DNA from: Bryoerythrophyllum caledonicum
Taxonomy: Eukaryota > Streptophyta > Bryopsida > Pottiales > Pottiaceae
Assembly: GCA_963971425.1 (NCBI GenBank)
Contig: OZ020526.1
Coordinates: 6,041,976 to 6,105,975, forward strand
Length of the DNA stretch: 64,000 bases
Direction of reading: 5' to 3'
Shown in pieces: positions 1 to 64,000 of this stretch. The translations under genes were made by a program, and so were the position numbers. Below the pieces are notes generated by a model. That model was not told the origin of the DNA, did no database searches, and saw only the letters and a list, made by a program, of their open reading frames with translations. Each line of letters starts with the position of its first letter. The stretch's first letter is position 1.

Positions 1-214
1 ATTTAGCCTCTCTCACCGCAAAATCCGGGGGACCCTCCAACAGTATCCATTAGGCCTATTTCTAGGCCTTTTGAGGACCTCAACTCCTTTGGTCACTTTT
101 CTTTTTTCCTCGTAGTGTAAACCCAAGTCATCCCAGGACAAGTTGATGGAGCCAATCACAGATTTTAAAGGGTCATGGGACGAGTTCTTGGTCCGTAGTG
201 TAAACTGCCCCTAA

Positions 215-1330
215 ATGCGACGTTAACTACGGCGGATCTGTAGTTCACTGCGCGGTTACTGCGCGATTGATCGCCGTGTGGTTCACTACACAAATTATGA
301 TTTTAGTAGTATGACTAGCAGTTGGCGCTTGCTTTGCAACGCATTAGTTCAACCATTTTAATGTAGTTTTTATATCACAAAATATAAAAAAAGAAGGATA
401 ACAACAATCTACATAAAATATAAATATGTTTTTGAATTTTGAAACCTATGCATGAATTTTAATAATGTAATAGAATAGAATAGAACAAAATTAATTAGGT
501 TATAGATTTTTTGCATTTTAACATGGAATTTCAAAAATGTTATGAACGTCAAATTTGTAATCAAGAGTTTCAAATTTATTTTGGATAAGCACAAATTGCA
601 ACACACAAATGCAAGTTTCACACACGCACAAACTCAATTTGCAATTACAATCTCAAATTCACACACCCACAAACTCAACTTGCAATTACAATCTCAATTT
701 CACACACCCACAAACTCAACTTGCAATTACAATCTCAATTTCACACACCCGCAAACTCAATTTGCAATTACAATCTCAAATTCACACAACCACAGACTCA
801 ATTTGCAATTACAATCTCAAATTCACACACCCACAAACTCAATTTGCAATTACAATCTCAAAACTTGCAATCTCACCTCAAAACTTGTAATTTCAATCTC
901 CACAACTTGAATATGCAATTTTGCAACTCCAACTTTGTATGCCAACCTCCAAGATCACAACTCCAACTTCACAACTTTTTCACTCCAAGTTTACAACTCA
1001 TAAGTTACAATTCAATCTTTTAGTGCTTAACTCAAAAAATATTTTGGACGTCAAATTTGTAATCAAAAGCACAAATTGCAACACACAAATGCAAATTTGT
1101 CACACCCAAGCTAATGCTTTGCAACGCATTAATCCAACCATTTAAATGTAGTTTTTATATTACAAACTATATTAAAAAAAAGATAACATGATTCACTACG
1201 CGGTTGGCTGCGCAATTAACTGCGCAGTTGACTGCACCGTTCCTATAGTTCACTGCACGGTTGACCGCGCGATCGATCGCCGTGTGGTTCACTGCGCGGA
1301 TTATGATTTTAGTAGTATGATAGGTGGAAG
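215..1330. repeat. Repeat family C, composite copy
   Basis: Two near-copies of one short element flank a minisatellite. The first is at about 215-395 and the second at about 1110-1330. Both contain the phrase TTTGCAACGCATTA, a tract GTAGTTTTTATAT, and a stretch built from variants of GTTCACTGCGCGGTTGACTGC that ends in ATTATGATTTTAGTAGTATGA-like sequence. Another direct pair inside it (about 541-620 and 1043-1105) shares GACGTCAAATTTGTAATCAA. A single reverse-strand copy lies at about 50430-50690. No coding capacity is visible; the short frames over the minisatellite are artefacts. Possibly a non-autonomous transposon, but no clean ends were found. Confidence 0.6.
612..865. repeat. 41-bp minisatellite, about six copies
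   Basis: The phrase CCCACAAACTCAA recurs near 625, 667, 707, 748, 789 and 830, giving a steady 41-bp period. Each unit also holds TTGCAATTACAATCTCAA. The units are contiguous with no unique spacers, so this is a tandem repeat. The frame stays open because the unit lacks stop codons in some phases, and 41 is not a multiple of three. Confidence 0.9.
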
Positions 1331-2880
1331 TTTTTTTAATTTATTTTTCACAAATGAAATCACATGTCTTGCTCATGTCACAAAAATTGTGGATTTTTTT
1401 TGTGAATGTTTGTAATTATTGTGACTTTCTAGAGAAAAAGTGAAGAATGTTTTGAAAATTTCACGAGAGGTGTACAAAACTTGGGGTGTAGATGAAACTT
1501 CTGTGTAAACTGGTCAACCATGGTAATAGGCCCAAAGTTCAAATTACAATAACTTATTCAATTTTTTTGTGTTTTTTAAGAATTTAAATTGGAAACTAGC
1601 TTTGTTTCATTAGTTGGACTCGAATTCAAAAAATATCAATTGGATGACTCGAATTCAAATTTAGAGCAAAAGCTAAAAGTTTCTAAAATACACTACATTG
1701 AGATCCATGTCTCAAGGATTTTCTTTTCTAGATAAACAATGACTACCTCAAGGAGGCAAGTTTCATCACCTTACACATTCAATGAACTCTCCAAAAAAAA
1801 ATGGATGAAAGAGAACATTTACATTGATTATCATCCTTGAAATGTCATCCAAGAAGCCAATTTTGGCTCCTTTGACGTTCTAGGGTTAATCTTTAAACGT
1901 TGGAGTAGCCAGAAAGAGGCTTTTCAGATGATATTTTGAGGATGATTATTGCTGAAACGGTTGTTTTTCATCCAATTCTTATTATGAAGATTTCATTGGA
2001 TGTGTAATGTCGTGTAAAGAAAGATCGATAACCACATCAGATCGAGAGTCCTAACCAACATCAAATAAACGAAAAACATACACTAAAACAAGTATACGTA
2101 ATACACCCTCAAGGAAAGATGTATGAATCACAAGTAGTCAAACGTCTCGCACTCCACGAAGGAAGAATCAACGAGTGCGAGTGGAACTAGAGAATGTAGA
2201 GTCTTTACTAATGACAAACCATCACTAACAAGCAAGGACTCACTAATCACTCTCTAAACACACTCACAAAGCTTGACTTGACAAAGACGTCAAGTCAAGG
2301 ACGTGTACGGCGCTATACGCACACGCAAACAACCCTAAGTGGATGAAAATCATCCACGGATGAAAACGGTGCGCCGCCGTTCGTCCCTAAACACACGTAG
2401 ATTAGTAACAAACTAATCTACGCTAAAATCTACGATACGGAGAGACCCTCGACGCCACGTCCCGTGACAGTAAGCATTAGATGATGATGAAACTGGCCTC
2501 ATTGAGGTAATCATGGTATATCTTCAAAAGAAAAAGTTTGTGACATGGATCTCAATTTAGTGATTTTTAGAAACTTCTTGCTCTAGCTTTTAATCTAAAT
2601 TTGAGTCATCGAAATGATACTTTTTAAATTTAAGTCTAACTAGTAAAATAAATTCTATGAAGTGTAGTTTCCATTGTGATCTAAAACTTTAAAAAATACA
2701 TAAACCTGAACAAGTTATTGTGATTTGAACTTTGGGCCTATAAATTTTCTTCACTTTTTCTTCAAAAAATCACGATAAATTCATATTTTCACAAAAAATC
2801 TATGATTTTTTTTATCAAAACAAAACATGTGATCTTATCTTTGAAAAATGAAGTAAAAAAATTTCACTTATATTCAATGA
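1325..2880. mobile_element. Foldback-type element with long inverted arms
   Basis: A left arm (about 1325-1790) is matched by an imperfect reverse complement at about 2500-2880. Paired blocks include GAGATCCATGTCTCA (1700) with GTGACATGGATCTCA (2540), GGCCCAAAGTTCAAATTACA (1528) with its complement near 2700-2740, and GAGAAAAAGTGAAGAA (1431) with TTCACTTTTTCTTC (2750). The roughly 700-bp loop has no significant ORF and contains an unrelated-looking stretch at about 2030-2480. The long arms fit a foldback DNA transposon or a large MITE. No target duplication was identified. Confidence 0.6.
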
Positions 2881-2904
2881 AAATTTAGAATACAAAGTAG
2901 AATG

Positions 2905-3235
2905 GAAATTGGGATTGATGCCACAATCATAGGCTCCGTCCTTTAAGGGTTAACGACGAGGCCTTGCATAGGCCCTTGGAAAATCTACAAAGGTGGTAGA
3001 TTAGTCACGAAAATAGTGAAGTATCTATGCAAAAAGTACATTTCACTATTGATTTTTTCACATAAATCATTGTAGTTTGTTAATTCCTCAACCGATTGGA
3101 GATTAGGAAGACGGCTAGAAGAAGGAAAGCAAAGTGCATCCCAGCTCCAACTAGTGCAAATCAATCCAATGGTTTAATAAGCAGTAGCTCCCTAATAACC
3201 GATCTTTTAGGTCCCGCCGTTGTTAAAGGATTAAG
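2905..3235. repeat. Repeat family Z, copy 1
   Basis: About 300 bp resembles 23343-23640 and, in part, 47930-48040. Shared phrases include TTAACGACGAG, GGCCTTGCA, GGAAAATCTACAAA/GAA, and CTCCAACTAGTGCAAATCAA. No protein is encoded. The copy at 23.3 kb is interrupted by a Copia insertion, so the family is older than that element. Confidence 0.7.
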
Positions 3236-4000
3236 CAATGTGCATATATGGAGAGAATAAATATCATTCATTTTATTTTTCAATATTAGCCAATAGAATT
3301 ACAATTTCAGCTCAAACAATTTTCATATTTTCCCAATGACATGTGAATCAATTGGGTATTTCCAAAGTGTGTTGACATGTTTACCCGGTGGCCGCTAATA
3401 GCTACCTTTAAAAGCACCGACCAACTAAGGGGTCGTGACTAATTGCAAATCTCCATTTGGAGTTGAATGGGTGGTGATGAGATGGAAGTGGGTTGGATAT
3501 ACCCCAATTTTATAGCTGTCGGTTATTGGATTTTGGTTGGTTACCAAGGGGTTACCGTATCAATTTAATACCAGAATACCATATTCAATGACAGTGCGCA
3601 TAGGCATGTGTACTTTGGTTTTTAAGAAAACAATATGTTTGGAAGTTAGTAGAATCTTGCAGAAATTGTCAAACATGTCAATCTAGTCTATTTGAACATG
3701 AATGCAATATTGTAGATGGAAATATTGGATGAAAAAATTATAAGATTGCATGGCATTGTACTCTTTATATACAAGGTGCCTAAATTTGTTTGCTTATTTT
3801 TCTATAGTTAAATTGCGTTACTTTTCTGCTTGTATTTTCTTCATTTGGCACAAACAAAGGGTAAGAAGAAGAAGAATTCAAGCTGAGGCAACCACTAGTA
3901 AAGTGTATATGCATTCCACCATTGAGCCTATGTCCACATGGTATATGTTAACGATATGGAACTACTAACCCTTATCAAGGGTGAACAAAAGATGTGCAAA
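3236..4000. other. Spacer downstream of the unknown conserved gene
   Basis: AT-rich DNA with no recognisable gene or clear repeat. Its right edge should hold the 3' untranslated region of the minus-strand gene whose stop codon is at 4001-4003. Short frames near 3750-4180 on the plus strand are antisense noise. Confidence 0.5.
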
Positions 4001-6725
4001 TCATGGGAAGAGGCGTAAAATGATAGAAGCCGAGGTGTATACTGCCATCCAAGCTGCTCTCCGGATAATTGGATTCTTGTACAACCTAATGTGCATAGGA
4101 ATTGTTATATTAGATGGTTTAACTACAATTAGAGTTTCTTGTAAAGTCATTGAGAGTTTCAATAAGATACTTGTCATTTAAAAAAATAAAAGTTGGGCTT
4201 TCTTCACTTGATCAAGAGAAGAGCTTGGAAGAAAACTTTTAAGTTAAGTGTTGTGGTCTCTAAGCTCAAGTTAGAACTAGTTTCAATCGCTTTGAGAAGG
4301 AAGAAGGAAAGATCATGAATCTTAGCCACCTTTTCTTTATGTGAGTTAATTATAGATTAATTGAGAGCTACTTAAGGCAACCTTTAATGATTGAAATGAA
4401 AAAAAAGGCATAACTCATGGAATCTTTTCCTCACTAAACTAATGACTCTCGTATATCTCAACCACCTTTTTTGTCTTTAAGTTGATAATATAAATATTAA
4501 AGCTAATTTAATTAAGTAAAATTTAAAAAGTCCAAAACTCATTTTAACTTGCCTTACTTTACAAAGTCTCCTATTGTACCATGATTCTCAACCACGTTTC
4601 TCCTCTTTGAACTAACAATAGAAATCAAGATCTATTCAGGGTTCATTTTAATAATTAGAAACAAAAAAGAGGTCAAAACTCATGGCATCTTTCCCTCACT
4701 TTACAAATAATTCTATTGACTTCATATGATTTTTCAAATGGAAAGAGAATAAGACTTACCCTAGTGCTGTGGATCCCCACGAGGTTGCAGCGTACAACAA
4801 ATGCGCACAACTCCAGAGGCTTTGCAGCTTCCCTGTCGTCTGCAGCTCCGAAAATGTGACAACAATAGCTGGCCCTCAACAAACACACAAACAATCAAAC
4901 AACCTCAATGAAACAAGAAAACAATCGTAAGAGCAATGAAAAAACATCAAAGTTTCAATAAGATATCCCTTCTTTTCTCATTTGAATATCATCTCTAAAT
5001 AATTTTGACTTGATCTAAGAAGAGAAAAGGAGATAAGGTTGATACAAAGACAAAGAATTAAATAAAATTGAGGAGGTATCTTCCTGAAACATCAACTGAC
5101 GTGAGAAATAATGCAATTGTCTTTGAATTCACATCATGCACCTTGTTGAAGCGCATCAGGGCTCATATTCTGCACCAAGTTAACAACTCCATACATTCAA
5201 TCACACACTCCAAGGCCACAACCATCACTCAATTCAATCCAAAGCTCCATCAACTTTACACACTATTATGACTCAACTCAACTCCAAAGATTTCAAACAT
5301 TCTTCAGAGGCCGCAACCAACTTTAGGTACAATTAGCTCCCTTTACAACAATCATTTCACTTATAACATTAGCTTGGGTTGTTATAGAGGGAGCTGGTTG
5401 TTGTAATGTAAACAAATTAGGTTGTTGTAAAGGAGGTTGATTGTAATACCCATTGCAAAATACTCTAAAATGGTGAGTGGTGGGAGGGCACGCTAAAAGG
5501 GGTGGGATTTGCTCTTACCTTGGTTTGAGGGAGAGCAGAGATGGAGCGAGCCACGAAGCATGCAACACTGTCCACGATGTCTTGTTGTGTAATCATGACG
5601 TAACCTTCGCCATTGTCGAGTTCATCGGGCTCCTCCTTTGCCGAGGTTGCGTTCTTGTCTGCCACCAACAAGCACAACCCTTTGTCTTGGTCTACTACCC
5701 TCAAGTACTATTAGGAAACATAGGTTTTGCTTATTGTTTGTACCGTGAATTATTGGCGGAGTTTCGCTCTTGTTGCTTGTCTCTAATTGCTGTAGAAACT
5801 CCCGGGACGAGAGCTTGTCTCGGAGCTTGTCGTACATCAGAAACTGTCACAAACCCTAACTTTAGGTCATGGGCGGAGAAGGTGAAAGGAATTAGGGTTT
5901 GTCTAGAGAAAACATTCATAGAGTAGGAGGGGAGATGGATTAGGATTTGTCTTTGAACTTTGTTTTAGGACATTCTTGAGTTAGGAGGAAGAAGAAATTA
6001 GGGTTTGTCTTCAAGACATGTCTAAAACATGCTTTGGAACATTCTTGGATTGAGAGAAAGAAATTAGGATCTTTCTTTATATTGTGTCTTGAATGTGCTC
6101 TAGAGGACTCTTAGATGAAGAAGGGAAAAAAAACTATGGCTTATCTTCAAACTAAACTACAACATGCTTTAGAATCATCATAGAGCAAAATTAGATTTTT
6201 CCTTTGAACTATGTAGACAACAATCTCAACATGTCTCAGAACATACCTTTTGATTAAGAAGTAGAAAATATTAGGGGTTGTTTTCAAATTTTGTCTACAA
6301 CTAAAACATGCTTTAGAACATGCCTTGAATTGTTCATCATGTTCATGTTTGAAGTCATATGTTCAACAATACCCAAGTAATGCATGGTTCTATTGTCAAC
6401 CTTGCAAAGAGATTGAATGTCAATGCATGTTTTCAATTAGGAGAACAAGATTACTAGGGTTTGTCTTCAAACAATGTTTTAAAGACATTCTTCAAGTAAG
6501 AAAGTATGGTGATAATGTTGTGATACATACATCTAGAGTTGAATCAATGCTCGCAGAACCGAGTTCTTCAAGATCCGGATCCTTGACCACAATCAAGCTC
6601 TTAATCAATTTGTCATTCTCAATCACCTCGGCGCTGAGAAGTGTTTTCAATTCTACCTCGGGCTGCTCGGTAAGTGCTGCCCATGCTACCTCCACCACCG
6701 CCTCCAACACATCATTCCTCTCCAT
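4001..6725 (-). CDS. Conserved plant protein of unknown function (six exons)
   Basis: Six exons join in frame to 218 codons: 6725-6531, 5843-5744, 5694-5519, 5169-5142, 4832-4760 and 4085-4001. All junctions are GT-AG and all phases agree. Exon 1 begins MERNDVLEAVVEVAWAAL. Exon 3 carries the acidic stretch EEPDELDNGEGYVMITQQDI followed by VDSVACFVAR. Exon 5 gives LQSLWSCAHLLYAATSWGST and exon 6 gives LYKNPIIRRAAWMAVYTSAS. I recognise the pattern (ITQ-DIVDS, SWG-TA-G, Y-NP) as that of a small plant-specific family without assigned function. The C-terminal third is hydrophobic and may contact membranes. Odd points are a 28-nt microexon and a 49-nt second intron. Another small exon between 4832 and 5142 cannot be excluded. 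It is transcribed divergently from RPC4. Confidence 0.82.
4290..4755. repeat. Degenerate tandem repeats in the last intron
   Basis: Three to four diverged units of about 130 bp lie inside the final intron (4086-4759) of the conserved gene. Each has a variant of AACTCATGGCATCTTTCCCTC, then TTTACAAA, then TCTCAACCACCTTT and a purine/AT-rich tail. They are unrelated to the first-intron repeats. Confidence 0.6.
5890..6480. repeat. Degenerate tandem repeats in the first intron
   Basis: Six or more diverged units of roughly 60-100 bp lie inside intron 1 (5844-6530). The core is ATTAGGGTTTGTCTTCAAA, then a phrase like AACATGCTTTAGAACATTCT and a GA-rich link. Copies start near 5892, 5940, 5998, 6062, 6193, 6272 and 6455. 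No coding potential is seen. Confidence 0.6.
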
Positions 6726-7039
6726 GAATCAATCAATCAACATCATATATTTCATCTATTCTACAACATTGAAACGGTACTAAGAGGAGGAAAAAATATC
6801 AATTGCAAATATGTCCAAAAAATCTCATGCTCAGTATTCCTAGCAATAAGAAAATGCATGAGAGGTAAAGCAAGTTTTGTCCTTTGGCCCTACAAACACA
6901 AAAAATAAAAGGAATCAAGAAAAATCATCAAGTTTGCAATGGATGTCAACTTTCGTTTGGAATTTTTGGAGATGCTTCCCAAATTTGGACTCAAGCTCCA
7001 ATCCAAGTCCTAAAGAGGTGCTATTTTTTTAGTGAATTG

Positions 7040-7960
7040 TGAGTATCACGTATAAAGTTCCTTCTTTGTTGAGGGTTTCTTTCTAACTTGTGAGCTAAGG
7101 TTTCATTGACCTAAGAAATTTGTTTAGGTTTTCTCTCTAATGAGACACTAGCTTGAGTCCTCCTCAGTTCAAGGTTTGCTTCGACCATAATTTGTCTCCT
7201 GCTTCGTTTAGGTTTTCTTTCTGTTGTGAATTGTGGGTTTAGGGTTTCCTGTGACCTAAAGAAGTTGTTTCCTGATTCTCGTTTAGGTTTTCTCTCTGCT
7301 GAGAAGTTATTAGCTCGAGAATTGTGAGTTCAAGGTTCACTTTACCCTAAAATGTGTCCTGTTTCTCATTCAGGTCGTTCAAGGTTGACTTGTCCCTGCT
7401 TCTAGGGTTTCTAGGTTTTCTTTGACCCAAGGTGTGTCCTGTTTCTTATTCAGGGACTCTTTGTAGATTGTGAATTCTCAGTCCTAGGTTTGAGCTGTCC
7501 CTGCTTCTCATTTAGGGTTTCTAGGTTTTCTTTGACACAAGTTGTGTCCTGTTTCTCATTCAGGGACTCCTTGTTGATTGTGAATTCTGTGTTCAAGGTT
7601 TGAGATGTTCCTCCTTCTCATTTAGGTGTTTTTTCCAACCAGAGAGCTTCAAGTTAGTTTCGTTGAAGGTTTCCCTGCCGCTTTTCGTTTTTAGGTTTTC
7701 TTCCTGATTAGAGAGCTTTTTGTGTTCAAGGTTTTCTTCCGCCTAATCTGTTTCTTCGTCTGTGAGGTTTTCTTTCTGATTTGAGAGCTCTGAGATAGCT
7801 CGTGAATTGGGCGTTCAAGGTTTCTTCTTATCTAAGTTGTGTCCTACTGCTTCTCGTTTAGGTTTTCTTCCTGATCAGAGAGCTCGGAGTGACCTTGTGA
7901 TGACCTAAGTCATATCCTGCTTCCAATTCAGGTTTCGAAGAGACTGTTTCCGCTGGGGTT
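7040..7960 (+). repeat. Pyrimidine-rich tandem repeats in the RPC4 leader region
   Basis: About ten loosely repeated units of 90-110 bp precede the RPC4 start codon. They share TTTAGGTTTTCT, TGTGTCCTG and CTTCTCATTCAGG. The T-rich tracts followed by CAGG resemble plant 3' splice sites, so part of this may be a 5' leader intron, but I cannot place its ends. No ORF is present. Confidence 0.55.
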
Positions 7961-7982
7961 TGTTTTCGAGTGAATTTTCGCG

Positions 7983-8972
7983 ATGGAGCCGCAGCCGCAG
8001 CGGAAGGCGAACATCCGCGTGGTGCCGATGCCATCGGACGCCTCGCAACCGTCTCAATCCTCGGCTTCCGCGGCATCCGCCGAAGCCTACACGCACGGCG
8101 GCGTGAAGAAGACCAAGTTCGAGCCGAAGGTCCCGACGCGGCGTCTGAAGAAGGTGTCAGCCAAGAGCGAGCCCGGCGACGCGGGCGCCTCCGGCGCCTC
8201 AGACGTCCCCAAGGAGTTCCAGAAGCTCCTCCAGCAGGTGGAGAGCGACGGGCAGCAGCGCGCCTTCCGCCCCAGCCAGCGCACCTCCAAGGTCGCCTTT
8301 GGCTTCGGCGGCTTCTCGTCGCGCACCGCCACCACCTCCTCCTCGGGCTTCAAATCCGCTCCCAAGCCAGCCAAAGGAGAGAGAGGCGCAGCAACCCGCG
8401 GCGCTGGCGCAGCATCCAGTCGCGGCGGCCCCGAGAAGCACGAGTTCCTCCACGAGGACGAGACGCAAGACACCAAGCGACACGTCGAGGTGTTCGACCT
8501 GGAGCGCTACTACCCGGTCTCTCTCCCGATGCGGAAGCCATTGTCGGGGGATTGTTACGACGAGTTTGACTCTGGAGACGATGCAGCGCTCGAAGAGGAC
8601 GAGGACGCGGTCGAGGCCGGGGAGGAGCTCGGCCTCGTTGAGAAGAAGGAGGATGACACGCTCTTCTTCTTCCAGCTGCCCAAGGGGCTGCCTCTGAAGG
8701 AGAAAAACTCTTCCCCGCTGAAGCTGGAGGATCTCCGCAGCGGCGGCGCCATGGGGAAGATCCTGGTGTACGAGAGCGGCGCGGTGAAGTTCCAGGTCGG
8801 GGACGTGGTGTTCGACGCGCTGCCGGGCACGGAGTGCACGTTCGCGCAGGAGCTCTGCGCGGTGAACACTGCGAGCAACCGGTGCGGGTTCCTCGGCGAG
8901 GTGTACAAGCGCGTGGTGCTCACCCCGGACGTGCACAGCGTGTTGCCGGAGATGAGCGAGCTGCACACCTAG
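7983..8972 (+). CDS. RPC4: RNA polymerase III subunit RPC4 (RPC53/POLR3D family)
   Basis: One uninterrupted exon of 329 codons. RPC4 with RPC5 forms the TFIIF-like arm of RNA polymerase III in the nucleus and aids termination and reinitiation on tRNA and 5S genes. The family signatures are a basic N-terminal motif (KKTKFEPKVPTRR, residues 42-54), a low-complexity middle, and the C-terminal RPC4 domain: FFFQLPKGLPL (228-238), then GKILVYESGAVKFQVGDVVF (258-277) and CGFLGEVYKRVVLTPDVHSV (301-320). An acidic run (about 194-214) lies between. The start at 7983 is the first ATG of the frame, and the gene is strongly GC-rich compared with its flanks. Length is near that of plant homologues. Large antisense frames over it are a GC effect. 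Confidence 0.93.
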   Translation: MEPQPQRKANIRVVPMPSDASQPSQSSASAASAEAYTHGGVKKTKFEPKVPTRRLKKVSAKSEPGDAGASGASDVPKEFQKLLQQVESDGQQRAFRPSQRTSKVAFGFGGFSSRTATTSSSGFKSAPKPAKGERGAATRGAGAASSRGGPEKHEFLHEDETQDTKRHVEVFDLERYYPVSLPMRKPLSGDCYDEFDSGDDAALEEDEDAVEAGEELGLVEKKEDDTLFFFQLPKGLPLKEKNSSPLKLEDLRSGGAMGKILVYESGAVKFQVGDVVFDALPGTECTFAQELCAVNTASNRCGFLGEVYKRVVLTPDVHSVLPEMSELHT

Positions 8973-8989
8973 GCTGGAAACCGAAGCGC

Positions 8990-9600
8990 GGAGCCTCTCG
9001 ATCCAAGTCATCCACTGCGAAGTGCTGTCTGCGATGTGCTGGAGGTCGAAGCTTCAGGTGATTGCGAATCCATCACTCAGTTGTTCCATTCGATTGTGCT
9101 CAGTTTTCCATTGATTGTGCTCAGTTTTGGAGTACCTGTTTCGATGCTGTGATTGTCAGAGTCTCTGTCAATGGCTGAGGTTCAAGTTTTGATGCCCTAA
9201 ACGCTAAACCCTAAACCCTAAACCATGAACCCGAGTCTGTGCTTATGGCTGATGTTTATGTTTTCATGCCTTCAAACCCTAAACCCTGAGTGAGTTTGAT
9301 CCAAGTCATTCAATCGGAATAACAACCTGCGATGTGCTAGATTTCGGAGCTCCAAGTGATTGTATCGATCGTTATATAGATTGTGCTCCGTTGTTGAGTT
9401 CGGTTTTTGTGGTGTGATTGTCAGAGTCTGCGTCCATGGCGTTTCGACGCCTTAAACCCTAAACCCTGAACCTGAGTCTGTGCCCACATCTTTTGATGCT
9501 CTAACTTTCAGAGCTTGTGCTCATACCGAGGTTGTGGCTGTCAGAGTTTGTGTATTGAATGGGCGATTGGTTGGCAGATTTAACGAGAGCCATCGTGTAG
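8990..9600 (+). repeat. Tandem duplication with telomere-like tracts, 3' of RPC4
   Basis: Two diverged units of about 300 bp follow the RPC4 stop. Both have GATCCAAGTCAT, then TGCGATGTGCT, GATTGTGCTC and GATTGTCAGAGTCT. Plant-type telomeric hexa/heptamers sit in both units: CTAAACCCTAAACCCTAAAC near 9200, AAACCCTAAACCCTGA near 9275, and again near 9453. They are short interstitial telo-box tracts in or just past the 3' untranslated region. Confidence 0.7.
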
Positions 9601-10476
9601 AGCTTTGGCGGCAACAAGAAGCAGACACAAATGAAGGCGCTGTGATGCAACGGTTTGAAAATTGCTGAGTAGTTGTAGTATATTTATTGCGAATTCTGTC
9701 TACCAATGGGCGATAAAACGAATCATGTAGTATTTATGCTTCTGGTGGTTTACGCTTTGCACAAATGCAATGGGTAAATTCACAAAAAAGCTGGAGTAGC
9801 TTAGCCATTACAAGAAGTTGGGAATGTGCGTCTAAAGTCGTAAAGCCTGGAGTCGTAAGCGAAATTTAAGTGCCCCAACCAAGGATTACATTGATGGATT
9901 CCAGGTTAAGAAGTTTCAAGCCCAGATACGTACATTGACTCAACGATTGTCGTAAAGCAAAGATACCTGGGCATATTAATCTCGTGCTTATTTCACGAGT
10001 GCCTGGACACAAATGCACAAGGATCTGATAAACATGTCCAGTGCAACATTACAGATAGAAAATGCAGTATTCAAAGCCTCAATCCCAAGCATAAACGAGC
10101 ATGTCGACAACAGGAAACGTCACATTCAAGAAAGGCATCAGCCAAAGAGAAAAATCGGACTCCATTGTCCAAAGTGTAGTAAGTGATGCGTATTCTCATT
10201 CACTCAGTTGCAGACCGGGAACATGTGTGCATCCAGAGGCCTTCTCCATCATCGGATACACCATCGCTACTGTCCTAACTCTACTCTCCACCATAGTAAC
10301 GTCCTCTACTGTACAACGAGGAATCGCGTCCCTCCGCTCTAATCTCGCACTAGTGCACGCAGCTCATCCAATCTCTCGCAAGAGTCGTGGCCGTGGAACT
10401 CTGCTCCTGAATGTCAAGCAGGCCGGAAATCATGTGGAAAAGGAACGAACATGTATCAGCGAAGCCCATCTCCTCC

Positions 10477-10644
10477 TCAGCTACGGCTGCTGCTCCACGA
10501 GAACGAGCGCCGCGATAGCGAGGTGCGCGCGCCGTGCACCATGGACGTGAGCGAGCACAGCACGGACCGCGCTATGGCGGCCTTCACCTGCCCCCGCCGC
10601 GGCCTGCTCGCAGACAACAACTTGGCTCCGTGGATGACTGCCAT
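10477..10644 (-). CDS. 55-codon ORF in duplicated promoter-like block, copy 1
   Basis: The ORF begins MAVIHGAKLLSASRPRRGQV and ends in an Arg/Ser-rich tail (SLSRRSFSWSSSRS). Its nucleotide sequence is the same as copy 2 (41931-42098), although the leader just upstream differs by indels. A TATA box (TATAAA, complement of 10754-10759) lies 110-115 bp upstream of the ATG, and a CACGTG G-box at 10793-10798 lies just beyond. The arginine-, serine- and alanine-rich, acid-free composition resembles an organelle presequence. I do not recognise the family; it may be a first exon or not coding at all. Frames on the opposite strand are also open. Confidence 0.4.
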   Translation of the reverse strand: MAVIHGAKLLSASRPRRGQVKAAIARSVLCSLTSMVHGARTSLSRRSFSWSSSRS

Positions 10645-10753
10645 CGCCGATGCGGAACCGAAACTCAAACACAAGTAGAAATGAACGAATTGACAATTGA
10701 AAAGCGCAGATGACAATTGAGGAATGGAATGGACACCGCCAGCGACAGTGAGC

Positions 10754-10759
10754 TTTATA
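10754..10759 (-). promoter_or_regulatory. TATA box, arm 1
   Basis: TATAAA on the minus strand in the context CACTATAAAGCTCACTGTCG, kept in both duplication arms, with a CACGTG G-box about 35 bp upstream at 10793-10798. Confidence 0.5.
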
Positions 10760-11159
10760 GTGTGACTGTCGTGGTGGAGAGTGGCAACGCATCACGTGAG
10801 TATTTTGTTGAGTGGACTGCCATGGATTTCTCTTGACTTGGTCGCCAAGCGTGGCCTGGGCTCTGGTGGCTTCGTTCGCGCCTTCGTTTCAGCTTCCGTG
10901 GCTCTGTCACACCTTCTTCCTTTTCATTTCAGGGGGAATGTGTAGTGGTATCATTCTGTCTGTGATTCTTTCGCCGCCTGTGGGATTCTCGTGCCTGCTT
11001 TTGTTGACTCCACCATTTCAATGGGACTGGTATCATGTTTGAAGTTCTCCACCAGACAAGTCTTGGCCGTAGTCTAAACCCAATCTGGTGAAGAACAAGT
11101 TTTACTCCAATCATGTTGCTCCATTTCCCTACAATTCTTGACCGGTGGACTTCTCTCAC

Positions 11160-12190
11160 CAAGGGTGGCCCTTAGGTATGTTAGTGTTAACTAAATTTGT
11201 AAAAGTAAAAGATAAAGTTAAGTCCCCATCTTCTTCCTCGGAAGTATCTCTCTGTTAACTTCCATCTGTAAGATTAGAAGAAGATCCTTTGGTTACATTC
11301 TCAAATTTAATATTGATCTTGGCACTTTTTAATAAGTGGAGTAGAAATTCCTCTCAAATGCTTTGGTCCTTTTGGAGATTAATGTGAACCAGGCCCAAGG
11401 CCTCATGCCTTGTATTTGCCTCCAAAAAAACAAATTCCATTTTTATCTAAACCCTAAACCCAAATGAAGGCTTGCTACTGGTCAAAAGCCCTAACTTTTG
11501 GTCAGAGCTACTGGGAGGTACCTAATAGGCTTAACATGGCTGACCACTTTGAAAATTCATAACTAATTTACATCTCATCAGAAAAATATGAAACCACGTG
11601 GCTTGAGATTGTAATTCTATTAGCTATGATTGAAAAATAAATGAATTATTATTTGGGTTCTCCTTATATGCACATTGCTTAATCTGTCAGTCATGGGGAT
11701 TCATCTTAACCTCTAAAGGACCATGTGTCAGAAATGGGCTTTTTGAAAGTTTGGTCAGGTTCTTATGGTGTCAATTTCCATTATTCTTCTTTGAAATTTT
11801 TACTTTAGAAGGGCATTGCTAAGACCTCAATGGGAGAACATTTTTTTTCTTCTAAATTTGACATTTGATGAAAAATTTATAGGTTTATGAATTTCAAATG
11901 GGGAAAGCGGGCACCTCGGGCACCTCCAAAAACTTTTGCTAGGACACTCTATTGAATGTGAGATTTTCAATACTTGCAAGTAATGTTATATCCCCTTCAT
12001 ATAGTCAAAGAAAAGTTTTTGTCTTTAGTGAGAAATAACATATTTACCCAAGTCAAACACTTTCACACATTGTCACTCATAATTTGTTGGGCAAGGTACC
12101 AAAGAAACTCCTACTTTTCCACCTAAAACTTACTAGAGATCTTCATATTTTTTACTTTTTATTTTTTCCACAACAAAATGTGGTGTAAAC
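11160..12190 (+). repeat. Repeat family A, left part (split by Copia-1)
   Basis: Non-coding sequence that recurs many times in this window. It matches 46560-47200 (+) at its left end and, reverse-complemented, 26880-27390. Key shared phrases are ATCTCTCTGTTAACTTCC-like (11245), GGGCACCTCCAAAAACTTTT (11926), and TGAGATTTTCAATACTTGCA (11960). It is cut at TGGTGTAAAC (12190) by the Copia LTR and resumes after 17413. Confidence 0.75.
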
Positions 12191-12560
12191 TGTTGGAAGC
12201 CACAGGAGACGTGGAGCTCAAGGGACCTGGAGGGCCACGTCAACAAAAAACCAATGATGTAGAAAATCGCCACTCAACGGAGGATCAAGAACTGTTAGTT
12301 GAGTTGTTAGTTTGTTATAGCCGTTTGATGCTTGGAGTCTGCTACATAGGGACACATGTTGATGTGCACACACCAAAAGCTTGACTGATGAGGCGCATGC
12401 TACTGTAGCAACACTGTGCACATGCAACCTACGTCCTTAGTATTGATGTACTGAGTATTTCAGCTAAAGTAAAGCAATACTGTTGAGTGGCAATCTTGTG
12501 TGTGTGTATTACTGTGAATTCAGCACTGTCGGGCCTTTGTTTGAACCTGTATTCTCAACA
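12191..12560 (+). repeat. Copia-1 5' LTR
   Basis: Starts TGTTGGAAGCCACAGGAG and ends CTCAACA. It pairs with 17050-17412 with scattered substitutions. It holds a TGTGTGTGTATTACTG tract near the end. Confidence 0.88.
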
Positions 12561-12674
12561 GGTTATCGGCCCACTACGTCACAACAGATAGAGTCAGTAC
12601 CGCAGTGCCGACTATTGAGTCAATAGAGTTGTCTGCACCGTTACAAAGATAGCGTTGTCTGCGCTACCACCATC

Positions 12675-13555
12675 ATGGGTACAGAAGATTTTATGGCCGA
12701 CCTTGGTGCCGGTCATGCACACGCACACACACCAGTGGTCGAAGAAGTAATGGATGACTACCGGAGTCAGTCTCAAGTACCGATCTCGTACCCTACTAGA
12801 CAGGAATCTGTGAGCCTTACTACGCACGTAGAGAAGCTTATAGGTGACAACTATGGTGTATGGAAGTTTCAAATGAGTGTAATGTTCCGTGCTAGGAAGT
12901 TGATGGGAGTTGTAGACGGTAGTCTGTCTTGGGAAGCTTACATTGACGAGAATGAGTGGGCAGATAAAGATGCGGTCTCTCAATCGATTATCATCTCAGC
13001 CGTGGACCCCAAGCTTTTGCATAGGCTGATGACGTGCAGAACTGCACATCACATGTGGCGCAGATTGAGTACTGTGCATGAACAAAACGCAACTGAGAAC
13101 ATTCAACTCTTACAGCAGCAGTTTTTTGATCTCAAGATGAAACCTAGCAGTTACGTGGTAGACGATATTAGTGCAGTAGAGCAGTTGGCAAACCAACTCA
13201 CAAACTGAGGAGAGCGTGTGAATGAGCAAGCGGTGATTTGTAAAGTGATTTGTTCACTACCACCGAGCTTTAGGTACCTTGCACTTGTTTGGGACAGTGT
13301 CCCACGTGACCAACAGACCATAGAAGCCTTGACGCTGAGGCTTCTTAAGGAAGAAGCACGAAATCGCATGCAAGATGAAGTTGATGGAGAGGGAGATAAA
13401 GCGTTTTCCTCTCATGGACAATCCTCTGGAAGTAGCCAGAAGCCTGTAACCCCGAGGAGAAGAAAAAGCGAGCAACCAAGATAGCTGAACTGAAGAAAAA
13501 GACGAAGTGCAACAAATGTGGCTGCAAGGGGCACTGGGAGAAGGACGCTGACTGC
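12675..13555 (+). pseudogene. Copia-1 gag with zinc knuckle (disrupted)
   Basis: The frame opens MGTEDFMADLGAGHAHAHTP. The copia Gag core follows, with the GDNYGVWKFQM motif and a helical stretch containing MTCRTAHHMWRRLSTVHEQN. A TGA at 13206-13208 interrupts it; the remainder (13218-13484) stays related and ends at a TAG near 13484. The CCHC knuckle CNKCGCKGHWEKDADC lies at 13508-13555 in a shifted frame, so at least one stop and one frameshift separate Gag parts. Gag would form the cytoplasmic virus-like particle. Confidence 0.85.
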
Positions 13556-13639
13556 CCCAAAAACAAGAAGGAAGGTGGGCATGCCAAGACCGAGAAGAAA
13601 CCATGCGCAAAGGCTGACACAAAGAGTGAAGCAAATGTT

Positions 13640-16600
13640 GTGACAAGCAATGACGCTGATGAAGACGACAGTTCTACATTCATGGTCCATACATGCGAAG
13701 ACAAAGATAGAGACACATGGTACATGGACAGAGGAGCAACAAAGCATATGACTCACCGTTTGGAGTGGTTTCAAACCTTCAATAAAGTAGTTGAAGGAAG
13801 GTGGCCAGTGATGATAGCTGATAACAGGCGCCTTTGGGTAAGAGCAACAAGCACAATACATATCCAATGCCTTATTGAAGGCAAATTGCTGGACATAAAA
13901 CTTGAACGAGTTTTGTTTGTGCCTAAACTGCGAAAGAATCTATTCTCAGTGGGGCAGGCTGCCGACCGTGGGTATGTCTCAACATACACAAGGAAAACCT
14001 GCTATCTGGCTACCATGAGCAGAAGCATGGTGATGACGGGAGCTCGTACGACAAAGCAATACAAACTGCAGCTACGAGTCAATCCCCCGGTAAATCATAC
14101 TAACCTAGTGATGACTGCCAATTCTGAGCCACAGCCTTCGCAGACACCACGACTAGCTCTCTGACATCAGAGATTTGGGCACGTAAACTATGCCCTAATC
14201 ATCTAGATGCACTCCCAAGCGAGGGTAGAAGGGTTGGAGCTTCCGAGCTACACCGTACCTCAGAGTCCATGCGAGGGATGTACAATAGGGAAGAGTACAC
14301 GCAAGCCTTTCCCAAAGAAGAGCAACATACCTTCGGCTGATAGGCTAGGCATTTTCCTCCACATAGATGTCTGTGGTCCTATGAATCAATCGTCAATCAG
14401 AGGTGCAAGGTATTTTATCCTGTTCAAAGACGATTGTTCTGGTTTTCGGATTGTTTTCTGTGTCAAGGAAAAATCTGATGTAACAGAATGTTTCAAAGCT
14501 TTGTGCCCATTAGTATCTATCCAGATTGGAAACAACGTCCAGAAGGTCAGGAGCGACCAAGGAGGGGAGTATCTCAACCAAGGTTTCAGCGTTTTTCTTG
14601 CTGCCAACAATATTGTGCATGAACTCACCAGTCCATACTCACCTTAGCAAAATGGAGTTGGAGAGAGGGAAAACCGTTCGTTGGTGGAGTGCATCCGCAC
14701 GATGCTGCATGCAAAAGGCTTGAGTCTTCGATGGTGGGGAGAGGCGGTTCAAACTGCAACATATCTCCTGAACCGATTGGAGTCGCGCACACGCTCTTAT
14801 CAGACCCCGTATGAACTGTGGACCGGCAGGCGACTGATGGTGGGACACCTTCAAGTGTTTGGGAGCGTCGCATTTGTTCATGTGCCAAAAGCTCACAGAA
14901 CAAAGTTGGAGCCAAAAGGCATCAAAACTCTCTTCGTCGGCTACTGCAGCAATACAAAGGCTTATCGATTATGGGACCCGAAGCGGCATCGCATTATTGT
15001 AAGTCGAGGCGTTATTTTTGATGAGTTCACCTCACCTACCGCACATGCACCAGACACGGTCTCTGGTCTCTTCTCTTTGCATACAGTTGGAGAACACGTA
15101 CTACAAGGGGGGCAGCTCGTCAACCTGGACCACATCAACCTGGACCAGAGGTAGAAGCACCACATAGAGGCCATGTTGGAAACCAAGACCAGTTAGCTAC
15201 GACCAGCGAATTAGAGGTCGAGGATTAGGAGGAAGTCACAGGTGAGTATCCCGAGGATGAAGAAAGTGACCCACCCCTTTCAACACGGCCTGCTCGCATA
15301 CAAGGCGCACCTGCCCGGTTCACATACTATTACGTGCCACGATATTTTGCTGGCGTAGCTAGCTCTTCATGCGTAGCCAGTTTGTCAAACGTGGCTAGTT
15401 CTTCTGGATTGACGTCCAAGATTCCAGACGATCCAGAAACATATCAAGAAGCCATGCGAAGTCCAAAAGCAAAGGAGTGGATGGAGGCCATGTAGGCCGA
15501 ATATGACTCTTTGATTAACTCAGGGACATGGAAGCTTGTGCAGCTTCCACAAGGGCGAAAGGCGGGTAAAGTGCAAATGGATCTATCGAGTCAAGACCAA
15601 TCTTGATGGGTCCATTTCGTAATACAAAGCAAGGCTTGTAGCGCAGGGTTGTACACAGACCAAAGGAGTGGATTACGACCAAACCTTCAGCCCAGTCGTC
15701 AAATATGACGCCATTAGAGCTGTACTTAGCATTGCCGCTTAGCAAGCCATGCACATGACGCAGTTCGATATTGAGACAACTTTCCTGAATGACCTCATTG
15801 ACACGGTGCTGTATATGCACCTACCACCAAGTTTCGAAGTCCAAGACTCAGATGGAAAACAACTGGTTTGCCTTGTGCTTCGTGGTTTATACGGCTTCAA
15901 GCAATCAGGGAGGATTTGGAACAAGACTTTCAATGATTTCCTGCTAGAATTCGAGCTTGAGCCAACACAAGCCGATCCATGTGTATGTATCATGAATGGC
16001 ACCCATCCTCATTGTTACCTTGTTCGTTGATGATGGCCTTGTCTGCAGCATCGCCCAAGAACGGCTGGACCAGTTGATGGCATACATGGAGCATCGTTTC
16101 TCCACCACAAGGACCTCCGCCGACTTGTACGTCAGCCTGCATATTCACCAAACAGCCAATCGGCGACTGATCTCTGTCAACCAATCTATATACCTCCGCC
16201 GAATCTTGCTTCGATTTGGTTTCGAAGGCTGCAAGATAACTTCCACCCCCGCTAACCCAAACACGCATTTGGACGACACTATTGATCCTCCCGAGGAAGT
16301 TTCTTTTGCTTACTCGGCCGCTGAGGGACGCCTTCTGTTTGCACAGACTCTCACACGACCGGATATCAGTTTTGCAGTAAGTCGGGTTGCCCAGTTTTCG
16401 GCCAATCCTCAACGACCTCATTTCTTAGCGGTCAGCCACATCTACAGATACCTGGCTGGTACGTTGAATTTATCACTGTGCTATGATGGGCAAGCAGGCT
16501 CCAACACCTTGTCTGCCTTCACCGATGTTGATTATGGAGGCGATGATACTGATAGGAAGAGCCGCTCCGGCACATTGTTGCTTCTTGATCGTGCACCTGT

Positions 16601-16985
16601 ATCTTGGAGCAGTCGTAAACAAACCTGCATCGCTACATCCACCACTGAGGCAGAATACGTCGCTGCCAGTTCCATTACTAAAGACGTGATCTGGTTTCAC
16701 AGATTATTGGAGAACCTTGGCTTTGCTCAACAGTCGCCTACAACCCTGTTCTCTGATAACCAGAGTGCTATCAGGCTCGTTCATAATCCAGAGTTCCATC
16801 GCCGCACTAAGCACATAGACATAGTTTAACACTTCATCAGAGAACATCAACAGCGCGGCGACATCAATGTTTCCTACGTTCCCATAGCAAATCAGCTCGC
16901 GGATCTCTTCACGAAGGCCTTGCCTTTTGACAGGTTTTGTTACCTCCGCACCGCCATCGGCCTCCTTCCCTGTCCAGATATTTAG
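13640..16985 (+). pseudogene. Copia-1 pol: protease, integrase, RT, RNase H (disrupted)
   Basis: Protease motif WYMDRGATKHMT (about 13717) replaces the usual D-S-G-A-T; the Ser is Arg. Integrase follows at about 14160-15050 with CEGCTIGKS, FLHIDVCGPM, VRSDQGGEYL and ENRSLVECIRTMLHAKGLSL; a TAG at about 14645 sits where Gln is expected before NGVGERE. Reverse transcriptase (about 15400-16150) has QFDIETTFLNDLID, LRGLYGFKQSGRIWNKTF and an FVDDGL catalytic box in place of YVDD. A TAG (about 15495) and frame changes near 15560 and 16010 interrupt it. RNase H (16470-16985) has FTDVDYGGDDTDRKSRSG and TEAEYVAAS, and ends LADLFTKALPFDRF just before the polypurine tract. Confidence 0.88.
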
Positions 16986-17049
16986 ACTTATCCACGTCTC
17001 ATGTGTTGTTCAGATTGCTTGCATAGGGAGCTCGTAGTCTGAGGGGAGG

Positions 17050-17412
17050 TGTTGGAAGCCACAGGAGGCGTGGAGCTCAAGGGACCTGGAGGGCTACGTC
17101 AACCGAAAACCAATGATGTAGAAAATTGCCACTCAATGGAGGATCAAGAACTGTTTGCTGAGTTGTTGATTTGTTATGGCCGTTTGATGCTTGGAGTCTG
17201 CTACATAGGGACACATGTTGATGTGCACACACCGAAAGCTTGACTGATGAGGCGCATGCTACTGTAGCAACACTGTGCACATGCAACCTACGTCCTTAGT
17301 ATTGATGTACTGTGTATTTCAGCTACAGTAAAGCAATACTGTTGAGTGGCAATCTTGTGTGTGTGTATTACTGTGAATTCAGCACTGTCGTGCCTTTGTC
17401 TGAACTTGTATT
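17050..17412 (+). repeat. Copia-1 3' LTR (end altered)
   Basis: Begins TGTTGGAAGCCACAGGAG right after the purine tract GAGGGGAGG. It matches the 5' LTR up to TGTATT at 17412. The final seven bases (CTCAACA in the 5' LTR) are replaced by TGGATTATCAATCTAAAAC, which is also found again at 17450-17470 in the flank, suggesting a small rearrangement after insertion. Confidence 0.82.
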
Positions 17413-18235
17413 TGGATTATCAATCTAAAACTATCTTCTCACTAACCATTTGGATTATCAATCTAAAACATATTATGTTCACACAAAATTAAAGCGTGGA
17501 TTGACAGATTTTGTACCTCCATTTCTTGTGCAATTGTTTTGAATATGCTGCACTCCTCTTCTACCACTGAAAATTGGTGTGTAAGGAACTTATATTATGC
17601 TTGACCACATGGTAATGGATTTAGACCTTGTGATGTCAAAAATTTGACAGCAGCTTGAAGTGGATTGCAGACTTTGACTTAACCATTTTCATGACTTAAA
17701 ACACTATAATCATTCAATCTATGCACTCAAAATTTATGAAATTTTGTAAGTATGTTACTTAATAAGTCTTAATTGAGATCCTACGGTCAAAACTAGAAAT
17801 GAAAGTCTTTGTTTCCTTATTTATTCATTGCACTAGAATCCAACAATCTTGAAGTGTTTTTGGTTTAATACTGTCATGGTACCCTAGGGATTCAACATCA
17901 GAAGGCACCACCAGTGGCCACAATAATCTACATGCATAGTCTTTCTTTTATGTGAATATGATAAGGTTTAGATATAGAAATGACCTCCAAATGAAAGATG
18001 TAAGCTGCAAAATCTAAACTTCAATACATTTTTGTATTCTATAGATTGAAATACGTGTGTACATGTATGGTGCGAGACTGATGTTAAAGGGCTAACCAAA
18101 TGAGAAATTAATAATAAAGATCATTTAGACAAACAAACTTAATAATAAACAAGATCATCTTAACTTATATGAAATGATGTGATAAAACGTTTGTGAATTT
18201 TAACCATACAGGTTATGAAATATAATTGCGGTCAA
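17413..18235 (+). repeat. Repeat family A, right part
   Basis: Continuation of the repeat split by Copia-1. It shares CTAAAACATATTATGTTCAC with the complement of 26840-26860, TATGCTGCACTCCTCTTCTA with 25676-25700, and CACCAGTGGCCACAATAATC with 47240-47260. A tail (TGACCTCCAAATGAAAGATG) recurs at 47310 and 51505. No ORF of note. Confidence 0.75.
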
Positions 18236-18540
18236 GTGAAAACATTTGCCCCACAAGGAAACACTTGGTCCTTTAAAGATTCAATACTTCATGCGAGGAA
18301 TTCAACACATGAATTTTTATCCTTCAACACAGTATTGTTATTCTTATTACTTGCATCTAGATACAAATAACAACAAAGAAAATCAGATTAGAGCAGCTTA
18401 TCTTAGCATGGCAATTGTTCATTATGTCAATAAACTCAAATAGATAAGCAAACACCTTCACATTCGCCCGCCTTAGCCACGTGAAGTTAGGGACTTTTTC
18501 AACTCCTTTCGATGGTTTAATTTGTTTTCAATTCTATCAG

Positions 18541-19084
18541 CAACACTATCCAGATAATTCCTACAAGTTTCTCAATTTGAATGGCGTGAACATTGTTAAT
18601 TTCTTGGCTCGTGTTGTGGATCCATGGTCTTCAGAAATGAGGCAGGTGCATCAGAAGATCATGGTTTGGGAGATAATGAGTGAGCATGAAGGGGACGTAA
18701 GTTTTCTAGCATGATGAACTAGTGCTAACATACACTCCGATGTCTTTATTCGAACGTAAAGTGTCTTAAACGAGAACTTGTAAGTTATTTGTTCCTGCTT
18801 CATGTTCTTGATCACATCTGGTTACGACTGAGCAGATCATGGATTATGATGTGCTTGTTTTTGAGCTATTCAGTTCAGTGACCACATCGCACACTTGTCT
18901 TGAAGGTACACAATCAAGTTTGGAAATAAATGTGTTTTTATTGATGTAAAGCATATCCATGTGATAGCTGCAGAAATGCTATAAAGTTTGGCTGCTAAGT
19001 AGTTCAGAGAAGCCTTTCAATTGACTTACAGGGATGTTATTCTATGATCCTTTATGTACAGAAGGTGGAGACAGAAGGTTTTAA
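18541..19084 (+). pseudogene. Tail of an unidentified gene, three exons (copy 1)
   Basis: Three exons join in frame: 18541-18696 (52 codons, starting QHYPDNSYKFLNLNGVN, containing FLARVVDPWSSEMRQ), 18836-18905 (IMDYDVLVFELFSSV) and 19032-19084 (MLFYDPLCTEGGDRRF then TAA). Splice sites are good (TCTATCAG/CAAC, GGGGAC/GTAAGT, GAGCAG/ATC, GAAG/GTAC, TTACAG/GG). Exons 2 and 3 and the introns recur reverse-complemented at 45250-45840, and part of exon 1 recurs in the array at about 40165-40370. Upstream DNA is repeat family A, so the 5' part of the gene is missing and this is probably a fragment. I do not recognise the family. Confidence 0.55.
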
Positions 19085-19092
19085 CCACATGA

Positions 19093-19158
19093 ATTTCCCC
19101 ACTTCCGCAGTTGAGTGGACGGTGTGCTCGAGCTGCGGAAGAGCGGAAGTGGGGAAAT
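19093..19158. repeat. Perfect 16-bp inverted repeat (hairpin)
   Basis: ATTTCCCCACTTCCGC (19093-19108) and its exact complement GCGGAAGTGGGGAAAT (19143-19158) flank a 34-bp loop that itself holds a nested TCCGCAG / CTGCGGA pair. The related copy near 45010-45050 has only one arm (CTCACTTCCGCAG), so the hairpin arose in this copy. It lies just past the gene-tail stop codon. Confidence 0.8.
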
Positions 19159-19442
19159 GGTGCAACTCTCATCCCTCTTGATAAAAGATTATTGTCTGTA
19201 AGGCGATCCGGGACAGTTCCATTTCCACCATCTTTCCCATCAGATCTCTAGAAGACTAGGTCAGACCTCTACCAACTTTTCTTGATCAGTATCACATCTG
19301 CAGAGCTAGTATCTCTCGTTAGGAGAGATTCATCGAGCTAGCACCTACGACGTAAGATCCCTACCATCTACCCTTTACACCTTGTTACAACTCAAAAACG
19401 CTGCAGCGTTTGCCGAGGTTGAGTGGTGGTGAGGGAGGCAAC

Positions 19443-20111
19443 TCATCCGCAGATACTGAGTGTGGAGCGCAGGCTCGAAGGAGGCAGCAGGCAACAGTTT
19501 TCAGCACTGAGGCAGCACGATTCGTCGCACGTCACCAGGCAGCGGAAGCCCTTGCAGCACATTTTCTCATAGACTTGGTCGCCGAGCGCCTTCCCGGGGC
19601 TCACAATCACGTCACAAGTCAACCCCGTCCTCTTTCTCTGCGCCAGGAACAAGCTGGTGTAAATCTCCCCTTGAATGTACAATCGGAGCGCCACCCTGCC
19701 CGTCTCGTTCAGGTCTCTCCTCACCAGCGGCCCCAAGGTGGCCCCCATGGGCAGGAGCGTGGTGCGTTGCACGGAGAGCACCTCCCTGGTGGAGGATCGG
19801 CCGGGGTGGAAGGGCGGCACGCCGCTGGAGCCGATGCGGAGGCCCACGTGCGAGGTGTGGACCTCGTACGAGTGCTGCTCGATGCGGCGGATGCTGCTGA
19901 AGTGACGCGCTTGGATGAGGACGTCCATATCGTACGTGAGGAGCGAGTCGGGGGTCACGTTGAAGGCGCGAATGCGCACGTCTTGGAGGTCGAACTGCGG
20001 GTACCAAACGGCGTAGTGGATGGCGCCGACGATGGAGAAGAACGTCCAGAAGCCGAAGAAGGAGCAGATTACCAGCCAGCACCACCCGCACACGGCCTGG
20101 GATGAGGCCAT
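19443..20111 (-). CDS. NDR1/HIN1-like (NHL, LEA-2 superfamily) membrane protein
   Basis: A single-exon 222-codon gene. Residues 1-11 are cytosolic, then a transmembrane helix at about 12-35 (CWLVICSFFGFWTFFSIVGA), then an extracellular LEA-2/WHy-type beta domain: FDLQDVRIRAFNVTPDSLL, a middle with the GRSSTREVLSVQ linker, and VALRLYIQGEI followed by LTCDVIVSP. This layout is that of plant NHL proteins, anchored in the plasma membrane and often linked to defence or wall contact. The C-terminal extension is unusually rich in Cys (MCCKGFRCLVTCDESCCLS). The start is the first ATG, right before the hydrophobic segment. The antisense frame over it is an artefact of high GC. Confidence 0.82.
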   Translation of the reverse strand: MASSQAVCGWCWLVICSFFGFWTFFSIVGAIHYAVWYPQFDLQDVRIRAFNVTPDSLLTYDMDVLIQARHFSSIRRIEQHSYEVHTSHVGLRIGSSGVPPFHPGRSSTREVLSVQRTTLLPMGATLGPLVRRDLNETGRVALRLYIQGEIYTSLFLAQRKRTGLTCDVIVSPGKALGDQVYEKMCCKGFRCLVTCDESCCLSAENCCLLPPSSLRSTLSICG

Positions 20112-20813
20112 TTGGAATCTAGATCACCGTTCTCTCTTCTCTGAGTCGAGTGCCCACCACGTCAAGGATCACCACTTCAACCTGTCAACAGAAAACCTCT
20201 GCCCACTTCAACCCTCACCCTTCCCCACGTCAAGGATTCTTCGCTGTTTCAATCTCGTCACAGAAAACCTCTGACCTCTACAACCTCGAGATCACCCGTC
20301 CCCGAGTCAAGTATTCTTCACGAACAACACCGTTGCATCCAACCTCCACCGTCCTGCTCCTCGGCAGCAAACTCCAGAAATGACCACTAGATCACTAATC
20401 AAGAACCTCACGAACCATAAGTCTTCCACGTCGAAAGTCCTGGACCCATATGACTAACCTCACAGCACCTCACGAATTGGAGTTACTGCAGGCCAGACAT
20501 CATGTGACTTCCTCGAGCTGCGAGACACAGTTGGCCCACGTTGTGTGAACGAACGTGTATATATGTTGTGTGAACGAACGTGTTTGTGTGGTACTGGTCG
20601 CTTTTGTTTGTCTGCAGGACTTAGTCGGCTGAGGCTGTATTGTCGCGAAGTTCCGTGAGTGTTACCGCCGCAGGTTCGTGGTGGTGCCCAGCTCTTGTCT
20701 TCGGCAGTCGGCAGCGTCAAGTTCACGTTCGGAGCTCACTTCCCCGCAGAAATCTAGTATCCAACGTCGACAGAAAGAACCGTTCCCCGAAGTGGCCGTC
20801 ACGTCAACCCTTT
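20112..20813. other. Upstream region of the NHL-like gene
   Basis: No further gene is recognised. A short duplicated phrase TTGTGTGAACGAACGTGT occurs twice at about 20538-20585. A pair of related CTCACGTCAAGGAT blocks lies near 20160 and 20228. The promoter of the minus-strand gene should be here, but no convincing TATA box was seen. Confidence 0.4.
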
Positions 20814-21010
20814 TGTTGAGATATCCTAGGGTTACACCTGGGTTTCTCCGCCTAGTTAACTCGTAGTTAAGTTAACTCCTAGTTAAGTCTTGGCAACTTC
20901 CTCTTCTACTTTTAGCATGTATCACCAGACGAGTATGTAAACAATCTCGTACCTCTGGTATGGACACTTCTTCTACTTCTCTTTCATCTCGCTTGCTCTT
21001 CATCACAATA
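20814..21010 (+). repeat. Copia-2 5' LTR
   Basis: About 197 bp with two tandem TTAACTCGTAGTTAAG-type motifs at 20858-20888, matching 23134-23337. Confidence 0.88.
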
Positions 21011-21166
21011 CATTATCAGCACGAGCCTCTAGACCTCCAAATATATTTCATTTCATTTTACTTTTATTTATTTATTTTGCTCATCTTGTTTTCATCATTC
21101 TTTTGCATTTCACTCTCCATTTTTTCTTTTTCTTTTTCTTTTTGTGCATGTTATTTGTGCACACTG

Positions 21167-22925
21167 ATGGCTCTTCCACTGAAGTCACCTAGGGAAACAC
21201 GCGTGCAACTGCTCCTGTTTGACGCCCTAGAACCTGATGGGAGCAATTATCTTGAGTGGAGTAATGATGCGAAGGCTTTCTTATGTGCGGAAGAAGTGGA
21301 CTGTGCTCTAGATCGCGAGACCATCGAAAAGCTATTGACACCGCGCCGATGGCAAGCCCTCCTCATCTTACGCCGCCACATCGACGTCTCACTGCGACAA
21401 CAATAGATACAGACGGACAACCCGGCGGATTTATGGCGGCAGCTCTGAGATCGCTTTCACCACAAATAGTTATTGCTAAAGAATGCAGATGCTAGACGAG
21501 CTTGGGAGGTACACATCGCCGAGACATCCACCCGAACGTCACAACGGGATCGAAAACGGCCGCCACGACGAAATTTCTCGCGTGAAGCCAACAAACCTCC
21601 CGATAAGCCTCACTCATCTCATAGACGTGAGCCTACTCATACTAGTCGACAAACATGTCATAGATGCGATAAATCAGGTCATTACAAAAAGGAATGTCGG
21701 GCGTCACACTACCTCGATCAGATTTATCAGGATCTTCAATCATTAAAGAAAGGTTCACGCGAGACGCACACCCTAGACGCCCCGTCATTTCCTGATGTAG
21801 AACCCGAAAATTTTATTGTGGACAATCATAAGGTCGTGTTCCCGGCAGATGTCGCACTGCTCAAAGGTGCGTCCACCCATACGATTTTACGTAATGCGAA
21901 ATATTTCGATTTCTCAGGCTGCGTAGCCACCTGGAAAATGTGTGACCTAGTCATCATTGCCGGAAGTCGGAGTTTTAGATTCCGAGAGGGCCAGGCGTCT
22001 CTGATACTGCCTGGAGGACTCCCCCTCCCGTGCCGAAAGGCAATGTATGCACCGACAACACCTTGTAGCCCGATCAGCTACCAAGATTTGCGTGCAAATG
22101 GGATCCACGTCTCTACTACGGTGGAGAATGCTGAAGAGGTTTTGGCGCTCAGGCAAGGCTGTAGTTTCCTTGCCACTACGAAAGCAGAAGCCAACGGCCT
22201 ATATGAGATTGCGATAAGACCTCAAAAAGGACCCGCAATAAGCCACTTCTCCACACCTCGTGGAGTTGCTAAAGAGACCGAAAAGTTCCCACATGGAAGT
22301 GATATTCCTAGGGCTAAAGGTCTACAAGGTAGCAACCTTTTAGGCTCTGCTTTTCTGGTCTCCTCCCCGGCCAAGGTCGGAATATGGCATCATCGCATGG
22401 GGAATCCGGGTACCACGATGTTCCGCCGCATGCTACCATTGCTTGCAAGTCACAATCTATGTCCGGGTGATGCCGACAAGGTGGGGAGCTGCGCCGCCTG
22501 CTCTCAAGGGAAGCTGATCAAGCAACCTTCACGGTAGAAACTTCCAACTGAGCTTCCCCAGGTGCTTCAGCGTCTTCAAGGTGATGTATGCGGTTGTATG
22601 AACCCACCCTCAGGTCCTTTTTGCTATTTCCTTGTTTTGATAGATGTTTTTAATATGGACCAGGCCAATCTTCTTGCAGCGCCAATGATCGGACGAAGCA
22701 AGACAACTGAAGATCCGTACCGTCCTTACGAGGAGGAGAAGGAGTTAACGGAAAAAACCAAGTACCTCGCAGCGGTCGGAGCCTTACTTTATCTTTCCAC
22801 TTACACAAGAGTAGATGTATCATTTGCTACAAGTGTGTTGGCGAGACACAGTCAGAAATCGACAGCGCAACATTGGAACGGGGTGAAACATCTATTCAGA
22901 TACTTACGAGGGACATAAGACTTTG
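21167..22925 (+). pseudogene. Copia-2 gag and fused pol remnant
   Basis: Gag opens MALPLKSPRETRVQLLLFDA at 21167 and holds DGSNYLEWSNDAKAFL; it shifts frame near 21400. A CCHC knuckle CHRCDKSGHYKKEC is at about 21656-21697. The 21473-22537 frame runs on through a protease-like area to the pre-integrase motif IWHHRMGNPGTTMFRRM and CAACSQGKL. After a stop, 22562-22918 encodes the start of integrase (CYFLVLIDVF) joined in frame at about 22650-22660 to the end of reverse transcriptase (YLAAVGALLYLSTYTRVDVS and HLFRYLRGT). Integrase core, the RT catalytic boxes and most of RNase H are deleted. The product could at best supply Gag. Confidence 0.85.
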
Positions 22926-23133
22926 GACTTCTTTATACGAAGGGCGGAACACCTGAGATGATTGGATATGCCGATTCAGGATTCAAGGAATTGATGAAGA
23001 AAGCGGGAATGCGACCCCTGCATGATTTTATTTCTTGAACAAGTTACACTCTTTTTCTCCCTTGGAATTTTTCCTTCATAAGGTTTTCCCCGAGGTCAGT
23101 TTTTTAATGAAGTAACCCTGGATCGAAGAGGAG

Positions 23134-23337
23134 TGTTGAGATAACCAATCCTAGGATTACACCTGGGTTTTTCCGCCTAGTTAACTCGTAGTTAAGTTAA
23201 CTCGTAGTTAAGTCTTGGCAACTTCTTCTTCTACTTTTAGCAAGTATCACACCAGACCAATATATAAACAATCTCCTATCTCTGGTAGGAACACTTCTTC
23301 TACTTCTCTTTCATCTCGCTTGCTCTTCATCACAACA
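23134..23337 (+). repeat. Copia-2 3' LTR
   Basis: About 204 bp, TG...CA bounded, followed directly by the CCTTT target duplication and by family Z sequence (AACGACGAGAGGCCTTGC). Confidence 0.88.
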
Positions 23338-23342
23338 CCTTT

Positions 23343-23640
23343 AACGACGAGAGGCCTTGCAAGGGCGCCTGGAAAATCTACGAATGAAGTAGACGAGTCA
23401 AGAAATAGTGAACAATATCATTTCGCTGCTGACTTTTTCCACAAAATTTTTGATAATGTCTCAATTGATTGAAGATTGTGAAGATGGGTTAGATGGAGGA
23501 ATGCAAAGTGCGTCGCCACTCCAACTAGTGCAAATCAATCCAACGGTTCAGTCAGAGGTGGCTTCCTAAAAACTGGTCTCATCGACCACTTTTTGGTCCG
23601 TTCCTCAATAAAGAGTTAAATGAAGCGCATATTCATACAC
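23343..23640. repeat. Repeat family Z, copy 2
   Basis: Matches 2905-3235 from AACGACGAG through CTCCAACTAGTGCAAATCAA and GGCTTCCTAAAAACTGGTCT. It starts immediately after the Copia-2 target duplication. Non-coding. Confidence 0.7.
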
Positions 23641-23936
23641 TGGAGTGATATTGAAAGAGACTATCACCAACATGCACTAGTGTAGAAGATGATTGGATCA
23701 TGCAATTGTCTCAATGTTGATTTATGGAGGATCATGGTGTTTAAAAAAAAGTTCAAGTTCGTGACATCTACTTAGGATTTACCACCGTACATCATGCACC
23801 GATGAGAAATTTATTTAATCCCTGAATGATAAATGTCCTGATGAGGGCTTTTGCAAATCTTGGGAACGTTCCCATGTTGCAATGTATATTTGCAATTCTT
23901 GAAATTTTATGCAAAGTTACAAGAAGACAAGAGGTA

Positions 23937-25219
23937 CAATCACGTCTAAAAAGTTTCCACACCCTGAGTTGAAACTGAAGCGTTTATTCTTCCACCATTT
24001 GAAATCTCAAATGTAACAAACAACGCTCGAGACTCACACACATATGGAGGAAAGTTTCCTCAACTCTACTACCACTTTGTATGACCTCCGCTAGCGTTGA
24101 TTACAGCTTGAATTCTACGAGGCATTGAATCTATCAAATCGTGAATAGTGCCCTGATCAATCCCCTCCCATTCTTCTTGTGCGGCCACAAACAACTCAGA
24201 AGCGCTATGTGGACAATGTTCTTGCTCCAAGAAACGTTTTCTAGGTTGCCGTTTCAACAACAACCACAAATTCTCAATTGGGTTGAGATCTGGTGAGTTG
24301 GGTGGCCAAGGGAGTTCCACATAGCCACAATCCTCTAGAAGTTTCTTGTTTTGAGGACCGCGATGCCATGTTGCTCCATCCCCTGCAAGGTAGATATGAT
24401 TAGGGTTATCACATAGACTCCAAGTGAAAGGTATACATGAGGTTCATGGATTTCACTTGTAAATTGGGAAGCATTGAGGCCCAATCTATCGCGAGGACTT
24501 CTACGCTCAATCTCAATCCTCTTTGTCACCAAAAGCAACCCCGTACGAATCCCTTTTGTTATGCATGCAAAAACCCCAACATTGGCCCTCCCAAACTTAA
24601 AACTTGGCTTCAAATTCTTCTCGCACTACTCCTCTCCAAGTCTCACATGCACTTTCTTCCCAGCTAGGTAAGGATCATACTCAATTGTTGCTTCGTCAAT
24701 GAACACCATTTGTCCCCACTGCTACAAATCCCATTGGCATCGCCATGTGCAAACTCTTTGTGCCTTTGCTTCTGTCCAAGTCTCCAAAATGGCTTCTTCC
24801 TTGGAATCTTGAGACAAAAAGCCGGACTCAGTAAGGATTTTGTCAACACTCAAACGACAGAGCCCAACATCAGCAATATTTGTGATCTATTAAAGACTCA
24901 ACCTTGGATTCTTGTCCACTACTTCCAAAACCCTCTTTCTCTTTGCTTTGTGAGTTTTGAGGGGCGTCCAAACTGTAGAGCATCCTTGACGTCACCCGGC
25001 GCTCATCACCTCTCTTTACTACATCTCTTATTCGTGACGTTGACAACCCTAATTTGAAAGCAATCTTTCCGTAACACCAACCTATATGTTTGGGAAGGGT
25101 GTAAATCTTTGAATTCAACGTCTCCTCACGTTTCCTCCGATCCTGTTTTGTGGCTGCCACCTCTCCCTATCTCAGTGCAACCCGAAACTCATAGAGGGTG
25201 GGAAGACTTTACACGACTG
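23937..25219 (-). mobile_element. Tc1-type DNA transposon (1.28 kb) with TA target duplication
   Basis: Imperfect terminal inverted repeats start CAATCACGTCTAAAAAGTTT (left) and, on the complement of the right end, CAGTCGTGTAAAGTCTTCCC; both go on through a CACCCT-like block and AGTTGAAA / AGTTTCG. A TA dinucleotide flanks each end (23935-23936 and 25220-25221). The interior encodes a decayed Tc1 transposase on the minus strand. Size, ends and target site match the Tc1/mariner superfamily. Confidence 0.88.
24069..25160 (-). pseudogene. Tc1-family transposase, DD34E, degraded
   Basis: The N-terminal helix-turn-helix is visible (GWCYGKIAFKLGLSTSRIRD, complement of about 25080-25000). The first catalytic Asp lies in VFIDEATIEYDPYLAGKK (about 24710-24650), the second in YLAGDGATWHRGPQNKK (about 24390-24340), and the Glu in SPDLNPIENLW (about 24290-24260). 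I count 34 residues between the second Asp and the Glu, so it is a DD34E enzyme. It would cut and paste the element at TA sites. A TAG near 24615, a stop before QWGQMVF (about 24718) and at least two frameshifts show that it is dead. DD34E Tc1 enzymes are typical of animals and fungi; plant mariner-like enzymes are usually DD39D. Confidence 0.85.
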
Positions 25220-25309
25220 TACATGAGAAGATTTTTATTCTCATCAAACCTCTACTAGAAAAAAGTTATGCCATCTTAAGGAAAAACTTCTCGAATGCTG
25301 TCACATTGC

Positions 25310-26045
25310 GCAACTCCAGAAACTATCAGTAGGACACTCTTTTAAACGTGAGATTTTCAATACTAGCAAATAATAGTAATTCCTATCATATTGTGATAAA
25401 GCAGTTTTTGTCTTTAGTGGAAAAATGCATGTTATCCCAAGTCAATCATTTTCACACATTGTGACACATTGTCCGGCTTGGTACCAAAAAAACTTTTTTT
25501 CCACATATAACTTAGATATTTTGTTTCTTTTTACTTTTAATTTTTTCTTCTACATGATGTAGTGGAAACATACTTATTGACCGTTTGAATTCTCATTCCA
25601 AAGTATATCAAGTCCACAAAAATATAGAACATGAATTGGAAAATTTTGAACCTCCACTCCTTGCACAATTTTTTGAATATGCTACACTATTTTTCTGCCT
25701 CTAAGACTTGGTTTACAAGGGACCTAATATCATGCTTTACATGATGGCAATGAATTAGACCTTGTGTAGTGCAAAACATTTGACACCAAGTAAAGTCAAA
25801 GTCTCTTTGATCCACTTATTGCAGAGAAAAAATGAATTGTTTCTTTACTTCAAACACTATAATAATCTTTCAATCCATGCGGTCAAAGTTTATGAAAATT
25901 TGTGAGTAAGTTACTTAAAAAGTCTTAATTGAGATCCAATGGTTAAAATTTGAAATAAAATTTCTTATTTCCTTCCTTACTCATTGCACTAGAATTGAAA
26001 TAGTCAAAGAAATTTAGAGATTAAGTGGAGATTGCCAACTAGAGA
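25310..26045 (+). repeat. Repeat family A, plus-strand copy
   Basis: Matches the complement of 26480-27130 and parts of 11930-12190 / 17440-17830. Shared phrases: AGGACACTCTTTTAAACGTG, TTTTGTCTTTAGTG, TTTCACACATTGT, GGTACCAAAAAAAC, TGCTACACTATTTTTCTGCC, TCTTAATTGAGATCC. Non-coding. Confidence 0.75.
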
Positions 26046-26479
26046 TTGGCTTGTTGGGACATGGGGATCCACTAGTATATCAGACTTAGTATATTGACCC
26101 GTTGTCTACAACTGGTAATGTAAGTTTTAGTAAGGTAATTAAATTATAAAAGTAAAGTTCATGTCCCAGGTTAACCCCAAAAGGCCCAAAAACGCCATAT
26201 TTATTAAATTGGGAGATTCCCAGGACTTTGAAAGGTATGAATGGTTTTCCCAAAAGTAATTGTTTGCGCACTTTCAAGTTGACTCAAGTTGAATATGTAC
26301 TTCAATTTCTTTGACTTCCATGTAATTTCAAAGATAATTCTAGATACTCAACAAATTGCATTGTGCAAATTCACTAAACATTTGCATGTTTAGGTCAACT
26401 CAAGCTTCAAATATTATTTTCGGAGGATCCGAATCTCCTAATTTAATGAATATGGTGTCCAAGGCATTTTCACATCAAA

Positions 26480-27400
26480 ATCACTCCAAACTACTCATTC
26501 TAGTGCGCATCGAATCGTAGGATCTCAATTAAGACTTATTAAGTAATGTCCTCAGAAATGTCATAAACTTTGACTGCACGGATTGAAAGATTATTACAGT
26601 GTTTGAAGTAGAGAAATCGTTCATTTTCTTCCCTAGGTTGAGTGGATCAGCAGACTGTGACTTCACTTGGTATCAAGTATTTGCATTATACAAGGTCTAA
26701 ATTCATTACCATCATGTTAAGCATGATGTTAGTTCCTTATACACCATTTTTTAGAGGTAGAGAAGGGGTGTAGCATATTCAAAACAAGTGTACAAGGAGT
26801 GTAAATTCAAAAATTGTCAATTCATGTTCAATATTTTTGTGAACTTAATATGTTTTAGATTGATATTCCAAATATTCAATAGGAAGGTTTACACCACATA
26901 TTTTTATGGGAAAAAAAAGAGTAGAAAATATGAAGATCTCTAAGTTTAATGTGGAAAAGTAGAAGTTCTTTTTGTACCTTGCCCGGCAATGTGTGACAAT
27001 GTGTAAAAAATGTTTGGCTTCGGTAAATATGCTATTTTTCATTAAAGACAAGAATTTTTTTTGACAATATGAAGGGAAATCATATTTTCTACACATTGAA
27101 AATCTCACATTCAATAAAGTGTCCTAGCAAAAGTTTTGGAGGTGCTCGACGTGCCCTCTCTTCCCACTTGAAATTCAAAACTCTATAAATTTTTCATCAA
27201 ATGTCGAATTTAGGAAAAAAATGTTCTCCCACTAAAGTCTTAGTAATGCCCTTCTACAGTAAAAATTCCAAAGAGGAATGTTAGAAATTGACACGATAAG
27301 AACCTGACTAAACCTTCAAAATGCCACTTTATGACACTTGGTCCTTTAGAGGTTAAATTTGCATCCTCGTCCTCGGAAATATCTCCTTGTTATCTTTTAG
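26480..27400 (-). repeat. Repeat family A, minus-strand copy
   Basis: Reverse-complement partner of 25310-26045, about 450 bp away, so the two can fold into a large imperfect hairpin. It extends further right than its partner (to GAGGTTAAATTTGCATCC near 27360), where it matches 11690-11930. Confidence 0.75.
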
Positions 27401-28542
27401 TTAAGTAGCAAGTATCACCATGGTATCAGTGATATCCATAGCACCCTTATTATATAGAGAGAGATAGAGAGATGAATTTTTGTGCGTGGAGTCAAATTAC
27501 CTATTTTTAGAAATATTTGATCTTTGAATTCAATACTATTCATTTTACACTATTACTTTGATATTTGATATCTTTATAAGAAGACCTTACTTGTTAAAAT
27601 AATGATATATCTTAATACGCGTTGACATAAAAATTTTACTTCTCTATTTTTGTTCATTGAAGGAGACTTGTTTTTGGCGTTGTTGCGGATTTTTGTAGTG
27701 CGTTGCTTTCTCAATCACTCAAACTCTTGACCTGACAAACCTTGTGTTGAAAGTGACACTGAAACGTGAGTTGAGAGTTGCGCAAGTGCGTACTTAAGTT
27801 ATGAGTATAATGTGTGCGAATATATACAAATGTTGTCCATATTAACAGACTAGATGAATGAAGAAGTAGGATGAGTGTACAGTGGTAATGTAGAGAGACA
27901 AGAGCGGACTATATCTTCAACACCCTCCATCGCTCTTGACGAGGTCCAGTTTTGTGAGGGACTACAAGTCCAAAGGCAATGGCAAGGGTTTGGAGACATG
28001 CTTCAGAGATCATCTCGCAATAGAAGGAGCAAATTGAGCAACTCTTTGTGATGAGTGACGTGTGTGTTGCCAAAGAAGGTACTTGAGGGAGTTACTTACT
28101 GATATGAGATTAGAGTGTGCCAAATGGAGATCTTCTTAGTTTGTTGTTGATTGATGGTTGTTGTGGTGCAGAGAACCATTGATGTCATGGTTGATGCATA
28201 GTTCTTCTAGTTGTTGTCATCAATTCGAGGGGAGGAGTTGGAAGAAGTGATAGTGGCCGCAAGGTCAGCAAGGGTTGAGTCGGGTGTGAGAAGCGAGGTT
28301 GCCGAAGGTTCGGCGGAGTACTGGTGGAGACAATACTTGTTGATCCAAGACTGGTGGGATAACCAACACAATGAATTGAGTCCTCGCTCTCTTGACTTTA
28401 AGCACTGGATGATGCATCAAGCATTGTAGATTCATAGTAGAGGTATGCCTGCATGGGTGAAGTCCAAATTTCTAGGTTGTGGTAGTAGTGACACCGGCAT
28501 TAGTTTTGTTGGTGACAAATTTGATATGTGCCAAGGGCTTCG

Positions 28543-30990
28543 TTAGGTAGTCCCCTTCCTGTGTTTTTGTAGGTTAGACATTACTTGCACATGGCTGTTT
28601 TTAGCTGATTCATGTATTAAGTGGTGTTGGATGCCAATATGCTTCGTGCGGAAGTGCATTACTTGATTGTCAGTGAGTCTAATACTAGATTGATTATTTG
28701 TGAAGATAGGATTGGAAGTTGTAATGTTGATACCAATTTCTTGCAATAATCTGCGGAAGTATATTATATCCCTAGCGGCATCTGTTAAGAGGTGTTATTC
28801 AGCTTCTGTGCTGGAGAGACTATTGGTTGGATGTAGTTTGCTCGTCCAATTATTTGGTGCACTTCCGAGCTTGTGGGATATGCCTGACGTTGAGCGACGA
28901 GAGTCTAGAACTTAGCCCCAATTGGCGTATGTTGAAATGTGTGATAGTTTGTGGAGTTGTTTGAAGGAAAAAGAAGTCCATATTTGATTGTTTCCTTCAG
29001 ATATTGCAGTATACGTTTGGCTACTTGAAGGTGTGTTTACTCGAGTGAAGCCATATAACGAGCTACACTGCTAACAACATAACACATATCGGGACGAAAA
29101 TTTGTCATGTGTATATTAAGCTGCCGACAAGAGACTTGTATGTCTCAAGGTCTACTTTGGCGGTGCCCATATCTTTTTGTAGATGTAGATGAGGATCCAT
29201 GGACAAAAATCTAGAGTTGCAGTTTGATAGCCCAAACTTCACCAAAAGTTTTTTAATATAATTGGATTATATAAGTAAAATTCCAAGTCTCTTTAGCCGT
29301 TGTATTTCTGCTCCTAAGTATATAGCAGCCTTGCCAAGATTAGTCATAAAAATTTCAATGTTCAAGGCAGCAGTTGCCTTGCAATTCGTTTGTGATCATC
29401 ACCTGTAACTAACGTGTTGTCCACATATAAAAGAAGAAACGTACGTTTGCCATCTTTGGTTGAATAGTAAAGGTTTGGATCAAATTTGCTTCTAGTTAAG
29501 CCCTGAGATTGAAGGTATGAGTCAATACACAAATACCATGCGCTTGGGGCTTGTTTTAATCCATAGAGAGTGCATTTGAGTCGACATGTTTTAAGTGGAT
29601 TTCTTGCATGTGGAAAATCTTCCGGGATTTCCATTATAAGATCTTCTTTTGTAGAGCCATTCAAAAAGGCGGTCAAAATGTCAAGCTGGTGGAGTGGCCT
29701 GTCATTTTCAACTGCTAGTGCTAGAACAGAATTTGGATTGTAGACCATCGTACTACGGGGGCAAACACATCTTGATAGTCTACTCCCTCTTTTGCTGAAA
29801 GCCTCGGGCCACAATTTGTGCTTTGAGTTTCTTGTTATCTTCCAATTTCTATTCAATAATATGGAATTTATCTCGATTATATGGCATTGCGCCAACCTTG
29901 GTGTTGTATGGCTTCTCCGTATAAGAGTGGGTTACCTGTCTGTTTTGCACTTAACATCCAAGAATTGTGATATTTGGTGGATGTTTGCTTGGATCGGATC
30001 AGGTAACTAGTGCTTAGTTGCGGCCCTTGTGTTAGTCGAGCTGCAACCATTGAGATCTCTTGTGGCTGCCTTGTAGCTGGCGGAGGTTCTTGAGTTTAAG
30101 CAACTTATTGGGGCCTACCAGTGTCGAAGTCACTGGAGATTGACTTGTGACTACTAGAGCTAGCTATAATTGGCTGACTGTGTGCGTTTTCTCCTACAGT
30201 GGGTAAGTCATGGGACGGAGGAAGCTGGGCTGTCGGCCCGTCGCTGCACGTCGATGCAAATTTATACATGTTTCTAATTCTATGAGGCTACGTAGAGAAT
30301 TGGGTTTTGGGCCATCATGAAGGAAGGTGTGTATACTAAACCTGGGTAAATCCTCATGACATGGTTGTTCAAAGTGTTGCAGTCTTATCTTGGTTTCGTC
30401 AAAACCACGTCTTGTGAGATCATGATTTTTTTATTGATGAGGTCATAAATTCTATAGGCCTTGGTCTCCTGATTGTAACCAACAAAAATTCCCTTCTTTG
30501 TTTTTCCAACCAACTTCTAATGAGTTTAGTTAGGGACATGTCAATAAGTAGTATAACCAAAAATCGTGAGGTTGGTTAGATCAAGTTGTTTACCTATATT
30601 GCTCGCCTTTGGAGGTATCTCGTAGTTTGTCCTTGTAGGGCTCCGGTTGATTAGGTATGTTGCCATGGATATAGCTTCAAGCCAAAGATATATTGGTAAA
30701 TTACAATCAGCTGCAATACATCGTGCCCGTTTTAGAAGAGTCATGTTTCTTCGTTCAGCAACTCCGTTTTGCTAAGGGGCTCGTGCTTGTGTTCCCTAGT
30801 AATGCCATGTCTTGAGCAATGTAAAATAAATTGACAAGAAAGATATACTCCACCACATTTTGAGCGTAAGAACCATATAGGATTATCAGTTTCAATTTCC
30901 AAATTTTGCTTTGAAGTCGCAAATTTGAGAAAATGTTTCGCTTTTGTACTTGAAAAAGAAGGTCCAACTCTTGTGTGAGTAGTCGTCAGT
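28543..30990 (-). pseudogene. Copia-3 integrase, RT and RNase H remnants
   Basis: Integrase: NGVAERRNMTLLKRARCIAA and LWLEAISMATYLINRSPTRT (about 30770-30600), with earlier pieces to about 31230. Reverse transcriptase: RPLHQLDILTAFLNGSTKED (about 29690), KCTLYGLKQAPSAWYLCIDS (about 29540) and FLLLYVDNTLVTGDD, where the YVDD box reads YVDN (about 29430-29400). RNase H end: TNNQSSIRLTDNQVMHFRTK and HIGIQHHLIHE (about 28700-28590). Numerous stops and shifts show long inactivity. Confidence 0.82.
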
Positions 30991-31535
30991 AAAAACTAGA
31001 ATATAACGAGATCCGCCTAATGACGTTTGTTGTAAAGGTCCAATTACATCGGTGTTGATGCGTTATTCAGGACGCTCCGATTTTGTTTCAAATTTCTTCA
31101 GGAATTGTTCACGGTGTTGCTTACCAGAGAGGTAACTGGCACATACTCTGTAATTTATGTCGACTAGTGGAAGACCTTGCACATGTTCTAATTTTGATAG
31201 GAAACTAAGCCCAGAGTAGCTTAAATGACCTAATCTACAATGCCAAGCCTCTTCAGTATCTATACAAGTTTAGTTGTCAAAGCTTCGGTGTCTAATTCTT
31301 TGAAGTAGTAGAGCCCGTTGGAAGAGTCCCTATTGCCCGTTGTGATGATCTTGTGATCTCGGAGAATCCAATAGTGACTATTGGTAAACATTACAACATA
31401 ACCAGAGTCAATGATGTCTCAACAGATAAGAGGTTTCTTTTCATACTTGGAACGTTGCAAATATTATCCAATTTTATTTTGCCGGCATTGGTGCAAAGTC
31501 TCGTGGTTCCTATCTATTTGACGAGGTGGGATTTC

Positions 31536-32560
31536 TCAATGTTTTAACATCATGATGATAACTAGAGGAACTTGGCGGGTAGTCAAGTTTCTCAATGTCT
31601 GATGATACATGAGAGGTTGCACTACTATCCATATACCATGGATTATAGTCCATCTAATAGTAGGAATCGTAATACTGGTCATAGTGGTGAGCCTCAAATA
31701 ATTCAGGTGAGTTTGCAAAATTATTACCTCTAGTCTGGTGTGGTTTTGCTTTGCAATTGCAGGCAATGTGTCCACGCTTTCCACATTGGTAGCATATGAT
31801 ATGTGGTCTATATACATTTGGAACAGTTGGTCACGACGATCTTGGCAGCAGTGGTGTCGGTACCCACCCGGTGGTAAAGGTGGTCTCCATAGGCAGTATG
31901 CACGTCCTCCACCATGATGCCCTCGTCCACGTGCCCAGGTGCTTCGTTCAAGACCTCTATTTGAGACTGCAGCTTGTTTTGTGAATGCTGCTGATAGGGC
32001 CTCCTTGTCTTTATGCGATTGATCAATGTGTTGCCTGCGATACTGTTCTACAAGAAGGTTTGATGTCAACTTCTCAAAGCTCATGTCCGAGTCAAGGTGG
32101 ATGAGAGTTTGTATTGTGCTTTCGAATCACCGAGGCAGCCCGTCGAGGACAAATTGATTGATGTGGTGATCAATGGTCTTCTCTCCCATGCTTGCAAGTA
32201 TGTTTCATAACTCTCTAGTCTTCTTGAGAAAATCTTCTATTGAACGTCCCTCGTTCAGTTTGAGTGTTTGCAATCGACCCATTCGTGTCAAAACTTAACA
32301 GCTGTTGCCAGATGAGAAAATATCTTGTAAGGCCTTCCATACTAGTGCACGGTCGATATAATCTGCCACAATATCCACTAGATTATCAGAAATTGATGGC
32401 AAGATTAATCGGCAGTCCATTGCCATTCTTTTTTGAAGTTGTGCTTCTGTCAGCTGCTCTACGTCAATGATGATTGGAAAGTCATCAGGTCTTTGTGGAG
32501 ATTCTGTAAGTGTCCATTGACTCTCTGCTTGTAAGATAGCACACATCTTTAAGCTCCAAA
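31536..32560 (-). pseudogene. Copia-3 gag, zinc knuckle and protease remnant
   Basis: Gag segments include QKRMAMDCRLILPSISDNLV and ALVWKALQDIFSSGNSC (about 32430-32300) and then MSFEKLTSNLLVEQYRRQHI (about 32084). A CCHC knuckle CYQCGKRGHIACNCKAK is the complement of about 31800-31745. The protease motif WYMDSSATSHVSSDIEKL is the complement of about 31636-31585; DSSAT replaces DSGAT. Three frames are used, so several shifts are present. Confidence 0.82.
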
Positions 32561-33127
32561 CATAATAATTTTCTAGACCTTTAAGTTAATCACCCTCTCG
32601 TACTATGGTGTTCTTTATCATTTTGTTTGATCTATGATGTGTTTTTAAGAATTCGACAGCAGCGCTTGTCAAGGATTTGATCATCTAAGTGGACTATTTA
32701 TCTTATCAGAATCACTTGATTTGGCGGTAGTGCCTGTCTAGTGATCTGGCCGTCTTTACGTCCTACTCTCTCACACCGAGTTTCCTAGATATGGTGGTAG
32801 TGCCTGTCGAGTGATTGTGGTTCTCGATAACCTCATCTCCACTGCCTCCTCTATCTACCGATATGTTCCTTGTCTCTTTTCTATGCTCTTGTTGCTATCG
32901 TAAGGATCGCTACTGTAAGTCACTAACGCTCTGATACCATGTTGAAATGACAATGAAACGTGAGTTGAGAGTTGATGATGTTTGATGATGGGCACGACTT
33001 CAAGTCTTCAACATCTTCACCATGTTTGATGATGAGCACCACTTCAAGTCCAAGGCTGACGTTTGAGCATCTAAGATGCTCCCGCAGCAGGCAGGAACCA
33101 TCCGCAAGGGCGCCCATCTTGCAAGGT

Positions 33128-33195
33128 TGTAGAGGTTATTGAGAGGTCTTGGAGGTCTTCACGGTCTTCACGGTCTTGGAGGTCTTCAAAAAATC
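33128..33195. repeat. Short GGTCTTCACGGTCTTGGA repeat
   Basis: Four to five copies of an 9-12-bp word (GGTCTTGGA / GGTCTTCAC) in tandem just outside Copia-3. Confidence 0.7.
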
Positions 33196-33289
33196 TTCTT
33201 TAGTATTTTGTAGCGCATACCTTTTAAGAAGAAGAAGAACTACGGTCTCCAAAGGAGATGAATGTTAATATAGTGTTTGTTCATTCTCT

Positions 33290-33590
33290 TCACTAAGCAT
33301 ATGGCCACGGGACATAGGCTAGTGTCATATAACTACTTCCCCCTCTCGAGGGTAAACACTTTTCTACACTAAGTGCTTCCCTACACTAATTGCCTTAGAG
33401 ACAACCGACATGTCATCTCCCCCAAGGGCTTTGTGGGTCCCGATACAACAAGGCCTTGGAACCCCCCACCATAATTGGGTGGACTAACGGTGGTAGGCAC
33501 CATGCCAACATTAGGATTTGAACTCACAACCACCTCACCGGTGTGCCATGATCCAAACCACTACACCAAGGCCGTGGTGCTTCATACCTT
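33290..33590 (-). mobile_element. tRNA-derived SINE (SINE-1)
   Basis: On the minus strand it begins CCTTGGTGTAGTGGTTTGG, an A-box (TGGTGTAGTGGTT) at about 33569-33557. A B-box GTGAGTTCAAATCC is the complement of 33514-33527, about 35 bp further on. A non-tRNA body of about 170 bp follows and ends in a tail with CCTCGAGAGGGGGAAGTAGT and GAACAAACAC. That 3' tail recurs at 52358-52440. The anticodon region does not fold like a true tRNA, so I call a SINE and not a tRNA gene. Confidence 0.75.
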
Positions 33591-33594
33591 TTCA

Positions 33595-34300
33595 ATTTAG
33601 TTGACCTTTCAAGTTCCTTAATTTTTCCACACCAAAGTACAGTCTTCAAAATTGTTGATTTATGTGTTAAAGAGTGGAAAAGGAAAGGACTTTTACTCCC
33701 AAATTGAATCACAGTGATCTTCATTACAACTAATAAAGTAACATGCTCACAAAATTCCATAAACTTTCATCGTACGGATTGTAAGATAGTAGTGTTTTTC
33801 TTCCTTGAGTTGAGAAGGTCAATAGACTTTGACTTCATTTGATTTCAAACTTTCGCACTACATATGGTCTAAACTTTACGATACCATGATAAATATGATA
33901 TTAGTTTCTTGTATATCAATTTTTAAAGGTAGAAAAGGGATGTAGCATATTCAAAAAATATTGTGCAAGGAGTGTAGGTCCAAAATTGCCAATACACATC
34001 ATATTTATTTTGGTGAGCTTATTACGTTTTAGATTGAGAATCCTAATGGTCTACAAAGAAGGTTTACGCCACACCTTGTAGTAGAAATTAGAAAAAATTT
34101 AAAATTTCAGATTTCTAATTTTTATGTGGAAAGGAGGAAGTTTTTTTGGTACCTTGCTCAACAATGATTGTGTGTGAAAATGTTTGACTTGGGTTTAAAT
34201 GCTCTTTTGCACTAAAGACAAGATTATATTTTGACAATATCTTGGAGAATATTATTATTTATTTGTATGAAAAAATTCAATGTCATTAGAAGCAATTAGC
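33595..34300 (-). repeat. Repeat family A, minus-strand copy
   Basis: Shares TTCATCGTACGGATTGTAAG, CAAGGAGTGTAGGTCCAAAA, TTACGTTTTAGATTGAGAAT and GGTTTACGCCACACCTTG with other family A copies in the same order as 26560-27060. Non-coding. Confidence 0.7.
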
Positions 34301-34627
34301 AAAAATCTAGAGTTTGCCTAGAGTCGTCAATTTTGCACTTCAAAGAGTATAATTTTTTTTCAGAGGTCCGATGTGAGAAAAAACTATTGCCTTGACGTTA
34401 CTACTATGTTGCACCTTTGTAAAATGTTTCAAAATTCATTATCAAAATTGAGACCATAGGAACTTGCTTGAACTAGAGAATCCTAAAAGTAAAATCTCAA
34501 GAAATCTCTTTTACTTTTTGCTATTGAAAGCCTCTATAATTTTATTTTAGTAATAAAAATCCTTTTATTTTATTAGTTATAACAAACATATAAAACTCTT
34601 TTACTTCAACCAAAGTAAAAGTCCCTC

Positions 34628-34886
34628 TATATAAGGCCCCTTGAACCCAAGAACAATTCACTTGTATACAACAAAGATATATTTGAAATACAAGTCAAAT
34701 ATGTTCCGCCCTCCAAAGGGTGAACATAACTCGGACCACGCCAATGATGAAACTCATCCACCGACCTCATCCATCGCCACGTCCTCACGCGGAGACACGT
34801 GGCTGAACAGGAACGCAGCCGCTTGGCCAGAGTACAAACCCGTCACAATCCCAACAAACTCGACCATCCACATACGTCGTAGATGA
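34628..34886 (+). promoter_or_regulatory. TATA box with short downstream ORF
   Basis: TATATAAG at 34628-34635 in the context CCCTCTATATAAGGCCCC. A 61-codon ORF follows from the ATG at 34701 (MFRPPKGEHNSDHANDETHP) to 34886. The arrangement resembles an LTR promoter, but no partner LTR was found. I do not recognise the ORF. Confidence 0.35.
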
Positions 34887-35086
34887 TTCCACTCGTATCT
34901 ACACTCTCCGTTTTCAGTGCAGTAACGGAGATGTAGTAAGGATTAAACTCCAAAACCCACACTGATCCCGGAACCGTAGACTTCGGACCTATTACTGTTC
35001 TCTCCTCTTACATGGTTAGTGGTTTTCGGTGACGTGACAGATTTGCGTCTTCTTCTTCCTCGAGGAGACGCGGCTTTCTGTGACTG

Positions 35087-35094
35087 TATAAATA
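35087..35094 (+). promoter_or_regulatory. TATA box upstream of the 6-kb array
   Basis: TATAAATA in the context TGACTGTATAAATACTCGGG. The GC-rich leader that follows at about 35115 (GTGACGGCTTGCAGACGAGG) and the lack of any other promoter at the edge make this the likely start of a transcript through the array. Confidence 0.55.
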
Positions 35095-35279
35095 CTCGGG
35101 AGTGGTGACGGCTTGCAGACGAGGAGGCCGCTTTCTAGAGAAGCGGAGAGTTTTGGGGGACGCTGGAGGTTGGTCGAGAGGGCGCTTGTCTGTGTTTCCT
35201 CACACAGAGTGCTGTTTTGTGATGTATCGACGTGGTTCCGGCGCGTTGAGTTTTGGTTTTGGTCAGAAGGTTGAAAGTG

Positions 35280-35495
35280 ATGGGGAGAGAAGTTGAATTC
35301 AAATCAGAGGAGTCCACGCTCAAGCAGCGGGAGATGGCTGGGAGTTGCTCGGGCCTGTGGTTTGTTCCACAGGTTTCTTTTGAAACTCTAGAGTGCGGTT
35401 TTCGTGAAGCTTTCGCGAGGTCTGGCGGGTGGGGTTTCCAGATTGCGGTCCCGAATGGACCTCTGGAGCACCGGCTTCAGGAGCTACGTGCTTGA
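35280..35495 (+). CDS. Candidate first exon or short ORF at the array start
   Basis: An ATG 186 bp past the TATA box opens a 71-codon frame beginning MGREVEFKSEESTLKQREMA and holding SGLWFVPQVSFETLECGFRE. It has plausible composition but no domain that I recognise. It ends at TGA as the repeats begin. It may be the start of a gene whose remainder has been replaced by repeats, or noise. Confidence 0.3.
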   Translation: MGREVEFKSEESTLKQREMAGSCSGLWFVPQVSFETLECGFREAFARSGGWGFQIAVPNGPLEHRLQELRA

Positions 35496-35499
35496 GATC

Positions 35500-38400
35500 G
35501 GCGGGAGGGGCTATGTGCTTTCCAGGTCTGTTCTAGGAGTCGTGTACTCTGGAGGCCGGCGCGAGGAGCTGTGTGCTGGAGGTCGGCGTGAGATGTTTTG
35601 AGAACGCACCCGGGATTGGTTGGAGGTCGGCGGAGGAGTTTTCTCGTTTGATTTCTTTGAAATCCTAATTACCTGTGGGAGGTCGCAGGAAGGTCATCAA
35701 ACCGTCGTTTTTTGAACAGCATGGAGCTTTCCTGAACAGCATGGAGCATAAAGCATGGCAGTTGATCGTAGAGCTGGGCAAGAAGCGCGACTCGGAGACT
35801 TCGATTCTCGCGACACGGCTGTCTGACAGGCCTTTTGGGAACCCTTCTCAGTTGTTTTTGGAGAACTACCTTGTGCAGTTTTATTCAATTGGCCATGCTC
35901 TTTGGTCGGTTGTTTCTGCAAGGGTTTGTACCTCTGGCACAAGGGAGCAGATGCGGAGGTCTGGAGTTTGGGAGGCGCTTGGAGAACTTTAATTCGTTGA
36001 AGATTGACGGCACGCGACTTACAGGCTTTTCTGGAACCCCCCTACACTTTTTTTGAAGATTGATACCTGCCTCGCATGTTGAGCTTTCCGTCCGACGCTG
36101 TGCTGCCCATTTCCTTGCTCATGTGAAGAACTTGTATATTCATTCACGTGTTCCGTTGCTGGGCGATCCTGGTTCATGCGTGAACTTCTGGTTGGCAGAG
36201 TCGCACAGATTCGTAAGAAGACGGATGTGTGTTTGCCCTGAGATGGAGAGGGTGTTTGGAGTCTGGAGTATTAATTCGTTGAAGACACAATTGAGACAAG
36301 CCATTCTGGAACCCTGTCCGCTTTACTGGAAGATTGCTACATGCGTTGTATATTAAGCTGTGTGAAAAGATGCTTTGAGACCCAGTTTGCTGTGAAGGGC
36401 TGGTTGGTCTCTTCATGTGTCCAATTATTGTCTGATTCTGGTCATGTGGACTTCTGATTGGCGGAGTCGCAGAGATACGTCAGAACTTGGACGTGTGCTG
36501 ATGCCGAAGATGGAGAGGAGGTGTGGAGTATTTTAATTCGTTGAAGATGGTCGTCACCTAACATACAGGCTCTTCTAAAACCCTTCCACAACCTCTTGTA
36601 ATCTTCTCGCCTGCGTCATGTTGAGCTCCCAACTGCGGTAGCCATTGAAAGGGAGATTGTAACCTTGACGCGTTACCTTGCCGCGCGATGTTGGTTCATG
36701 CTTCCACTTCTGGTTGGCTGAACTGCAGAGAGACGTCATGTCCGGAAGTGCATAAGCCTTTGGAGTAGCGAGGATGGAGTATTTTAGTTCGTGCAAGACG
36801 GCCGAGCTGCGACAAACAGGCTTGTCTAGAACCTCTACTATCCGTTTCTAGATTCTCCCATGCATAGTTTCATGTGCCGTGGCAGAGCAGTTTGCTGATT
36901 TGGAAGGAACTGGCTTCCTTGCGCCATCACGTACCTACCTTGTGATGTTGGTTCATCCGTGCGCGTTGTTCTGGATGGCAGACCTGCACTGATCCGTGAG
37001 GCTTTGGGCACTTGTTCGCCTGTGAAGTCGAAGGATGTTTGGAGTGTTTTTATTCGAATGAAGATTTGGCTCCGACCTAGTAGCACAGACTACTTTGAAA
37101 TCCTTTCGTCCTTCTAGCTGTGCAGCTGCGATGTTTGATTACATGCCCTTTGCTGTGGTGTTTGGTTCATCGTTGAACTGCTTCTGTCGCAGAGATGTGC
37201 CAACAACAGAAGAAAACACGTATCACTGGTGTCCCTGAGCGGTGGTGGTCGTCAGATTCATCTGAAGAGTTTGCTGTGGAGTCCCCAACATACAGGCCCT
37301 TCTTCAAACCTTAATTATGACTATCATTCGTGAAGTTTGGCGCAGATGTTGATGTGAAAAATGGGGAGTCAAGAAGTTGTGGAGGTTTAAGTCGGTCGGC
37401 GAGAGCTTTCGACAGACTTCATACAGGCTATTTTGAAACCAATCGCTTGTTTTGCCGTTGACTAGTTCTGTTGTGTTCAGAAAAGTGACGTGTGCAATTA
37501 GTTTATCGGTTATGTACTTCTGATTGGCAGAGGGCAGAAAAACCGAAGGATAGCGAGTGGTTGTTGTGAAGGTCGTTTGGTGTAATGATCTCTCAACATC
37601 CAGGCTGATTATAAACCTCTCCTGTTGGCTACATGTATTTGTCACTGTTTGAATTTCCGCAAAAGACTGGTGTGAGCTTCGGTTATCGACAATTCTATTC
37701 TTGGTAGTCCAACCTTGCTGTATGATGTGCTATGTGAAGTTTGAACTTGTTAGAAGAAGGAAGTTGCTCATGGTGATCGTGGACAGAATATCTTAAAATC
37801 CTGACTTTCTGTCATGTACTTTACACATGTATTTGGCGGTATATCTTCTCATATGCAGTTGAGAGTTTCGGCATCTCGGAGGTGAAATGTCTGGCAGAGG
37901 GGTAAATCGGTGAATCGTGTGGTGTGGGGAGTGCCGAGGAAGTGTGAAGTATTTTAATTCGTTGAAGGTTTGGGTCAACCAAGACGATCTTCAAAGACCA
38001 AGAGGCTGCTTAGAGACCCTTCTCAACCTCTACTACGCCTTTCTAAATTTCTGGATTAGATTATTGGCTATAAGAACTCTTGTTCAAGTTGTTTGTCCGC
38101 ATCTTCTTCTGGCGATTCTGGTTCATACACGATCTGGTTCTGATTGGCAGAGTCGTTCAGGGTTGTACGCGAACGATGGAGTGGAGTTGGAGCACTTTGG
38201 TCACAGGAAATTTAATTCGTTGAAGACATCAAATTGGCAGGCTTATTTGAAATCCTACCCATCATCTAAAATCTTATTCATTGCATCCCTCGTCCCAGTT
38301 GCGTTGTTTTTTTGATGCGCCCCTGTCGCATGTGGTATGGTTCATCGGTGAAGTGCTCTTGCTTTGGCAGAGGTGCACGGCAGCATTGAAGATGGAGAAT

Positions 38401-41340
38401 ACCCCTGGATAGCCCTGGAAAGCATGTGAGGAGATTTAATTCGCTTATCGACGGCCGACATACCAGGCTTTTTTTGAACCCCACTCGATCCTTTTTTTGT
38501 GACTACTAAAATTCCTTGTCACGAATTGTCGTTAGTGATTTGGTTTATCTTTGGACGTCCTTTGGTTTGGTAGACAGGTATATCTATGAGAAGTTGGAAA
38601 TTGAATGTCTCGGACCATTCAACTTACCATTCAACTTAATTCGGTTGGTTTAGCTTTCCATTATTTGGATTAGTTTCCATGATGCTTCTGTTTGCTGTTT
38701 TTTATTTTTATGACTTGGATGCACGTCTGATTTGTATTTCTGGTTCGACAGGTTTACTCTGTGGGTTTTAGGTTCACAGTCGGTGGTCTTTTTCCAGGCT
38801 CATTTTGCAACCTTTCCTGTTTCCTGTTTTACTTGACGCATTTTCTATGTCTGGAAAAGACTGGTACGAGCTTCGTTCATCAATGGTATTATTTCTGGGA
38901 GTTCAAGTTTGTTTTCTCATCCAATTGCTGTAGGGTGATGATTCTGAAGGAGTTGTTGGGAGTTTTAATTCGTGTGAAGAGAACCGTTTGTTTGAGATGA
39001 CCACAGACAGGATACCTTAAAACCCTGATTTTCTGTCACTTGCCTTCCACATGTCCTTGCGTTGTATATCTCTTTCAGGGTTTCTTGAAGTCTTGGAGGT
39101 GACATGTCTGGCAGAAGAAGGGTAGAGATTTTTGTGCGGGGAGGAGTGCAGGAGAGTATTTTAATTCATTGAAGATTTGACTCGTTCAAGACACACTTCG
39201 AAGGCTAAGAGACTTTTTTTTTGGAATCTTTCAGAAGCTCTGCTTTTCTAACTTCTGGAGTAGTTGATTGGCTGTATGGTCATGAGTAGTTGTCTGCTTC
39301 TGGGAGTTGATCCTGCATGTTCTTCTGGCGATTTTGGTTAATACTACTTTCATATTTTGGCAGAGTCGTTGATGGTTATAAGTGAATAGAGTTACATATA
39401 TATGAGCGAGGAGTGTAGTTGGAGCACCTGAGCGAGGAGTGCAGTTGGAGCACTAGGGTCGCAGGAGATTTTATTCGTTGAAAACTTCAAATTGGCAGGC
39501 TTATTTGAAATCCTATCCATTGCATCCCTCGTTTGAGTTGCGTTGTTCATTTGATGCGCCACCATTGCATGTGATATGGTTCATCGGTGAAGTGCTCTTG
39601 CTTTGGCAGAGACGGTGTGAAGACGGTGTGTTTTGGTTCATCCTTGGACGTCCTTTGGTTTGGCAGGCAGTCATATCTATGAGAAGTTGGAAAGTGGTCT
39701 CTTTAGTAGCCTGGATTAACGACTGGAGGTTGAATTCGCTTCGGTCGGCTGACACCGACTCCTTCGAAACCCTACCTTTTGAAATTTCTACATATAGTCT
39801 TCTTGGGATTTAGTCGGGGATCATAAGATATGTCCGGGAAATGCTTCACTTGGCTAGGGGCAGAGTGATGAAGATCTTTAGCTGGGTTTGGAGGATGGTC
39901 ATTGAGAACTGGTTTATGTGGGAGGTGGGTTGCCAATTAATTCTGATCGGGGAATTGTCTGTTCAGTTGCGTCTGTATCATAACAATGTCTCGGACCATT
40001 CCACTCAAAATCCTTACATTCGTCCGGCCTGGCGACACTCTCTTTTATGGTTTGGCTTTCAATTGCTTGTAACCATTTACGTGATGCTGCTGTTTGGATT
40101 CTTGTATTTTCTGACTTGAAGTGCATGCATTACTTGTATTTCTGGTTCGACAGGTTTATTGTGTGGGTTGTAGGTGTGCACTCTTCAGAAACGAGGCAGG
40201 TGGGCCAAGGCAGGTGAATGAGGAAATGAAATCGTGTCTCAGCATGCAGATTTGAGGGTGTCAGCTAATTTTTCCAGCGTGATGGATAAGAAATAAGGTA
40301 CAACCAGAAGATTAGATTCGAATGTGAGACGTAAACCAAGTGAAGAACTTGTAAACTATCAAAACCTGCTACATGTCTCTCTTGAAAACCATCTGGTTTC
40401 GGAAAGCCTGCAACTCGAGCTCCAACATGGGGCATGAGGAGCTTGGGGTTTCAGGTTGGGATTTGGGGCTGGGGTGTTGAATTGATATGAAGCTGGCAAC
40501 CTGAGGAGCTTGGGGAGGTGATGGTGAACAACAGAGTATCTGAGGGTGTTGGGGACGTGAGGAGGTTGAAAAAGATCATTTTCGACAGTTCCAGTTTGTC
40601 TTAGCATCGGATTGCTGTATGCGTTCGGTTATGATTCCTGAGGAGCTACTCGGAGTTTTAATTCGACTAAAAATTGTGTTCGCGAAAGGCGATCATGGAC
40701 AGGACATTTTGAAACGCTGAAGTATCGTTTCTTGATTTTCTGTCATGTACTTTTCACATGAATTTGGTGTTGTATATCTCTGAGGATCTTCAAGTGTCGG
40801 AGGTGAAAAGTGGAGTATTTGAATTCTGGACTCGTTCAAGACAGTTTGCGAAGGCTAAGAGGCTTTTTAGAACCTTTTACCGTCTCCTCCGCTTAATCAA
40901 GTTTCTAGCTGATTGGCCATATAGTTTGTTTCTTGAATAGCTGTCTGCATCTGGAAGTTGATCCTGCATCATCTTCTGGAGATTTTGGTTTACACACAAT
41001 CTGGTTCTGCTTTGCAGAGTCGTTGAGGGTCATAAGTGAAAGAAGGTACATATACCTGAGCAAGGAGTGCAGTTGGAGCACTTGGATCTCCGGAGATTTC
41101 ATTCGTCGAAGACAGAAATCGACAGGCCTATTTGAAACCCTGTTCGTTGCATCCCTTGTTTGAGTTGCGTTGAACATTTAGTGCCCGAATACCATATGGT
41201 ATGGTTCATCGGTGGCAGTGCTCTTGCTTTGGCAGAGGTGAACAGATGCCCTGGAGATGGAGAATGATTGTGGGACATGGTCGGGTGGGAAGCATCTGAG
41301 GAGATTCAATTCGCCCTCTTATTTTGGGGGTCCAGAGGCT
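35500..41340 (+). repeat. Array of about 18-20 diverged tandem units with higher-order structure
   Basis: Each unit has, in order: GAGTATTTTAATTCGTTGAAG; 20-40 bp; CAGGCTTTTTTGAAACCCT; 100-150 variable bp; TTGGTTCATCGGTGAACT; TTCTGATTGGCAGAGTCGCA; about 60 bp with GATGGAGAGG. The AATTCG anchor recurs near 35992, 36272, 36533, 36783, 37050, 37955, 38215, 38442, 38966, 39155, 39475, 39731, 40664, 41100 and 41309, with weaker ones between. A higher-order block recurs from 37.7, 38.9 and 40.6 kb (GGACAGGA, then TTTCTGTCATGTAC, then GTTGTATATCTCT). All frames hold stops, and spacing is not codon-periodic, so it is not a tandem protein. The part at 40165-40370 resembles the gene tail at 18620-18790. 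Function unknown. Confidence 0.75.
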
Positions 41341-41413
41341 TTTTTTGGGACAAATTTGGGGTCGACTGCCATCGTCTACTGTAATGGATCCTCCCTTGTT
41401 ATAACTAGAGCCT

Positions 41414-41507
41414 TCGAAAACAGATTTGGCCCCACCACCTCGTGGCCCCCTCGGGTAACTTCGAAAACAGATTTGGCCCCACCACCTCGTGGCGCCCTCG
41501 GGTAACT
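41414..41507. repeat. 47-bp tandem duplication
   Basis: Two adjacent 47-bp units beginning TCGAAAACAGATTTGGCCCC (41414 and 41461), differing at one base (GGCCCCC / GGCGCCC). It lies between the array and duplication arm 2. Confidence 0.9.
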
Positions 41508-41794
41508 CCCAACGAGGGGCTAACTAGTCCCGTTGAAATGGTGAAGTCAACAAAAGCAGGCATGAGAATCCCACAGGCGGCAAAAGAATCACAGACAGAA
41601 TGATACCACTACACATTCCCCCTGAAATGAAAAGGAAGAAGGTGTGACAGAGCCACGGAAGCTGAAACGAAGGCGCGAACGAAGCCACCAGAGCCCAGGC
41701 CACGCTTGGCGACCAAGTCAAGAGAAATCCATGGCAGTCCACTCAACAAAATACTCACGTGATGCATTGCCAGTCTCCACCACGACAATCACAC

Positions 41795-41800
41795 TATAAA
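41795..41800 (+). promoter_or_regulatory. TATA box, arm 2
   Basis: TATAAA in CACTATAAAGCTCACTGTCG, 131-136 bp before the ATG of the 55-codon ORF, with a G-box about 35 bp further up. Confidence 0.5.
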
Positions 41801-41930
41801 GCTCACTGTCGCTGGCGGTGTTCGTTCCATTCCAGTGTTCCATCTGCAACCTCGTCGCTCTCAATTGTCATCTGCGCTTTTCAATCGTCAATTCGTTCAT
41901 TTCTACTTGAGTTTCGGTTCCGCATCGGCG

Positions 41931-42098
41931 ATGGCAGTCATCCACGGAGCCAAGTTGTTGTCTGCGAGCAGGCCGCGGCGGGGGCAGGTGAAGGCCGCCA
42001 TAGCGCGGTCCGTGCTGTGCTCGCTCACGTCCATGGTGCACGGCGCGCGCACCTCGCTATCGCGGCGCTCGTTCTCGTGGAGCAGCAGCCGTAGCTGA
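41931..42098 (+). CDS. 55-codon ORF in duplicated promoter-like block, copy 2
   Basis: Same protein as 10477-10644 (MAVIHGAKLLSASRPRRGQV and an Arg/Ser-rich end). It begins at the third ATG-free stretch after the TATA box and ends at TGA 42096-42098. The leader differs from copy 1 by indels while the ORF is unchanged. Possible small organelle-targeted peptide or first exon; family unknown. Confidence 0.4.
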   Translation: MAVIHGAKLLSASRPRRGQVKAAIARSVLCSLTSMVHGARTSLSRRSFSWSSSRS

Positions 42099-42577
42099 GG
42101 AGGAGATGGGTTTCGCTGATACATGTTCGTTCCTTTTCCACATGATTTCCGGCCTGCTTGACATTCAGGAGCAGAGTTCCACGGCCACGACTCTTGCGAG
42201 AGATTGGATGAGCTGCGTGCACTAGTGCGAGATTAGAGCGGAGGGAAGCGATTTCTCGTTGTACAGTAGAGGACGTTACTATGGTGGAGAGTAGAGTTAG
42301 GACAGTAGCGATGGTGTATCCGATGATGGAGAAGGCCTCTGGATGCACACATGTTCCCGGTCTGCAACTGAGAATACGCATCATTTACTACACTTTGGAC
42401 AATGGAGTCCGGTTTTTCTCTTTGGCTGATGCCTTTCTTGAATGTGACGTTTCCTGTTGTCGAAATGCTCGTTTATGCTCGGGATTGAGGCTTTGAATAC
42501 TGCATTTTCTATCTGTAATGTTGCACTGCACATGTTTGTCAGATCCTTGTGCATTTGTGTCCAGACACTCGTGAAAT

Positions 42578-43255
42578 ACTTGTGTCGTACTTTCTTGCTG
42601 CTTGTGCTTCTCAAAGAGTTTGGTTGAGCTGTATCTGTTTCCAACTAATCTAGCTAGAAGTTAATATAATTGGTTTCAGATTACAGATCCATATCACCTT
42701 TGAGATGGTTTTTGATGTTTGACATTTGATACTTGATATTTGCGATCCATACCATTTTTGAGATGATATTTTAGATGGTTTGGCAGGTTTTAATATTCCT
42801 CTCGGTTCAAAGTTCATTTGTTGCTACAATACTACATTATTTATTCTAATTAGCGTGGTCCACAATAATTTTGATCTTCCCACTATTTCAGCATTTACCA
42901 TTAGCATGGTTTGACTTGTAAAAATCTCATCTTTACTTCAGGTGTATGCTTGTGATCCTCTACACAGTTTAAATTCTGTAAAATTCTAGGGTAATTCTGG
43001 CAATAAGCTTGATCTTTATGTGCGGATGTCGGTGCTAAGATTCTGAGACGAAGAATTTGGAGAAGGGACTCTTATTTCTAGCTCCTTTGACATCAAAGGA
43101 TCGCACAAGTGACAGCTCCCTCACAAGTGCGTTCATCTTCATTATTTTTCCTTCAATCTCATTGTTTTGAATGTAGAAAAAGCGCTGTATAGTTTTTACT
43201 GTGGAAGCAGCTGGCAACTATTTGACTGACGCTTGTGGGGTTGCGTTCCCAATTA
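42578..43255. other. Spacer before the B3 locus
   Basis: AT-rich, no recognised gene. It has a local near-repeat (GATCCATATCACCTTTGAGATGG at 42686, echoed by GATCCATACCATTTTTGAGATG at 42745). Confidence 0.4.
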
Positions 43256-43269
43256 GGATTTCTTCATTC

Positions 43270-43627
43270 AGCAGCGCTACAAGGAGTCTGCGTCTCTACC
43301 TGATATTCCAGACATTAATAGCACACGCGACGAGGTACTCACAGGACTTGCACAATAACCTCAAAACGTTGTCAAGTATGCTGATGCATCTGAAATTGTG
43401 GATCACCAAATGAGAAGAGGTTTAATAACCTCCGAGATTATTGAACTTGGAAATTGTGTGAGATTTCTTTCTCGCCTTCAACAATCCCTGGCATCAGAAA
43501 ATCCCTCAAGACTTCGCTTAGAAATTCAGCACACAGGAATCAACTACAGTTGTTATACATTGACCTCTACGATTGGCAGGGTTGTATTCCGGAAAAACCC
43601 GGACACCAACTCAGTAAATATGTAGGC
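43270..43627 (+). CDS. Candidate exon region upstream of the B3 exon
   Basis: After a splice-acceptor-like TTCATTCAG (to 43274) the frame reads RYKESASLPDIPD and DEVLTGLAQ to a TAA near 43358. It then continues as VVKYADASEIVDHQMRRGLI and LGNCVRFLSRLQQSLASENP to the TAG at 43623-43625. Composition is protein-like and helical, but I do not recognise the family. It could be an earlier exon of the B3 gene, a separate gene, or a remnant; the internal TAA favours a remnant. Confidence 0.35.
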
Positions 43628-44075
43628 GATAAGTTGTAATTTTCAGGATTGCCTGCAAGTCCCTCACGTGACAGGCTAATAGTATGTTGTGAAATGAAGA
43701 CAATTTCAGAAGCCCAGCCTCGTGAAAGCGTTGCCATGGCAAAGCGCATCACCTTATTGAAACTGGTTAACCTTCTATACGAACATCTCATCGGCCCCAA
43801 TAGATAGCCCATCTCACGCGGGGCAACAGCTTCGCTTCATACGGACGGCTGCTTCATTCTTTGTTGTTCGAAATGTTATCACAATAGTCAGATTTCTTAA
43901 CGTCACTTGATTCTACAAATATGCTATTGTGAAATGAAAAACGACGCTGTTCATTCCAATCCTGATGTCACTTTTGTCTGAGACTGTCTGAGACTGGTTT
44001 TTTTGAGGTAATTTGAGGTATGTCTCAAGGCATGATTAGTGCTTTGTTTCTATTTGTTTTTTCTCTCTCATGCAG

Positions 44076-44327
44076 ACACTGCCGGCGTGGTTCGTTGAAG
44101 AGCATGGTGACAAGTTCGAACAGTGGACCATCCTTCGAACTCTTTCATCTCCAAAGCCTTGGAAGGTGCATCTCAAATTAAACAGGACACGGTATGCCCA
44201 AGTCAGTTTTTGTGGTGGATGGACCAAGTTTGCTGCCGAAAATCGCCTCAAAGAAGGTGACTCCTTGGTCTTTGTTCTAAATGTGGATGCGAGGAATAGG
44301 CAATTTGGGAAACTTATCTCTGGATAA
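44076..44327 (+). CDS. Last exon of a plant B3-domain DNA-binding protein
   Basis: The exon follows a good acceptor (CTCTCATGCAG at 44075) and encodes 83 residues: TLPAWFVEEHGDKFEQ, then WKVHLKLNRTRYAQVSFCGG, W-KFAAENRLKEGDSLVFVL and a short tail to TAA at 44325-44327. This is the B3 fold signature (L-P--F---HG, W-V-L, GW--F---N-L-EGD-LVF-L), found in plant-only nuclear regulators of the REM/ABI3/ARF superfamily. The first B3 strand before LPAWF must lie in an upstream exon that I could not place. The chain ends right after the domain, as in small REM-type genes. May be a functional gene or a fragment. Confidence 0.65.
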   Translation, partial: TLPAWFVEEHGDKFEQWTILRTLSSPKPWKVHLKLNRTRYAQVSFCGGWTKFAAENRLKEGDSLVFVLNVDARNRQFGKLISG

Positions 44328-45002
44328 GAGGCTCTCCAGTGCCCATCCCTTCACCTCACCTTCATGTCGATTCAAGTTCCATCCCATGATCTCTACCAAT
44401 CGTAGCTTTGATCACCTCCCATTGTTGTGCATACTCACTTCCGAAATCATGACCAGAGCAAACCACATCATACACATTATGACCCTAAAAATGCTGACTT
44501 CCAAAGGATCACCTCTGATCCCCTTTGTTTGAAGACCTTCACACTGACAAATCGATCTCCAGTAACATTGCTAAAATAATGACGCCAAGATGTGGTGGTG
44601 CGTCCATGGCCAGAACTGAGGATGGTCTCAACAAAGTGCTCGCAGAGTTACAGGCCCCGAGGAGCATTCATTTCACAGAACACTTGTCCGGCAAATGCAG
44701 GGCTCCAAGTTCCGAGCAACACAATTTGATGGGTGACATCGCACTGGACGTGATTGTAGGTACGAATGTGAAGACGATGATAAGGACTATAGTAATTTTG
44801 AACAACGGTGCATTTCATCATAATAACCGGGATTACAGAAAACGGTTCGTTTCCAGTTATCAAAGGTATTGCGAAATGTCACCTTCCGTCACAAGTTTGG
44901 AAAGTATTACAGAAGTGTATTCATTGTATAGTAAAAACACAGGCACGTGGGAAGATCGACATAGCACACCACAATTGTGGTCTACCAATACACCGCGACT
45001 GT

Positions 45003-45850
45003 CTACAGTGAAGTTTCCTCACTTCCGCAGCTCCAGCACACCGTCCACTCAAATCCCTTCATCTTCTTCAGCTCCGCCAGCTTCCACTCAAGTCCCTCCC
45101 TCGACAGCTCCAGCAGCTTCTGCTCACGGCCCTCCATTTTCTTACTCTGCGCCCATGCGCGTAGGTCATCCGCTTGTAGATTCCAGCTTCGTGCTCCCCA
45201 TGCTACGTCGATATTGCAAGTACTACAACCTTCTGTCTCCACCTTCTGTACATAAAGGATCATAGAATAACATCCCTGTCAGTCATTTGAAAGGCTTCTC
45301 TGAACTACTTAGCAGCCAAACATAAAAGCATTTCTACAGCTATCACATGGTTATGAATACATCAATAAAAACACATTAATTTCCAAACTTGATTGTGTAC
45401 CTTCAAGACAAGTGTGCGATGTGGTCACAGAACTGATTAGCTCAAAAACAAGCACATCATAATCCATGATCTGCTCAGTCGTGCCACTGCAAAACCAGAT
45501 GTGATCAAGAACATGAAGCAGGTACAAATAACGTACAAGTTCTCGTTTAAGACACTTTACGTTCGAATAAAGACATCGGAGTGTATGATAGCACTACACT
45601 AAAATTGAGAATTAGTGTTAAGCACAGTAAACGATCGAAAATGTTAATAAGTTTTTACTTGTGATGAATGTTTTTACCAACAATGTTTACAATGATTCCC
45701 CTCGTTGAATAATATCAATAGTTGTGCTCATAGTAAAAACCTTCATCTAAAGTAAAAACTTATTGCATTTACAAATTAATTAGTGTGGTTACACTAATTC
45801 TCAATTTTAGTGTAGTTCATCATGCTAGAAAACTTACGTGCTCACTCAAG
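45003..45850 (-). pseudogene. Gene tail, copy 2 (inverted), split by a MITE
   Basis: Reverse complement of 18700-19110. The middle exon (complement of about 45490-45421) reads IMDYDVLVFELISSV with one change from copy 1, and the last exon (about 45265-45213) reads MLFYDPLCTEGGDRRL then TAG. Splice sites are kept. The first exon of copy 1 is missing here, and sequence before 45850 is unrelated, so this is a truncated copy. An alternative frame across 45263-45003 encodes a charged, coiled-coil-like stretch (KMEGREQKLLELSREGLEWK) that could be a real downstream coding segment. Confidence 0.55.
45597..45812. mobile_element. MITE with TA target duplication (216 bp)
   Basis: Terminal inverted repeats of 22 bp beginning CACTAAAATTGAGAATTAGT at both ends, flanked by TA (45595-45596 and 45813-45814). 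The paralogous locus at 18720-18721 has the empty site (GATGAAC-TA-GTGCTA), which proves the boundaries and a TA duplication. No coding capacity. Tc1/mariner-class target preference, but its termini differ from those of the Tc1 element at 23.9 kb. Confidence 0.93.
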
Positions 45851-46559
45851 TTAACTACTACAAATAGACACCCATAGCATTTTGTAAACTATGACAATGC
45901 GGATTGTAAGATTCATGCATTTGAAAAGTGCAAAATTATTTTTTCACATTGTGCCCAGTTGGAGCACAATTTGGCATATTGACTCAAGATAGTGGCATAG
46001 TTTTCTACTACACATTGCATAAACTCAATGGATCTATGTTCTACCTTGTGTTAGGTTGTTGCACGCCAAAAATCACAAGTGATGAAGGTGTTTATGATAA
46101 GAACAATGGACCTCCAACAACTAGGGGTATTGAAAGTGGCATGTTACTTAGAAAAGCAACTTTATTTTTTGACCAGAGTAATAATTGTTAGGTCTAAAAT
46201 CCTGCAAGTAAATAGAATTATCATGATTTATTCTATTATAAGAAAAAATATTTTCCAAAAAAATAAAATCCTAAATTTCTATGTGTTTTCAAGTAAAAAC
46301 AATGAAGGCCTTCACTACTACTCGCCTCAAAAAAGTACAATTGTCAATCCTACAGTGGCACTATTCATCTCTACAATGTCCTGCCCAGCTGCCAAAATAA
46401 ACATGCTTTTCATGTTTGAATCACCATAACATTTTCCCTGTAAGTCCAAAATAAGAAAGAAACAATTTCTCGCAAAGATAACTTGTACACCTATTCACAC
46501 TGAAAATTTCAAGAAGTTATTGTCAAATATGGATTTTTAAGAACCTACCTAATAGGGGT

Positions 46560-47480
46560 GAACTAAAATTGTAAAAGAAAAAGAAAAAGTTAAATCCCCA
46601 TCCTAGATTAAACCCCATCCTCTTCCTCGAAAATATCTCTCTGTTAATTCTCAACTATAAGTTTAGAAGAAGATCCTATGGTTACATTCTCAAATTTGAT
46701 ATTCATCTTGGGAGCTTTTAATCAATGGAGTAGAAATTACTCTCATATGCTTTGGCCCTTGAGGAATTAATGTGAACCTACCCCAAGACCTCATGCCTTG
46801 TTCATAACTCCAGATAAACAAATTCCATTCTTATCAATAGAAACTCATATGTAACCCTTAAGGTAGTCCAGCCCCCACCGCGACCCTCCTATCACTGCCA
46901 CTCTATATTTGGTCCCAATTCCATCCCATTTCCTCCCCATTTCCACCCCATTTACTTGTTATCGTCTCCAAATTAAAGCTTACTATTCGTCAGAACCTCT
47001 AACTTTTGGTTAACACTAATTGGGGCTACCTAGTGACAGTAATAGGCCAAACATGGCTGACCACATTGAAAATTCATTTATAATTTACATCTCATCAGAG
47101 AAATATGAAATCACTTGGGTTGAGATTGTAATTCTATTGACTATCACTGAAAAATAAATGTATTGTTATTTGTATTCTCCTTATATGCACATTGCTTAAT
47201 TTGTTGGTCATTAGGGGTTTCCCTTAGACATCAAAAGGCACCACCAGTGGCCACAATAATCTACATGTGTAGTGTTGTACGTGAACATGGTAAGGTATAG
47301 ATATAGAAATGACCTCCAAATGAAAGATGTAAGTTGAAGAATCTAAACTTCAATACGTTTTTGTATTCTGTACATTGAAATACGCGCATATATATATGGT
47401 TCCAAACTGACGCTGAAAGGTTAAACCAAACGAAAAATTAATAATAAAGATATTTTAGACAAACAAACTTAATAGTAAAC
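46560..47480 (+). repeat. Repeat family A, plus-strand copy with tail
   Basis: Left part matches 11200-11700 (ATATCTCTCTGTTAATTC, AACATGGCTGACCACATTGA), right part matches 17880-18150 (CACCAGTGGCCACAATAATC, TGACCTCCAAATGAAAGATG). The middle segment present at 11700-17870 is missing here. Non-coding. Confidence 0.7.
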
Positions 47481-47673
47481 AACACTTGCATGACTGAGCA
47501 GAAGCCCTGGGCGAGAAGCCACATGATTAGGGCCATGGAGTTGACTGCATATACTTGGGCCTAAAAATGGCTGCAGCAAAGTCGATTTTATTATGAGAAC
47601 CACATTTTGAGAATCCCCTGGAATTCTACAATCGAATCAGCCCAATCAAATTAGCTACCAACTACCCGATAAC

Positions 47674-47875
47674 TACACCAAACACTGAATATAGTGTGGA
47701 TTCATAATTGATGTGGATCACCCGCACTAATTTTCATCAAGCACATGCATGTCAAAACTTTGATTGGCTATTCATTATCAAGCATGTGGGTGTCACTCGC
47801 CGATTGGACGTAAATTTCCAATTAGTGTAGAAACTCGAACTACTCTAGTCCACACTATATTCAGTGTTTGGTGTA
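47674..47875. mobile_element. MITE with 27-bp perfect ends (202 bp)
   Basis: TACACCAAACACTGAATATA (from 47674) is matched exactly in reverse complement at 47849-47875, over 27 bp. If the outer TA is the target duplication, the element starts CACCAAACAC. The loop carries a degenerate pair (AAGCACATGCATG / AAGCATGTGGGTG). No ORF. Confidence 0.85.
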
Positions 47876-47929
47876 CCTGCCAACATACCTGATGCGGCCT
47901 AGTAACTTCATACCCTCTAGAGAACCGGT

Positions 47930-48040
47930 AAGCCATTAACCACACAACCGCTCCGACAAGTGCAAATCAATCCAACAATTCAATTAACCGTGGCTCCCGA
48001 AAAACTGGACTCATTGACCACATTATGGACACAAGAAAAA
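47930..48040. repeat. Repeat family Z, short copy 3
   Basis: Shares CAAGTGCAAATCAATCCAAC, GTGGCTCCCGAAAAACTGG and CTCATTGACCAC with 23530-23610. Truncated. Confidence 0.6.
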
Positions 48041-48364
48041 GTCTAGAGACATTTGTGTACATGATTCTGTACACAACGCTATTTTTCAGAAAACGGTTTC
48101 ACAAGAAGTTCGGAAGGTCTTGAGAAAGAGAGGAGAATCTGAAGAATATCATGAGTAAGAGAATCGAGTACAAGCATGAGCACTTCCATCCACTCACAAC
48201 CAATGGACAAGAATCTCAGAAGACTGGAAAAGAAATTAGGAGGGAGTCCACAATGTCGTGAGTGAAAAAAACTCAACAAAAGCATGAGCACTTTCATTCA
48301 CTTCCAAAGCTGATTGAGAACTTGTTGAAAAAACTTGTTGAAGTATGGTATAAACGTACAAACC

Positions 48365-50060
48365 TCACAAGCTCCTCAACAGAAGCCACTTCACCGTTCT
48401 GAGGTACAAGAACCTGGCACTCAAGCTCACACTGATCGCTCCGGTGATGGCCAGAAACACAGCCGAGGGCCGCTTCCCAGCCGACGCCTCCACCTCCCTC
48501 TTCTCACCCTCCTTCTCACGTTCCTGGTCTTTGCCAGCTCTCCACACTGAGATAGCAAGGAAGATCCCGAGCGCAGCAGCTTGGATCACAGGCTCCGAGA
48601 CCGTCACCAGCGCCACGGTCGCGGGCATCGCCACCGTGACGGCGTCTCCCTTCTGGACGAACTTGGCGAAGAGGGTGATGAGGAGCAGGGAGGGGACGAC
48701 GGCTTCCATGGCGACGAGCTCGAAGAGTGCGGCGAGGCTGAGGGCGGCGGCGACGGCGACGAGCTTGGAGCGGGAGCCGCGCGGTCTGGGGGACGCGGCG
48801 TCGCCCACGCTAAGCACGGCGAGCGACAGGAGGAGCGCCGTGAGCAGCGGTTGCACTGGCGCGCTGTCCACGATGAACGTGTACGTGTCGTCCACCGCCA
48901 TGATGGCCCAGTTCGCTACCGTCATCAGGAAGGCGAGTGGCCCCGCGGTGGCGTTCGTGAGCTTGCCCAGGCCGATCTGTAGGTAAAAACATGCGCGTCA
49001 AGAGAGTGTGTCAGAAACTAAGGCTAATCTGAAGAGAAAAATCCACACATGCCTCAGAAATGGTGTTGATGTAACGCCCAATTTCCATGCTTCAGTTTAT
49101 CTTGTTCACTTTGTGAAACCATGTCATTCTCATAAGTCATCTTCATTTATAATCTGGAGCCACAAAGGAACACCGATGAGGAAAGCATTCCATCTTTTTT
49201 CCATATTGAGTTGGGAGCCTGGTGAGGTACAAGAAGCGCCGCAAAATTCCACGAATATCAACACATTATACGAGTATGAAAGCCATTTCTTAGGGAATGT
49301 ACACTCACAGTGATGCCTTCCGCGATATACAATGCGACGCGAGCGAAGTTGATCCCCCAGTTCGCAATCTCCAGCAGAATCACATCGCGCATCAACACCA
49401 CCACACAAAACCCTGCACCTCCCAATTATCAATCAAAAAGTTATCATGAAAGAAAACAAAATCAAGCGCCTCAGACCCGAATGCTCTCCAGAATCGTGCA
49501 AACAAGAGCCACAACACGAAAGCTCAAGTTTCTGCCGTGGAATTTCTCTAGTGCCCTAAACCCTAATCTCACATTTTCACCTCTCCGCAGCGAATTCGCG
49601 TGAGAATTGAAATGCATATCCAGGTCCCGAAACCCTAACCTCACGTTTGTCTCAAAAAGCTGCCTCCCATTGCGAAACGAAGAGGATTCATCTCAAGCTC
49701 TCCACTGAAATTCTCACCAGCTGCGTATAAGAAGAGGTTGGGCGGGTCTCCGCGGTCCACGATCAAGTCCCGAAACTGCGCGGGGAAGCTGCTGTTGTCG
49801 TCAGCAGGATCCCGAGAGGCTTCCTCCTCCGCGGGCTCCTCACCAGCCGCGGCAGCAGCCACAACACGTGGACACAGGCGCGCTCTCCTCCTCGTGAGCG
49901 CTCCATCGAAGCCAGCCCGCAACCTGGAGACGTGCGTAATTGGAGAAGCGAGGCCGATCCTGGCGCGGGAAGCGCATCGCGATGGGAGCGTTGGAGAGTG
50001 CGGCAGGCTCACTAACCCCGGCCGCTTGAGGTGCAGCTGCAAGTGGGCCGACATGGCCAT
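48365..50060 (-). CDS. Predicted plastid multi-pass membrane protein, function unknown
   Basis: Three exons (50060-49718, 49412-49309, 48976-48365) join in frame to 352 codons with GT-AG introns. Residues 1 to about 65 form a plastid transit-like leader (MAMSAHLQLHLKRPGLVSLP, rich in Ser, Arg and Ala). An acidic linker follows (EEPAEEEASRDPADD), then DRGDPPNLFLYAAG at the end of exon 1. Exon 2 encodes VVVLMRDVILLEIANWGINF. Exon 3 holds four or five hydrophobic helices (such as PVQPLLTALLLSLAVLSVGD and KLVAVAAALSLAALFELVAM) and a charged loop DQEREKEGEKREVE before the last helix. I expect an inner-envelope or thylakoid protein, but do not recognise the family. Exons are GC-rich and introns AT-rich. 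Confidence 0.78.
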
Positions 50061-50429
50061 GGATTTCCGACTAACAAGAAAAACCCAGCATTATAGACAG
50101 GCTCCGAATCAGAAACGCGCAATGGGTTGCCGCTTCTGCGAAGAATTGCGGAGGATTGCGAAGTGAGGAGGATTGCGAAGCGAGGCGAATTGTGATTGAA
50201 GGTTGACGAGGAAGAAGAGTAGGGTTTAAGGAGGTCTATCCACTTGGATATCTGGGGTTTTGGTATCGACTTCATCGCATGTCTTGGATGATTTCGTTCA
50301 TCCACGTTCATCCACGTTCATTTACGTTCATCCATGTAACCTCGCATGGTTTCATTCGTTCAACATATGGGAAGCTTCCTGAACCTCCTTTTATTTGATC
50401 TTTTCAAAATTCTGATATTATAACAAAAT

Positions 50430-50690
50430 ATCATACTACTGAAATCATGATTTGCACAGTGAACCACGCTCAACCATGCAGTGAACTAGAGAAACGGTGC
50501 AGTCAACCGTGTAGTGAACTAAGCAAAGGTTGTAGTCAACCACGCAGTCAAAATGCAGTGAACCATGTTACCTTTCTTTTTTTAGTATTTTGCAATATAA
50601 AAACTACATCAATTTGGTTGGACTAATGTGTTGCAAAGCAAGTGCCAACTACAAATTCATACTAAAATATTACTTTAAAATTGAATATTT
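50430..50690 (-). repeat. Repeat family C, single copy
   Basis: Reverse complement of the element seen at 215-395 / 1110-1330. Phrases include GGTGCAGTCAACCGTGTAGT, GCAGTGAACCATGTTACCTT, ATAAAAACTACAT and GTGTTGCAAAGCAAGTGCCA. This copy has no minisatellite inside, so it gives the simpler form of the family. Confidence 0.65.
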
Positions 50691-50859
50691 GGTTGTAGGG
50701 AATATTTAAATCACCTCCATGTATAAGTTGCATTTAGATGAATTTGCATAAATAGATGGATGGGAAGAATGTTTGTTGACAAGAGGTTACTAAATTCTTT
50801 TGTTTTAAACCCCTACATTACTTTGACAATTTTACACCAAAAACACTTTAAAACTATTT

Positions 50860-51660
50860 GTTTTAGTGCAATGAGTAAGGAAGAATATAACAACTTTTAT
50901 TTCTAGTTTTAATCGTAGGATCTCAATTGAAACTTATTAAGTAACATACTCGGAGAATTTTGTACACTTTGACCGCACGGAATGAAATATTATAGTGTTT
51001 GAAGTAGAGAAAAGGGTTTATTTTCTTCTTTGCGTTTAGTGGATTAGCACACTTTGGCTTCACTTGGTATCTAGTTTTTGCACTACACAAGGTCTAAATC
51101 CATTACCATCATGTTAAGCATGATATTAGTTCCTTGTACACCACTTTTTAGATGTAACCCAAATGGATGTAGCATATTCAAAAAATATTGTGCAAGCAGT
51201 AGAGTTTCATTACATTTTTTGTAATCCTACTGTGTCAATTTATAACATTCTTTTTAAAAATTTACTGTAGATGGACATTACTAAAAGCTTTGTGTGAATA
51301 CAAAATAATTTACTTTGTAAATCTTAACCTTCAAGAGTCTTCCGAGGGGCTCTTGGTAATTTAGGAATTAAATGGAATTCAACATGTACATGCGTGGTTA
51401 TTTAGAGATTACCTTTAAATGTCAAAAGGTGCCACTAGTGGCCACAATATTCTATATGTATGGTGTTGTATCTTAACATGAGAAGGTTCACATATTGAAA
51501 TGACCTCCAAATGAAAGATGCTAGTTGAAGTATCTTCAACCTAGAGGTGGAAGTCTTGCTAGATTTCATTACATTTTTTGTATTCTACAAAGTAAAATAC
51601 GTGCATGTATATACGGTTCTCGGCTAACATTTAAAGGTTATAGTGGGTTACAATTATTTT
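50860..51660. repeat. Repeat family A, rearranged copy
   Basis: 50860-51215 is a minus-strand piece (GATCTCAATTGAAACTTATT, ACCATCATGTTAAGCATGAT, GTAGCATATTCAAAAAATAT). 51340-51660 is a plus-strand piece (GGTGCCACTAGTGGCCACAA, ATGACCTCCAAATGAAAGAT). The two halves are joined head to head. Non-coding. Confidence 0.65.
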
Positions 51661-52354
51661 GATTTATTCAAAGTTGGTTCTCTAATGTAGCATTTTTACA
51701 ATAAGAGCCTAAGATAGTGGAGTCATTGAATTTTGAGCTCGTAGTTTTTGGAGTCTAAGATCAAGAACCAAGTAAGGTGAATTAATCTATAAATTTTGTC
51801 ATTTATGATATTAATTCATCATATTTTCTAGCATCTTAGATATGATCAGTTTTAACTCTTTTTTAATCAAGGTTTGACATGTATTTATGATACCGTAAAG
51901 GATACCAGGCTTAATTATATAGAGTTGAATATTTAAATAATGTCCAATAATTGCATTCAAATTTTTGTATAATAAATGCTTCTTTATCTTCCTTCATTAT
52001 ATAAATAAATCCAATGAAAATCAGTTCTCTAAATTTCAATGTTGGTTTTCTATTAAAAATTCAAATCGAAATTCTATTCAATTGCGGGTATTAACAAGAT
52101 TTCAATTTAAAAAAATTGAATTATAAAATTTGATGGAATTATTGTATTATAATCTATAAATAGAATAGGATTTAATGTAGTAAAATTATACCTATTTTTG
52201 AAAGTTTAACATAAACATTTAAAATTTGATATTTTCCCTCGACCATTTATTTGATTAACTTGTTCCTTCATCTTGACCAGATCATACAAATATTTCAACT
52301 ACTCTTTTTTTTTCTTCTTTTTTTGTCTACCCCTCTATATAGTTTAGTTAATTC

Positions 52355-52492
52355 ATCTACCCTCGAAAGGGGGAAGTAGTTACAACTCACTAATTCCCTG
52401 TCCGGTGGGCATGGTCTTGGTAGTGGAACAAACAGACACTTTATTCTCGCCGGTTCCCTTCGGGAACCAGCATTTTAAAAAAAAAAAAAATT
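52355..52492 (+). mobile_element. SINE-1 family, 5'-truncated copy (SINE-2)
   Basis: Begins with the shared tail phrase CCCTCGAAAGGGGGAAGTAG and runs through CCGGTGGGCATGG and GGAACAAACAGACAC to a 14-base poly(A) after GGGAACCAGCATTTT. A 3' poly(A) and 5' truncation suit retroposition. The stem CCGGTTCCC / GGGAACC near the end is notable. Confidence 0.6.
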
Positions 52493-52529
52493 AACTCCCT
52501 TGCCCTCATTTTTTAATCAATTTAATTGA

Positions 52530-53220
52530 ATCTCTACACCTCTCAACATGGGTTAATTAATTCTCTTCACTTCTTATATGTATAAATGTAATAGAACATA
52601 AATGAAAATTTACTATAATTTAAATCATCTTATTCATTGTAATTATAATATATCAAAGTAAATGATTTATTTCAATTGATTGAATTTATTAAAGTTAATG
52701 AATACATGGTTGTTATTTGTATACAAACGATATCATTTTTTGTGGTACCATAAGAATGGCACTTGTGGTGCTTGAATTACAGTGATAAAATCTGCTTGAA
52801 TTTGATTAAAAAATATTAGTCTTATTAAAAAACATTATTCTTAATTTTTAAAAATTATTTTCTTACTATTTGATTCTTGTTTGTATTTGTTTAATTGATT
52901 ATCAAATCATTCTCATTTATAATTATTTTATTATAATGTGATTTTTAATATTGTGGTTAAAATTTATAATTTAACCATATGATGAATAAAAATTATACAT
53001 TTGTATCTTGTTTTAAATTCGCTTGTACTAATTAGATATTTGAAAGTTTATAAAGATTTGTAAAAAAAAATCATGCTACAAGACAATAATTCAAGATACT
53101 AAATTTTAGTACTAAATTTTTTGACTACACAAGTTTCTTATTACCTACAACATATGTTGTAAGTTTTGTTCACAAGAATAGTTGTATACATTTTTAGCTA
53201 ATAATGGAAGCACTTGTTTG
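52530..53220 (+). repeat. AT-rich inverted repeat, left arm
   Basis: Matches the reverse complement of about 62080-62890. Paired phrases are AAATCATGCTACAAGACAAT (53066) with its complement near 62195-62215, GATTGAATTTATTAAAGTTA (52679), and AACATATGTTGTAAGT (53147). It lies outside the gag-methyltransferase element on its left. Confidence 0.7.
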
Positions 53221-53271
53221 TTTGTGTCTTTAGCCGATTTTTTTTAGTTTAAAGCACGTCCAAATGGTCTT

Positions 53272-53372
53272 ATCTAGTGGTTGTGGTTGTGGTTAAGGTT
53301 ATGGTTGTGGTTGTGGTTGTGGTTAAGGTTATGGTTGTGGTTATGGTTATGGTTGTGATTGTGGTTGCCAAT
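53272..53372 (+). repeat. TGGTTG / TGGTTA microsatellite
   Basis: About 100 bp of TGGTTG, TGGTTA and TAAGGT hexamers in tandem on a G/T-only strand. Simple sequence. Confidence 0.9.
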
Positions 53373-54528
53373 TTTTTAGTTGTTATCTCTCTTGTTATCA
53401 CAAATATAGCAAAAAATCACCGTAGAATTTTTTACAGCTAAATTTAGTGGATTGGATATTTTAATTTATAATATCGACCATAAAGTTCTCAAGGATATAA
53501 AGATGAGGTATGGCATTTGTTGGAACCTAAATGAGGTACATGATGTGGTTAGTATTGAATTATTATGTGTTTTTTGTGTAGAGCACCACTTCAAGTGTAA
53601 AGAACAATGCGCCGGTTAAATTGCAGTATTTAATATATTGTAGTGTTGAAAGTAATTATAAATTTGATTTTTAAGAACATTGAAATGAGATTAGAGACAC
53701 TTAATACAACCTTGTTGACTAAGAGGTAACATCTTCGACATCGTTATTTACGTGATTGAACACCTTAGTTGTTGATAAATATATTGAATCGTTATTTGAC
53801 GCGTGTTAAAATCAAGACAATTTTTCATTCCATATAGCTAAACTGCCAAACTGAAAAGAGCAAAAAACGGCGATCATTGACAAAGTGGTTATACCTTGGT
53901 GACAAAAATTATGTGAAATACATATTCATGCAACTTAATTATTTTAACCATATTAATTTTTGTATAAATTTGTGTATAAATAAATCAATTGTCAAAATCT
54001 TTATCGTAAATCATATGTGGATACCGTGTATGGTTTTGAAGTGTATGTTTTACATATTTTATAATTTCATGAGAGACGATTATTCCTATGACTCCCACGT
54101 GTTTATACATCTCATCATTCTTTCCTTGAAATTAAGTTCGTAAAATCCACAAACACCAGGCACATGTGTGGCGTGGGCCGTAAGGCATACTGCACGCGGC
54201 TGTATTTATTGAATTTTTTGCATATATTAATAAATCGCTCGAGTTGAAGTGCAAATTTATGTCGATTAATTGACTATAGATTGGTTAATACATTGTCGTG
54301 CACAACCGCATCATGCCAAGATAACATCGTACTAATCAGGTGAGAGCGCACAATCAGAGACAACTCAAGAGTAACGGTGACACAACCACCACCGTTACCT
54401 CTATTAAATAATAAAATAATACACACTTGCACAGTATCAACAATCCAGTCTTAGTGAAAAGAAATAAATGACTCATAACCTCGTACACCAAGAAGTAGTA
54501 AGTGGTCTACAAGTACCGCTTTACTAAA
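53373..54528. other. AT-rich DNA and probable outer LTR part
   Basis: No gene recognised. 54316-54528 probably belongs to the 3' LTR of the element to the right (contains paired GTAACGGTG and CACCGTTAC at about 54373 and 54391), but the truncated 5' LTR does not extend far enough to confirm it. Confidence 0.4.
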
Positions 54529-54673
54529 AAACAAGTGAAACGCATTTGTAAACATACAACAAAGTCAAGTCAATGCCATTCTTAAAGAATGATCGCATAA
54601 TAACAATGAAGCTAACAAAGTGCACGTACGCACGCACGCACGCACTTTCTCACTCCACCACGTGGGAGACTCA
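54529..54673 (-). repeat. LTR-like direct repeat, 3' copy
   Basis: On the minus strand starts TGAGTCTCCCACGTGGTGGA. Matches 61295-61427 except for a longer ACGC microsatellite (54627-54644). The true LTR probably extends further left, to about 54316. Confidence 0.6.
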
Positions 54674-54851
54674 TGTTCCTCTACCTCCACTGCTCCATCC
54701 GCGAGGCCTACTATTGGTTTCTAAATGTCCTTAGTCACACCACCTCCTTTGATTCCTTTGGAGTAGGGTTTTCTACCCTTGGTTGCTATTGAATCCCATG
54801 TGAAGAAAACTCCTCTCCTCCGTCCTCAATAATGCTCCCAAGTCCTTCCAA

Positions 54852-56150
54852 TTAACCCAGATTGTCAATTTCTTCCATGTGAAGAGCTCTGTGTTCTTCC
54901 AAAAAGATCTTCTCCACAACATCCTCCAAATCTATCATCTGGTGTGTCAATCTGCTTCCTTCACTCCACTTCTTCCTTTCATAGTGAAGATCTGTTGCTT
55001 TAGTGCTCGCAAAAATATTTGCAGTACTCCACATATTCCATGGATGAGATGCAAAGGCCCTCTCACCCCCAACCACTTTGCTTGTCACCTTAATAGAGGT
55101 TAGTGGTTCTCCTGCCGCTCGCAACTCATAATAATCCATGTAACTGGTCAAGCTAGAAGCTAAACGCTTCTGTTCGGCAACCACTACCAATACAATCAAA
55201 GTCAGGCAGTTTAAATCCATTGCCTGACCAAGTAAAAATTGTTTCTGTGGTTATGAAATTCCAGGCTCGTCGGTGGTGCCAGTGGGAAAATCCATGGCTC
55301 TCTCCCGCTCATCTGCATTAGGCTCTACCATCTCTTGAGACAATGAATCCCATACAAGCCCATATCCATTGAAAACATAAGACCATGCAAAACTAACCAA
55401 CGTGGGCAAGGCCTTACATGGTTCCCCCTTGCGGTTAACCACCGCTAATGGACCAAATTAATGGTGCTTAGTCATCGTGATACACGCGCCGTGGAGTCCC
55501 GTGAGGGTCCAAAATATCACTCACATACACATCCGGACATTTAATGCGACTCACCGCGGACTGTAGCAACTCTGCCGGAGCCAGGTTTGTCCACCACAAG
55601 CGTGGTCGATGTGCTCTTGACTCCATTGCAACCGCATCAGTTAACACTGGCAAACCCAAAGTCTGATGGATGCGGTGCATACTCTCCAATGTCTTTGACC
55701 TCGAACTGCTGACTACCGGCACGTTCTCTACAATATAACATGGCGGTTGCCTCTGAGAAGTTTGAAGCAACCGTAGCACTTGAATCATGTCAAAAAACCT
55801 GGAAGAACGAGAGTCCTTTAACCCATTCTGATTGCTTGCCATAGACATGTCTTGGCTAGGCCATCCTAAAATGACAAGGTCAACATGACCCACACGATGA
55901 ATGTCATCATCTGATAGCAAGAAAATATCACCTACAAGTGTACAGAAGGAAGTTTTGATGGCACTAATCGCCAATAATTCTAGAAATTATATCTTCAGTC
56001 TCCATGAGTGACGTTTGGCCACATGCTTTGCTGCTTCATCTACGTCCACATAAATGTAGCGCTTAACTTTGATCCCTAATTGTAAAATAGCTGTCAATCT
56101 TGTATCAATTCTTCCAAAAAGCTCCAACAACACAATGCCATCCGTTGGTG
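54852..56150 (-). pseudogene. Cytosine-5 DNA methyltransferase domain (DNMT3-like order), inactivated
   Basis: C5 motifs appear in the canonical order. Motif I is LLELFGRIDTRL (complement of about 56135-56091), followed by YIYVDVDEAAKHVAKRHSWR. Motif IV is VDLVILGWPSQDMSMA (about 55885-55840). Motif VI is YIVENVPVV (ENV at 55728-55720). Motif VIII is SRAHRPRLWWTN (about 55620-55585). A target-recognition-like part runs LPTLVSFAWSYVFNGYG, and motif X is LLGQAMDLNCL (about 55240-55205). The catalytic Cys of P-C-Q is Ser (AGC, 55857-55855). Stops lie at 55989-55987, 55470-55468 and 55253-55251, with a frameshift near 55460. Plant DRMs have circularly permuted motifs, so this is not a DRM. Product once intended: methylation of DNA cytosine. 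Confidence 0.8.
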
Positions 56151-56159
56151 CCTTCCAAT

Positions 56160-57326
56160 GGATGGTAAAAGTGTCTAGGGAGGCTCTAGGTCTTGCTCAA
56201 CTCCAGGCTCCAGTTGCATTTATGGTAGCATAGAATATTACCATGCTATTTCCATCGCTAAGTCCGCGGCCTCCCTCAACTGGGTGGTGTTGTTCTACGC
56301 CGCCTCGATCCCAGGTTGATATCCTTCTTCCTCTCCACCACTTGTGTTGTCCATATAGACATCCACTTTCTCTGAAGTATGGTCAGCAATAGAAGGATCC
56401 TCAAAACTTGCCTGAAACCATGAAGGTTTCATATTCATACATCCAGAGAAGGCAAACACGTCAACAAGGTTACCAGTAAGAACTCGAACAAATCGAGCTG
56501 GCAGCTCAGCCTTCCGCCCATCTCCTACTTGTCATCCTGGTCTATAGCTTGCTAACTCCTCCCAGAAATCCAAGGTGAATCCCATTGGGTATAGCACTGT
56601 TGAGCCCACCTAGACAAAATATGACTTGGCCTCTGTGACTATTGCCTTCACCTTCATGGAACTGACATCTGCCACATCACTATGATTGAGTTGTGACACT
56701 AACTCAATCCTTGTCATACCCGTAGCGTGCTTCGTACCCCCCATGGATGTGCTAAATTATCCATGGACTCTTCTCCAAAATATCCCCAATTAAATCCAAT
56801 CCTTCAATAGCGGATGCTTCTAACATCAAAGATTGAGCTCCTGAATCCAAAGCACACGTCGAGGTACAAAAACCTTCCCCTTAGGCCCAACGAGTTGGAA
56901 AATGCCTTGGAAATTGTCACCCACCACCACACCAGGGGTAATGGATGACCTCTCAATCGCAGGTCTGGCGGCCATTGTCTTGACTCGCATGGCTACTGAG
57001 AGTAGCCCCTCTATATTGTCGCTCTGACTCTCCTCTGCATTGATTATCTCCGTCTTCAACACATTGACACCCGTGGAGTTGTCCAACTCACACATTGAGG
57101 CTATTGTCTTGAAAACCTCTACTACACTGAAGCCACCTTGTGACAACATCTTAGCAGAAAACAACGAAGCTTCCCATGTAGAAGTTGTTGCTTCCATAAG
57201 TGCTTCGGAACCTCCTGTGGATCCTCCAGCTCGTGGTGAGGCTCGTTTGGGTGTCACCACCGGTTGTGTCGGAGGCACCATGGACGACCTGGGTACCATC
57301 TCTTCTAACGTGAAGGATTGAGGCAA
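56160..57326 (-). pseudogene. Middle ORF between Gag and methyltransferase
   Basis: An open piece at 57326-56826 begins MPQSFTLEEMVPRSSMVPPT and holds LSQGGFSVVEVFKTIASM and VGDNFQGIFQLVGPKGKVFV. The reading then continues with stops through KAIVTEAKSYFV (TAG at about 56618) VGSTVLYPMGFTLDFWEELA and AELPARFVRVLTGNLVDVFA to about 56400. It runs into the methyltransferase, so it may be its N-terminal part. The segment around TGNLVDVFAFSGCMNM could be a structured domain; I do not recognise it as protease or RT. Confidence 0.45.
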
Positions 57327-57600
57327 TCGTGCTTGTCAATTATCCTTTCTATCGTGAGGATTTAGAGTTGGACTAGCTCCACGTAGAACATCCTTAGAAA
57401 TTAGAGTATGGCTCTATGTGAGGGCATAGGCGTCCTATGTGCCATTCCTGATGGCAAGTGCCATGCCACTCAATATGAAGTCTTCAAATGCATTATCCAC
57501 GAAACTAAAACCACCCTCAACATGGAAACTAGGAGTAACCTGAGAGTTGCCACCTACCATGGTAGTGTTGGCATTCATTGCTTCCATTTTGGCCTCCAAA

Positions 57601-59515
57601 CTAGGCTTTCCAGCTCTTCTTTTCTCCTCCAGTGGCTTTGGTCTCTTTCTCCTTGCTTCCTGCTTTGGATCCCTTTCTCCCAGTGGACTTCAACTCTAGA
57701 TGAAGCTTCCAGTAGATGGCCTCCGCATGCCCTTTGGGACCACAACCAGAGCAGAAACCTCCAGCCTGAGGTGTGGAAGCCTTACCTTCCTTGCAATCTT
57801 TCCTCTGATGTCTGGCTTCCCACATTTGAAGCACAAGACACTAGTGTCTACGTTGTACGATGGAACAACGACCTTGGCGACCTTAAGCTTCTCCTGGACC
57901 TTTTCTTAACGTTTGAGACATCCCATGGTTGCCTTCTCTTCTAGTAAATTTATCTCAATCCGCTCCTAGGTTTTAGAAACAAACCGTAGTGTAATTGGTA
58001 CTCCCAATCGCAATGCCTCATTGCGAACAAAGGTCTTCAATTCCTTGTCCAGGATAGTGTATTAGTGTTGCACTACCTGTTGTTCTGTAACTCCGTGAGT
58101 GGCTGAGATTAGTCTCCTTAATTTTGCATGTGCCTCTCTCAGAGACTAGTCATCTCCACGTGTGAAGGAAGGAAGGGCCTTCATTTTATCCGCCCTTTGC
58201 CCTTGATAGTTTCTATTGAGTTGCACAAAGAACCCAACAGTGGGATTGAATAAAGGTCGGTGATTCATCAGTTCCTCCGATTGCATCCTATCATCCATCG
58301 TGCTCGTGCCTTCCTCCATCTTCCCCTTAGACAAGAGCCGTGATGTCACCCTCGGTGCTCCACCGGATACGTTCACATAGTTCGGTGCGTAGAAATCTCT
58401 CCAGGCTATAATTTTGGTGAAATGAGCTTCCTTGAACTCTTCGTAGACCGCTAGTGGAGCTCCTTTTAGGCACCTAAACAATGTCCTCCACACCATGTAC
58501 GGATTGAAGTTGGGATTATGGGACTTCTGGAGTTCACACCACATGGTAAACTCCCTCTTGAAGTCATCGACTTCGATGGTGCTCGTGGCACCCAAAAATC
58601 TCCGTACCCCTCGTTCTCCACCTACATATGGTGAAGCCATCTCCTTCCAATCAAAATATGACTGGGAAGGCTTTGTAGGTAAAATTGGGACCTAAACACT
58701 CACCTTCGGGTTTTGAAGAAATTTCTCTTCTTCTACTAGTGGCAAAACACTGTCCTCTGCATCTTCTGGTTGACCACGAATTTCTGTCAATACCCTCTCA
58801 CTAGCATCTACTGAGGGGGAGTGTTCCTCCGTGTAAAATCGGACCTTTCCAGTTATCCAAATTGCTAGTTGGATGATTTATTCGAACAATCGCCAAGCTT
58901 TAGGACTCTTTTCATCTCTGGAGCATAGATCGTAGGTGTCACTTCCGAGTCCAACAACTCTAAGGTAAGAATATTCCAGACACTAGTGGCACACTCTTGC
59001 CACGTGTTAACCTCCCACAACCACATAGTGTGGAATAAGAACCCTTCGCTCTCGAACTTAGTGAAGATAAGAGAGGAGGTGGGTAGTTGGATGCCTGAAG
59101 AGAAATCCTCTACTCCTATACCATACCTTGATTCAGAATTCCGAAGGATCACAGCCTTACCTCCAATCACCAAATCCTCGATCCTAACATGCCCATCGGC
59201 GCGGCACAAAGGTGCTGGAATTTCCTCCTTCCGAAGTGAGCGGATCTTCCGCACTCCACCAAGTGAAATCCAATATTTCACCGATTCCGCGTTCAACACT
59301 TTTGTACCTGGTTTACGCAAGTTCTGGGGCTCCGTGCAAGATCTGGCTATGGGAAAGAGCTCAAAGTCCCTGTGATTATCACTTGCTGTGGAGGGAGAGC
59401 CTTTCACTTGTAGGCTCTGCAAGCAAGTGACCAAGGTGTCCAGCACCTTTCCATCAATTTCCACCTTTGATCCACTAGCATTCTCAGGTTTCTTAGCCTT
59501 ACCTTTTTTCTCCAT
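57601..59515 (-). pseudogene. Gag-like ORF with two zinc knuckles (disrupted)
   Basis: The frame opens MEKKGKAKKPENASGSKVEI at 59515 and runs 216 codons to a TAA at 58865. A frame-shifted continuation reads MASPYVGGERGVRRFLGATS (58640) and then a retroviral-type Gag core: VDDFKREFTMWCELQKSHNP, MVWRTLFRCLKGAPLAVYEE, to 58146. Two CCHC-like knuckles follow: CFKCGK, with a frameshift before HQRKDCKEG (about 57840-57800), and CSGCGPKGHAEAIYW, whose last Cys reads Trp (about 57762-57715). A basic Lys/Gly-rich tail comes next. This would coat the element RNA. Confidence 0.65.
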
Positions 59516-59929
59516 GGTCCATAATTTAAGCTCTAAGTATTATTCCAACACCTTTAAACCATATTAATAATGTCCCCGCAAGCTTCAAGCTTCCACCTTA
59601 ACCTCCCCTCTGAAATATTACACCCTCCTCACATCTCTACTATATTCTTGAAATATTCATGATCACCTCATAAGATACCTCAATTGAATCCTCACTACGT
59701 ACCACATGCGGACTGCCATATATGTAGCTGAAAAGTTCTTACACATGTATAATCTAGTAGTGGATGTTGATCAAATAGTAGTTAACTGGATAGAGGGTCT
59801 AGAATTTAAAGGAGGTAGTACTATCGATCCGTTTTAATCTCCCTAAGTCAGCTCTAATTTTTTTATCACTTAAAGTGTGGGATACGGCTGTGATATGGTA
59901 CGATACGGATAAAATATGGACGTGGCTGT

Positions 59930-60275
59930 GTATTGCCGGGTATAGGACCCCGAGGGATGTTCCAACTGCCAGATATCAGTCACGCTGCCGGATATTATAT
60001 CCACTGCCGAATATCAGTCTTACTACCGGGTATCAGACCCATTGCCGAGTGCCAAACTCACTGTCGGGTATCAGACCCATTGTCGCGTATCAGACCCACT
60101 GCCGGATATAAAGAACGTTGTCGGGTATTAGGAACGTAGCCGGATTTCGGGAACGTAGTCGGGTATGAACAGTCGGGTACCAATATCAGCAGGTCAGGGT
60201 ATGAGTATTAGATGGCCGGGTATAAGTCATCAACTGAGTCTGAGTATCAACAGGACGGGTATGAGTTAATAGCCG
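59930..60275. repeat. Degenerate 20-24-bp minisatellite
   Basis: About fourteen units based on CTGCCGGGTATCAGACCCA with drift to GTCGGGTATTAGGAACGTAG. It lies in the leader of the gag-methyltransferase element. Each unit has a short self-complementary GGGTAT/ATACCC-like core. Confidence 0.85.
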
Positions 60276-60294
60276 GGTATACATATGAGCATTC

Positions 60295-60430
60295 ATGTCA
60301 ACGCCTGTCTGTGTACACCGCATCTCCCGTGTTTGTCTGCATACCGCCTCTACCACGTCTATTTGTGCACGTTGAACCTCCCACGTCTGCACACCGCACC
60401 TCTTGTGTCTATACACATCCCAACTCACAG
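60295..60430. repeat. Degenerate 30-bp repeats
   Basis: Four to five units with a GTCTG-A-ACCGC-TCTC-CGT pattern (60304, 60335, 60357, 60385) directly follow the minisatellite. Confidence 0.6.
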
Positions 60431-60504
60431 AACCACAGACAAAATCACTCCTTCACCCGTCCTTTCCTCTCACACCCTAGTTGCAGATTCTCACTTCAAC
60501 GGCA

Positions 60505-60815
60505 CCATGTCTCTCCAAGCAGCATGCTCCCAGCTCTTGCAATACCAACACAAGCACACAAGGTTGCTAAAAGACCTGCAACGCGGACATGATTGTAGGA
60601 AGTCACTGATTATGTTGCTGTCGAGTTCCGCAAAGGGGATCTTGGTGAGCTACTTGATCTACTCGGAGGGGTTGATTCCCTACCGAAACCCCTCCCTTTA
60701 CCACCTAGTATCCACCCCGCGCTCCGCCTTTGACTTTGCACACGTCGTTGCTGCTGGAGCGGCGGCGAATAAATCAACTCCGGTGCGCTCACCTGGTCCG
60801 ACTTCGTCCCGATAG
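60505..60815 (+). CDS. Uncertain ORF in the element leader
   Basis: From an ATG near 60507 a frame reads MSLQAACSQLLQYQHKHTRL and LLSSSAKGILVSYLIYSEGL and ends at TAG near 60815. It is antisense to the retroelement. Composition is protein-like, but the opposite strand is also open. It could be a captured host fragment or chance. Confidence 0.2.
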
Positions 60816-61294
60816 TCATCTTCGAGGTCTTCTCACGCTCTGGCTAGCTCTGCATCCACGGGCTCCAACGCACTCTATCTTGTGACACCCTATCGACCCT
60901 CTCTACGCCACGATGAAAGGGTTTGGGTCGCCTTCGAACTTCCAGCCGACCACCATCACGACACGAGTTGCACCTCTAGCAAGCTCCTACAAACTTCCAA
61001 CGTCAACAGTCCGCACAAAGCGGATCTTGCTTCATCCACCAACCACGGATAAATATCCAAGGTCAACGCGGTTTCATCTATGTTGGTTGGCATACGGTCA
61101 TCCTCTACCACTCCTTTCCAACCTTATCCCCAACTTTCATTCATTCTCTTCTAAGTATGCTTGAGCTTTTGCATCAACAATTTCAACACTAAAACATTGC
61201 TCAAAAACACCTCAAAGTCAAGAAAAACTAAGTTTTAAGTTTCAAAAATCCATCAAGAATACACTCATATCTAAATGGGATCTTTCTAAATAAG

Positions 61295-61427
61295 AAACAA
61301 GTGAAACGCACTTGTAAACATACAACCAAGTCAAGTCAATGTCATTCTTAAAGAATGATCGCATAATAACAATGAAGCTAACAAAGTGCACGCACACACT
61401 ATCTCACTCCATCACGTAAGAGACTCA
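61295..61427 (-). repeat. LTR-like direct repeat, 5' copy (truncated)
   Basis: On the minus strand starts TGAGTCTCTTACGTGATGGA and stops matching the 3' copy after CGTTTCACTTGTTT, so the rest of the 5' LTR appears lost. Confidence 0.6.
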
Positions 61428-62079
61428 ACTTGAGAAAGATGAGTCTCCTCCAACTACACGTGGAGGTCATTTGGACTCCAAGTCCCAAATGAGGTGTCAA
61501 AAGATACCACCAATGCCCTAAAAGTCAAAAGACTCTAGTACTAACTCTAATTAACAACTAGAGCTAGAATCTAGGTCTTCCTTTGGCCACTTAACCTCCT
61601 AGTTGGTTTTTAACGCATAAATCAACCTCCACAAATCTTCCAACGCGCCAAACCTGACAATCCCGTAATAGAATCAGTTAGGTTGCAAAGTTTCAATAAA
61701 ACAATAAGATCAAGACAAAGGTGAACTTGAAACATCAGTAGATACGTAAAAATGAGATGAAAAAGCTATGTCATTACAAGCCCTACATGCTTTGAGAGAA
61801 GCACCAGAGATTGCATCTAAAGTAAAAGCCACGGACTGAGATGGAACGTATCAAAACGTATGTAATGAGGCCAATGATCGAATTAGATCATAAGAAACTC
61901 CAAAAATTGAAATACATATATTACATTACACGCAAATGTCAATTCCTACACCTCCAAATGATCGTATTTGGTATTTCCAATTTACTTGTTGTTGTTCTTG
62001 TCTTTATCATGACAACTAGCACATAAATCATCTACAAAAGTTGGTTGAAGACGCAAACAAAGAAGCAGTTCCATTATCA

Positions 62080-62890
62080 ACCAGAAATAAATATATATAT
62101 ATCCTTGGAAAAAAAATTACATCATATGTTGTAAGTATCAAAAATACTCAAGTATTTAAAAAATTTAGCAACAAAATTTTGTATCTTGAATTAATATCTT
62201 GTAGCATGATTTTTTTACAAATCTTTGTAAACTTTCAAATATTCAATCGATACAAGCCGATTTAAAACTACACATGAATATCTAATTTTCAATCACAATA
62301 CTAAAATCACATTATAATATAATAATAATAAATAATATTGATCTTTATATTAATAAATCAATGTAAAAACAACAATATGATAAGCAAATGTCGTTTCCAA
62401 CTACAAATAATATTTTATAAATGAGTCTAATATCTTAAAATCAGATTCAAGCATATTTTATTATTCTAGTTGCATTTGCACCACAAGTTCCATTCTTGTG
62501 GTACAATAAGACCACTTTATATATAATAAATATTTTTTTTTTATCCACACAAATTTGATAAATTTAAAAACCATTAGATTTTAATCTCGTAGGTCCAATC
62601 CGAGAGTTATTTGATAAGATCCACCTTGAATCCTTGGCCAAAAAATGATATTGTTTGCATTAAAATACAATCAATTATTTAATAACTTTAATAAATTCAA
62701 TCCATTTCAAATAAATAATTTATTTTAATATATTATAATTTCAATGAATTAAATAATTTACACTATGATAAAATTACATTTGATATTCTATGACATTTTT
62801 TATGTATTACGGATGACAAAAATTATTTAAACTATGTAGAGGTGAAGAATTTTGTGAAGGTATATTAATAATGGATAAGGTTTAAAACAA
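62080..62890 (-). repeat. AT-rich inverted repeat, right arm
   Basis: Reverse complement of 52530-53220, with matching order of the phrases TTGTAGCATGATTTTTTTAC (62198), CACAAGTTCCATTCTTGTGG (62482) and TTTATTAAAG-like complements near 62690. Together the arms enclose the whole gag-methyltransferase element. Confidence 0.7.
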
Positions 62891-64000
62891 CAATGTGACA
62901 TAATTTGAAATATTTTAAAGAATATAATATATAAATATTTTATTTTTATTTGAATTTCATATTATTTTATAGAATATTTATATTCTTAATCAATCATATA
63001 TTTATTATATGTGATTAAACTTATATGAATACTTTTTCAAACTTTGATAGACATCTTTTATCATATTTTTAAATTCATATAATTACAAAATGATATCATC
63101 TCCATTTAATATTACATATATTCTTTCTATATTATATATATATATGTATATTAAAAAAATGATTTACTATGTATGTGTGTAGGACATCCACCAATTCTGA
63201 CTTTGATAGGTTTCATCTGCCGATTTCAAGATGGATGAAATTTGATGCCCGATCAAATTTCAAATCCTAATCATGATACCTCTATGCGCAAGAGAGCACG
63301 TTGATGATTTGTGTCATTCACATCCTTGCACATTGAAGTGAGTAACAAACGTGTTTGACTTGATCGTAATTACAATAAACAGCTCCAGAATCATTTGTAA
63401 ACATAGGCAGTATCCATGGCACCTCAAGCTTCTCTTCACGAGAACAATGGTGGAGGCGAGCATGATAAAAAGCATTGCGAGAGCAATGGAGGCTACAGAA
63501 GTGAACTTCAACAAGTCAATCTTGCAGAGGGAGGAGAGCAGTGCGAAAATTGCCATCATGATGATAAGTATGTATTTGGCGGGGATCTTGTTGGGGTTGG
63601 GAGCAACCCTTTTTTTATTTTGAGTAGATAGCTACAATGGCTATGCCCAGACTAGCATTAGGGCAGTTTTAGCTCCATGGAACTATGGGTGAAAGAAATC
63701 AGTTGGCTGCCAAGGCCCACAAAATGAAGTAATTTGGCACCATATAAAAAAATTAAGTAGAATGGATTGGCGATTCCTTTTTTTTCCCAAATGGTGTTTT
63801 TGGCTAACCAACTTTACTCTGAAAGTGCAATATCATATGGCAATAATGGCGATTTCAAAATTTTGTAGAGTGTAATTTGGCCACTGTCCACAAAATCATA
63901 TAAGAATTTAGGCTCCAAAACAAGAAATTTCCAAGGAAATTCAAGCTACATTAGACAAGATGAAGTTGCCTCTCATTTTAAATCCACAATATTCTAAATC
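62891..64000. other. AT-rich right flank, no confident gene
   Basis: A hydrophobic frame on the minus strand (63559-63314, FTSVASIALAMLFIMLASTI) and an overlapping plus-strand frame (from 63450, ending LAGILLGLGATLFLF at 63623) occupy the only GC-balanced patch. Either could be a small membrane-protein exon; I cannot choose. The rest is featureless. Confidence 0.3.

Follow-up and report, generated by a model that had tools for sequence, protein, structure and literature searches.

Retrotransposons with methyltransferases and self-priming elements

A Gypsy-type retrotransposon carrying a DNA methyltransferase (DNMT) has already been published from the charophyte alga Klebsormidium (PMC5890265). 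This element, KnitGypsy-Dnmt3 of Klebsormidium nitens, is the closest known system to the one treated here. By its description in the text of that report, with which the comparison is made, it has in common with the present element LTR Gypsy domains, a Dnmt3-related, non-rearranged DNMT, purifying selection and DIRS-like repeats, and differs in its host and in that its DNMT is described within the Pol polyprotein, whereas here the domain precedes a leaky-type stop together with Gag and protease. That text makes no mention, for KnitGypsy-Dnmt3, of the stop-codon context, a PHD finger, a self-primer or target duplications. Likewise, SymbioDIRS-Dnmt3 and SymbioLINE-Dnmt of Symbiodinium are described there as retrotransposons with a DNMT, the former with A-coding-B-A-B repeats as found here, but they rely on a tyrosine recombinase or LINE machinery, in contrast to the DDE integrase, RNaseH and protease of the present element (PMC5890265).

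Two further systems share single traits with it. The Tcn1 / Tf1-Sushi chromoviruses are Ty3/Gypsy elements that self-prime, as here, but carry a chromodomain, whereas the present element has a PHD finger and no chromodomain match (Pfam); the main text of the corresponding paper mentions neither a methyltransferase nor a PHD (PMC6317226). Additionally, plant RNA viruses use UAG CAR YYA as a type I readthrough context, according to the text of the source (PMC11166343), a stop context shared by the present element, which is however a retrotransposon and in which readthrough is putative.

A decayed copy in the window

The window, a stretch of 64,000 nucleotides from contig OZ020526.1 of Bryoerythrophyllum caledonicum, contains on its minus strand, in this order, Gag, zinc knuckles, a protease and a DNMT3-like methyltransferase. 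Other genes of the window (RPC4, AtTam38 family) are compatible with a plant. A first-pass annotation of the letters had proposed a retroelement with its own DNMT and set its limits at 61427-54529; these limits had to be moved to 61659-54294 (minus strand), from the A1 start TGTCAGG to the B2 end GCACGACA, on the basis of blastn against 17 same-genome copies, which cover the coding part in 17/17 cases and the ends only where the copies' ends were fetched. The left terminal repeat A1 (61292..61659, minus) matches A of the relatives and includes the self-primer segment catctttctcaagt (61428..61441, minus), a 13-nt exact complement of the post-A1 site in relatives. Directly after A1 lies the remnant of the primer-binding site (61279..61291, minus), placed by comparison with relatives and degraded in this copy. 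At the opposite end, the last part of terminal repeat A2 (54526..54673, minus) begins exactly after the self-primer and adjoins the right terminal repeat B2 (54294..54525, minus), recognised by comparison with same-genome copies. The repeats noticed earlier at 54.6 and 61.4 kb are real and lie in the element ends, but represent merely the last part of A, and the LTRs of ~149 bp that they suggested were dropped after the ends had been compared with same-genome copies. A matching 4-bp target duplication was not found at the window copy, the flanks reading GGAT vs ATGT.

The leader contains 19-bp tandem repeats (59965..60147, strand not given) and is followed by a putative ORF0 (58865..59539, minus), open in this copy and present as a frame in the family-1 places. 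The Gag-like core (58146..58691, minus; ORF 58691-58146) of the first-pass annotation is borne out by a database search, in which 21 of 245 candidates proved to be relatives, the best at E 1.3e-65. In an alignment of nine Gag members, including the window's own piece, which itself ends upstream of the knuckles, Pfam Retrotrans_gag is weakly matched in 2/9 and zf-CCHC is found in 7/9, in agreement with the zinc knuckles claimed; the two in the window (57700..57860, minus) are legible in translation, both damaged. A retropepsin-like protease (56530..56960, minus; LDSGAQ at 56850-56833), previously overlooked, lies between Gag and DNMT and was identified by sequence reading and by relatives; Pfam Asp_protease is matched weakly, below cut-off. 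When the Gag, knuckle and protease pieces of the window copy were themselves searched against Pfam, they matched no relevant family, so that relatives were needed for their identification.

The methyltransferase, with a C-terminal tail ending ..GIQ, extends from 56196 to about 54789 (minus), as placed by PF00145 (E 1e-08 on 55986-55468) and by database relatives: of 822 candidates, 181 match at E<=1e-3, the closest sharing 72% identity across 98% of the query. Its C5-methyltransferase motifs occur in the reported order but are not intact: motif IV reads GWPSQ (Ser codon at 55857-55855), and the catalytic Cys is therefore replaced by Ser, while the motif I loop is altered. The reading frame is interrupted by a stop codon (55989-55987) and breaks near 55470. 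A leaky-type stop, CAA-UAG-CAA-CCA (54780..54791, minus), separates the DNMT frame from the start of an RT frame (54669..54785, minus), which ends at a deletion breakpoint with five shared nucleotides (TGAGT). The earlier statement that RT and integrase are missing holds for this copy at the Pfam level, but ~117 nt of the RT frame survive and relatives carry both domains; of the Ty3/Gypsy Pol order, only the protease and the RT start remain. The window copy is thus a dead deletion derivative: it has stops, frameshifts and Ser in place of the catalytic Cys, and has lost RT and integrase. Taken alone, it would have allowed a non-autonomous Gag-PR-DNMT element, a reading abandoned because relatives carry both missing domains.

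A multi-copy family in the same genome

A PF00145 search of the same genome (437 Mb) scored 123 places among 1053 candidates, and 27 of the 28 inspected proved to be the same kind of element. Twenty places were fetched (17 of family 1 and three of family 2), 18 of them selected because their frames reached 1300 aa or more. Gag knuckles, protease and DNMT share one open frame in 18/20 (L010-L026, L029), and the second family has the same Gag-PR-DNMT frame at 36% identity. Since Gag and methyltransferase do occur together elsewhere and the repeats lie in the element ends, the proposal of a retroelement with its own DNMT was right. Full copies are arranged as A1 - leader - ORF0 - [Gag-CCHC-protease-DNMT] - UAG - [RT-RNaseH-DDE integrase-PHD finger] - B1 - gc - A2 - B2, and Pfam domains are recognised for both frames in both families. 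ORF0 frames measure 216-248 aa in 15/17 family-1 places and are shorter in the remaining pair (135 and 168 aa); in the three family-2 places ORF0 was not recognised. The RT of relatives matches that of Ty3 (E 3.4e-95), and the order PR-RT-RNaseH-integrase is present with the DNMT inserted between PR and RT. Compared by description with KnitGypsy-Dnmt3, relatives likewise combine Gypsy Pol, a Dnmt3-related DNMT and DIRS-like repeats. The window copy belongs to a Ty3/Gypsy-type family that has many copies, has been active recently and encodes a DNMT3-like cytosine methyltransferase.

Beyond this genome, scans for relatives returned a single distant match among viral contigs (25% identity, L001), none in the genome-contig database, and 44 plasmid records, with the 20 matches listed all below 60% identity and at most 44% query coverage. 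Among database proteins of 715-2275 aa, 0/959 candidates matched the DNMT, so that elsewhere the linkage of Gag and DNMT is read from fragments that overlap.

In profile comparison with PDB, the methyltransferase scored best against DNMT3A (6.7e-14), followed by DRM2 (1.3e-06), HhaI (3.1e-06) and DNMT2 (0.26), and no DNMT1 or CMT label appeared among 57 PDB sequences up to E 10; by this comparison the domain is predicted to be of DNMT3 type, with a motif order that is not rearranged. Motifs IV (PCQ) and VI (ENV) are kept in 15/15 long frames examined and the catalytic Cys in 55/59 database relatives with a readable motif, which argues that catalysis is selected, RNA being a possible substrate. 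Between L010 and L012, dN/dS is 0.042 for DNMT, 0.02 for RT, 0.025 for integrase and 0.07 for Gag. The DNMT thus appears to be under strong purifying constraint, with a dN/dS of about 0.04 that is approximate given its high dS of about 1.6.

The context UAG-CAR-YYA separates two in-frame coding regions in 18/20 fetched places, including L028 (codons CAG UCA); L024 has a sense codon at this position, and in L027 the stop context was not found. This context is called TMV-type. The DNMT lies on the Gag side of this apparent leaky stop.

Termini, self-primer and integrated form

Integrated copies are laid out as A...B-gc-A-B, the left end being A and the right end B-gc-A-B. The right end was read completely in 10/17 family-1 places, with B-gc-A reaching up to or near the piece end in three more, and family 2 shows the same layout. 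All ten fetched copies with both ends read have TGTC/GACA termini and 4-bp target duplications, and A1 and A2 are 98.7-100% identical in eight copies. The 13-nt self-primer pairs with the site directly after A1 in 8/8 family-1 copies tested, compared with 0/20000 shuffles of one A, and in 2/2 family-2 copies, where two positions have changed on both sides (covariation between families). The primer-binding site follows A1 exactly, and a purine-rich run stands directly before B1. Identical LTRs at the two integrated ends, as expected of Ty3/Gypsy, are absent, but such elements typically show the TGTC/GACA ends and 4-bp duplications seen here. Conversely, the A-coding-B-A-B split repeats are those of DIRS elements, but an rve integrase and 4-bp duplications (10/10) stand in place of a tyrosine recombinase and duplication-free insertion. 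DIRS elements are not known to make target duplications.

Three copies (L017, L023, L024) have a single B. Such A-coding-B copies were considered as proof of circles and rejected, since B1 x B2 recombination yields the same product. Other incomplete cases are L014, with no left repeat found within 3 kb, L018, in which B was not seen, and the short pieces fetched for L017 and L024, in which left ends were not found.

Proposed mechanism and rival explanations

Self-priming starts reverse transcription in Tf1. Here, transcription would start from A, and the first nucleotides of the RNA would fold back onto the post-A1 site to prime in the same manner. Most ribosomes would halt at the UAG, yielding Gag-PR-DNMT, and a few would read through to add RT, integrase and PHD. 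Lying ahead of the leaky-type UAG, the DNMT would enter particles in the same measure as the coat protein, and its most likely task there is to methylate freshly made cDNA, either before integration or at that step. Given the purine-rich run directly before B1, reverse transcription would define B-gc-A as the repeat. The integrated TGTC/GACA ends would then fall inside this repeat, at the palindrome GACA-gc-TGTC, and the best account of the integrated form is thus an end-to-end-joined circle opened by integrase at the inner GACA-gc-TGTC site. Such a circle predicts A|B joints and extrachromosomal DNA ends at AGTAAAGG/..TTGTT. Finally, the PHD finger may steer the element towards chromatin whose H3K4 carries no modification. 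The role of the DNMT and the integration route we infer from sequence. The best explanation overall is, with good confidence, a dead copy of a DNMT3-carrying Ty3/Gypsy family with presumed self-priming, readthrough, packaging and circle integration. That this is a plant DDE-integrase lineage combining circle integration at an inner palindrome, coat-level DNMT packing via a TMV-type stop, self-methylated copies and PHD steering is, taken as a whole, a rather speculative reading.

The circle leaves one bias unaccounted for: it allows opening at either inner site, yet none of the 11 left ends that could be read in fetched copies showed the alternative product, A-B-gc-A-coding-B. A nick left at a new B2/A1 joint would account for the single product if, in an otherwise identical scheme, the RNA ended in B2 and the inner B1-gc-A2 splinted the cDNA ends into a circle for integrase. 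The layout fits the A-coding-B-A-B formula of DIRS, said in the text of PMC5890265 to be common to KnitGypsy-Dnmt3. Nevertheless, this splinted, DIRS-like route is the less likely one, as the primer-binding site after A1 and the purine-rich run before B1 fit ordinary strand transfers making B-gc-A, and the integrase is of DDE type, with 4-bp duplications, not a tyrosine recombinase. As for the enzyme, it could instead have RNA as its binding partner or methylation substrate, serve as a chaperone, or mark or silence either the site of insertion or the genome of the host. Purifying selection alone names no substrate, RNA methylation and chromatin effects are discussed in the text of PMC5890265, and the K. 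nitens enzyme showed no activity in yeast, a result termed inconclusive there. The retention of PCQ/ENV and of the catalytic Cys speaks against a purely non-catalytic part but is compatible with an RNA substrate, and a role other than cDNA methylation seems a possible but less favored outcome.

Regarding the window copy itself, a plain genomic deletion, as opposed to a reverse-transcription accident, has a chance only somewhat short of even of having removed RT and integrase: a breakpoint with five shared nucleotides is what deletions typically leave, the missing target duplication points to later rearrangement, and B2 beside the A tail results without further assumptions. A random breakpoint would, however, make it a coincidence that the A2 tail starts with the very next nucleotide past the self-primer, the expected endpoint of minus-strand strong-stop DNA. 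Viewed alone, the window would also allow the DNMT to be a chance neighbour of, or a nested insertion beside, a Gag fragment. The Gag-PR-DNMT frame shared by 18/20 fetched places and by a second family refutes this, leaving it a negligible probability.

Implications

Gag and a DNMT in one element form a rare combination, known from algae and joined here by unusual ends and by what looks like a leaky stop. Compared with KnitGypsy-Dnmt3 as its text describes it, the host, a stop that leaves the DNMT together with Gag, the PHD finger, the self-primer, the duplications and the second family are new here. The DNMT is strongly constrained, recent copies are present and the layout is common to two distant families. 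The ends pose the mechanistic question of how a DDE integrase comes to use sites inside a reverse-transcription repeat. Because the gene order predicts packaging at Gag level, methylation by the element of its own cDNA is directly testable. The element presents a paradox, as it carries an enzyme normally used against such elements; if the proposal is true, the element would both write and methylate every new copy, which its PHD finger would then steer.

Copies in the same genome

A PF00145 search of the 437-Mb assembly (894 contigs; the window is C15:6041976-6105975) gave 1053 first-look candidates, 123 of which were scored, 20 of these lying in frames of at least 1300 aa by our own count. A DNMT3-like cytosine-5 methyltransferase (DNMT) of the element type was found in 27 of the 28 scored places examined, at 85-99% identity by tblastn in L003-L009 and in all 20 places taken as 10-kb pieces (L010-L029). 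L002 (G000:C14:16014858-16018817) is without it and bears, at 1501-2460 on the minus strand, a full-length 370-aa C5 methyltransferase frame of the bacterial HhaI type (PDB HhaI, 2.6e-41); it has no tblastn match to the element DNMT and is either a plant gene of bacterial origin or a contaminant. Since 18 of the 20 pieces were picked for frames of at least 1300 aa, the fetched set is biased toward good copies. Seventeen of them belong to the window's family, in two subfamilies with ~84% and ~72% DNA identity to the window, and L025, L026 and L028 form a second family.

In both families, ORF1 encodes Gag, CCHC knuckles, a retropepsin (PR) and the DNMT (1332-1371 aa in 16 of 20 places), and ORF2 encodes RT, RNase H, integrase and a PHD finger (1041 or 1047 aa; unbroken in 9 of 20). 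ORF1 is 36% identical between the families, and the domain combination is therefore old. Family 1 has an extra upstream frame, ORF0 (216-248 aa in 15 of 17 places); none was seen in family 2 using the same search motif.

Against solved structures, the DNMT profile matched DNMT3A (6.7e-14) ahead of DRM2 (1.3e-06), HhaI (3.1e-06) and DNMT2 (0.26), and no DNMT1- or CMT-labelled chain was among its 57 matches up to E 10. ORF2 of L010 matched Ty3 at 3.4e-95, and its PHD finger best matched those of CHD4, PHF12, KDM5 and ATXR5, several of which read unmodified H3K4. Between L010 and L012, one from each subfamily (dS 0.6-2), dN/dS values were as follows: DNMT, 0.042; Gag, 0.07; PR, 0.105; RT, 0.02; integrase, 0.025; and the tail following the DNMT, 0.36.

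The stop codon between ORF1 and ORF2

A single UAG separates the two ORFs, which share a frame; the DNMT is thus encoded before the stop, together with Gag, and RT and integrase would be reached by readthrough. The UAG stands in the context UAG CAR YYA at 18 of 20 places (CAA CCA in 15, CAA UCA in 2, CAG UCA in 1), matching the type I leaky context described for plant viruses (PMC11166343), and readthrough at this codon is inferred. No such codon was located in L027, and in L024 (G000:C3:4090000-4099999) a sense codon replaces the conserved UAG, so that DNMT and RT share one continuous frame of 1710 aa.

Terminal repeats, priming and integration

The terminal repeats consist of two parts, A and B, with A1 at the left and B1-gc-A2-B2 at the right. 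A1 (366-370 bp) is present in 9 of 10 family-1 copies with upstream flank fetched (in L014, none was seen within 3 kb) and is 98.7-100% identical to A2 in 8 copies, so transposition was recent. The right end is a complete B-gc-A-B in 10 of 17 family-1 places; in L022, L027 and L029, B-gc-A reaches or nearly reaches the piece end, and no B was seen at the right end of L018. L017, L023 and L024 have a single B there, for which recombination between B1 and B2 can be an alternative origin. The A...B-gc-A-B layout recurs in family 2, where B is ~106 bp long (L025; L026 to the piece end). All 10 fetched copies that could be read at both ends have TGTC...GACA outer termini and 4-bp target duplications (L010, L011, L012, L013, L015, L019, L020, L021, L023 and L025). 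Place L033, the stretch following L011, contains a perfect tandem repeat of 51-bp period, ~1 kb beyond the element copy.

In family 1, A1 is immediately followed by ACTTGAGAAAGAT, the exact complement of which lies within A, 135-138 nt from its end, in 8 of 8 copies tested; none of 20000 shuffled versions of the L010 A contained it. The family 2 pair, ACTTGACAAAGAC / GTCTTTGTCAAGT (2 of 2 copies), differs at two positions, both compensated. Self-priming was reported in Tf1/Sushi elements and predicted in the plant clades Tcn1 and TAR (PMC6317226). A purine-rich run lies immediately 5' of B1 (gaagggggcg in family 1, agggggggca in family 2). Given this run and the primer site behind A1, the ordinary rules of reverse transcription would yield a B-gc-A repeat. 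The integrated termini TGTC and GACA would then lie inside this repeat, at GACAGCTGTC, a 10-bp palindrome that the two families share. In the proposed route, two B-gc-A repeats would be joined end to end in a circle, and opening the left repeat at its inner site would give the integrated form A-coding-B-gc-A-B. None of the 11 left ends read showed the product expected from opening the right repeat instead, and the model gives no reason why that repeat stays unopened.

The window copy

The remnant in the window is a single element at 61659-54294 on the minus strand. The first-pass annotation had described a retroelement with its own C5 methyltransferase and a Gag with two zinc knuckles, and these parts proved genuine: the Gag (58691-58146, minus) lies in an ORF with 21 relatives among 245 candidates, the knuckles are present in the translations, and for the methyltransferase (its one stop read as X) 181 of 822 candidates are relatives at E<=1e-3, with a top match of 72% identity and 98% query coverage. 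A retropepsin with the motif LDSGAQ lies between Gag and DNMT. The copy is dead, since motif IV reads GWPSQ, not GWPCQ, the motif I loop is altered, and stops and frameshifts interrupt it. It is also without a 4-bp target duplication. Of the 361 substitutions placeable on the window branch, at sites with agreement between one copy from each subfamily, 216 are C>T or G>A, versus 79 of 225 on the L012 branch, with window rates higher in CG (35/213) and CHG (44/262) than in CHH (137/1368), the trace that long methylation followed by deamination would be expected to leave.

RT and integrase, not seen in the first-pass annotation, are largely lost: the RT frame ends at 54669 and the A2 tail takes over from 54673, with TGAGT (5 nt) common to both sides. 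Plain deletion is a possible cause. The tail starts with the very nucleotide that follows the self-primer, the expected end point of minus-strand strong-stop DNA. A misplaced first strand transfer fits well, although the position of B2 next to the A2 tail then requires a later joining step.

Elsewhere in the window are Copia-type remnants (12627-15151, plus; 29365-29931, minus; Retrotran_gag_2, SH3_retrovirus, RVT_2), a partly inverted, many-copy interspersed repeat of several hundred bp (11706-12190, 17445-17895, 25302-27356, 33685-34273 and 50805-51209), and host genes for the RNA polymerase III subunit RPC4 (7974-8969, plus; E 1e-17) and an AtTam38-family protein (48368-48997, minus; E 3.3e-25).

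Relatives in other sources

Outside this genome, the Gag-PR-DNMT link rests on overlapping fragments: Gag-PR proteins P0130 and P0136 overlap PR-DNMT proteins P0118 and P0120 with 79-83% identity over 161-165 aa, and a search for long database proteins (715-2275 aa) containing the DNMT gave none among 959 candidates. Among the 120 matches listed, a protease tail is present in 5 DNMT relatives and a (G/S)IQ C-terminus in 6 (5 with the family tail); the catalytic Cys is retained in 55 of 59 with a readable motif IV pattern, and the motif VI EN in 89 of 94.

No land-plant DNMT retrotransposon, and no leaky stop or PHD finger in such an element, appeared in the titles and abstract openings of the literature surveyed, a coverage with most subscription journals outside it. 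Some DNMT3 members are reported by Sarre et al. (2025; PMC12344493) to reside in retrotransposons, with earlier reports from streptophytes and dinoflagellates. According to de Mendoza et al. (2018; PMC5890265), LINE and DIRS elements of Symbiodinium carry DNMTs, as does a Gypsy element of Klebsormidium that has DIRS-like repeats; the B. caledonicum family is of the same kind as the latter, in a different host.
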